41,691 nucleotides of DNA from Candidatus Liptonbacteria bacterium (GCA_016204355.1 JACQKT010000010.1:1-41691); one strand, 5' to 3'. Positions 1 through 41,691 are shown, counted from the first letter of the stretch. Notes: generated by a model not told the origin, from the letters alone. Numbers and translations: made by a program.

Positions 1-84
1 AGAGAAAAATATTTTAAAACTGGTGTTGGCAAAAAATTTGTAAAAAACAGACTGAAACACTATTTTCAAAATCATAAGTTGTAA
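1..84 (+). CDS. 3' end of a CDS truncated by the window start; product unknown
   Basis: Frame 1 is open from base 1 to TAA at 82-84 (REKYFKTGVGKKFVKNRLKHYFQNHKL*); too short to identify. Confidence 0.4.
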   Translation, partial: REKYFKTGVGKKFVKNRLKHYFQNHKL

Positions 85-113
85 CAACAAAAAATATTTT
101 ATTTCCTACGGAT

Positions 114-2009
114 ATGATGCTTTCCAAGAAGAAGAAAGAACTTGATATAGAGGAAACGTTGAGCGACGACTGGTCCAAGGAAAAGGACCTTGAACTGATC
201 GAGGTGGGGCTCGAAAAAACGCCGATAGTGTTGATAGGCATCGGCGTTTCCCTGCTTGCATTTGCGATGATTGCGCGAATGGCGTTCATCGGCATTGCGC
301 AGTCCGCGCGCTTTTCTGTTCGTTCGGAGGTGAATCAAAACCTTGTTACTTTCCTGCCCGCTCCGCGCGGCTTGATTTACGACCGCAACGGCAAACTCCT
401 GGCGGGCAACAGGCCGGTTTTTTCGGCTTTTCTGAAATTGGACGAATTTCTCCGCGATTCCGGTTCACAGAAAAATACTTTGGATGCAATCGACGAAGTT
501 TTGAGCATTGAGCCCGTCAAGATATGGGAGGAAATCGGGTCAAGCGATTTGGAAAACGGAGAAAATTTGCTTCTTTTGGAGCAAGACTTGGGCCAGGGAG
601 AAATCGTGAAGTTCAAAAGCCTGAATCTGCCGGCAATCGAAATAAACGACAGTTTTGAAAGAAATTATTATGAAGGGAAAATATTTTCCTCAGTGCTCGG
701 ATATATCGGTATGGCGTCTCCTCCCGAACTCAAAAACAACCCCGAACTCATGCCGCACGATTCTATAGGAAAAAGCGGTATGGAACTTTTGTACGACGAA
801 ATTCTCCGCGGCGTGAACGGAGAAAGGTTAAAGAAACGCGACGCCCGCGGCAAAATTCTCGGCGACGAGGAAGAAATTAAACCGGTTATAGGACAAACCC
901 TTAATCTGACTATAGACGCCGATTTGCAGAAATATTTTTACGAACGCATGAGGCAAGGGCTTTTGTCTCTGGGGCGTACGAAAGGCGTGGGCTTGGCGGT
1001 AGATCCCAAAACCGGCGAAGTGCTCGCCCTGCTCAATTTCCCCGTTTTCGACGCCAACATTTTGAGCTCCAGCGGAAACAATTCCGCAAAATATGAGATT
1101 TTGAATTCCAAAGACCAGCCGCTTTTCAGTCGGGCGATTTCCGGAATTTATAACCCCGGTTCGACCATCAAGCCGCTTGTGGCCGTCGCGGGACTGAAGG
1201 AAAGAGTAATTACGCCCGAAAAGGAAATTTTTTCTCCGGGCTACATAGACATACCGAATCCTTACAGGCCGGACGAGCCGACGCGTTACGCCGACTGGCA
1301 GTACCAGGGCTGGGTTAATCTGGCTTATGCCATCGCTCAATCGAGCAACGTTTATTTTTACGAGGTCGGCGGCGGCGGCCCCGATTCTCCGGGGCTTGGC
1401 ATAACGAAGCTCCGGCAATGGTGGGAAAAATTCAATCTTGGTAGCTCGACGGGGATAGACTTACCCGGCGAGTCGAAAGGATTTCTGCCGTCGCCGGAAT
1501 GGAAAGAAAAAAAATATAAACTGCCGTGGTTGCTCGGTGACACGTACAACGTCAGCATCGGGCAAGGGGATTTATTGCTGACACCGCTTCAGCTTATAAA
1601 TTACATATCAACAATCGCGAACGGCGGCAAAATTTACAGGCCGACGGTGAACAAAGATGCAGAACACAAAGTAATTTCCGATTTGTCGTATTTAAGTCCA
1701 GAGATGGAAGAGGTCAGGAAAGGGATGCGCCTTGTGGCGACGTCTAAACGGAGCATGGCTAACATGCTCGGCGACCTGCCGTTCGCCGTCGAGGGCAAAA
1801 CAGGAACCGCGCAGGTTAAAGACAATCAGCAACAAAACGCGTTTTTTGTCGGCTACACGGTTCCGGAAAATTCCGGCGACCCGCAAATTGCAGTCCTCGT
1901 TCTCGTGGAGAACTCGAAAGAAGGAAGTTTGAACGCCGTTCCGATAGCGAAGGACGTTTTGAATTGGTACTATTGGAACAGGATAAAAGCGGCGAATAGC
2001 AGAGAGTAG
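114..2009 (+). CDS. mrdA: Penicillin-binding protein 2-type peptidoglycan transpeptidase
   Basis: 631 aa; N-terminal TM segment; dimerisation-domain motif RGLIYDRNGKLLA; transpeptidase motifs STIK (SxxK), SSN (SxN), KTGTAQ (KTG). Confidence 0.93.
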   Translation: MMLSKKKKELDIEETLSDDWSKEKDLELIEVGLEKTPIVLIGIGVSLLAFAMIARMAFIGIAQSARFSVRSEVNQNLVTFLPAPRGLIYDRNGKLLAGNRPVFSAFLKLDEFLRDSGSQKNTLDAIDEVLSIEPVKIWEEIGSSDLENGENLLLLEQDLGQGEIVKFKSLNLPAIEINDSFERNYYEGKIFSSVLGYIGMASPPELKNNPELMPHDSIGKSGMELLYDEILRGVNGERLKKRDARGKILGDEEEIKPVIGQTLNLTIDADLQKYFYERMRQGLLSLGRTKGVGLAVDPKTGEVLALLNFPVFDANILSSSGNNSAKYEILNSKDQPLFSRAISGIYNPGSTIKPLVAVAGLKERVITPEKEIFSPGYIDIPNPYRPDEPTRYADWQYQGWVNLAYAIAQSSNVYFYEVGGGGPDSPGLGITKLRQWWEKFNLGSSTGIDLPGESKGFLPSPEWKEKKYKLPWLLGDTYNVSIGQGDLLLTPLQLINYISTIANGGKIYRPTVNKDAEHKVISDLSYLSPEMEEVRKGMRLVATSKRSMANMLGDLPFAVEGKTGTAQVKDNQQQNAFFVGYTVPENSGDPQIAVLVLVENSKEGSLNAVPIAKDVLNWYYWNRIKAANSRE

Positions 2010-2026
2010 GGGCCGCGAAAAATTTC

Positions 2027-3688
2027 ATGCAACAAGAAACGCGAACCTGCCGTAACTGCCAAAAAGAATTCGTCCTCGAGCCGGATGATTTTTCGTTTTA
2101 TGAGCGGCTTGATATCCCTCCTTCCGACATGTGTCCTTATTGCCGCTGGAAAAATTTGCTCGCATTCTGGATTTTCGGCAAGTTCCGAATAACCAAGTCC
2201 GCTCTTAGCGGAAAGAATATCATTACCGTATTCCCCGAATCGGTTAAATTCCCGCTGTACGACCATAAAGAATGGGTATCGGATTCTTGGGATCCGCTCT
2301 TGTACGGGCAAGAATACGAGTCAAACAAGCCGTTTTTCGAACAGTTTGCGAAGCTCCAGGCGAATGTTCCGCACCCCCACAGCTCTGGAGTGAACAACTT
2401 CAACTGCGACTGGTCCGACGATACTTGGAATTGTAAAAATTGCTATCTCTCCCGTTCGATGGAGGGATGCGAAGATTTGACTTATTGCTATCGGATACTT
2501 GAAAGCAGGAATTCTATCGACCTTACGTATTGTTTCAATACGGAATCATCCTATGATTGCATGTATTGTTTCAAATGCTTCAACATTCGTTATTCATTCA
2601 ACACGCGTGATTGTATCGATTCTTTTTTCCTCGCGGATTGCCGTAATTGCTCAAACTGTTTTATGTGCTGGAATCTTCGCGGCAAACAATATCATATTTT
2701 CAACAAAGCGTATTCAAAAGAGGAATACTTCGAGAAATTGAAAGAATTTCGTACAAACTCCTATGGCGAAATCGAAAAATTAAAAAAAGAATTCGCGCGC
2801 ATTATAAGAGAAGAAGTCGTTCACAGGGAAAATTTTAATGTACAGACGGTAAACTCAACCGGTAATTTTCTCGATAAGGTCAAAAATTGCCATAACACTT
2901 TTTTCACCAGCGATTCGGAAAATGTAAGAAATTCGTTTAGAGGATGGGAATATAAGGATGTAATTGATTGCGCGGGAAGCATTGCGGAAAAAGCGGCGCT
3001 TTCTGTAATGGACGGTTACATTTATGACTCGGTTTCGACTTTGCGCTGCGGCAATTGCCGCAATATGGCTTATTCCGAATATTGCGAGGATTGCGAATAT
3101 TGTTTCGGCTGCGTGGGCCTTCGCAAGAAGAAATATTGCATTTTGAACAAACAATATACGGAAGACGAGTACAAAACACTTGTAGGGAAAATAAAGAAAG
3201 ATATGAAAGAACGAAAGGAATGGGGCAAGTATTTCCCGATTTCACTCGCGCATTCCGGTTACGATTTTACGCTCGCGCAAATGTTTTTCCCGGAAACAGA
3301 GGAATCGGCGGTGAAATTCGGAGGAAGATGGGAGAGAATATCTTCGCCAAATTATACCGATGCGTTACCCGCCGATTCATTGCCCGACACAATCGGCGAC
3401 GTTGAAGATTCGTCAGTTATCGGAAAACGTATTATCTGTCCCGAAACCGGATTGAGTTACAACATTGCTCCGCATGAATTGGCATTCTACCTCCAGCACG
3501 GAATTCCTTTGCCGCGGCGCCATTTCGACTGGAGGACCATCGAACGTTTCAAGCCGATGACTCTTATGATTTATCCACAACGCGATTTGTGTTTTATTTG
3601 TAAAAAAGAAATCGAGCATTATTATTCTCCCGAATTGGGGTATAAAAAGATTGTTTGTGTCGATTGCTATCAAAAAGAAATCGCATGA
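2027..3688 (+). CDS. Cysteine-rich zinc-ribbon family protein, paralog 1 (unknown function)
   Basis: Starts CRNCQKEFVLEPDDFSFYERLDIPPSDMCPYC; repeated CxxC motifs; two copies of an NLRxKxYxIxNKxYxxEEY-type motif. The C-terminal ribbon lacks most Cys. Confidence 0.9.
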   Translation: MQQETRTCRNCQKEFVLEPDDFSFYERLDIPPSDMCPYCRWKNLLAFWIFGKFRITKSALSGKNIITVFPESVKFPLYDHKEWVSDSWDPLLYGQEYESNKPFFEQFAKLQANVPHPHSSGVNNFNCDWSDDTWNCKNCYLSRSMEGCEDLTYCYRILESRNSIDLTYCFNTESSYDCMYCFKCFNIRYSFNTRDCIDSFFLADCRNCSNCFMCWNLRGKQYHIFNKAYSKEEYFEKLKEFRTNSYGEIEKLKKEFARIIREEVVHRENFNVQTVNSTGNFLDKVKNCHNTFFTSDSENVRNSFRGWEYKDVIDCAGSIAEKAALSVMDGYIYDSVSTLRCGNCRNMAYSEYCEDCEYCFGCVGLRKKKYCILNKQYTEDEYKTLVGKIKKDMKERKEWGKYFPISLAHSGYDFTLAQMFFPETEESAVKFGGRWERISSPNYTDALPADSLPDTIGDVEDSSVIGKRIICPETGLSYNIAPHELAFYLQHGIPLPRRHFDWRTIERFKPMTLMIYPQRDLCFICKKEIEHYYSPELGYKKIVCVDCYQKEIA

Positions 3689-5469
3689 ACCCCGAAACTA
3701 AAATTTGCCAAAATTGCAAAAAAAGCTTTGTTATAAAGCCGGAGGATTTCGATTTTTACGCCAAAATGAAAGTGCCGCCGCCGACATTCTGCCCGGAATG
3801 CCAGATGCAAAGCTTGATGATGTGGCGGAACGAAAGGTCGCTTTATAAGAGAAAAGACGAATCGGGAAAAGAAATTATTTCAATTTTTTCTCCCGATAAG
3901 CCGTTTAAAGTTAACGGAAAAGATTATTGGTGGTCGGACGAGTGGAATCCGCTTGATTACGGCAAGGAGTACGATTTTTCGAAGCCGTTTTTCGTTCAAT
4001 TCAAAGAATTGCTGGAACGCGTGCCGCTGGAGCCGCTTTTTAACAGAAACGCAGTGAATAGCGAGTACTGCAATCATAGCGAAGACATGAAAAACTGTTA
4101 TCTTTCATTCGCTTCCATTTGGAACGAAAATGTTTCTTATTCGAGAGGCGCTATGAAATCCAAGGATTCGCTTGATATCTTTTTCGGCAACAAAGACGAG
4201 CTGACTTACGAAAACATAGGCTGCGAAGAATGCTATCGGGTTTTTTTCAGCAAGTTCTCGTATTCGTGCCGCGATTCTTCTTTTTTGATAAATTGCAGCG
4301 GATGCCAAAATTGTTTCGGATGCGTGAATCTCAGAAATAAGTCCTATTATATTTTCAACAGGCCGTACACAAAGGAAGAATATTCGGAAAAAATAAAGGA
4401 ATTCGATTTGGGCAGTTTTGAAACCCTTAAAAAAATAAAGTCGCAATTGGAAGAATTTTCCAAAAAACAGATATATCGCTACGCGCACATTATTAATTCC
4501 CCGAATTCCACCGGAGAGATTTTATATGACTGCAAAAATTGCAAGTGGTGTTTTGACTTGGTAAACAACTCCGAAGACTGCAAGTATACGGCAAACGGAG
4601 GCTTCAATCTCAAAGACACTTACAACGGTTATGGGGTCGGAGAAGGGGAACTTATGTATCAGGCGATTGATACCGGGCTCGGCACATCGACTGTTTCTTC
4701 CGTGGTTGTTTTACGGAATGGCAGGAACGTTTCTTACGCAGTCAGTTCTTACGGCTCATCGAATACTTTCGCCTCCATCGGTCTCCGCAACAAGCAATAC
4801 TGCATATTGAACAAGCAATACACGAAAGAGGAATACGAAGAACTTCTGCCAAAGATAATAAAGCATATGAACGATATGCCCTACGTAGACTCGAAAGGAA
4901 GAGTATATAAATACGGGGAATTCTTCCCCCCTGAACTCTCTCCCTTCGCGTACAACGAAACAATAGCCCAGGAATATTTCCCGTTAACCAAAGAACAAGC
5001 GGTAACCCAAGGATACAAATGGAAAGAACCCGAACAGAGGAATTACGGCATAACAAAAAAACCGGAAGAGCTACCCGACAACATAAAAGACGTAGACGAT
5101 TCGATTATCAAAGAAATCATCCAGTGTCAGCATATCAGTCCGCCGGCTGGCGGATGCAACGAACAATGCACGCAGGCCTACCGGATAATCCCAGACGAAT
5201 TGTCTTTTTACAGAAGAATGAATCTGGCCCTTCCGAGATTGTGCCCGAATTGCCGCCATTATCAAAGGCTCAAACAAAGGAATCCGCTCAGGCTATGGCA
5301 CGGAAAATGCCAGTGCGCCGGAACAAAATCCGAAAACGGGGCCTACGACAACCAAACCAATCACCAGCACAACGGCAACCATTGCCCCAACGAATTCGAA
5401 ACATCATACGCTCCCAACAGGCCCGAAATAGTTTACTGTGAAAATTGTTACAATAGTGAAGTAGTATGA
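3685..5469 (+). CDS. Cysteine-rich zinc-ribbon family protein, paralog 2 (unknown function)
   Basis: Start trimmed from the ORF-track start 3655 to MNPETKICQNCKKSF, which aligns with the paralogs; ATGA overlap with the stop of paralog 1 (3685-3688). Confidence 0.9.
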   Translation: MNPETKICQNCKKSFVIKPEDFDFYAKMKVPPPTFCPECQMQSLMMWRNERSLYKRKDESGKEIISIFSPDKPFKVNGKDYWWSDEWNPLDYGKEYDFSKPFFVQFKELLERVPLEPLFNRNAVNSEYCNHSEDMKNCYLSFASIWNENVSYSRGAMKSKDSLDIFFGNKDELTYENIGCEECYRVFFSKFSYSCRDSSFLINCSGCQNCFGCVNLRNKSYYIFNRPYTKEEYSEKIKEFDLGSFETLKKIKSQLEEFSKKQIYRYAHIINSPNSTGEILYDCKNCKWCFDLVNNSEDCKYTANGGFNLKDTYNGYGVGEGELMYQAIDTGLGTSTVSSVVVLRNGRNVSYAVSSYGSSNTFASIGLRNKQYCILNKQYTKEEYEELLPKIIKHMNDMPYVDSKGRVYKYGEFFPPELSPFAYNETIAQEYFPLTKEQAVTQGYKWKEPEQRNYGITKKPEELPDNIKDVDDSIIKEIIQCQHISPPAGGCNEQCTQAYRIIPDELSFYRRMNLALPRLCPNCRHYQRLKQRNPLRLWHGKCQCAGTKSENGAYDNQTNHQHNGNHCPNEFETSYAPNRPEIVYCENCYNSEVV

Positions 5470-5485
5470 TAAAAACAATTTTCAT

Positions 5486-5503
5486 CCTGAGCATATCGAA
5501 GGG
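5486..5503. repeat. Dispersed short palindromic element, degenerate copy (consensus about CCTGAGCTTGTCGAAGG)
   Basis: cctgagcatatcgaaggg just downstream of paralog 2; related copies near 12829 and 26601. Confidence 0.55.
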
Positions 5504-5529
5504 CGAAAGTTCATATAATAACTAAGTTG

Positions 5530-5535
5530 TATAAT
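5530..5535 (+). promoter_or_regulatory. -10 box TATAAT 6 nt upstream of the galT-like ATG (leaderless-type)
   Basis: gttgTATAATtaaaatATGagc. Confidence 0.55.
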
Positions 5536-5541
5536 TAAAAT

Positions 5542-6525
5542 ATGAGCGAACTACGGCAAGATTTGGTTTCCGGCGATTGGATAATCCTCGCCACTGAGCG
5601 CGCTAAGCGCCCGCACGAACTTATCCCAAAAAAGAAAAAACGCAAACCGACCCCAACCTCCAAATGCCCGCTGGAAAACCTGCAGGCGTCAGGAAATTGG
5701 CCGCCGATAGACATATATCCGGGCGAGAAAAACTGGCGCGTCGCGATTATTCCCAATAAATATCCGGCGTTGCGGCATGAAAAAGTATGCGCAACGCATT
5801 TCAAAACCGGTCCGTACAGACGGTTCGGCGGAGTGGGGCATCATGACCTCGCGATTACAAGAAGCCATTCCAAAAATCTGGCTCATCTGAGCGAGAAAGA
5901 GGGGCTTGAGCTTTTTGAAATGTTTAGAAAGCGGTATCTCGTGCTGAAAAGAGATAAGTGTATCGTCTATACATCGACTTTTTTCAACTGGGGAGAAAGC
6001 GCCGGAGCTTCGCTTTATCATCCGCACTACCAAATAATATCTCTGCCGATAATCCCCCCGCATATAAGCCATTCTTTGAGCGGTTCGCAAAAATATTTCA
6101 AAGAAAACAGGCGCTGCGTTCACTGCAAGATAATCGGATTCGAAAAAAAAGACAAGAGAAGGATAATCGTCGAAAATAACCACGCTTTGGCGGTCGCGCC
6201 GTTCGTTTCAAGAAATCCTTTTCAGATAAAAGTTTTTCCAAAGGTACATCAACCATATTTCGAAAAAACCGCCCCCGCCGCAATGAAAGGCATCGTGTCG
6301 GTTTTGAGGACAATTCTCAGAAAAATCGAAAAAAATCTCGGCGACCCGGACCTCAACTTTTTCATGCACACGGCGCCGCTGAAAGACCAGGCGCGCCACA
6401 GGCATTACCATTGGCACATAGAAATTTTGCCGAAAATTTCCATCGATGCGGGATTCGAGCTCGGCACCGGCGTTGAGATAAATTCAGTCGATCCTGATGT
6501 CGTTGCTTCCATATTGAAGCGATAA
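5542..6525 (+). CDS. galT: Galactose-1-phosphate uridylyltransferase-like protein (HIT superfamily)
   Basis: MSELRQDLVSGDWIILATERAKRP; WGESAGASLYHPHYQI (HPH catalytic region); HYHWHIEILP. Confidence 0.85.
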   Translation: MSELRQDLVSGDWIILATERAKRPHELIPKKKKRKPTPTSKCPLENLQASGNWPPIDIYPGEKNWRVAIIPNKYPALRHEKVCATHFKTGPYRRFGGVGHHDLAITRSHSKNLAHLSEKEGLELFEMFRKRYLVLKRDKCIVYTSTFFNWGESAGASLYHPHYQIISLPIIPPHISHSLSGSQKYFKENRRCVHCKIIGFEKKDKRRIIVENNHALAVAPFVSRNPFQIKVFPKVHQPYFEKTAPAAMKGIVSVLRTILRKIEKNLGDPDLNFFMHTAPLKDQARHRHYHWHIEILPKISIDAGFELGTGVEINSVDPDVVASILKR

Positions 6526-6594
6526 AGCGGCAAGTTTTAATAATGGTTCCATACTTTCTTATTCGCGCGAATAGGAAAATAAAGGGAAAAGAAA

Positions 6595-6933
6595 ATGAGA
6601 AAAATTTTAGAACATAAAGCAGTCGGCCTGACGTTTGTCATCAGTCTTCTGTTTGTTTTGTCGGGATGGATCTGGACTCTTTCTGCGTTAAGAAACACTC
6701 ATCAGCCGCTTATAGTCCATTTCAATAATGTGCTTGGCATAAACCAGATAGGCGGGCTTAAAGACCTGTCTGCGGTCGCGATTTTCGGAATTGTTTCCTT
6801 ATTGTTCGATTTCGTAATAAGCATAGAGTTCGACAAGCGCGATAAATTTTTGGGAAAATTCACGGCGGCAGCGGGGCTTTTCTTTAGCATCTTGATTTTT
6901 ATCGGCTTTGCGGCTATCATATCGGTTAACTAA
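6595..6933 (+). CDS. Small integral membrane protein, unknown function
   Basis: 112 aa with several hydrophobic segments; preceded by purine-rich gggaaaagaaa. Confidence 0.7.
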   Translation: MRKILEHKAVGLTFVISLLFVLSGWIWTLSALRNTHQPLIVHFNNVLGINQIGGLKDLSAVAIFGIVSLLFDFVISIEFDKRDKFLGKFTAAAGLFFSILIFIGFAAIISVN

Positions 6934-6936
6934 AAC

Positions 6937-7248
6937 ATGACCAAATTCGCAATTATTGAAACCGGGGGAAAGCAATATCGCGTTTCAGCCAGGCAGAAAA
7001 TAAAAGTTGAAAAACTGGACGCCAAGGAAGGCGATTCTTTTTCGTTCGACAAAGTCCTTTTGAAAGCGGACGGAGAAAATGTCTCGGTTGGCGCGCCGTA
7101 TTTGAGCGGGGAAAAAGTTTCGGGGAAAATCACCAAACACGCGAGAGAAAGAAAAAAGATTGTTTTCCGCTACCACTCAAAAACGCGCTACAGGAAAAAG
7201 AAAGGACACCGCCAGAACTACACAGAGATCGAAATAGCGGCTCTCTGA
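6937..7248 (+). CDS. rplU: 50S ribosomal protein L21
   Basis: MTKFAIIETGGKQYRVSARQKIKVEKLDAKEGD...; C-terminal KKGHRQNYTEIEI. Confidence 0.96.
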   Translation: MTKFAIIETGGKQYRVSARQKIKVEKLDAKEGDSFSFDKVLLKADGENVSVGAPYLSGEKVSGKITKHARERKKIVFRYHSKTRYRKKKGHRQNYTEIEIAAL

Positions 7249-7251
7249 TAT

Positions 7252-8763
7252 CTATCGAATGTAGAATATATCCGCTCCGGCGGGTATATTTTTTTCTTCA
7301 CCCGGTAGAGTGTAATGGATATTTTTTGCCTGCTGCTTTTCTGTGGTGAAAGTATCGGTGACAAACATAACCGTCTGAGCCGGCATCGGAATTCCGTTTA
7401 CCGCAACGCCGCCGGCCTGAACGACAACGTATTTCGAGGTACTTGCGGGCAAAGCGTTAATTTCGCGCCCAAGTTTTAGGTAATCCGCGGCAAATGCACC
7501 CTGTACATCGGGACTTTTTGCCCAGGAAACGAAATACGAATAGTAAGTGCCGGAGACGATGAATGCGGCGAAAAATGCGACAACCGCCCGCGTGACATAT
7601 TCGTTGCGAATTTTCAGCCATTCGTAAACGGCGGCTCCTCCGACTCCCGCCAAAATAATTGCAGGCGGAATCATAAGGATACTCCGAAGCGCGTGCGGAA
7701 TCCCTTCGTTTGAAATGACGACCGGAAACATAGCGAGAATAAACCAGGAAAATAAAATTCCAAGCTCCAAATTCCAAACTCCAAATTCACGAAGTTTTTT
7801 AAGCCCAATTACGATTCCTATCAGAAAAACTATTCCCACCGGCCAGAAAAGTTCTGGCGCTCCGGATAAATTGTGCCTCCAGTTCCAATCGCCGGCGAAA
7901 ATAAACATTCCCAAAGTTTTTACTATGTTCGTTGCAAGATCGGCCAACGGAGAGGGAGAACTGAATACCGAAACCTGCGTGGTTCTCCCCATGAAATCCG
8001 CGGGATGCTGTAAAAAGTAAATTCCGAGCGGGAGCGCAGCGAAGAAGGCCACGAGAAGAAAAACCCCCGCCGCTTTCCAGAATCCCTTCTCTTTTCCGAA
8101 AAACGGAATGAAAAGCAGGAAAAGAAGGGGGGTTATGCGGTAAGCGATGTAACTGTAAAAACCTAATCCGTAAACGATGCCGCCGAACAAGGCGAGAACG
8201 AATGTATTGAAGCCCAATCCGCATAAAATTTTACTACCGGGCAGTTGTCCGGCATTTTGCTCTTTCAATTTTCTAAGCGCCAGCAGAAAAAAGTAAACCG
8301 CCCATACGAGCAACAAGGGAGCGATTATAGCGCGGAAACCTATGCGAGAAAAATTAATGTGCCAGAAATTAGCGGCGAGAAAAAAAGCCGAAAACAGACC
8401 GACGCGAGTCGAAAACAATTCTTTTGCCAGGAAATACACTCCGAGAACAGTTAATATCCCGAATATAGCTGACGGCAATCTCAAAACCCACGGCTTGCCC
8501 TCCCAAATTTCGCCGGCCGAAACTTGAGAGGGCGAGTTCAGCGCCTTCAAGAAAAGAGCCTGTATGTTTATGAACAATCCCTCGCGCCCGTTGTTCTCCG
8601 GATAAAATGTTTTGAAATCGCCCGTGCTTAACGCCTGCAAAGCGTTATTCCCGTTCATTGCCTCGTCGGGATAAAGTCCCGGCGGAATCGTCGTTATTTG
8701 ATAGAGCCGGAAGAAGCTTGCTATAATCAGTATCAATAAAAGCAGCCGCAGATTTTTATCCAT
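7252..8763 (-). CDS. Polytopic membrane glycosyltransferase (ArnT/PMT, GT-C-like)
   Basis: 503 aa, many TM helices; N-terminal PGLYPDEAMNGNNA and REGLFINIQALF typical of GT-C/ArnT-like proteins. Confidence 0.8.
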   Translation of the reverse strand: MDKNLRLLLLILIIASFFRLYQITTIPPGLYPDEAMNGNNALQALSTGDFKTFYPENNGREGLFINIQALFLKALNSPSQVSAGEIWEGKPWVLRLPSAIFGILTVLGVYFLAKELFSTRVGLFSAFFLAANFWHINFSRIGFRAIIAPLLLVWAVYFFLLALRKLKEQNAGQLPGSKILCGLGFNTFVLALFGGIVYGLGFYSYIAYRITPLLFLLFIPFFGKEKGFWKAAGVFLLVAFFAALPLGIYFLQHPADFMGRTTQVSVFSSPSPLADLATNIVKTLGMFIFAGDWNWRHNLSGAPELFWPVGIVFLIGIVIGLKKLREFGVWNLELGILFSWFILAMFPVVISNEGIPHALRSILMIPPAIILAGVGGAAVYEWLKIRNEYVTRAVVAFFAAFIVSGTYYSYFVSWAKSPDVQGAFAADYLKLGREINALPASTSKYVVVQAGGVAVNGIPMPAQTVMFVTDTFTTEKQQAKNIHYTLPGEEKNIPAGADIFYIR

Positions 8764-8808
8764 TATTTAGATTATAAACCAACCGGCGGCCGCTAACCAT
8801 TCATTAAT

Positions 8809-9201
8809 ATGCCCGAACAGCACATACCTCAATTCAAACACGAAATTTTGGAAGCCGATATGGAGCGGCTGGCTGCGGAAGTCCAAAGACATCGCGAACT
8901 CCCCGAAAATAAAGCCCTAACCGAACACGAATTGGTTAAAAAATCCATCCAGTCGATATCTCCCGCCCAGCTTGCGGAAAACGCGAAGCAGGCGAGCGGT
9001 CCCCTGCCGGCATACGCCACAAGCGCACCTGCGGAATCGAAGTTAGAAATAGAGCATTTAATCGATGTCGCATTTCATGACGGACTCGATAAGGCCAATG
9101 CCGAAGCCGCGAAATCGAGCCCGTTCGTGATGGACGCGTTTCACGACGCGCTCGCAGCAAAACTTTATCCGGAACTGCAAAAAAGAGGATTGCTGAAATA
9201 G
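8809..9201 (+). CDS. Hypothetical protein
   Basis: 130 aa ORF, soluble and helical-looking, upstream of paralog 3. Confidence 0.65.
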   Translation: MPEQHIPQFKHEILEADMERLAAEVQRHRELPENKALTEHELVKKSIQSISPAQLAENAKQASGPLPAYATSAPAESKLEIEHLIDVAFHDGLDKANAEAAKSSPFVMDAFHDALAAKLYPELQKRGLLK

Positions 9202-9211
9202 CGGCAACGAT

Positions 9212-11005
9212 ATGGGTTCCGAAACGCGAAATTGTCAAAACTGCAAACAAAACTTCATCATCGAACCGGAAGATTTCGATTTCTACAAAAAAATAGATGT
9301 CCCGCCGCCGACATTTTGCCCGGAATGTCGTTTGCAGAGACGGCTTGTTTGGAGAAACGAAAGAGCGCTTTACAGGCGAAAATGCGACGCGCCCGGCCAT
9401 TCGGAAAAATTAATTTCTTACATCGCTCCGGAAAAACCGCAGTCGGTTTATGACCAGCGTTATTGGTGGTCCGATGATTGGGATCCATCGTCTTACGGCA
9501 AAGAATATGATTTCTCAAAACCATTCTTTGTCCAATTCAAAGAATTACTTGACGTCGTGCCGCGTTCCAGTCTGTCAACCAACTACAGCACCATTATTAA
9601 CAGTGAGTATTCGAATTGGGGAGGCGATTTAAAGAATTGTTATTTGGTGACAGATGCCGATTATGTTGAAGATTCCGGCTATTCGTCGACTATTTTCAAG
9701 TCCAAGGATTGTTACGAATGCAATGCGGTTTCCGAATCGGAACTCTGTTACGAAAGTTTTAATCTTTTGAAATGTTATCGGACAGTCGGCTCAATTAATT
9801 GCCAGGGATGTTCCGATGTCTGGTTCTCAAAAAATTGCAACGGATGTGCAAACTGCTTCGGATGCGTAAATCTTCGGAATAAATCTTATTGTATTTTCAA
9901 CGAACAGTACTCCAAAGAAGAATATTTCAAAAAAATCAGCGAGTTTCATGGAGAACGCAAAGGGGCATACGAATTGCTTAAAAAACGGGCTCAGGAATTT
10001 TGGGCAAGTTTACCGGAACGCCACAGCCGGGGGTACGGCAATGTTAACGTAAGCGGCGATTACATCTATCATTCAAAAAACACAAAGTACGGATTTCTTG
10101 CTTCCGATGTGGAAGACAGTAAATACGTTTCACTTATACATTCGCTGAATACCAAGGATTGTTTCGATTACACGGACTGGGGAGAAAATGCCCGTCTTTT
10201 GTACGAGTGCATAGCTTGCGGATTGGGTGCTTCTAATTTGAAGTTTTGCAATCTCGTTGTTCTTCAATCAAAAGATTCGGCATACAGTTATTTTTCTTAC
10301 AACTGTTCCGACATTTTCGGCTGCGTGAATATGAGAAAAAAGCAATATTGCATTTTAAATAAACAATACGCAAAAGAGGAATATGAAAATCTGCTTCCGA
10401 AAATAAAAAAGCATATGGACGAAATGCCCTATATGGACAAAAAGGGCAGGGTATACAAATACGGCGAATTTTTCCCGCAGGATATCTCACCGTTTACTTA
10501 CAACGAATCAGTTGCGCAGGAATTTTTTCCTCTTACCAGAGAAGAAGCAGAACAGAAAGGGTATTCTTGGCGTGAGCCGGATGAAAAAAGTTATGTCGCA
10601 ACAAAAAAGGTAACGGAAATTCCTGAGATCATTGATGGCATTGATGATTCGATTACAAAAGAGGTTATTGAGTGCGAACATGAAGGGAAGTGCAACCAGT
10701 CCTGCGCTACGGCGTTCCGAATTATCCCGGCCGAGATTCAATTCTACCGCAAGATGAAATTGCCGCTTCCACATTTGTGCCCGAATTGCAGACATTACGA
10801 AAGATTAAAACATCGTAATCCGTTAAGGCTCTGGAAGCGATTTTGTACGTGTAAAGGCAAAGAAAGTGTGAACGGTATCTATAAAAACACAACTTCGCAT
10901 TCTCACGGCGATAATCAGTGCCCTAATGAATTTGAAACGTCTTTTTCGCCGGAGCGCCCAGAAATCGTTTATTGTGAACGGTGCTACAATTCAGAAATTA
11001 TATGA
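9212..11005 (+). CDS. Cysteine-rich zinc-ribbon family protein, paralog 3 (unknown function)
   Basis: CQNCKQNFIIEPEDFDFYKKIDVPPPTFCPEC; CxxC-rich middle; C-terminal CPNCRHYERLKHRNPLRLWKRFC and YCERCYNSEII. Confidence 0.92.
   Translation: MGSETRNCQNCKQNFIIEPEDFDFYKKIDVPPPTFCPECRLQRRLVWRNERALYRRKCDAPGHSEKLISYIAPEKPQSVYDQRYWWSDDWDPSSYGKEYDFSKPFFVQFKELLDVVPRSSLSTNYSTIINSEYSNWGGDLKNCYLVTDADYVEDSGYSSTIFKSKDCYECNAVSESELCYESFNLLKCYRTVGSINCQGCSDVWFSKNCNGCANCFGCVNLRNKSYCIFNEQYSKEEYFKKISEFHGERKGAYELLKKRAQEFWASLPERHSRGYGNVNVSGDYIYHSKNTKYGFLASDVEDSKYVSLIHSLNTKDCFDYTDWGENARLLYECIACGLGASNLKFCNLVVLQSKDSAYSYFSYNCSDIFGCVNMRKKQYCILNKQYAKEEYENLLPKIKKHMDEMPYMDKKGRVYKYGEFFPQDISPFTYNESVAQEFFPLTREEAEQKGYSWREPDEKSYVATKKVTEIPEIIDGIDDSITKEVIECEHEGKCNQSCATAFRIIPAEIQFYRKMKLPLPHLCPNCRHYERLKHRNPLRLWKRFCTCKGKESVNGIYKNTTSHSHGDNQCPNEFETSFSPERPEIVYCERCYNSEII
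10364..10470 (+). repeat. 107-bp direct repeat, copy 1 (identical to 21064-21170)
   Basis: caatacgcaaaagaggaatatgaaaatctgcttccg...ggtatacaaatacggcgaatt is identical at both positions; flanks diverge immediately. Confidence 0.93.
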
Positions 11006-12777
11006 ACAACGAAGCAAAAATCTGCCAGAACTGCAAAAATCAGTTCACAGTCGAACTGGAAGATTTCGATTTCTACAAAAAAATAGACGTTCCGCCGCCG
11101 ACGTTTTGTTTCCATTGCCGGCTTCAGCGCCGCATGGCGTGGCGGAACGAGAGCGGTCTTTATAAAAGGGAATGCGACTTATGCAAAAAAACTGTCTTTT
11201 CAATGTATCCGGCAAAAGCCCCGTTCCCCGTGTATTGCCACGACTGCTGGTTCTCCGATAACTGGGACCCGATGCGATACGGGCGCGATTACGATTTCTC
11301 GAAAAATTTTTTTGCGCAGTTCGATGAATTGCAGCAGGTAGTCCCGCGCATCGCCCTTCAGGTCGAAAATATGGCGAATTCCGACTATTCCAATCAGGCA
11401 TTGGAATGCAAAAATTGCTATTTGGTCATTTCCGCGCTCGGCAACGAGGACAGCATGTTTTCTTACCGGCTGCTTTATTCAAGAAATGTCCTTGATTCTT
11501 TCGCGATTACGAAATGCGAGATCGTCTATCAGGGATTAATGGGGCGCGAGTCGTCGAATATATTTTTTTCTCGGGGATTCGCGGATTCCCACGAGCTTTA
11601 TTTTTGCGAAGAGCCGAGAGGGTCTCAATATTGTTTCATGTCCGCGAATCTTAGGCGCGGATCGTACGTTTTCAGGGGAGAACGGCTGACCAAGGAGGAA
11701 TATAAAAAAAGGTTTAAAGATGTCGATTTCGGTTCTCATGAGGCGACGGGAAAGTTAAAGGAGGAATTCGCCGCGATGGCTGAAAAAGCGATTCATCCCC
11801 ACGGAACATTCAAAAATGTCGTTAATACTACGGGTAATGCGATAGTGAATGCGAAAAACTGCCGCTATTGTTTTCACGGATCAAATATAGAAAACTGCCA
11901 TTACTGTTTTTTGGTTGACGACGCGAAAGACTGCATGGATATGAATAACGGAGGGCATGGTATGGAGCTCGTTTACGAAATGAACACGGTAGGAGCCGCT
12001 GCTTTCAATTCGAAATTTTGCAGCGATGCATGGCCTGACGTAATCAATCTTACCTATTGCGATTCATGCCGCTCAAGAGCAAGAAATCTGTTCGGCTGTA
12101 TATCTTTGCGCGCGAAAGAATATTGCATTTTGAACAAACAGTATACGAAAGAAGAATACGAAGCATTAATCCCGAAAATAATCGAACAAATGAATTCAAT
12201 GCCATATGTCGATAAAAAAGGAAGGATTTATAAATACGGAGAATTTTTCCCTGCGGAATTGAGCCCGTTCCCATACAACGACAGCATGGCACAGGATTTT
12301 TTCAAATTAACCGCCGACGAAGTGCGGACCCAGGGATTTCGCTGGGTCGAAACTCCGAAAAGTGTGAATGCAACAATAATGCCGGAAGCGCTGCCGGATA
12401 ACATCAAGGATATCGAGAACAGGATAACAAAAGAAATAGTGGGATGCGCGCATGCCGGAAAATGCAATGATCGCTGCACAGTCGGCTTCAGAGTCACGCC
12501 GAGAGAGATGGTTTTTTATAAAAAATATAATCTTCCTTTGCCCCGGCTTTGCCCGAATTGCCGCCACTTCGAACGTCTCGGACGAATAAATCCTCTGAAT
12601 TTATGGCGCAGAAAATGTCAGTGTGCCGGAAAAACATCCGAAAGCGGAGATTACGGCAATTTGGCAATGCATTTCCATAATGAGGAACATTGTCCAAACG
12701 AATTCGAAACATCATACGCTCCCGGCAGGTCGGAGATAGTTTATTGTGAAAGTTGCTACAATTCAGAAGTAGCATGA
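11002..12777 (+). CDS. Cysteine-rich zinc-ribbon family protein, paralog 4 (unknown function)
   Basis: Start trimmed from 10981 to MNNEAKICQNCKNQF; ATGA overlap with the stop of paralog 3 (11002-11005). Confidence 0.9.
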   Translation: MNNEAKICQNCKNQFTVELEDFDFYKKIDVPPPTFCFHCRLQRRMAWRNESGLYKRECDLCKKTVFSMYPAKAPFPVYCHDCWFSDNWDPMRYGRDYDFSKNFFAQFDELQQVVPRIALQVENMANSDYSNQALECKNCYLVISALGNEDSMFSYRLLYSRNVLDSFAITKCEIVYQGLMGRESSNIFFSRGFADSHELYFCEEPRGSQYCFMSANLRRGSYVFRGERLTKEEYKKRFKDVDFGSHEATGKLKEEFAAMAEKAIHPHGTFKNVVNTTGNAIVNAKNCRYCFHGSNIENCHYCFLVDDAKDCMDMNNGGHGMELVYEMNTVGAAAFNSKFCSDAWPDVINLTYCDSCRSRARNLFGCISLRAKEYCILNKQYTKEEYEALIPKIIEQMNSMPYVDKKGRIYKYGEFFPAELSPFPYNDSMAQDFFKLTADEVRTQGFRWVETPKSVNATIMPEALPDNIKDIENRITKEIVGCAHAGKCNDRCTVGFRVTPREMVFYKKYNLPLPRLCPNCRHFERLGRINPLNLWRRKCQCAGKTSESGDYGNLAMHFHNEEHCPNEFETSYAPGRSEIVYCESCYNSEVA

Positions 12778-12828
12778 AGAGCAACTTTCATCTCATCGAG
12801 CATGAATGCTCCTCAGAGCCTGAACGGG

Positions 12829-12845
12829 CCGAGCTTGTCGAAGGG
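12829..12845. repeat. Dispersed short palindromic element (CCGAGCTTGTCGAAGGG)
   Basis: Matches the CCTGAGCTTGTCGAAGG-type element; adjacent to the paralog remnant at 12847. Confidence 0.6.
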
Positions 12846-12846
12846 C

Positions 12847-12876
12847 GAGGCCTGTTACAATAGCGAAGTTGCATAA
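12847..12876 (+). pseudogene. C-terminal remnant of a further Cys-rich family copy (EACYNSEVA*)
   Basis: gag gcc tgt tac aat agc gaa gtt gca taa = E A C Y N S E V A stop, nearly identical to the C-termini of the paralogs (YCEACYNAEVA*, YCESCYNSEVA*). Confidence 0.7.
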
Positions 12877-12969
12877 ATGGGAACAGGCCGAAGTCTCGCC
12901 GTAGCAAACTTGTCTGCTGTAGTTTCAGAGAGGTGGAGGGCGAAGGCGGACGAACAACGTTAAGTAGTG

Positions 12970-12975
12970 TAAAAT
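12970..12975 (+). promoter_or_regulatory. Candidate -10 box TAAAAT 7 nt upstream of ATG 12983
   Basis: agtgTAAAATatacataATGgct. Confidence 0.4.
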
Positions 12976-12982
12976 ATACATA

Positions 12983-15355
12983 ATGGCTTTGTATCTTTTA
13001 CTTGCCCTGCTTGCCGTAGCGGCAGGAATAGGAATTTACTTTATAACGAAGTTTTTGGCGAAAAGGCGGTTGCGCGACTCCCTGCAGATGGTTCTTTTGT
13101 CGGTGCGGATACATAAGGACATCGCCGCGGAAACACAGGCCGATGATTTCAAAAAAGAAATCAATCTTACAGAACAGCTCTTAACAAACCTCGCTTCATT
13201 CAGACGCCCATTCGTTCTCGAGCTTGCGGTCCCGCACGTCGGCGAAGAAATCCAGTTCTATCTTTCCGTTCCGCGCCAGCTAAAGGAAGTTGCCGCGAAA
13301 CAAATTCAGGGATTGTGGACAAGCGCTTCTGTAGACGAAGCCGGCGACGATTACAATATTTTCAATCCGCACGGCGCGACTGCGGCCGCTTATCTCAAAC
13401 AGCAGGAAAATTACGCTTTGCCTATCAGAACATACCTCGAAATCGGCAACGATTTTTTTTCGGCGATAGTCGGCGGCTTGTCGAAGATGAACGAGATAGG
13501 AGAGGGGGCAGCGATACAAATCATCGCTTCGCCGGCGGCAAAAGATGTTAAAAAAGGCATCGAATCGAAAATCAGGAGTTTGAAGCGCGGCGAACCTGCC
13601 AAAAAAGTCCTTGGCAGCGGTTTCGGCGCGGAAGTAAAAGAAATCCAAGAAGCATTCAAAACAAAAAGTAAAGAAGAAAAGGAAAAAGAAAAAGAGGAAA
13701 AAGTGATTGACGAGGAAGCCGTGAAAGCGCTGACCGCAAAAATTTCAAAACCACTTTTTAACGTAAACGTCCGGATTCTCACCTCTGCGCCGAGTCCGTT
13801 CCAGGCGAACGATATCCTCGAGGGCATCGCCGCCGGATTCAGTCAGTTCGGAAGTTCCATGCGGAACGACTTCAGAATCGTGAAAGCAAAAAATTCTTCC
13901 GGCCTCGCATACGAATTCAGTTTCCGGACTTTCAACGGCAGCCAGTCCATGGTTTTGAACAGCGAAGAAATAGCGAGCTTTTATCATTTTCCGATTTCAT
14001 CCACCGAAACGCCGCGCGTGAAATGGCTGAAATCGAGGGAAGCCCCGCCGCCATCGAACCTGCCGGAAAAAGGAGTTCTTGTGGGCAGAAGTGTTTTTCG
14101 CGGACAGCAAAAAGACATTTACATAACAGACGACGACCGCCGCCGGCACGTTTACGTTGTCGGGCAGACGGGCACGGGGAAATCCACCTTGCTCGGCAAC
14201 ATGATTATCGATGACATCAGGAAAGGAAAAGGAGTTGCCATAATAGACCCTCACGGCGACCTTGCCGAAAATGCCTTGAGCTACATCCCGCCGCAAAGAA
14301 TGAATGACGTTATTTATTTCGACCCCGGCGACATACAGCGCCCGCTCGGCTTGAATATGCTCGAGTACAATTTCAATCGCCCAGAAGAAAAAACGTTCAT
14401 AGTCAATGAAATGCAGGGGATATTCAACAAACTTTTTCCGCCGGAAACGATGGGGCCGATGTTCGAGCAATATATGCGAAACGCCCTTCTTTTGCTGATG
14501 GAAGATATGCCGAATGAACCCGCGACGCTCATTGAAATGCCGAGGATTTTCACCGACGGTGAATACAGAAGACGCAAGCTCGAGCGTGCCCGCAATCCGG
14601 TCGTCATCGATTTTTGGGAAAAAGAAGCCGCAAAGGCAGGCGGGGAAGCTTCTCTTGCCAACATGACGCCTTATATAACTTCCAAATTCAATAATTTCTT
14701 TTCGAATGATTACATGCGCCCGATAATCGGCCAGCCGAAATCCGCTTTCAATTTCAGGCAGGTCATGGACGAAGGAAAAATTCTTCTGATAAATCTTTCC
14801 AAAGGCAGGATTGGCGACATAAACGCCGGGCTTCTCGGAATGATTTTCGCCGGCAAGCTTTTGATGGCCGCTTTGTCGCGAGTCGATATTCCCGAAATCG
14901 AAAAGCGGCGCGATTTCAATTTATACATCGACGAGTTCCAGAATTTCACCACCGATTCCATCTCGACGATACTCTCGGAAGCGCGTAAATACCGGCTCAA
15001 TCTGACAATGGCGCATCAGTTCATTGCGCAGCTGACAGAAAAAATCCGCGATTCGGTTTTCGGCAACGTCGGCTCGCAAATCGTTTTCCGCGTCGGCGTT
15101 CAGGACGCCGAGTTTCTCGAAAATCAATTCCAGCCGGTTTTCGACAAAAACGACCTTATAAATATCGATAACTTCAACGCTTATGCAAAAATACTAATCA
15201 ATGGCGAGACTGCGAAGCCGTTCAATCTCCAGACGCTTCCGCCGGAACGCGGAAACCGTGAGCTTATCGAACAGCTGAAGGAGAAATCCCGTCAGGAATA
15301 CGGCGCCGACCGGCAGGAAACAGAGGATTCGATCTACGAGAGGCTTAGGACCTGA
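12983..15355 (+). CDS. HerA/VirD4/TraD-like DNA-translocase family ATPase with N-terminal TM segment
   Basis: Walker A VGQTGTGKSTLLGNMI; Walker B-like GVAIIDPHGDLAE; NLYIDEFQNFTTDSI; ARKYRLNLTMAHQFIAQL. Confidence 0.85.
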   Translation: MALYLLLALLAVAAGIGIYFITKFLAKRRLRDSLQMVLLSVRIHKDIAAETQADDFKKEINLTEQLLTNLASFRRPFVLELAVPHVGEEIQFYLSVPRQLKEVAAKQIQGLWTSASVDEAGDDYNIFNPHGATAAAYLKQQENYALPIRTYLEIGNDFFSAIVGGLSKMNEIGEGAAIQIIASPAAKDVKKGIESKIRSLKRGEPAKKVLGSGFGAEVKEIQEAFKTKSKEEKEKEKEEKVIDEEAVKALTAKISKPLFNVNVRILTSAPSPFQANDILEGIAAGFSQFGSSMRNDFRIVKAKNSSGLAYEFSFRTFNGSQSMVLNSEEIASFYHFPISSTETPRVKWLKSREAPPPSNLPEKGVLVGRSVFRGQQKDIYITDDDRRRHVYVVGQTGTGKSTLLGNMIIDDIRKGKGVAIIDPHGDLAENALSYIPPQRMNDVIYFDPGDIQRPLGLNMLEYNFNRPEEKTFIVNEMQGIFNKLFPPETMGPMFEQYMRNALLLLMEDMPNEPATLIEMPRIFTDGEYRRRKLERARNPVVIDFWEKEAAKAGGEASLANMTPYITSKFNNFFSNDYMRPIIGQPKSAFNFRQVMDEGKILLINLSKGRIGDINAGLLGMIFAGKLLMAALSRVDIPEIEKRRDFNLYIDEFQNFTTDSISTILSEARKYRLNLTMAHQFIAQLTEKIRDSVFGNVGSQIVFRVGVQDAEFLENQFQPVFDKNDLINIDNFNAYAKILINGETAKPFNLQTLPPERGNRELIEQLKEKSRQEYGADRQETEDSIYERLRT

Positions 15356-15361
15356 AGAAAG

Positions 15362-17032
15362 ATGCAAAAAAATTTTGATGAACTCAGAAAAAAAATATCC
15401 GGCGAAATTTCCGTTCAGGAAGCGGATATTACCAAGTATAGTTACGATTACTCAATTTTCAGCGTGAAACCTCAAGCAGTTGTTTTTCCGAAAGACACAG
15501 GGGACGTAGAACAGTTAGTCAATTGGGCCGTTAAAGAAAACAAAAGAAAAAACAATATTTCTCTGACAGCGCGGGCGGCGGGGACTGATATGTCCGGAGG
15601 CGTGCTTAATGACGGCATAATAGTTTCTTTTACGCCGCGTCCGCAAGGGAATTCGCCGCAAACGCAATATCTGAATCGGATAAAAGAAATAGGGAATGAT
15701 TACGCCATCGTAGAGCCGGGTGTCTATTTCCGTGATCTGGAAAAGAAACTCGATGAACGCGGACTCATGTTCCCGCCGTTCCCCGCATCCAAAGACCTTT
15801 GCGCCATCGGCGGGATGATCGCAAACAACGCCGGCGGAGAAAAATCTCTCATTTACGGAAAAGTCGATAAATATGTGAAGTCGCTGAAGATGGCGTGGAG
15901 CGACGGCGAGATCCATGAAATAAGACCTCTTTCGGCGGCGGAGCTGAAGAAAAAAATAAAGGGCAGTGATTTCGAAAGCGGCGTTTACAGAAAAATGTAC
16001 AATCTTGTCGAAAAAAATTACGACGCGATAAAGAAAGCGAAGCCAGATGTTTCAAAAAATTCCGCCGGATACGCCCTTTGGGATGTCTGGGACCGAAAAA
16101 CATTCGATTTGACGAAACTTATCTGCGGTTCGCAGGGCACCCTTGGTTTGGTGACTGAAGCGAAACTGCGGCTGGTAAAAAAGAAAAAGTTTTCCGGCCT
16201 TGTTGTAGTTTTTGCAAAAACCCTGGAACCGGTCCCGGAGATAGTCGAGGCCATTTTGCAGTTCGAGCCGGAAAGCATCGAGTCTTATGACGACAGAACG
16301 CTCGGCATAGCAATGAAAGGGCTTCCATCAATAATCAAGCTGATGAAAGGGAGCGCGCTCACACTCGCGCTTAAATTCGTGCCCGAATTTCTGATGCTTC
16401 TCAAGGGCGGGTTGCCGAAAATGATAATGCTGGTAGAACTCAGTTCCGACGACGAGAAAGAACTTGCCCGTAAAATCGAATTCGTTCGTCGCGCCGCGAT
16501 GAAATTCCCCGTTCAGGTAAGGGCGGTAAAGGATAAAACGGAAGAAGAAAAATATTGGACGATAAGGCGGAAAAGTTTCGCACTCCTGCACGATTACAAG
16601 CCGGGATTCAGGGCGGAACCGTTTGTCGACGACATTATAGTCAAACCCGAATATATGCCGGAAGTTTTGCCGAAGATAAACGAAATTTTGAAAGAACATG
16701 AGGATAAAATGATTTATACCATCGCGGGACACCCGGGCAACGGAAACTTTCACATCATACCTCTCGTTAACCTAAAAGACCCTGCATCCCGCAAAATCAT
16801 CGAAGATTCTATGGACAAGATTTACAAGCTAGTCCTTCAATACAAGGGTTCGATAACAGCCGAACACAGTGACGGGCTTATCCGGAGCCCTTATCTTAAA
16901 ATGATGTACGGCGAAAAAATTTACGGACTTTTTGAGGAAACCAAGAAAATATTCGATCCTTTGGGGATTTTCAATCCGAGGAAAAAAGTCGGGGCGGACA
17001 AGGCTTATTCATTCTCCTTCATAAAAAAATGA
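15362..17032 (+). CDS. FAD-binding oxidoreductase (GlcD / D-lactate dehydrogenase-like)
   Basis: PCMH FAD-binding signature (TARAAGTDMSGGVLNDGIIVSF; CAIGGMIANNAGGEKSLIYGK); C-terminal GHPGNGNFHIIP and AEHSDGLIRSPYL. Confidence 0.88.
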   Translation: MQKNFDELRKKISGEISVQEADITKYSYDYSIFSVKPQAVVFPKDTGDVEQLVNWAVKENKRKNNISLTARAAGTDMSGGVLNDGIIVSFTPRPQGNSPQTQYLNRIKEIGNDYAIVEPGVYFRDLEKKLDERGLMFPPFPASKDLCAIGGMIANNAGGEKSLIYGKVDKYVKSLKMAWSDGEIHEIRPLSAAELKKKIKGSDFESGVYRKMYNLVEKNYDAIKKAKPDVSKNSAGYALWDVWDRKTFDLTKLICGSQGTLGLVTEAKLRLVKKKKFSGLVVVFAKTLEPVPEIVEAILQFEPESIESYDDRTLGIAMKGLPSIIKLMKGSALTLALKFVPEFLMLLKGGLPKMIMLVELSSDDEKELARKIEFVRRAAMKFPVQVRAVKDKTEEEKYWTIRRKSFALLHDYKPGFRAEPFVDDIIVKPEYMPEVLPKINEILKEHEDKMIYTIAGHPGNGNFHIIPLVNLKDPASRKIIEDSMDKIYKLVLQYKGSITAEHSDGLIRSPYLKMMYGEKIYGLFEETKKIFDPLGIFNPRKKVGADKAYSFSFIKK

Positions 17033-17087
17033 TTGAGGATGATGAGGATAATTTAAGAGAAATGATCAAAGTCAAAAAAATACCAGA

Positions 17088-18182
17088 ATGATACGCTATT
17101 TAAGCAAAGCATCGCCGAAAAACTTAAAGGGAACAGCTGTTTTGCGGCTCGATTTCAACACTAAGGACGAATGGCGCATGAGGGCGGCATTGCCGACAAT
17201 ACGCCTTTTGCTGAAACATTCCTCGAAAATAGTCATATTGAGTCACAAAGGCAGGCCGAAAGGCGCCGAAAAAAAATTCAGCCTGAAAAGGGATGCTGCA
17301 AAACTCGGGAGGATGCTCGGCAAAAAAATAATATTCCTTGCCGGTCCCGATTTTTCGAAAGTAGAAAAAGCGATAGCTGAAACCAGAGCGGGCTCGGTTT
17401 TGGTCATTGAAAATCTCCGTTTTGTAAAGGGAGAAAAGGAAAACGACAAAAAATTCGCCAAGAAACTCGCTTCGCTCGGGGATTTTTACGTCAACGACGC
17501 CTTCGCAGTTTCTCACAGGAAAAACGCTTCAGTCGCAGCCATAACCGGTTTTTTGCCGAGTTTTGCCGGCCTGGAACTTGAAAGAGAAGTTAAATTGCTA
17601 TCACGCGTGATAGCAAAGCCCAAAAAGCCATTGGTGATAGTTTTGGGCGGCGCTAAAGCCCACGATAAACTCGGAGTACTGAAGCGTTTCAGGAAAAAGG
17701 CGAGTTGGTTTCTTTTGGGGGGAGCGGCGGCGAACACGCTGCTTTTATTGAGAGGAGTCGATGTCAAAGATTCGCTTGTCGACAAAGAAAAAAAGGATAT
17801 CAGTAATCTCCGCCGGGTTGCCGGTTATCGGAATGTTGTTTTGCCCGTTGACGTAAAATTCGGCAACGGCAAGATTTTGGATATAGGTGGGATGACCTCA
17901 TTCGTCTTTTCCGGAAAGTTGAGTAAAGCGGGGACTGTGATATGGAGTGGCCCGATGGGGGTTTTTGAAAAAAAGGAGTTTTCTTTCGGAACGCTCGCTG
18001 TGGCAAAAGCGATAGTCGGAAATAAAAAAGTTTTTTCAGTCGCCGGTGGTGGGGAAACAGTAATGTTTTTGAAAAAATACAAACTCGACAAAAAATTCAG
18101 TTTTATATCAACCGGCGGGGGAGCCATGCTCGATTTTCTGGCGGACGAAAAACTTCCGGGGATCGAAGCGCTGAAAAAATGA
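17088..18182 (+). CDS. pgk: Phosphoglycerate kinase
   Basis: LRLDFN...RMRAALPTIRLLL; ILSHKGRPKG; VIENLRF; FYVNDAFAVSHRKNAS; GGAKAHDKLGVL; WSGPMGVFE; GGGETV; STGGGAMLDFL. Confidence 0.95.
   Translation: MIRYLSKASPKNLKGTAVLRLDFNTKDEWRMRAALPTIRLLLKHSSKIVILSHKGRPKGAEKKFSLKRDAAKLGRMLGKKIIFLAGPDFSKVEKAIAETRAGSVLVIENLRFVKGEKENDKKFAKKLASLGDFYVNDAFAVSHRKNASVAAITGFLPSFAGLELEREVKLLSRVIAKPKKPLVIVLGGAKAHDKLGVLKRFRKKASWFLLGGAAANTLLLLRGVDVKDSLVDKEKKDISNLRRVAGYRNVVLPVDVKFGNGKILDIGGMTSFVFSGKLSKAGTVIWSGPMGVFEKKEFSFGTLAVAKAIVGNKKVFSVAGGGETVMFLKKYKLDKKFSFISTGGGAMLDFLADEKLPGIEALKK
17595..17616. repeat. 22-bp perfect palindrome within pgk
   Basis: TTGCTATCACGCGTGATAGCAA equals its reverse complement. Confidence 0.8.
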
Positions 18183-19903
18183 ATTCTGAAACGAAAGTAT
18201 GTAAAAACTGCAAAGCCCCGTTTGCAATAGACGCTCAAGACCTCGATTTTTACAAAAAATTCGATGTTCCGGCGCCTTTAATATGTTTGCTTTGCCGGGC
18301 CCAGCGTAGACTTATGTTCCGCAACGAGCGCGTGTTTTACAAGCGGCCGTGCGATAAGTGCAAGCATAGCGTGATTTCAATGTACAGTCCGAACAAAATC
18401 TATCCGGTTTGGTGCTACGAATGCTGGTTTGCCGACGATTGGGATGCCACGGAATACGGCCAGGATTACGACCCTAAAATTTCTTTTCTGGAACAAGTCC
18501 GCAAGGTGTATCAAAAAGTTCCCAAAGTGGCGTTGATTTATGTTCGCAGTGTCAATTCCGAATACGTGAATATTTCGGCGGACAACAAGGATTGCTACAT
18601 GCTTGTGGAATCATCCAACAACGAAAGCTGTATCCATTCGTACTGGGTTCAGCAGTGCCGCGATTCGGTAGACCTTTCGTTTTCCCATCAAACAGAATTG
18701 GCCTATGACAGCGACGACTGCTATAACGGCTACAAACTTCTTTACAGCAAAGGATGCCACGATTGCCGCGATTCGTATTTTCTTTACGACTGCAGGGGAT
18801 GCAGCGACTGCATCGGCTGCACCAACCTGCGCAATCGCCAATACTATGTTTTCAACAAACCTCTGGGCAAAGAAATGTACGAGAAATTTTTAGCGGAAGC
18901 GCGCCTCGACATGGCGAGCGGGGTTGAAACGATGCGCAAAAAATTTGATGAGTTTATTGCCGGTCAGCCGAGGAAATACGCGGAAATCGTGAATGCCCCC
19001 AGTTCGTCCGGAGGATACATCGCCGATGCCAAGAATTGCCGCGAATGTTTCCATTGTTACGATGCCGAAGACTGCGCGTACGGAGAACACGTTTGGAGAA
19101 GCGCGAAAGATTGCATGGATGTCAGCACTGCGGGCCGTAACGCGAACATGATATATAATTCCATCAACACCGGCATCGACGTATCGAATCTTATCTGTTG
19201 CGCGCAAGGATGGAGTTCCACATTTCTCGAGTACTCCTTAAATTGTTTTAATTCCAACCATTGCTTTGGTTCGGCGGGATTGCGCAAGAAAGATTATTGT
19301 ATTTTGAACAAACAATATTCGAAAGAAGAATATGAGAAGTTGCGGGGGAGTATCGTAAGCGAGATGAGGGCGAAAGGAAAATATGGCGAGTTCTTCCCGT
19401 CTTCGTTGAGTCCTTTCGGGTATAACGAAACAGTTGCGCAGGAACAGTTTCCTCTCACAAAAGAAAAGGCCGCGGAGTTCGGATTCGGCTGGGAAGAATA
19501 TCCGCGAGGCACATATGGAAAAGAAACGGCGCAATGGAAAGACATTCCGGATTCAATACGGGATTTTCACACCGCCGACATAAACAAAGAAATTTTTGTC
19601 TGCGCGAACTGCAAGAAAAACTACCGCATTATTCCAGCGGAATTGCAGTTTTATCAGCGGTTGGATATACCGCTCCCGAGAGTTTGCCCCGATTGCCGGC
19701 ATGACCGGCGTATGGCCGCGCGTGGCCCGGCCAGGCTTTTTGATTCGCAGCAATGCCGGTGCGATTATCAAATATCGCAAAATACCGCAATACACAGCCA
19801 TCATCCAGAGGGCAGATGTCCGAACTTTTTTCGTTCGAATTACCGCCCAGATGCCTCAGAGATTTTGTATTGCGAGGCCTGTTACAACGCCGAAGTGGCG
19901 TAA
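18179..19903 (+). CDS. Cysteine-rich zinc-ribbon family protein, paralog 5 (unknown function)
   Basis: CKNCKAPFAIDAQDLDFYKKFDVPAPLICLLC; many CxxC; C-terminal YCEACYNAEVA; ATGA overlap with the pgk stop (18179-18182). Confidence 0.92.
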   Translation: MNSETKVCKNCKAPFAIDAQDLDFYKKFDVPAPLICLLCRAQRRLMFRNERVFYKRPCDKCKHSVISMYSPNKIYPVWCYECWFADDWDATEYGQDYDPKISFLEQVRKVYQKVPKVALIYVRSVNSEYVNISADNKDCYMLVESSNNESCIHSYWVQQCRDSVDLSFSHQTELAYDSDDCYNGYKLLYSKGCHDCRDSYFLYDCRGCSDCIGCTNLRNRQYYVFNKPLGKEMYEKFLAEARLDMASGVETMRKKFDEFIAGQPRKYAEIVNAPSSSGGYIADAKNCRECFHCYDAEDCAYGEHVWRSAKDCMDVSTAGRNANMIYNSINTGIDVSNLICCAQGWSSTFLEYSLNCFNSNHCFGSAGLRKKDYCILNKQYSKEEYEKLRGSIVSEMRAKGKYGEFFPSSLSPFGYNETVAQEQFPLTKEKAAEFGFGWEEYPRGTYGKETAQWKDIPDSIRDFHTADINKEIFVCANCKKNYRIIPAELQFYQRLDIPLPRVCPDCRHDRRMAARGPARLFDSQQCRCDYQISQNTAIHSHHPEGRCPNFFRSNYRPDASEILYCEACYNAEVA

Positions 19904-19911
19904 TTTACGCA

Positions 19912-21717
19912 ATGAACTCCGAAACCCATTCAACAGACTCAGTGCAAGCCTGCCAGAGTTGCAAACAAAACTTCATCGTTGAACCAGAAGACTTCGAATT
20001 CTACAAAAAAATAGACGTCCCGCCGCCGACTTGGTGCCCGCTTTGTCGCAATATGAGGCGCGAAGCTTGGAGAGAAAGTCATTTATTGTATCGCAATACC
20101 TGTAAATTATGCGGCAAGTCCGTTGTCGGCATTCATCCGGCAGAAGACCGGTTTGTCGTCTATTGCCGCGAGTGTTGGTATTCGGACAAATGGGATTCAT
20201 TGGATTACGGGCTGGATTATGATTTCAACAAACCATTTTTTCTGCAATACCGGGAACTTATGGAAGCTGTTCCAAGGCCGGCAATGACCGGCACAAGCAT
20301 CGTAAACAGCGATTTTTCACACGCCTGCGTAAGTTGCAAAAACTGCTATTACACTTTTTGGAGTTTATTTTCCGAAGATTCACAAAATTGCTTCGCGCTC
20401 CTTTTTTCGCGGAACGCATATGATTCCTACGTCACGGATAATTCAGACCATGCTTACGAAACACTTCACTGCAATCGCTTGTATAAAGTGCGTTTCGGAT
20501 ATTTCGCCGATAATTGTTTTGATTCCTCTTTTTTATTTGATTGCGTGGGGTGCTCCGATTGTTTTGGCTGCGTCAATATCCGCAAGCAAAAATATTGTAT
20601 TTTCAATAAAAAACTCTCCAAAGACGAATATTTGAAACAAATGGAATATTGGGACTTGGGAAGTTACAAACGGCTCGAAGAAGCCAAAGAAAAATTTCGC
20701 GCCCTCTATCTTTCTCTTCCGCGTCGCTACGCCCATATTATCAATAGCCAGAACGTTACCGGCGACATAATAAGGGATTCGAAAAATTGTAAATCATGTT
20801 TTTCTGCGCTTGATGACGTTCAAAATTGTAAATATCTTTTTTTCGGCGGTTTAAGTCTCAAAGACAGCTACGATGTAACCGGCGGGGGAGACATGTCGGA
20901 GCTTATGTACGAAATCTTCGGAGTCACGCGTTCGCAGCGGGTTTTTTTATCCGCTGGCGGAGGAAATTCGCAAGATGCCGCCTACTGCAATTGGATCGAG
21001 AATTCGTCCATGCTTTTTGGATGCATACGCTTAAAAAACAAAAAGTACTGTATTTTGAACAAGCAATACGCAAAAGAGGAATATGAAAATCTGCTTCCGA
21101 AAATAAAAAAGCATATGGACGAAATGCCCTATATGGACAAAAAGGGCAGGGTATACAAATACGGCGAATTCTTTCCAACGGAACTTTCGGCTTATCCATT
21201 CAATGATTCGTGGGCGTTCACTTTCAGCCCGAAAACCAAAGAAGAAGTGATTTCGGAGGGATGGAAATGGCGCGAACCGCAAGAACACTCCTATAAAATT
21301 TCTTTGGAACCGGAAAATCTACCTGACCATATTCGCGACGTTTCCGACGATGTTTTGAAAGAAATAATAGGCTGTATTCACAAAGGCGGGTGCAATGAAC
21401 GATGCACTTCAGCTTTCCGGCTTACTTCGGAAGAATTGGCGTTTTATCGCAAAATGAATGTTGCCCTGCCACGTTTGTGTCCAAATTGCAGATATTCCCA
21501 GCGTTTGCAATGGCGAAATGGCTATAATTTGTGGAGACGAAGCTGTATGTGCGAAGGAAAACAAAGCACAAATGGTAAATCGCGAATGTCATATACAAAT
21601 ACATCGGTTCACTTTCACGGCGACGGTTCCTGCCCGAGCGAATTTGAAACAACTTTTTCTCCGGAGAAACCGGAAATAATTTACTGCGACCAGTGCTATA
21701 AAGCGGAATTTCTATGA
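19912..21717 (+). CDS. Cysteine-rich zinc-ribbon family protein, paralog 6 (unknown function)
   Basis: Start trimmed from 19753 to MNSETHSTDSVQACQSCKQNF; C-terminal CPNCRYSQRLQWRNGYNLWRRSC and YCDQCYKAEFL. Confidence 0.88.
   Translation: MNSETHSTDSVQACQSCKQNFIVEPEDFEFYKKIDVPPPTWCPLCRNMRREAWRESHLLYRNTCKLCGKSVVGIHPAEDRFVVYCRECWYSDKWDSLDYGLDYDFNKPFFLQYRELMEAVPRPAMTGTSIVNSDFSHACVSCKNCYYTFWSLFSEDSQNCFALLFSRNAYDSYVTDNSDHAYETLHCNRLYKVRFGYFADNCFDSSFLFDCVGCSDCFGCVNIRKQKYCIFNKKLSKDEYLKQMEYWDLGSYKRLEEAKEKFRALYLSLPRRYAHIINSQNVTGDIIRDSKNCKSCFSALDDVQNCKYLFFGGLSLKDSYDVTGGGDMSELMYEIFGVTRSQRVFLSAGGGNSQDAAYCNWIENSSMLFGCIRLKNKKYCILNKQYAKEEYENLLPKIKKHMDEMPYMDKKGRVYKYGEFFPTELSAYPFNDSWAFTFSPKTKEEVISEGWKWREPQEHSYKISLEPENLPDHIRDVSDDVLKEIIGCIHKGGCNERCTSAFRLTSEELAFYRKMNVALPRLCPNCRYSQRLQWRNGYNLWRRSCMCEGKQSTNGKSRMSYTNTSVHFHGDGSCPSEFETTFSPEKPEIIYCDQCYKAEFL
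21064..21170 (+). repeat. 107-bp direct repeat, copy 2 (identical to 10364-10470)
   Basis: See copy 1; offset exactly 10,700 bp. Confidence 0.93.
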
Positions 21718-21822
21718 ATATATTTTGGCGCCTGAAAAGATACAAAATTTTGTTTTTAATGCTGCTGAAATCGGCAATTTTCCGGATTAAAGTACAAATT
21801 CGTAAAATAAAAGACAATGTAA

Positions 21823-21828
21823 TATAAT
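21823..21828 (+). promoter_or_regulatory. -10 box TATAAT 9 nt upstream of ATG 21838
   Basis: gtaaTATAATcagccaatcATGgca. Confidence 0.5.
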
Positions 21829-21837
21829 CAGCCAATC

Positions 21838-22410
21838 ATGGCAAAAGACCTCGAAATAAATATAGCGGAAGCGGACCTCGTTTTTTTCGATACGGAAACT
21901 ACAGGGTTCGATCTGAAAAAAGAAATTATCGAAATCGGACTTGTAAAAGCCAAGGCGAAAACTTTCGAGGTAATCGAGGAATGTGACATAAAAATAAAGC
22001 CGGAGCGCCTTGAGGACGCCGACCAAGATTCTTTGGGGATAGTAGGATACGACCCCGAAGAATGGGCAAGGGACGGAGTAGACTTGAAAACCGGCCTTGA
22101 AAAATTTTTATCGTACACCGACGGTGTCATACTTGTTGGACATAACATCGCTTTCGACTGGATGCATGTCCGAAAGGCGCTTGAGCAATGCGGATTGAGC
22201 CCGAATTATTATTACAAAGGACTCGATACTTTCTCGCTCGGGTGGCAAAAACTTGCCGGCAAACCAGAATTGTCTCATGTATCGCTTTTGGAATTAACAA
22301 AATATTTTGGGCTTGAGCAGGGCAGGGCACACAGAGCTATTGATGACGCGAGAACGACTTACAAAGTTTTTCTGAAGCTTTTGAAAGAGCCGGAGAACCG
22401 CACTTTCTAG
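21838..22410 (+). CDS. DnaQ-like 3'-5' exonuclease (DEDDh)
   Basis: VFFDTETTGFDLKKEIIEIG (ExoI); VGHNIAFDWMHV (ExoII); HRAIDDARTTYKVF (ExoIII). Confidence 0.88.
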   Translation: MAKDLEINIAEADLVFFDTETTGFDLKKEIIEIGLVKAKAKTFEVIEECDIKIKPERLEDADQDSLGIVGYDPEEWARDGVDLKTGLEKFLSYTDGVILVGHNIAFDWMHVRKALEQCGLSPNYYYKGLDTFSLGWQKLAGKPELSHVSLLELTKYFGLEQGRAHRAIDDARTTYKVFLKLLKEPENRTF

Positions 22411-22411
22411 C

Positions 22412-23029
22412 ATGAGTTCTTCGGGCGGAAATAAATTTTATGCCTATTTCGTGCCGCGGACCGGGAAGAACGGAATCGCGGGCAATTGGGAAGACTGCAA
22501 AAAAATAGTTTCGGGAGAAGAAGGCGCGCGATACAAAGGATTCAAAACGAAGGAGGAAGCGGGAAAATGGCTGAAGCTGGGTGCGAATTACGAAATTAAG
22601 ATATTGAAGAAGCCGCAGCCGGGAATTTATTTCGACGCTGGAACGGGCAGGGGAAAGGGAGTTGAGATAAGCGTTACTGATGAAAAAGGCAAAAATCTTT
22701 TGCATAAGTCCGTTCCGAAAGAACTTTTGAACAAATTCGGAAAATATCTTCTCGATTCTTCGGCAACGAACAATTACGGCGAATTGCTTGCGATGTATCA
22801 TGCGCTCGAGATAGCCGGGAAAAAGAAAATTAAAAAAGTGTTCGGCGACAGCAAGCTTGTTATCGACTATTGGTCCAAATGGACAATCAAGAGAAAAGAA
22901 TTGCTGGAAGAAACAGTGGAATTAGCGGAGCGAGTCTCTCGTCTCCGAAGCGATTTTGAAAAAAGAGGAGGAAAAGTGAAAAGAATTTCCGGCGACGACA
23001 ATCCGGCGGATTTGGGGTTTCATAAATAA
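22412..23029 (+). CDS. RNase H-like protein with N-terminal RNaseH1_N/caulimovirus VI-type domain
   Basis: KFYAYFVPRTGKNGIAGNWEDCKKIVSGEEGARYKGFKTKEEAGKWL; RNase H part YFDAGTGRGKGVEI...NNYGELLAMYHAL...KKVFGDSKLVIDYWSKW. Confidence 0.82.
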   Translation: MSSSGGNKFYAYFVPRTGKNGIAGNWEDCKKIVSGEEGARYKGFKTKEEAGKWLKLGANYEIKILKKPQPGIYFDAGTGRGKGVEISVTDEKGKNLLHKSVPKELLNKFGKYLLDSSATNNYGELLAMYHALEIAGKKKIKKVFGDSKLVIDYWSKWTIKRKELLEETVELAERVSRLRSDFEKRGGKVKRISGDDNPADLGFHK

Positions 23030-23041
23030 TTCGTGATTCGT

Positions 23042-23070
23042 TTGACATTTTTATTATTTTGTGTTAAAAG
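23042..23070 (+). promoter_or_regulatory. Sigma-70-type promoter for 23109 CDS
   Basis: TTGACA (23042-23047), 17-bp spacer, TAAAAG (23065-23070); RBS aaggag upstream of the ATG. Confidence 0.6.
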
Positions 23071-23108
23071 AAAAGCTGCAACATATAACTTAAATAAAGG
23101 AGCTTCAC

Positions 23109-23531
23109 ATGAATAGCTACGCAGTTATGCCGTTTGTTCTCGCAACGATAAGCGCGCTGGGTTTTTCCTGGCCGCTTGTTTCGAAAGCCGCGCAACTTAC
23201 TCCGATAATGACGGCAATCATGTATGTGATTGGTACGGCCGTTGCTGTTGGGGCAGGAAGCCAGTTTTTCGAGTTCGGAGCAGTGCCCTCGACGAAAGCA
23301 GTTTTTCTGGGAATAGTCGCCGGCCTGCTCAATGGCGTGGCGATGATTTCCTACAGCATGCTCATAAGCAATAACGAAAAGTGGGACATGAGCGTCTATC
23401 TGCCGCTGGTCATCGGACTCATGCTCATCTTCATTACTCTCGGCGGCATATTCTTCTTTAAGGAGGCAGCTACGTATAGCAAGATGGCGGGCATCGTCGC
23501 TATTCTCATAGGCGTCTACCTGCTTCGCTAG
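23109..23531 (+). CDS. EamA/small drug-metabolite transporter-like membrane protein (half-size)
   Basis: 140 aa, about 5 hydrophobic segments; ends GGIFFFKEAATYSKMAGIVAILIGVYLLR, as in EamA/DMT half-domains. Confidence 0.72.
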   Translation: MNSYAVMPFVLATISALGFSWPLVSKAAQLTPIMTAIMYVIGTAVAVGAGSQFFEFGAVPSTKAVFLGIVAGLLNGVAMISYSMLISNNEKWDMSVYLPLVIGLMLIFITLGGIFFFKEAATYSKMAGIVAILIGVYLLR

Positions 23532-23554
23532 CGAAGCCTTCCTCCCTATTCGCT

Positions 23555-23583
23555 CAAAGGCGGTCTCGCGGCCGCCTTTTTTT
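23555..23583 (+). terminator. Intrinsic terminator
   Basis: AAAGGCGG tctcgcgg CCGCCTTT followed by T-run. Confidence 0.75.
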
Positions 23584-23620
23584 ATTTGATTTTTTCCCGA
23601 AATTGTTGTAGTATTCCTCT

Positions 23621-23992
23621 GTCGGTAATCCAGGTAATCGGTCCGATGTTACATCGGACAGGAAAGTCCGGACACCACCGTAGCACATAAAGAAATTTAT
23701 GTGCTCGGAAGCGTACGGGTTAACAACCCGCCGCAGCAATGCGAGAGGTGCGAGCAGAAACGTCCATTCCCGAAAGGAAATGGAGGACCCGATCCCAAGC
23801 TAGACGGTCCAGCTCCGCGATAGGGATAAAAAGCGGAGATGAAACGGCTAAATCCTTACAGGGTGCAAGGCCGAGCCTCGAAGCAATTCGGGGAGCGCCG
23901 CTAGAGTCCGAGAGCAATCGAGGACCCAGATAGATGATTGCCCTGTCCGCAGAAATGCGGACACGACAGAATCCGGCTTACGGGTTGCCGAC
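23621..23992 (+). ncRNA. rnpB: RNase P RNA (bacterial type A-like)
   Basis: Conserved core GGACAGGAAAGTCCGGACACC near the 5' end and GACAGAATCCGGCTTAC near the 3' end; P1 pairing GTCGGTAATCC/GGGTTGCCGAC; GGGTGCAAGGCCGAGCC. Confidence 0.93.
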
Positions 23993-24000
23993 AAAATAAA

Positions 24001-24028
24001 AATCCCGATGTACATCGGGATTTTTATT
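24001..24028 (+). terminator. Intrinsic terminator of rnpB
   Basis: Perfect palindrome AATCCCGATGTACATCGGGATT followed by TTTATTTT. Confidence 0.85.
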
Positions 24029-24509
24029 TTAATGAAAGCAAAATGGAATGTTCTTCTTTCGGCGGCAATCCCAGCCCTTTTATGATTACGGACGTATACC
24101 ATCTGCGCCAGTTGTTGCGGTTTTCCCGAATCATTCGTTTAGCTATCTCTTTCTGCAATTCGCAGTCGTAAATGGCTTCCTCCACCGAAGAACCATCGGA
24201 GATAAGGTCGTATTTTAAGGCGTATTCCTCGAATGTGCTCATTTGGAACTGCAGGCATCCGAAAGAATGCAAACCGTTATGGTCGAGGACCTTGATATCG
24301 GTTTTCCCTTCGGATTCCAAAAGAACCAATTTTCTTATCCAATAATCCAAAGGTGATTCGTCTTCGAAAGCCACGATCGGTTTGGATGAATATATTGCTG
24401 GAGTGGAGGCGGCTGTGTTCGGCATCTGAACAACGGCTGTGCTGTTGCTTGAAACCATACTTACCAATGCCAATCCCGCTGTCAGCGCTTTTATTGCCAG
24501 TGTTTGCAT
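24024..24509 (-). CDS. Secreted lysozyme-like/lytic transglycosylase-like protein
   Basis: Signal peptide-like N-terminus (MQTLAIKALTAGLALVSMVSSNS); KLVLLESEG...GLHSFGCLQFQMSTFEEYA, SLT/lysozyme-like Glu and GxxQF pattern. Confidence 0.65.
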   Translation of the reverse strand: MQTLAIKALTAGLALVSMVSSNSTAVVQMPNTAASTPAIYSSKPIVAFEDESPLDYWIRKLVLLESEGKTDIKVLDHNGLHSFGCLQFQMSTFEEYALKYDLISDGSSVEEAIYDCELQKEIAKRMIRENRNNWRRWYTSVIIKGLGLPPKEEHSILLSLK

Positions 24510-24613
24510 AATCAGTGGCTATTAGCTGCCACCGGAACTTACGTTTCAGCGATGGGCTAAATAAAAAACCCGCACTTAGCGAGCCTAGTAAAAAGCCTAT
24601 TCAATTCGATGAC

Positions 24614-24642
24614 AGTTTAGCATTCGGCAGAAAAATTGTCAA
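24614..24642 (-). promoter_or_regulatory. Sigma-70-type promoter for the 24509 minus-strand gene
   Basis: Minus strand TTGACA (24642-24637), 17-bp spacer, TAAACT (24619-24614). Confidence 0.65.
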
Positions 24643-24702
24643 CATTTAACCTGGAAAACGTTGAAAAACCTGCATTTTTGGGTATTATGATGCTAATAGG
24701 AG

Positions 24703-25281
24703 ATGAAAAGGAAAAAACTAACGGAAAAATTCTTCGATCGTCCCACCTTGGCGGTAGCCAAGGACATTCTTGGCAAATTTATCGTCCGTAAGTGGCGGGG
24801 GAAAGAGATCGCCCTAATGGTAACCGAAGTCGAGGCATATGACGGGCATAAAGACAGGGCTTCGCACGCGAGCAGGGGAATGACCGGGCGGAACAGGCCG
24901 ATGTTCGGCAAGCCGGGCCATTGGTATGTTTATTTCACTTACGGGATGCACTGGCTTATCAATATCGTTACCCGCGAAGCTGGATATCCGGCGGCGGTTC
25001 TGATAAGAGGCGGATTGGGCAAGGGAAAGAACGGCGAAGTCATAAAATTAAACGGACCTGCCAGATTGGCGAAGTTTTTGAAAGTTGGAGGAAAATTCAG
25101 CGGTTTGCCGTCTTCGGAAAAAACCGGTTTATGGTTGGAAGACAGGCGTTCGTCCCGAGGACTCAGCCCCGAGGGAGGAATTAAAATCCCCGCCTCAAAA
25201 ATAAAAAAAGGCCCGCGAGTCGGTGTTGCTTACGCGGGACCGTATTGGGCTAAACGGCACTGGAGGTTTTGGACTGACTAG
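24703..25281 (+). CDS. 3-methyladenine DNA glycosylase (AAG/MPG family)
   Basis: FFDRPTLAVAKDILGKFIV; VTEVEAYDGHKDRASHASRGMTGRNRPMFGKPGHWYVYFTYGMHWLINIVT; AVLIRGG. Confidence 0.94.
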   Translation: MKRKKLTEKFFDRPTLAVAKDILGKFIVRKWRGKEIALMVTEVEAYDGHKDRASHASRGMTGRNRPMFGKPGHWYVYFTYGMHWLINIVTREAGYPAAVLIRGGLGKGKNGEVIKLNGPARLAKFLKVGGKFSGLPSSEKTGLWLEDRRSSRGLSPEGGIKIPASKIKKGPRVGVAYAGPYWAKRHWRFWTD

Positions 25282-25724
25282 GTAACGTTATGTGTGTTTA
25301 TTTTCTCGGCTACTCCTAGTTTTCGAAGAACATACAATATGCCTGCGAAGATAACGGCAGTTGTCGCGGCGAATTCAAGGAATCCGATACCGGCGAATGC
25401 TCCCACTGCGGCTGTCGCCCAGACAACGGCTGCGGTTGTAAGTCCGTGAACTCTTTCCTCGGTTTTCAAAATTATGCCTGCTCCGAGAAAGCCGATGCCG
25501 ACCACGATGTTGGCCAATATTGCCAAAGCCGCACCCGAACTCTCGGGGGCTACGAGGCGTGGAGCTACTAAGGCCATCATTGCGAAAAGCGACGCGCCTC
25601 CCGAAACCATCAGCGAAGTGCGTATGCCAGCTTCCTTGCCGGCGAGTTCACGTTCCAGTCCCATTAGCGCGCCCAAAGCCAAAGCGGCCCCGAAGTTAAT
25701 CAGCATTTGTGAAAAGTCCATCAT
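25278..25724 (-). CDS. MgtC/SapB family membrane protein
   Basis: GALMGLERELAGKEAGIRTSLMVSGGASLFAMM; GIGFLGAGIILKTEERVHGLTTAAVVWATAAVG. Confidence 0.92.
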   Translation of the reverse strand: MMDFSQMLINFGAALALGALMGLERELAGKEAGIRTSLMVSGGASLFAMMALVAPRLVAPESSGAALAILANIVVGIGFLGAGIILKTEERVHGLTTAAVVWATAAVGAFAGIGFLEFAATTAVIFAGILYVLRKLGVAEKINTHNVT

Positions 25725-25731
25725 TGATTTA

Positions 25732-25738
25732 TATTATA
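25732..25738. promoter_or_regulatory. Overlapping divergent -10 boxes for mgtC-like (-) and aspS (+)
   Basis: Plus TATTAT (25732-25737), 6 nt before aspS ATG; minus TATAAT (25738-25733), 8 nt before mgtC-like ATG. Confidence 0.5.
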
Positions 25739-25743
25739 GCATA

Positions 25744-27138
25744 ATGCGGACGCTTTCATCTGAAATAGTTGAAAAGGAAGGAGACGAAGTCGAAATGCTC
25801 GGCTGGGTTCAGGCAAGGCGCGACCACGGCAAACTTGTTTTTATAGACCTGCGCGACAGAAGCGGCATCGTTCAGGTTGTTTTTGGGCCGGACATAAAAG
25901 ACGCCGGTGAACTTAGGCTTGAATACGTCGTAAAAATGACCGGGCTTGTCAAAAAGCGCCCGGCGAAGATGGTCAACGACAAAATACCGACCGGCGCCTA
26001 CGAAGTTCAGGCAAAAACGCTCGAAATTTTGAGCCGCGCCGAGGCGATGCCGATTTCGGTTGACGACAGCGGTTACGAAATAGACGAAGAAGTGCGGATG
26101 AAATACAGATATCTCGATTTGCGGCGCGAAAGAATGAAAGAAAATATCCTGATGCGCGATAAAGTCGCTGTTTTGGTGCGCGAATATCTCCATAAAAACG
26201 GATTCGTAGAAATCGAAACGCCGCTTTTGACGAAAACATCGCCGGAGGGCGCCCGCGATTTTCTTGTTCCTTCGCGGATGCATCCCGGAAAATTTTACGC
26301 GCTCCCGCAGGCGCCCCAACAGTACAAACAGCTTCTGATGATTGCCGGCTTTGAGCGGTATTTCCAAATAGCGAGGGCCGTGCGCGACGAAGATACAAGA
26401 GGCGACCGCCAGCCGGAACACACGCAGATAGATATGGAAATGTCTTTCGTTACCGAAAAAGAAATACGCGATATGGCGGAAGGGCTGATGATTCATGTCG
26501 TCGAATCGCTAGGCAAAAAAGTGCAGGAAAAGCCCTTTCCGGTTTTCACGCACGAAGAGGCGCTCAAAAAATTCGGCGCGGACAAATTCGATTTGCGAAA
26601 CCCCTCGACAAACTCAGGGCAAGAAAAAGATCCTAATGTTTTGGCGTTCGCGTGGGTGACAGAGTTCCCACTTTTCGAGCGGGACGCGAATACGGGCCAG
26701 CCTACTTTTTCCCACAATCCTTTTTCCGCGCCGAAAGAAGGGCACGTTGAAAAACTTATGCACAGCGAAGATTTGGAAAATCTCCGTGCCCAGCAATACG
26801 ACCTCGTCTGCAACGGATACGAAATAGCGTCCGGCGGAGTACGCATATCGAATCCCGGAGTGCAGAAAAAAGTTTTCGAAATAATGGGGCTGACGCCGGA
26901 AGAAACCGAAAGCCGCTTCGGGCATCTGATTCGCGCCTATGAATACGGCGCTCCGCCGCACGCCGGAATCGCTCCAGGGCTCGACCGTCTTTTGATGATT
27001 ATTCAAAACGAGCCGAATATACGCGAAGTCATCGCTTTTCCTAAAACAGGCGACGGACGCGACCCGATGATGGACGCGCCGTCCGAGGTTGATGAGAAAC
27101 AATTAACCGAACTCGGCATAAAAATTGTTAAAGAGTAA
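25744..27138 (+). CDS. aspS: Aspartyl-tRNA synthetase lacking the GAD insertion domain
   Basis: MRTLSSEIVEKEGDEVEMLGWVQARRDHGKLVFIDLRDRSGIVQVVF; QAPQQYKQLLMIAGFERYFQIARAVRDEDTRGDRQPEHTQID; GAPPHAGIAPGLDRLLM; VIAFPKTGDGRDPMMDAPS. ORF-track start 25474 trimmed. Confidence 0.94.
   Translation: MRTLSSEIVEKEGDEVEMLGWVQARRDHGKLVFIDLRDRSGIVQVVFGPDIKDAGELRLEYVVKMTGLVKKRPAKMVNDKIPTGAYEVQAKTLEILSRAEAMPISVDDSGYEIDEEVRMKYRYLDLRRERMKENILMRDKVAVLVREYLHKNGFVEIETPLLTKTSPEGARDFLVPSRMHPGKFYALPQAPQQYKQLLMIAGFERYFQIARAVRDEDTRGDRQPEHTQIDMEMSFVTEKEIRDMAEGLMIHVVESLGKKVQEKPFPVFTHEEALKKFGADKFDLRNPSTNSGQEKDPNVLAFAWVTEFPLFERDANTGQPTFSHNPFSAPKEGHVEKLMHSEDLENLRAQQYDLVCNGYEIASGGVRISNPGVQKKVFEIMGLTPEETESRFGHLIRAYEYGAPPHAGIAPGLDRLLMIIQNEPNIREVIAFPKTGDGRDPMMDAPSEVDEKQLTELGIKIVKE
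26601..26622. repeat. Dispersed short palindromic element inside aspS (CCCCTCGACAAACTCAGGGCAA)
   Basis: Reverse-complement type of CCTGAGCTTGTCGAAGG; translated in-frame as NPSTNSGQE. Confidence 0.7.
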
Positions 27139-27216
27139 TAGCTGGACTTGCCCCTTACTTTTGTAAAAAAGTGTGGGGTGGGTTAGGATTGGAAGTAAAG
27201 AAAAACAAAAAATAAC

Positions 27217-27804
27217 ATGAAACATCCAAAAGAAGAAATAACATTCGTGCTTATAAAGCCGGACGGCGTCCGCAAGGGACTTGTCGGTGAAATAATCAAG
27301 AGGTTCGAACAGCGCGACTTGAAAGTTGTGGCTTTGGAAATGTTCCAGCCGACGCACGAACAAATAGACAATCATTATCCCAAAGACGGGGCCTGGATAA
27401 CTCGGCTTGGGCAAAAAACGCTGAAAACTTATGAGAAATACGGAGTTGATCCGCTTGCAGAATTGGGAACGAACAAGGACGTCGAGATAGGCAAGATGGT
27501 CCGCAAATGGCTGGTGGATTTCATGGTGTCCGCGCCCCTCGTAAAAATGGTTGTGCAGGGCATTCACGCTGTCGACGTTGTCAGGAAGATTGCCGGCCCG
27601 ACATTCGGTTATCAGGCGGAAATGGGAACAATCCGCGGAGATTTCTCGATAGACTCTCCGCTTTTGGCAAATAAGGAAAAGCGCGCAGTAATGAATTTGA
27701 TTCACGCCTCCGAAACTCCCGAAGAAGCAGAACACGAGATCGAACATTGGTTCGGCAAAGGATTCAAAGTTCACTCCTACAAGCGTTACGGGATAGACGA
27801 ATGA
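27217..27804 (+). CDS. ndk: Nucleoside diphosphate kinase (long form with insertion)
   Basis: ITFVLIKPDGVRKGLVGEIIKRFEQRDLKVVALEM; NLIHASETPEEAEHEIEHWF (NxxH active-site motif). Confidence 0.9.
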   Translation: MKHPKEEITFVLIKPDGVRKGLVGEIIKRFEQRDLKVVALEMFQPTHEQIDNHYPKDGAWITRLGQKTLKTYEKYGVDPLAELGTNKDVEIGKMVRKWLVDFMVSAPLVKMVVQGIHAVDVVRKIAGPTFGYQAEMGTIRGDFSIDSPLLANKEKRAVMNLIHASETPEEAEHEIEHWFGKGFKVHSYKRYGIDE

Positions 27805-27816
27805 GTTCCGTGACGG

Positions 27817-27840
27817 TCTAACATTCTGCAGAATGTTAGA
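27817..27840. repeat. 24-bp perfect palindrome between ndk and the NUDIX gene
   Basis: TCTAACATTCTGCAGAATGTTAGA equals its reverse complement. Confidence 0.85.
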
Positions 27841-27862
27841 ATGTAAAAATCATAAAAATAAG

Positions 27863-28327
27863 ATGGTAATCACAACTTTGTGTTTTTTGGTTAAGGGAAA
27901 CAAAGTCCTCCTTGCGATGAAGAAGCGCGGGTTCGGCGCGGGAAAATGGAACGGCGTGGGCGGCAAAGTCGCTCCGGACGAAAACATAAAAGACGCGACC
28001 GTCAGGGAGGCAAACGAGGAAATCGAAGTTGCGATAAATCCGGCGGATTTGAAGGAATGCGGGAGCATAAAATTTTCTTTCAAGGAAAATCCTGGATGGA
28101 ATCAGGAAGTTCATATTTTTTTAACCGAAAAATGGGAAAGCGAGCCGGTAGAATCGGAAGAAATGCGCCCGGCATGGTATGAAAAGGACAAATTGCCCTT
28201 CAATGAGATGTGGGTTGACGACCCACACTGGTTGCCGAAAGTCCTTGCAGGAAAGAAAATCGAAGGAGAGTTTTTATTCACCAACGGCGGGCAGGGGATA
28301 GAAAATTTTGACGTAAGGGAAATTTAG
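27863..28327 (+). CDS. NUDIX hydrolase (MTH1/MutT-like)
   Basis: Nudix box GGKVAPDENIKDATVREANEEIEV; start chosen at MVITTLCFLV because the ORF-track start 27833 lies inside the palindrome (uncertain). Confidence 0.88.
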   Translation: MVITTLCFLVKGNKVLLAMKKRGFGAGKWNGVGGKVAPDENIKDATVREANEEIEVAINPADLKECGSIKFSFKENPGWNQEVHIFLTEKWESEPVESEEMRPAWYEKDKLPFNEMWVDDPHWLPKVLAGKKIEGEFLFTNGGQGIENFDVREI

Positions 28328-28507
28328 GGCTGTGCTGTATCGTGACTGCCTAGGCGCAATTTCTCTTCCGAGAGTTTTTAACAATTTACTCCTTGACCGC
28401 AAAAATCTTTCGCAGTTTCATTTAAGTGCAGCCCGGCAACTTGGACTGTAAACTGTTGTATTTGAAAAATGCCGCCGGAAAATGGCGGCCAGACAAGGAG
28501 ATTAAAG

Positions 28508-29350
28508 ATGAACCCGCATTTGAGTACCGTAAGCGCTGTATCGGGGAGGAACGGCGAGAAGCTTCACAGCATCAAAGACTTCGACGAGTTCTCGAAACGC
28601 TACGCGGCCGTGCATACCGAGCAGGAGAAGGTGGGCCTGCTGCACGGCGGGAAAGACGTAGCCCCTTTTGCGAGAGAAGCCGCCTTTAGCGACGAGAAAA
28701 AGTCGCAAAGCGTCGGCCAGTGGGTCAGGTTCTATATCCAGGAAGGCGGCAACCTGAACGCCAAGGTAGCCAGAACGGCGCAGCAAGTCCTCGTGCAGCA
28801 CTGGTTTAGGCATCTGGATCCCGAGAAAATGATGTATCCCGGGTATCTGGCGGCCGCACGGGAAGCGCTAGAATTCCTGAAAGAGCCGAAGTTCGGTATC
28901 TACGACCCGCCATATCCGCGATTCGTTTCGGAGTGGCTACTGGCGCTCCACAAAGAGTGGGAATGCGGGTGTCGTCCTGACTATCAGGGTGGGGACGCGG
29001 CGCGTAGAACACTGCAGAGTTCTCCGGGTTTCGACGAGTTGCTTATCGGTGCTCTCTGCGCATGGGGGCTCGCTTACGTCCTCGGCAAGAAAAATTCGAG
29101 GCCGGGCGTTCTCCGGCACATCGAAAACTTCCTTGAGGAGCGTCATTACAGCGCCGTGGATGCGCTCATGCAGATCTCCGGCACCGGAGAGCCGCTGTCG
29201 CACCTGAACTCGCGCGCCGTCGAGGACGACATCAACCGCGTTGCCGCCTACGCGTTTATCAAGCTCTTGCTTCAGACAAAAGGGCGCATAGTCGTCAAGG
29301 TCGGTACGGACACCGGCCTCGGCGTCGGAACCGCAGACGAAATCTCCTGA
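28508..29350 (+). CDS. Hypothetical protein (orphan-like)
   Basis: 281 aa from 28508, with RBS aaggag; GC-rich; bounded by an upstream hairpin and downstream terminator. Confidence 0.75.
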   Translation: MNPHLSTVSAVSGRNGEKLHSIKDFDEFSKRYAAVHTEQEKVGLLHGGKDVAPFAREAAFSDEKKSQSVGQWVRFYIQEGGNLNAKVARTAQQVLVQHWFRHLDPEKMMYPGYLAAAREALEFLKEPKFGIYDPPYPRFVSEWLLALHKEWECGCRPDYQGGDAARRTLQSSPGFDELLIGALCAWGLAYVLGKKNSRPGVLRHIENFLEERHYSAVDALMQISGTGEPLSHLNSRAVEDDINRVAAYAFIKLLLQTKGRIVVKVGTDTGLGVGTADEIS

Positions 29351-29379
29351 AACATCCCGAAGCGCAATGCTTCGACTCG

Positions 29380-29412
29380 CAGGTCTGGTAACCACCCCAG
29401 ACCTGTTTTTTA
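29380..29412 (+). terminator. Intrinsic terminator
   Basis: CAGGTCTGG taaccac CCAGACCTG followed by TTTTTT. Confidence 0.85.
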
Positions 29413-29498
29413 TTTTTGATTTAAGCCGGCGCAGATGTTGTATAATGAATTTGTACTAAAAGCCGAAAGCCGCCTTATTTTTCAGAAAAATACTAAAT

Positions 29499-29798
29499 AT
29501 GAACAAATTTATTACTTACGGTTTAATTGGTGTAATAGCCATAGGAGGAATTTGGTGGTTGAATGTTGGTACTTCTTCCGACAGTGGATTAGATACACGT
29601 ATAACTCCAGTTGGGAATTACGAGCGTTACGACAATCCCGCCATAGAGCGTTCGTTTTCTTCCGGCGACTATGATTGTTCTGATTTTTCTGCTCAAGACG
29701 AAGCACAAGAATTTTTCGAATCAGAAGGCGGGCCAAACGACGATCCTCATAATTTAGATAGAGACGGCGATGGCGTTGCATGTGAAGCCCTCCCGTAG
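29499..29798 (+). CDS. Membrane-anchored/secreted protein with C-terminal Excalibur domain
   Basis: N-terminal hydrophobic segment; C-terminal [42 protein letters not shown]. Confidence 0.88.
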
Positions 29799-29866
29799 GG
29801 GAAATAAAAGACTAGAGTATCTACAATATTCAGGGTTGAAAGGATAATTTTGGGGAGGAAGTAAAA

Positions 29867-30271
29867 ATGAAAACTAGAGAATTAACAGAGAAAGTACAAA
29901 GAATAATCTGGAATATTGCCCGCACGGCGAAATGTGATATTCTGGATAACAGGAGACTTGTTCTAAATCAGAGTCCGATTCTTTACTATCAACCCGATTT
30001 TGTCTTACTTAAAAGAAGTTCTCTTGTTATAATTGAAATTGAATTATCTACAGATACTAGAAAATCAATAACAGGAGATATAGTACGCGCAGGACTAGTG
30101 GGTGCGAATACTTTTGTAGGTGTTACAAAGGATTTGAAAACAGCAAAAATGATAGAAAAATATGGAGAGGTATTTACACGACGCATTCGCGAGATAGCTT
30201 CTATGAAAGTTTTTGGTATTGCGGCAACTGATAAAAAGTTTTCAGATAGATTTGTAGCAATACTACAATAA
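29867..30271 (+). CDS. Putative PD-(D/E)XK-like nuclease of the RM-like module
   Basis: 134 aa; QPDFVLLKRSSLVIIEIELSTDTRKSI resembles a nuclease core (PD...ExE); strong SD ggggaggaag; 5 bp upstream of the GHKL ATPase gene. Confidence 0.5.
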   Translation: MKTRELTEKVQRIIWNIARTAKCDILDNRRLVLNQSPILYYQPDFVLLKRSSLVIIEIELSTDTRKSITGDIVRAGLVGANTFVGVTKDLKTAKMIEKYGEVFTRRIREIASMKVFGIAATDKKFSDRFVAILQ

Positions 30272-30276
30272 AATAT

Positions 30277-32004
30277 ATGGAATTCAAGAAAGAACATCTG
30301 TTATATTTTGGATCTAGTGGCAGATTAGTGAGGGTTCTCGGAAGAGAATCAATCTCTAACCCGAATATTGCGTTAATAGAAGCTGTTAAGAATGCCTACG
30401 ACGCCGATGCAAAAGAAGTAAATATTTCTTTTGAAGAGATAAAAGCTCATCATGGAGGGAAAATCATCATCAGTGACGATGGAACCGGTATGACAGAAGA
30501 GGATATTAGAGATCGATGGATGACGACGGCAACTGATAATAAATTACATGAACCTTTCACTAAAAAATATAAGCGTCGCAAGATTGGTGAAAAAGGTATC
30601 GCAAGATTTGCGTTTTCCACACTGGCACAAGCACTCGAGCTTATTACAAAACCAGCAGGGGCGACAAAAGGTTATAGGTTATTCATCGACTGGAACAGGT
30701 TTGATGAAGAAGGTGCTTCTTTTGAGAAAACACCCGTTGACTTCAAGTCTTCTAGTAAGAAGAAAGCCGAACACGGCACTACTATTACATTATCAGGTTT
30801 ACGGCAGAGATGGGATAAGGAGCTTCTTGAGAAATTTATCCGTGAAGCAGAACTGATTACTCCGCCAACTTCAAAGCCGGATAACTTTGGGATTAGTGTA
30901 CATGTTCCAGATTTTCCTGATATCGGCGATCAGAGATTAAGTAGTAGATTCCTGAGGGTCGCGCCTTATTATTTCGAGGCTAAGCTTGATGCAGAAGGAT
31001 ACCTTCAATACCGGATCAAAACTCCCAAAGGAAGTAAAAAATACTCAAAAATAAAAACCACAAGGTATTCGTGTGGGCCTGTGGATTTTAATTTTTGGTT
31101 TCTGCCAAGAGATAAGGGTCTCTACGATCGGTTGGGCGTAAGTCTGCAGGGTATACAAGTAGATGAGATAAAGAAATTTCTGGATGACTGGGGAGGTATA
31201 AAACTTTATCGCGATAACTTGAGAGTTAAACCATATGGTGATTCAGGAAATGATTGGCTGAAGCTTGATTCTCTAAGAGTGGATAGCCCCAGTATTATTC
31301 CAGACAATACACTAGTTTTTGGTTATGTACGGATTAGCCAAAAAGGCAACTCAGCAATAGTTGATACATCAACACGAGAAGGTGTAGTAGATAACGTCGA
31401 GTTCCGCGATCTTCGGCAGTTTGCAATAGACGGAGTTAAATTTTTTGGCACTGTAAGAAGGGCTGTTGAAGACAAAGGAAAGCATAAAAGAGAAGGAAAA
31501 GGACAAAAGAAATCAAAAACATTAAAAGAAGTGTTGCCAAAGTCAATCGTACCCAAACCGCGACAGACATTCATTGATTTTGGCAAAAAATATCCTGAGA
31601 TTTTCTATTTTAAGTTAGAGGACGAAATTAACATTGCTTTCCAGTATAATCTCCCTAACGCCGTGCTTATGCTTGTTAGAAAAGTAATAGAGAATCTAGT
31701 CTATAATCTTATGGAAGAAAGATTCTCAAGCGAAAAAGATTTGCGATGGGACACAAGAAGGAACCGGCCACTGGAATTTAGTAAATTAGTATCTAGTCTT
31801 TCGGATAGAGCTTCTTCTTTTGATGGAGAACAAAAAGGACTTGTATTAAAAGCTATTTCGTTGATAGGCCGCTTCAGGAGAGAAGCTAATTTAAATACGC
31901 ACCAAATTATTGATTACCTTGATGATCGTAGTGAATTAAAAACCCTCAAGATACCTGACATTATTGAACTTTTGTTAAAACTTATCAGAAAAAACCGAGA
32001 ATAA
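30277..32004 (+). CDS. GHKL-fold ATPase (MORC/MutL/HSP90-like) of an RM-like module
   Basis: IALIEAVKNAYDADAKEVNISFEE; ISDDGTGMTEEDIRDRWMTTATDNK; RRKIGEKGIARFAFSTLA. Confidence 0.85.
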   Translation: MEFKKEHLLYFGSSGRLVRVLGRESISNPNIALIEAVKNAYDADAKEVNISFEEIKAHHGGKIIISDDGTGMTEEDIRDRWMTTATDNKLHEPFTKKYKRRKIGEKGIARFAFSTLAQALELITKPAGATKGYRLFIDWNRFDEEGASFEKTPVDFKSSSKKKAEHGTTITLSGLRQRWDKELLEKFIREAELITPPTSKPDNFGISVHVPDFPDIGDQRLSSRFLRVAPYYFEAKLDAEGYLQYRIKTPKGSKKYSKIKTTRYSCGPVDFNFWFLPRDKGLYDRLGVSLQGIQVDEIKKFLDDWGGIKLYRDNLRVKPYGDSGNDWLKLDSLRVDSPSIIPDNTLVFGYVRISQKGNSAIVDTSTREGVVDNVEFRDLRQFAIDGVKFFGTVRRAVEDKGKHKREGKGQKKSKTLKEVLPKSIVPKPRQTFIDFGKKYPEIFYFKLEDEINIAFQYNLPNAVLMLVRKVIENLVYNLMEERFSSEKDLRWDTRRNRPLEFSKLVSSLSDRASSFDGEQKGLVLKAISLIGRFRREANLNTHQIIDYLDDRSELKTLKIPDIIELLLKLIRKNRE

Positions 32005-32009
32005 TATCT

Positions 32010-33014
32010 ATGGTTGTTAAAAATGTCATAGATCTTTTTTGCGGCGCGGGAGGGATGAGTGCCGGTTTCCGGAAAGCCGGCTTCCGCATACTACTCGGCA
32101 TTGACATAAATCCAGCATACCTAGCGACATTTGCAACCAATCATCCCGAAGCCAAAGCTGTATGCGAAGATATAGTCGGAGTAAGTGGCACAGAAATAAA
32201 AAAACTTTTAGGAGAGAAAAAGGTTCATGTTGTCATTGGCGGTCCACCGTGCCAGGGATTTAGTATAGCAAGAGCAAGGAAAAGAAATCCAAAAGATCCT
32301 CGTAATAATATGCCACAGGAATTTCTGCGTATAGTCGCTAAAATACGTCCAGAGTGGTTCGTTTGCGAAAATGTTGTTGGTATATTATCAGCAAAGTTGT
32401 CTGATGGTACATTAGTGAAAGATAAATTCATAAATACAGCTAGAAAAATAGGCTATAAGTCAGAATATAGAGTCTTGGATGCTTCAAATTTTGGCGTGCC
32501 CCAAGCACGGAGACGAGTTGTTTTTATAGGCACCCGCCTTAACAAACCAATTATATTTCCATCAGGCAATAATATTAGAGCAGTTATATCTTCAAAAATT
32601 CTATTAAAGAAACAGCTAATAGATCAGAAGTACTTTTTTTCTAGAAAACTTATCAAAGGGTTTCGCCGTAGAGAAAAAGAAAACAGAAAGCGCGGGCTTG
32701 GATTTAGATGGCAATTTATAAAAGTAGGTTCTCCTTCATATACTATCCCTGCCCGCTACTATAAAGACGGAGCTAATGCACTTGTTAGATATAATGACAA
32801 GTCAATAAGACGATTAACTGAAATTGAATGTGCAAGAATTCAGGGGTTTCCAAAGGATTATATTTTCTTAGGAAGTAAACGAGGGGTTTACCAAAAAATC
32901 GGAAACGCCGTACCGCCACCCTTGGCGGCGGCCATTGCTAAAAATTTATACGCAACACCAAGAAACGCAACTAACGCTTCAAAATCTTTACAAGCTTTGA
33001 GAGTATCTGGTTAG
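32010..33014 (+). CDS. DNA (cytosine-5)-methyltransferase
   Basis: VIDLFCGAGGMSAGFRKAG (motif I); VIGGPPCQGFS (IV); WFVCENVVGIL (VI); GVPQARRRVVFIG (VIII); QGFPKDYIF...IGNAVPPPLAAAI (IX-X). Confidence 0.96.
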   Translation: MVVKNVIDLFCGAGGMSAGFRKAGFRILLGIDINPAYLATFATNHPEAKAVCEDIVGVSGTEIKKLLGEKKVHVVIGGPPCQGFSIARARKRNPKDPRNNMPQEFLRIVAKIRPEWFVCENVVGILSAKLSDGTLVKDKFINTARKIGYKSEYRVLDASNFGVPQARRRVVFIGTRLNKPIIFPSGNNIRAVISSKILLKKQLIDQKYFFSRKLIKGFRRREKENRKRGLGFRWQFIKVGSPSYTIPARYYKDGANALVRYNDKSIRRLTEIECARIQGFPKDYIFLGSKRGVYQKIGNAVPPPLAAAIAKNLYATPRNATNASKSLQALRVSG

Positions 33015-33381
33015 AATTTCTTTCTAAATCGTGTTCCCATAACCTTATAACTAACCACCCCTTCTTTTTCAGCTCTCTATTTACTTTTTTGTCTCTTTTC
33101 AGGTTGCCTTGTATTTTTTTAGCCCAAAATTTAATGCTTGTTTTGGGTTTGGTAAAACAAATAGGGCATTTATGCCAGAAACACCCATCAGTAAAAACCA
33201 CAACATGTTTTTTAACAAAAACTATGTCTGGTTTTCCGGGCAGATTACTATAGTTTACTCTATAATTTTTGAAACCCTTACCCGATAAGAGCTTACGAAG
33301 CTTAATCTCCGGCCCGGTATTCTCAGCTTTAATCCGCGACATGTTATAACTTCTCTGTTTTTTTGTAAGAACGTCCGTCAT
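32971..33381 (-). CDS. vsr: Very-short-patch-repair (Vsr) endonuclease
   Basis: MTDVLTKKQRSYNMSRIKAENTGPEIKLRKLL; LPGKPDIVFVKKHVVVFTDGCFWHKCP; KKGWLVIRLWEHDL. Confidence 0.94.
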   Translation of the reverse strand: MTDVLTKKQRSYNMSRIKAENTGPEIKLRKLLSGKGFKNYRVNYSNLPGKPDIVFVKKHVVVFTDGCFWHKCPICFTKPKTSIKFWAKKIQGNLKRDKKVNRELKKKGWLVIRLWEHDLERNSNQILSKLVKILKR

Positions 33382-33433
33382 AATTTATCTAATTGTCTCC
33401 ATCTTTCAGCTAACGCTCAGGATTGAATATTAT

Positions 33434-34162
33434 TTAATTTTTACTAAACGCCTCAACTATCTTATCCATATCCCCATCCAATATTTTCTCTATATTATGA
33501 AATTTTTTGTTAATTCTGTGGTCGGTAATCCTATCCTCCGGAAAATTGTAAGTCCTTATTTTTTCGGAGCGTTCGCCGGAGCCGATTTGCTCGCGGCGGA
33601 TGTCGGTTAAAGAACCGGACGCTTTCAATTGTTCCATTTCGAATAGTTTCGCGCGCAGAACTTCCATGGCTTTCTCGCGGTTTGAGTGCTGTGAGCGTTC
33701 GACACGAGATGAAACCACAATGCCGGTCGGTTTGTGGAGAATACGCACGGCCGTTTCCACTTTGTTAACGTTCTGTCCGCCCGGTCCGCCGGCGCGGGAA
33801 GTCGTGAATTCAATATCGTTCGGATTTATGACGACTTCTTTCGCTTCAACTATGGGTAGGACCGCCACCGAGGAAGTCGATGTATGGACCCGTCCGCTTT
33901 TTTCCGTTTTCGGCACGCGCTGGACCCGGTGGACGCCGGACTCGTTTTTGAAGGCGTCGTATACGCCGCTGCCGGACACTTCGGCAACAAGGGATTTATA
34001 GCCGTTTAGCGATGTTTCGTTGGAATCAAGAGTGGCAAAACCCCACCCCCGCTTTTGGGCGTATTTCTGGTACATTCTCGCGAGGTCGCCGACGAAAATT
34101 GCGGCTTCGTCGCCTCCGGCTCCCGCTCTTATTTCAAGAATTGCTCTGCTTATTCGGTCCAT
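33434..34162 (-). CDS. prfA: Class I peptide chain release factor, RF1-like, lacking N-terminal domain 1
   Basis: [49 protein letters not shown] (PxT, RF1-type); [20 protein letters not shown] (GGQ); [23 protein letters not shown]. In-frame TAA upstream of the ATG. Confidence 0.88.
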
Positions 34163-34202
34163 ATATTTGTTGATAAGACGGGCTTAACCCCCCCCCACAG
34201 TG

Positions 34203-34211
34203 TGGTATAAT
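34203..34211 (+). promoter_or_regulatory. Extended -10 promoter (TGgTATAAT) 8 nt upstream of ATG 34220
   Basis: gTGgTATAATacaaaaaaATGagc. Confidence 0.6.
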
Positions 34212-34219
34212 ACAAAAAA

Positions 34220-34609
34220 ATGAGCGATACGTCACTTATTCTGATAGTGGACGAAGACCAGAATTTCCGCGAAATATTTTCGCGGGAGCTGAAAGCCGCA
34301 GGCTTTCGTGTCGAGACTGCCGACGGGGGACAACACGGCGTAGAAAAAGCCAAGCAGCTGAAGCCCGACCTCGTTCTGATGGATGTACAGATGCCCGGTA
34401 TGGACGGCGTGGCGACTGTAATGAAAATGAAAGAGGACCCCGAAACGAAAGATATCAAGGTGATTTTTCTTACCGCTTTCGGAAATCAGGGCGACGAGAT
34501 ACAAAGAGAGAGTGCTAACTTTTCAAAAGAAATAGGCGCCATGGGATACATACATAAAACTGACGATCTGAAAGATATAGTTTCAAAGGTCAAAAAATTT
34601 TTAAATTGA
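34220..34609 (+). CDS. Single-domain response regulator (CheY-like receiver) 1
   Basis: LILIVDEDQNFREIFSRELKAAGF; PDLVLMDVQMPGMDGVATVMKMK; VIFLTAFG. Confidence 0.93.
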   Translation: MSDTSLILIVDEDQNFREIFSRELKAAGFRVETADGGQHGVEKAKQLKPDLVLMDVQMPGMDGVATVMKMKEDPETKDIKVIFLTAFGNQGDEIQRESANFSKEIGAMGYIHKTDDLKDIVSKVKKFLN

Positions 34610-34618
34610 TTTTTCAAA

Positions 34619-35014
34619 ATGTCTGACGGAAGCCTGATTCTTATTGTGGACGACGAGGAATATTTCCGCGAAATATTTTCTACCAAGCTGGGCGCCGAAG
34701 GTTTCAGCGTGGAAACGGCGGAAAGCGGAGAAGAAGGAATAAAAAAAGCCAAAAAATTGAAGCCAAACCTGATTTTAATGGACGTCAAAATGCCCGGTAT
34801 GGACGGCGTGGCGACTGTAATGAAAATGAAAGAGGACCCCGAAACCAAGGACTTGAAAGTAGTTTTCCTGACAAGCTTCGGCAGCCCCGAAGAGGAACTC
34901 CAGGCAATAGATGTAAAATATTCCAAAGACATAGGCGCGGCGGGGTATATAAGAAAGACCGATGACTTGGACATACTTGTTTCCAAAATAAGAGCGTTCA
35001 CTGACCCGTCCTGA
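34619..35014 (+). CDS. Single-domain response regulator (CheY-like receiver) 2
   Basis: LILIVDDEEYFREIFSTKLGAEGF; PNLILMDVKMPGMDGVATVMKMK; VVFLTSFG. Confidence 0.93.
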   Translation: MSDGSLILIVDDEEYFREIFSTKLGAEGFSVETAESGEEGIKKAKKLKPNLILMDVKMPGMDGVATVMKMKEDPETKDLKVVFLTSFGSPEEELQAIDVKYSKDIGAAGYIRKTDDLDILVSKIRAFTDPS

Positions 35015-35019
35015 CCAAC

Positions 35020-35439
35020 ATGCCGAAGAAACCGCTTATTCTTATCGTTGACGACGAGGATAGTTTTATTGAGATAATGACGACGAAGCTCAGGGCCGAA
35101 GGCTTCGACACCGCGGCGGCGCACGACGAGACGGAAGCCATGAAGCAAGCCGAAGCGCTTTCTCCGGACCTCATACTTATGGACATTTACATGCCTCCGG
35201 GGCCGACCGGCACGGACGCGGCGCTTGCGATAAAGCAGAATCCGAAAACAAAAAATATCAAAATAGCTTTTTTGTCGAGTCTGAATAATCCGTGGCCTTT
35301 CGTCGATGTGAACAAGGATAAGGCGAGCCGCGAAATGGGTATGGAAGATTTTTTGATGAAGGAAAACGATTTGGATGCCAATGTTTCAAAGATAAGAGAA
35401 ATATTAAAAGGAGTGGAGGTTGAAGCCAAAGCAGGTTAA
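35020..35439 (+). CDS. Single-domain response regulator (CheY-like receiver) 3
   Basis: LILIVDDEDSFIEIMTTKLRAEGF; PDLILMDIYMPPGPTGTDAALAI; IAFLSSL. Confidence 0.92.
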   Translation: MPKKPLILIVDDEDSFIEIMTTKLRAEGFDTAAAHDETEAMKQAEALSPDLILMDIYMPPGPTGTDAALAIKQNPKTKNIKIAFLSSLNNPWPFVDVNKDKASREMGMEDFLMKENDLDANVSKIREILKGVEVEAKAG

Positions 35440-35441
35440 AA

Positions 35442-36971
35442 ATGAAAAAAGGAACAGTGGGAGGCGCCCCCGTTAAACTGTCCTCCAAGAACATTATCCG
35501 GCTGATAAAAACAGGTAGCGGCAGATTCTGGTCCGGCCTGAGAGAAAAAAAAGCGCTGGATTTGTTCCACAAAGCGGTGAGGCGTGTGCCCGCGTACAAG
35601 GATTTTTTGAGGAAAAACAGAATTTCACCGGAAAAGATAAAGAATTTTTCCGATTTCCAATTTGTTCCCGTTACGGACAAAAAAAATTATCTGAGGCAAT
35701 ATCCGCTGAAAGATCTGTGCTGGGACGGAACACTCGAAAGACCGTATGTATTCACTTCGACTTCCGGCTCGACCGGCGAGCCGTTTTATTTTATGCGCGG
35801 CGAGCGCCTTGACTGGGAGTCTTCGCTCATACACGAACTTTTTCTTCTCAATTCGAGAAGAAAAAAAGGGCCGGTTTTGGTAATCGTCGGCTTCGGGATG
35901 GGAGTCTGGATAGGCGGACTGATAACTTACAAGGCTTTTGAAATAGCCAGCCGCGGCAAAGATTATCCCGTTTCCATAATCACGCCGGGAATAAACAAAA
36001 TAGAAATTCTGAACGCGCTGAAAAAACTTTCGCCGCAATTCGCGGAAACGATAATCGCCGGATACCCGCCGTTTTTGAAAGATATCGTGGACAGCGCCGC
36101 CGAAGAAAGAATCAATCTCAAAAAATTGAACGTGCGCCTGCTGTTCGCCGCCGAGCCGTTCACTGAAAACTTCCGCGACTACGTAGTTAAAAAAGCGGGT
36201 GTGAAAAATCCGAATTTAGACACTTTGAACGTATATGGAACGGCTGAAATCGGGACAATGGCTTACGAAACGCCAACGAGCATAATGATGCGGCGTCTCG
36301 CGGTCAAAGACAAAGAGCTTTTCCGGGATGTTTTTTCGAACATAGAAAAAACTCCAACGCTCGCGCAGTACAATCCGTTTTTTGTAAATTTCGAGGCGCC
36401 GGAAGGAGAAATCCTGCTGACGGGAGACAATTCAATTCCGCTTGTCCGGTATGCCGTCGGCGACAGGGGAGGAGTTTATGGGTTTGATGAAGCTTCTCCT
36501 ATTTTTAAAGCAAATGGATATGACCTCGAAAAAGAATCCCGCAAAAATTCACTAAAAGAAATTTATAAACTTCCTTTCGTTTATGTTTATGAAAGGATTG
36601 ACTACTCAACGACGTTATACGGGCTTCAGATATATCCCGAGGCGATTCGGGAAGCACTTTTAAAGAAAAATCTTAACGGATTTTTTACGGGCAAGTTCAC
36701 TATGATAACCAAATTCGACAAACACCAGGACCAATTTTTGGAAATAAATCTGGAGCTAAAAAAATCCAAAAAGGCTGAAGAAAGCCTGAAAAAGAAAGCT
36801 CTTAAAGAAATAATTATTATGCTTCGTAATAAAAATTCCGAATTCAGGGAACTCCACAGCTATCTTGGAAAACGCGCCATCCCAAAACTTGTTTTTTGGG
36901 AATATGAGCACCCTCTCTTTTTCAAGCAGGGAGTAAAACAGAAATGGGTCAGGAAAAATTATAAAAAATGA
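35442..36971 (+). CDS. Phenylacetate-CoA ligase-like (PaaK-like) adenylate-forming enzyme
   Basis: YVFTSTSGSTGEPFYF (P-loop-like STSGSTGEP); VYGTAEIGTMAYE; GEILLTGDNSIPLVRYAVGDRGGVYGF. Confidence 0.8.
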   Translation: MKKGTVGGAPVKLSSKNIIRLIKTGSGRFWSGLREKKALDLFHKAVRRVPAYKDFLRKNRISPEKIKNFSDFQFVPVTDKKNYLRQYPLKDLCWDGTLERPYVFTSTSGSTGEPFYFMRGERLDWESSLIHELFLLNSRRKKGPVLVIVGFGMGVWIGGLITYKAFEIASRGKDYPVSIITPGINKIEILNALKKLSPQFAETIIAGYPPFLKDIVDSAAEERINLKKLNVRLLFAAEPFTENFRDYVVKKAGVKNPNLDTLNVYGTAEIGTMAYETPTSIMMRRLAVKDKELFRDVFSNIEKTPTLAQYNPFFVNFEAPEGEILLTGDNSIPLVRYAVGDRGGVYGFDEASPIFKANGYDLEKESRKNSLKEIYKLPFVYVYERIDYSTTLYGLQIYPEAIREALLKKNLNGFFTGKFTMITKFDKHQDQFLEINLELKKSKKAEESLKKKALKEIIIMLRNKNSEFRELHSYLGKRAIPKLVFWEYEHPLFFKQGVKQKWVRKNYKK

Positions 36972-38101
36972 CCAAGCTGGAAAAATTCGAGCCAGGAAAA
37001 GAAAATTTGGAGAGTTTCAAATCTCGTTTTGCTGTTGATGAAGTAATTGACAATTACGCCAGTCAGCTTGAAGAACTTTTTTTGGTAAGAAATCCGAAGT
37101 ATCGCCTCGACAAGAATTATAAGGAGGAATTCGAAAAGTTCCTAAAGGAACATTTGAGCGGAAAAGAAACTAAAGATGCCGGAAGCTGGTTTTATTTTCC
37201 ATGGAGCAAAAAGCTGGCACATTACCTTTCCGATGAAATGCATCAGGAATTGCGTACCGCGCGGAACAAAAACCTTATAACAAAAGCCGAGCAGGAAAAA
37301 TTCTATAATTTCAAAATTGGTGTTGCCGGACTGAGTGTTGGAAGCCACGCGGCTTTGACTATTGCTATGATGGGCGGAGGAAGAACGATGAAACTGGCCG
37401 ACCCCGACGAAATTTCTGGTTCAAATTTAAACAGAATAAGATATGACTTCACCGAAGTAGGAAAAAGCAAGTGCGAGCTTGCCTGCCGGAAAATATTACA
37501 GATAAATCCCTATGCGGAAATCATCGATTATCCGGCGGGAATAACCGAAGAGAATATCGCGGAATTTTTAGCCGGCCCGCCGAAACTCGACGTTTTAGTG
37601 GAGGAATGCGATAACCTCGAAATGAAAGTAAGATTGCGCATTGAGGCAAAAAAACTCGGAATACCGGTTGTAATGGCGACCGATAACGGGGATAACGTGA
37701 TTATAGATATCGAAAGATACGATCTTGACCCAAATCTAAAAATTTTCAACGGCGCCGCGGGCGACCTGACAGTCGAAGAATTCAGAAATTTTCCGCCTCA
37801 GGAATTGCCGAAACTCGCTTCAAAAATAGCCGGCCCGGAAGTAACGGTGCCGCGGATGCTTGATTCGCTTCTTGAGGTAGGTAAGACTCTTTATTCCTGG
37901 CCGCAGCTGGGGGACGCCGCGACCCTAGCCGGAGTTTCCCTTTCGTATGTAGTAAAAAAAATGGCACTCGGAGAAAAAATAAAATCCGGAAAATTGGAAG
38001 TTAATCTTGATTCGGTATTCGACCCTGATTATTTTTTGGAAAGCGCGAAAAACGAACGTGACGAAAAAAGACGCGGTTTTGCCGGCAAAATGGGTTTTTG
38101 A
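36968..38101 (+). CDS. ThiF/MoeB/E1-like adenylyltransferase-fold protein
   Basis: FKIGVAGLSVGSHAALTIAMMGGGRTMKLADPDEISGSNLNRIRYDFTEVGKSKCELA; DVLVEECDNLEMKVRLRIEAKKLGIPVVMATDNGD; overlaps the upstream stop. Confidence 0.88.
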   Translation: MTKLEKFEPGKENLESFKSRFAVDEVIDNYASQLEELFLVRNPKYRLDKNYKEEFEKFLKEHLSGKETKDAGSWFYFPWSKKLAHYLSDEMHQELRTARNKNLITKAEQEKFYNFKIGVAGLSVGSHAALTIAMMGGGRTMKLADPDEISGSNLNRIRYDFTEVGKSKCELACRKILQINPYAEIIDYPAGITEENIAEFLAGPPKLDVLVEECDNLEMKVRLRIEAKKLGIPVVMATDNGDNVIIDIERYDLDPNLKIFNGAAGDLTVEEFRNFPPQELPKLASKIAGPEVTVPRMLDSLLEVGKTLYSWPQLGDAATLAGVSLSYVVKKMALGEKIKSGKLEVNLDSVFDPDYFLESAKNERDEKRRGFAGKMGF

Positions 38102-38104
38102 AAA

Positions 38105-39148
38105 ATGGACGAGAATATCAAAAAAATATTATGGGCCGGAGTTCAAGCGCCTTCGGGGGACAATTCGCAGCCGTGGAAATTCAAAGTCAAAGACAACGCA
38201 ATTTTAATTTTGAACCTCCCCGAGAAAGACAACCCGATTTTCAATTTCAGGGGACGAGGCACGCTTGTCGCGCACGGCGCGCTCATAGAGAACATGGTTA
38301 TAGCCGCTTCTTCGCTCGGGTATCGCTCAAAGGTAGATGTTTTCCCAGACAAGGAAGACCCCGGAGTTACCGCGAAAGTCATTTTTGAAAAAGACTATCC
38401 CAGGCACGAACAGCTTTACGGCGCCATTTCGGAAAGGGCCACAAACAGAAAGGTCTACATGGACAAATCTTTTACGCCTCAGCAAAGAAACAGAATAACC
38501 GGAAGCGTAAAAGGAGAAGGCAAATTAATTTTGATAGAGGATGCCCTGAAAAAAGCGATAATAGGAAAGGCGACCGCCGTCAATGAGATAGTGATGCTTG
38601 AAAACAGACAGCTTCACGATTATTTTTTCGGCGACATTAGGTGGACTTCTAAAGACGAACTGGAGAAAAAAAGCGGGCTTTATCTCGAAACCATGGAGCT
38701 GACGCCTCCGCAAAAAGCGGTTTTCAAGGTTTTGAGCTACTGGCCGGCAGCGAGAGCGCTTAACTCGTTGGGTATCGCGAAGTTTATAGCCAGAGAAAAT
38801 TCGAAAGTATATTCTTCCGGGTCGGCCATGGGGGCGATAACCGTTCCGGACAACGACGAGGCATTTGTCGGAGTGGGCCGGCTTATGGAACGAATCTGGC
38901 TGGAGGCAACGGATATGAATTTGAGCATGCACCTTATTACGGGTGTGATATATTTGATGCAGGGGATTCTTGGCGGCGAAAGCAGATATTTTTCCGATAA
39001 GCATATCTCCATTATTAAAGAAGCTTACGAAGACATAAGAACTGCCCTTGGCGTTGAAAACGAAACGATAGCGATGCTCTTCAGAATAGGATACGGAGAC
39101 AAGCCAAGCGCAAGGTCTTCGCGCCTCGAGCCCGTTATTTTAAACTGA
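38105..39148 (+). CDS. Nitroreductase-fold protein (Acg/Rv3131-like)
   Basis: WAGVQAPSGDNSQPWKFKV; ALIENMVIAASSLGY; SERATNRKVYMDKSF; second-half LMERIWLEATDMNLSMHLITG. Confidence 0.82.
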   Translation: MDENIKKILWAGVQAPSGDNSQPWKFKVKDNAILILNLPEKDNPIFNFRGRGTLVAHGALIENMVIAASSLGYRSKVDVFPDKEDPGVTAKVIFEKDYPRHEQLYGAISERATNRKVYMDKSFTPQQRNRITGSVKGEGKLILIEDALKKAIIGKATAVNEIVMLENRQLHDYFFGDIRWTSKDELEKKSGLYLETMELTPPQKAVFKVLSYWPAARALNSLGIAKFIARENSKVYSSGSAMGAITVPDNDEAFVGVGRLMERIWLEATDMNLSMHLITGVIYLMQGILGGESRYFSDKHISIIKEAYEDIRTALGVENETIAMLFRIGYGDKPSARSSRLEPVILN

Positions 39149-39158
39149 AACAAAATTC

Positions 39159-40772
39159 ATGGAATTCGCCAGAAATTTGGATCTTTTGTCCGTCGGCATT
39201 GCCAGCGCCGCGACGGGAATATTGGGGTTTATAGTTTTTTTTAATAACAGAAAAAGCGTAACTTCCCGCACATTCCTTTATTTTTCGCTGGTTACGATTT
39301 TTTGGGGAGCAATAAATTATCTTCAATACAAAATAACCCCCGTCGATATCTCGTTTTGGGCGATAAAGCTGACTATTTTTTTGGGAGTTTGGCACTCTTT
39401 CCTGCTTTTCCGGCTGATGTATGTTTTTCCCGAAGAAAAAATTTCTTTCCCGAAATGGCACACCTTCGGAATTTTGCCCGTCGTGATACTGACTTCGATT
39501 TTAACTCTCACTCCTCTCGTTTTTTCAAAGGTATCGGAGATAGATCCGAGCGGAAGAATAGTAAAAATAGAAAACGGGCCAGGAATAGCGCTTTTCGGCG
39601 TCGTCGTGCTTGCGTCCGTTATTTCCGGCGTAGCGATATTGTTGAAGAAAACGATCAAAGCGGAAGGAATTTTAAAGCGACAATTCCGCTCGGTTTTTTT
39701 CGGGGTGCTTTTTACATTTATATTGCTGATGGCGTTCAATTTCATACTTCCTGCATTTTTCGACAGTCCTCAGTTCATACCTCTCGGAGCGGTTTTTCTT
39801 TTCCCGTTTATAGTTTTTACCGCATACGCGATTTTGAGGCATCATTTACTCAACGTTAAAGTAATAGCAACGGAAGTCTTGACATTCGTCTTGGCGGTGA
39901 TAACGCTCTTCGAAATAGTCCTTTCCGATACGGTTGCCGAGATTATTTTCAGGTCTTTTGTTTTCATCCTTGTTTTGATATTCGGAATCCTGCTTATTCG
40001 CGGAGTAAGGATCGAAGTTCAGCAGCGCGAGCAGCTGCAGATATTGAACGACAGACTCGCAAAAGCAAACACTCAGCTCGAGGAACTGAGCCGTTTCAAA
40101 ACCCAGCTTTTGTCGCTTGCTTCGCATCAGATAAAGTCTCCGCTCGCGGCGATTAAAGGTTTCGTTTCGGTTTTGTCGGACGGATTATACGGACCGATAG
40201 ATTTAAAAGTTAAGGACGTTCTCGGCAAAATTAAGAGTTCCGCGGACGGACTTATAGAGCTTATAAACAATCTGCTGGATTTGAGAAAAGTGGAAGAAGG
40301 GAAAATGGAATACATATTCACCAAAACCGATATGTGCGCCTTGGTTAAGGACGTAATGTCGACGCTACAGCCGCTCGCGACGAATAAAAATCTCGAATTC
40401 ACTTATTCCGGCCCGGACAGAGGCGTGTTCCTGAATGCGGATGGACAAAAATTGAAACAGGTTGTCCAGAATCTGATAGACAATGCCATAAAATACACTC
40501 CGCAAGGATTCGTGAAGATTGAACTCAAAAAAGAAAATAAGACCATAAACTTTTCGGTAACCGATTCCGGACTCGGCGTATCAAAAGAACTTCTTTCGCA
40601 GATTTTCGAAGAGTTCGTGCGCGATGAGCGTGTCAAGGCAAAAATTCTCGGAACGGGGCTCGGGCTTTACATTGCGAGAAAAATTGTCGAGGCGCACAGT
40701 GGAAAAATCTTGGCGGAATCAGAAGGAGAGGGGAAAGGTTCCAAGTTCTCGGTTATGTTGCCGGGAGATTAA
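39159..40772 (+). CDS. Sensor histidine kinase with multi-TM N-terminal sensor region
   Basis: About 7 hydrophobic segments then HisKA SLASHQIKSPLAAIKGFVSVL; HATPase NLIDNAIKYTPQGFVKI; VTDSGLGVSKELLSQIFEEFVR; GTGLGLYIARKIVEAHSGKI. Confidence 0.93.
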   Translation: MEFARNLDLLSVGIASAATGILGFIVFFNNRKSVTSRTFLYFSLVTIFWGAINYLQYKITPVDISFWAIKLTIFLGVWHSFLLFRLMYVFPEEKISFPKWHTFGILPVVILTSILTLTPLVFSKVSEIDPSGRIVKIENGPGIALFGVVVLASVISGVAILLKKTIKAEGILKRQFRSVFFGVLFTFILLMAFNFILPAFFDSPQFIPLGAVFLFPFIVFTAYAILRHHLLNVKVIATEVLTFVLAVITLFEIVLSDTVAEIIFRSFVFILVLIFGILLIRGVRIEVQQREQLQILNDRLAKANTQLEELSRFKTQLLSLASHQIKSPLAAIKGFVSVLSDGLYGPIDLKVKDVLGKIKSSADGLIELINNLLDLRKVEEGKMEYIFTKTDMCALVKDVMSTLQPLATNKNLEFTYSGPDRGVFLNADGQKLKQVVQNLIDNAIKYTPQGFVKIELKKENKTINFSVTDSGLGVSKELLSQIFEEFVRDERVKAKILGTGLGLYIARKIVEAHSGKILAESEGEGKGSKFSVMLPGD

Positions 40773-40803
40773 CAAAAAACCGCCCGTTAGGCGGTTTTTT
40801 GTT
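40771..40803. terminator. Bidirectional intrinsic terminator between the HK operon and rpmE
   Basis: AACAAAAAACCGCC cgtta GGCGGTTTTTTGTT; symmetric A/T tracts. Confidence 0.88.
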
Positions 40804-40810
40804 AATGCCG

Positions 40811-41056
40811 TTATTTTCTTCCCTGTGCTTTCGCTTTCTTCGGAGCGGCCGATGCTTTCGTCTGCCGTTTCTTGAATTTCTCAACCCGGCCAGCGGTATC
40901 TATCAGTTTTTCCTCGCCGGTGTAGAACGGATGGCAATTGCCGCAGATTTCCACCTGTATCTCTTTTTTTGTCGCACCTATAGTGTAGGTTTTTCCGCAG
41001 GCGCAGCGGATTTTTGCTTCCGGGAAATATTCCGGGTGAATATCCTTTTTAGCCAT
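40811..41056 (-). CDS. rpmE: 50S ribosomal protein L31 (zinc-binding type)
   Basis: [64 protein letters not shown]. Confidence 0.95.
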
Positions 41057-41097
41057 ATTTTTAAAAGATAAGTTACATTATACACGGCTTTTAAAGC

Positions 41098-41125
41098 TTG
41101 ACAATAGTCGCCAGTCGGCTAAAAT
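41098..41125 (+). promoter_or_regulatory. Probable rRNA operon promoter
   Basis: TTGACA (41098-41103), 16-bp spacer, TAAAAT (41120-41125), upstream of 16S rRNA. Confidence 0.7.
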
Positions 41126-41342
41126 ACACAACGTCATGAACGCGATCGGATTTTCACAATTGCATAAGGAAAGTCTGTGCCGGTTTACCCCGTAAACCGC
41201 GCGGCAGGCGATAAAATTTATTAGAGAGTTTTTCAGTTGTCCCAATGAAGCAGTTGTTTGTTTCTGTTTTTCTGCTTTATCAAAAAAACAGAAAAATCAT
41301 GAAAATTATTTGAAGCCTTCTTTTGAAGGCCTAAATTAGTTT

Positions 41343-41691
41343 TCTTTCAGAGGATTTGATCCTGGTCCAGGATGAACGATGGCGGCGTGGATAAGGCATG
41401 CAAGTCGAGCGGAATTAAATTTGAAGAAGCTGAGATTACATCAAAGCGACGGATGATTTAATTTAGCGGCGAACGAGTTAGTAACACCCTGGCACGTACC
41501 CCGGAGACGGAAACAGCTCACCGAAAGGTGGGGTAATGTCCGATGGTCTCGCAAGAGTAAATGTCGCAAGACGCTCCGGGATCGGCCTAGGCCTGATCAG
41601 CTAGTTGGTAGGGTAACGGCCTACCAAGGCTACGACCAGTAGGGGAGGTGAGAGCCTGACCCCCAACGACGGAACTGAGAACGGTCCGTAC
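41343..41691 (+). rRNA. rrs: 16S ribosomal RNA, 5' portion (truncated by the window end)
   Basis: AGAGGATTTGATCCTGGTCCAGGATGAACGATGGCGGCGTGGATAAGGCATGCAAGTCGAGCGG; later GGCCTACCAAGGCTACGACC and GGAACTGAGAACGGTCCGTAC. Confidence 0.95.

Follow-up and report, generated by a model that had tools for sequence, protein, structure and literature searches.

The question raised by this locus is why a bacterium with a 694-kb genome (Candidatus Liptonbacteria bacterium; 28 contigs, 90% complete) devotes about 3% of that genome to 11 paralogous genes for large, cysteine-rich proteins, and what these proteins might do. We analyzed a stretch of 41,691 nucleotides from this genome (GCA_016204355.1 JACQKT010000010.1:1-41691; hereinafter, the window) that carries six of the paralogs, all encoded on the plus strand and arranged as three touching pairs. 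The stop codon of paralog 1 (2027-3688; 553 aa) is overlapped by 4 nt (ATGA) by the start of paralog 2 (P2; 3685-5469; 594 aa plus the stop); paralog 3 (9212-11005; 597 aa) and paralog 4 (11002-12777) are joined by the same type of ATGA overlap at 11002; and only 8 bp separate paralog 5 (18179-19903; 574 aa) from paralog 6 (19912-21717). The P2 gene, on which most of the analysis is focused, begins with the ATG at 3685 and ends with the stop codon at 5467-5469, the coding part being 3685-5466, and the TTG at 3655 only lengthens the frame. The original prediction placed this gene correctly, and all the motifs quoted there are found in P2. Searches of Pfam and NCBIfam with the whole P2 sequence yielded nothing relevant and no known DNA- or RNA-binding domain, and a sequence search of the PDB gave chance-level matches only (a UBR1 finger, E 0.13).

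The P2 protein consists of two solenoid modules, A and B, flanked on both sides by zinc ribbon (ZnR) pairs. Each end, originally perceived as one ribbon, comprises two treble-clef fingers, the first resembling zf_Tbcl and the second zf_Tbcl_2. Finger 1 of the N-terminal pair (3700-3819, plus strand, as are all P2 features; aa 6-45) contains C8, C11, C36 and C39, all of which are retained in each of the 124 full-length relatives, and is modeled by AlphaFold2 as a strand-strand-helix-helix unit with pLDDT of 95-97. Finger 2 (3820-3933; aa 46-83), delineated by alignment of the paralogs, has lost its putative metal-ligand cysteines in P2 but keeps them in paralogs 4-6; the positions that lack Cys in P2 are occupied by Cys in 49-79% of the 124 relatives, that is, this finger is degenerate in many family members. 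At the opposite end, finger 1 (5119-5274; aa 479-530; C481, C495, C520 and C523), recognized by a profile match to the N-terminal end, has Cys at its ligand positions in 90-98% of the relatives. Finger 2 (5275-5460; aa 531-592) includes C542, C567, C585 and C588, which are 99-100% conserved, and C544, H560 and H562, which are kept in about 74%; in paralog 1, the C-terminal CxxC is gone. The putative ligand cysteines are thus 90-100% conserved in three of the four fingers, and the ends are predicted to bind metal, presumably zinc.

P2 alone does not match the zf_Tbcl (PF13451) or zf_Tbcl_2 (PF23477/TIGR04272) models, and the N-terminal ribbon of paralog 6 scores 24.6 bits against PF13451 (cutoff 24) and 21.1 bits against PF23477, which is under the cutoff of 27. 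We nevertheless use these names for the ends because standalone relatives, Patescibacteria proteins of 99-105 aa, score above the cutoffs of both models. These standalone proteins match both the N-end and the C-end profiles of the family, and in the small bacterial proteins of this type (CxxC-x17-CxxC in TIGR04272), the order and spacing of the fingers are the same as in the family ends. The difference is that, in the family, two solenoids are enclosed between two such finger pairs, one at each end, and that P2 is devoid of the ligands of one finger. In a structure search of BFVD, the fingers aligned with viral zinc-ribbon proteins (probability 1.0, rmsd 0.7, 40 columns), and the solenoid found no match.

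Between the finger pairs, a helical linker (3934-4029; aa 84-115; SDEWxPLxYGxxYDFSxPFFxQFxELxxxVP) leads into solenoid A (4030-4323; aa 116-213), which is built of 12-residue coils and is followed by a closing signature (4324-4392; aa 214-236; the NLRNKSYYIFNRPYTKEEYSEKI region) consisting of a beta cap and a helix. Solenoid B (4471-4782; aa 263-366), a tandem copy of solenoid A with a less regular phase, is closed by the equivalent signature (4783-4860; aa 367-392; the GLRNKQYCILNKQYTKEEYEELLPKI region), and both modules end in a [N/G]LRxKxYxIxNxxYxKEEY cap and helix. The autocorrelation of module A sequences peaks at a period of 12 (z=7.3), with harmonics at 24 and 36 and an additional peak at 3; 1214 of the 1250 cysteines of this module (97%) fall in one of the three phases, and small residues account for 77% of the in-phase positions vs 21% of those off phase. 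In solenoid A of P2, small residues or Cys recur at intervals of three between C138 and C213, and P2 read in steps of three from C138 gives CSSNVSASSIGDTNCCVSSCSLCCCC. In module B, the phases have slipped and the periodic signal is weaker. The solenoids contain about 8% Cys, and the in-phase cysteines are often replaced by S, V or T at the same phase. The AlphaFold2 model of P2 has a pLDDT of 91.6 and a pTM of 0.91, and that of a two-module relative (L120) reaches 91-96 in the solenoid cores; in both models, the DSSP strands of both modules are spaced by about 12 residues. Each module is therefore predicted to fold into a beta-solenoid with 12 residues per coil, in which Cys and small residues form an inward ladder, in line with the solenoid character that the original prediction attributed to the central repeats and with a common, rather than unrelated, fold of the two halves. 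A Foldseek search of the PDB with the models of P2 and L120 produced nothing at E<=1e-3, with TM<=0.14 by query length; the non-significant matches are mostly left-handed helices for P2 and right-handed ones for L120.

The internal symmetry of P2 was assessed by cutting the profile of the 124 full-length relatives into pieces and comparing these using hhalign, with 60 column-shuffles per pair because the E-values that hhalign gives for an individual pair lack calibration. Modules A and B align with a score of 214.7 over 127 columns (shuffled maximum 19.1), and the N-terminal and C-terminal finger pairs with a score of 110.2 over 74 columns (shuffled maximum 18.5), whereas ribbon-vs-module control comparisons stay at the chance level of 12-17.5. 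Significant self-similarity is thus detected for the modules as well as for the ends, which confirms the proposed ZnR-module-module-ZnR layout, including the duplicated central module and the correspondence between the terminal ribbons that had been aligned by eye. The further claim that this layout was built by duplication holds for one of the two pairs. Proteins of about 240 aa that contain one module (L121-L125) can be aligned to module A as well as to module B; two-module proteins without ribbons adjoin a separate gene for a 104-105-aa ribbon protein (L120, L126); and in L222 and L224, two modules are combined with one C-terminal ribbon pair, beside another standalone ribbon gene. Given the existence of ribbonless two-module and single-module proteins, the module pair is attributed to tandem duplication. 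The ribbon pair, in turn, is a mobile domain, as shown by the standalone genes, the split loci, the MM-Z variants and its presence in ATPases. Because the N-end profile scores the C-terminal ribbons no better (median 49 bits) than the standalone ribbon of a split locus (64 bits), the C-terminal pair may equally likely derive from a second recruitment or from an internal copy, and internal duplication of the ribbons is not favored over separate recruitment.

A scan of GTDB detected at least 473 stretches encoding the family. The 78 loci that were kept come from titled Patescibacteria lineages or unnamed bacteria, with the exception of one 'Burkholderiales' bin in which the neighbors of the family gene are Patescibacteria-like; among the GTDB loci examined, the family is found solely in Patescibacteria. 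Full-length members are present in 29 of the 380 sampled genomes of the phylum (the genome of the window included), often as long tandem arrays, with up to about 21 copies per genome (21 matches in G135 and 18 in G252). A mobile-element origin is unsupported, IMG/VR having given one weak partial match. No match to P2, L122 or L120 was detected by PADLOC, and the ATPases encoded next to the family (see below) show weak mad8/HerA matches of the kind that a common ATPase fold would give. The modules have no relative in Pfam, NCBIfam, PADLOC or among solved structures, and a search of the open-licence literature found no paper describing the family. Some GenBank records may refer to such proteins as 'Caib/baif family', but a literature search on that name gave no paper. 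Given that bacteria that have been shedding most of their genes keep so many copies, the family presumably pays its way.

The solenoids and the ribbons evolve in opposite regimes depending on whether orthologs or paralogs are compared. Between orthologs from two congeneric genomes (G135 and G377), identity amounts to 96% in the solenoids and 83-86% in the ribbons, and the solenoid is the better conserved part in 12 of 12 pairs; in other genome pairs, some of which share a genome, the same holds for 9/10, 7/9, 2/2, 2/3 and 2/2 pairs. The pooled dN/dS values, which come mainly from that one congeneric pair and for which dS is often 0.6-1.0, are 0.03 and 0.05 for the solenoids, similar to the housekeeping controls, whereas the ends have values of 0.09-0.12. 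Among paralogs within a genome, it is the ribbons that are the more similar part, in all six genomes compared, with 41-62% identity vs 27-35% in the solenoids. For the solenoids, the dN/dS of 0.03-0.05 argues against an arms race or antigenic variation, and gene conversion is an unlikely cause of the conserved ends given that paralogous ribbons in one genome are just 41-62% identical. A solenoid that is the most divergent part among paralogs and yet the most conserved among orthologs predicts one partner per paralog: such a pattern is expected of separate, long-lived specificities combined with common docking ends, and dedicated effectors or enzymes could produce it as well.

The genomic context points to a candidate for the common docking site. 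Directly downstream of paralog 4, the window encodes a VirD4/TraG/HerA-like ATPase (12983-15355, plus strand; 790 aa) that matches PF01935, PF02534, PF10412 and PF12696 above the cutoffs and contains one TM-like stretch near the N-terminus. ATPases of this kind, of which there are 1-4 per genome, are the commonest neighbors of the family, being found at 42 of 134 loci compared to 11 for the next neighbor family. In 9 of the 11 genomes tested, an ATPase of the linked subclass (690-795 aa) and a family gene share the strand and are 31-364 bp apart, the ATPase usually being the last gene of the family run (F-F-A); under random placement, 0.07 such cases are expected (p about 5e-20, relatedness ignored). 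In 379 sampled genomes of the phylum (the genome of the window excluded), the 25 genomes with a subclass ATPase are exactly the 25 outside the class of the window that encode full-length family members (Fisher p=4e-36, uncorrected for relatedness). At its lower edge, the subclass stands apart from other ATPases mainly in the length of the reading frame and less so in the score (615 vs 600 bits). The ATPase subclass and the family are either both present or both absent in relatives within GTDB family f83 and genera g249 and g85, and therefore the co-occurrence does not reflect shared ancestry alone. In 3 of the 25 genomes (G343, G310 and G046), no family gene is listed on the contig that carries the ATPase, and in G266, a 180-contig assembly, fragments of the family are present and the subclass ATPase is missing. 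In the class to which the window belongs, the linked ATPases fall in other subclades, and one of them contains a TM segment; the partner is thus not strictly a single ortholog.

The linkage extends to three separate forms of the family, namely, the full-length proteins, the split ribbon and two-module proteins (L120/L202 and L126) and the single-module proteins; the genes for the latter, in all five cases, adjoin an ATPase gene or, in L125, form a fusion with it. In the second family cluster of the genome that contains the window (L185), the linked ATPase itself contains a zf_Tbcl_2 finger (PF23477, 62.5 bits). A single origin of the ATPase linkage is not supported, the tree requiring at least 7 label changes, in part caused by contig ends and the distance cut-off. 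The linked ATPases match T4SS-DNA_transf, TrwB_AAD_bind, DUF87 and TraG-D_C as well as the HerA, TraD and CedD profiles, and all of them score far under the NCBIfam equivalog cutoffs. They share the ATPase domain with VirD4/TraG coupling proteins and HerA/CedD-like translocases but, unlike the true VirD4 coupling proteins, ATPases of the linked subclass are not anchored in the membrane through the N-terminus: no TM-like stretch is detectable in 16 of 18 linked ATPases, the exceptions being the window copy and L202. No TM-like stretch was detected in any of the 113 family proteins either, and these are best read as cytosolic. When recurrent neighbors were grouped by clustering, no T4SS channel gene, nuclease or relaxase stood out.

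In our assessment, the chances are close to even that this multicopy family consists of cytosolic, metal-stabilized recognition proteins that form a single system together with a soluble VirD4/HerA-type ATPase, each paralog having its own fixed partner. Under this scenario, the two tandem solenoids would form a private binding surface that differs between paralogs and is constant between species, so that each paralog would bind a fixed protein or nucleic acid partner of its own; the common ends, that is, the zf_Tbcl/zf_Tbcl_2 fingers and the NKQYxKEEY caps, would dock all the paralogs to a common machine, most likely through physical contact with the ATPase; and the ATPase would then move or remodel the bound partner. 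No enzymatic signature was detected in the family sequences. More speculatively, although the possibility is worth considering, Patescibacteria might possess a machine in which a soluble VirD4/HerA-like motor draws on a set of as many as 20 or so interchangeable recognition proteins with zinc caps, each dedicated to a single fixed partner that it would read through its 12-residue cysteine-ladder solenoid.

The alternative that fares best is that the family proteins are cargo effectors, with the VirD4-like ATPase recognizing the zinc ends and exporting the proteins through a T4SS to a partner or host, where the variable solenoids would be active. VirD4-type coupling proteins recruit substrates and T4SS are present in Patescibacteria (PMC12102498), and the big arrays of paralogs in which the ends are constant and the middle is variable, encoded beside an ATPase of this type, are in line with effectors. 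We consider this alternative unlikely, given that the solenoids evolve at the slow pace of housekeeping genes, which would be atypical of host-facing effectors, that the ATPases of the linked subclass are devoid of a membrane anchor, and that zinc-finger ends and unpaired cysteines suit the reducing cytosol. Furthermore, among the 5,713 VirD4 homologs reported in Patescibacteria, just 148 are located near virB4, and their function is left open, with exaptation mentioned as possible, in the same article. That the family co-occurs exactly with one ATPase subclass offers a handle on the role of those VirD4 homologs that are unlinked to virB4; should the family and the ATPase indeed form a recognition machine, some of these orphan homologs of Patescibacteria would be accounted for.

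The HerA/DUF87, TraD and CedD matches of the ATPase also accommodate a different role, in which the family proteins would be regulators or repair factors that bind DNA or RNA through the fingers and solenoids, and the HerA-like ATPase would be a DNA translocase. Treble-clef fingers often bind nucleic acids, and tandem paralogs with private, conserved specificities would fit such a role. It is nevertheless an improbable one, slightly more so than export of effectors, considering that the Pfam and NCBIfam searches gave no known DNA- or RNA-binding domain in the family and that neither nucleases nor relaxases are prominent among the recurrent neighbors. That the proteins buffer metals or thiols by means of their many cysteines, or are scaffolds with a purely structural role, the ATPase linkage being incidental, is highly improbable in spite of the Cys content of the solenoids, the single inward phase that holds 97% of the module A cysteines and the many putative zinc sites, because buffers need no private, strictly conserved surface in each paralog, the ATPase linkage is far above chance, and Cys is often swapped in phase for S, V or T, as core packing permits.

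The solenoid coil has a geometric counterpart among known proteins. The beetle antifreeze protein TmAFP is a right-handed beta-helix of 12-residue TCTxSxNCxxAx repeats with C2-C8 disulfides (PMC8038014), with the same coil length, every third position pointing inward (out-in-out-out-in) and an abundance of Cys, Ser and Ala. The family differs from TmAFP in that there is no detected sequence relation, no signal peptide and no TCT ice-binding rows in the sequences read, and in that its zinc ends are apparently cytosolic; TmAFP is also absent among the listed Foldseek matches, and we regard the similarity as an analogy of geometry, with no kinship claimed. The pentapeptide-repeat and left-handed hexapeptide beta-solenoids, which are the weakest-level Foldseek neighbors, are repeat-built as well, but the coil of the family is 12 residues long with a triplet phase, rather than 20 or 18.

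The single-module relatives of the solenoid family (loci L121-L125), which abut the gene for the VirD4/TraG/HerA-like ATPase or, in L125, are fused to it, share a conserved N-terminal stretch, FGxxNPxSLxxFxxKxAFDxxLPxEVxDSxTGExTWAxSxN, that has no match in Pfam or NCBIfam. A variant module-module-ribbon architecture (423 aa), adjoining an additional standalone ribbon gene, is found at L222:642 (+) and L224:1216 (-). Several genomes apparently encode the ATPase in two genes, an N-terminal one of ~460 aa and an ATPase gene of ~500 aa (L015:2233-3675 with 4261-5754, and similar loci elsewhere).

In VirD4-like ATPases of the window's class, a zf_Tbcl_2/TIGR04272-type finger is located C-terminal to the ATPase domain, as in L185:826-2619 (-), on contig C14 of the window's own genome (G000), and at L184, L187 and L194; some of these finger-bearing ATPases belong to genomes without the solenoid family. 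The family itself is also present, among Patescibacteria-like neighbours, on JAMPXW010000002.1 (L059, L063), which is titled Burkholderiales and probably represents a mislabelled bin.

Elsewhere in the window, as read from the sequence, positions 30277-33014 (+) hold a putative GHKL-type ATPase gene with a putative DNA cytosine-5 methyltransferase gene immediately downstream, and the two might constitute a restriction or defence pair. At 35442-39148 (+), three touching putative genes, whose products resemble an acyl-CoA/AMP ligase, ThiF/E1 and a nitroreductase, possibly form a small modification cluster.
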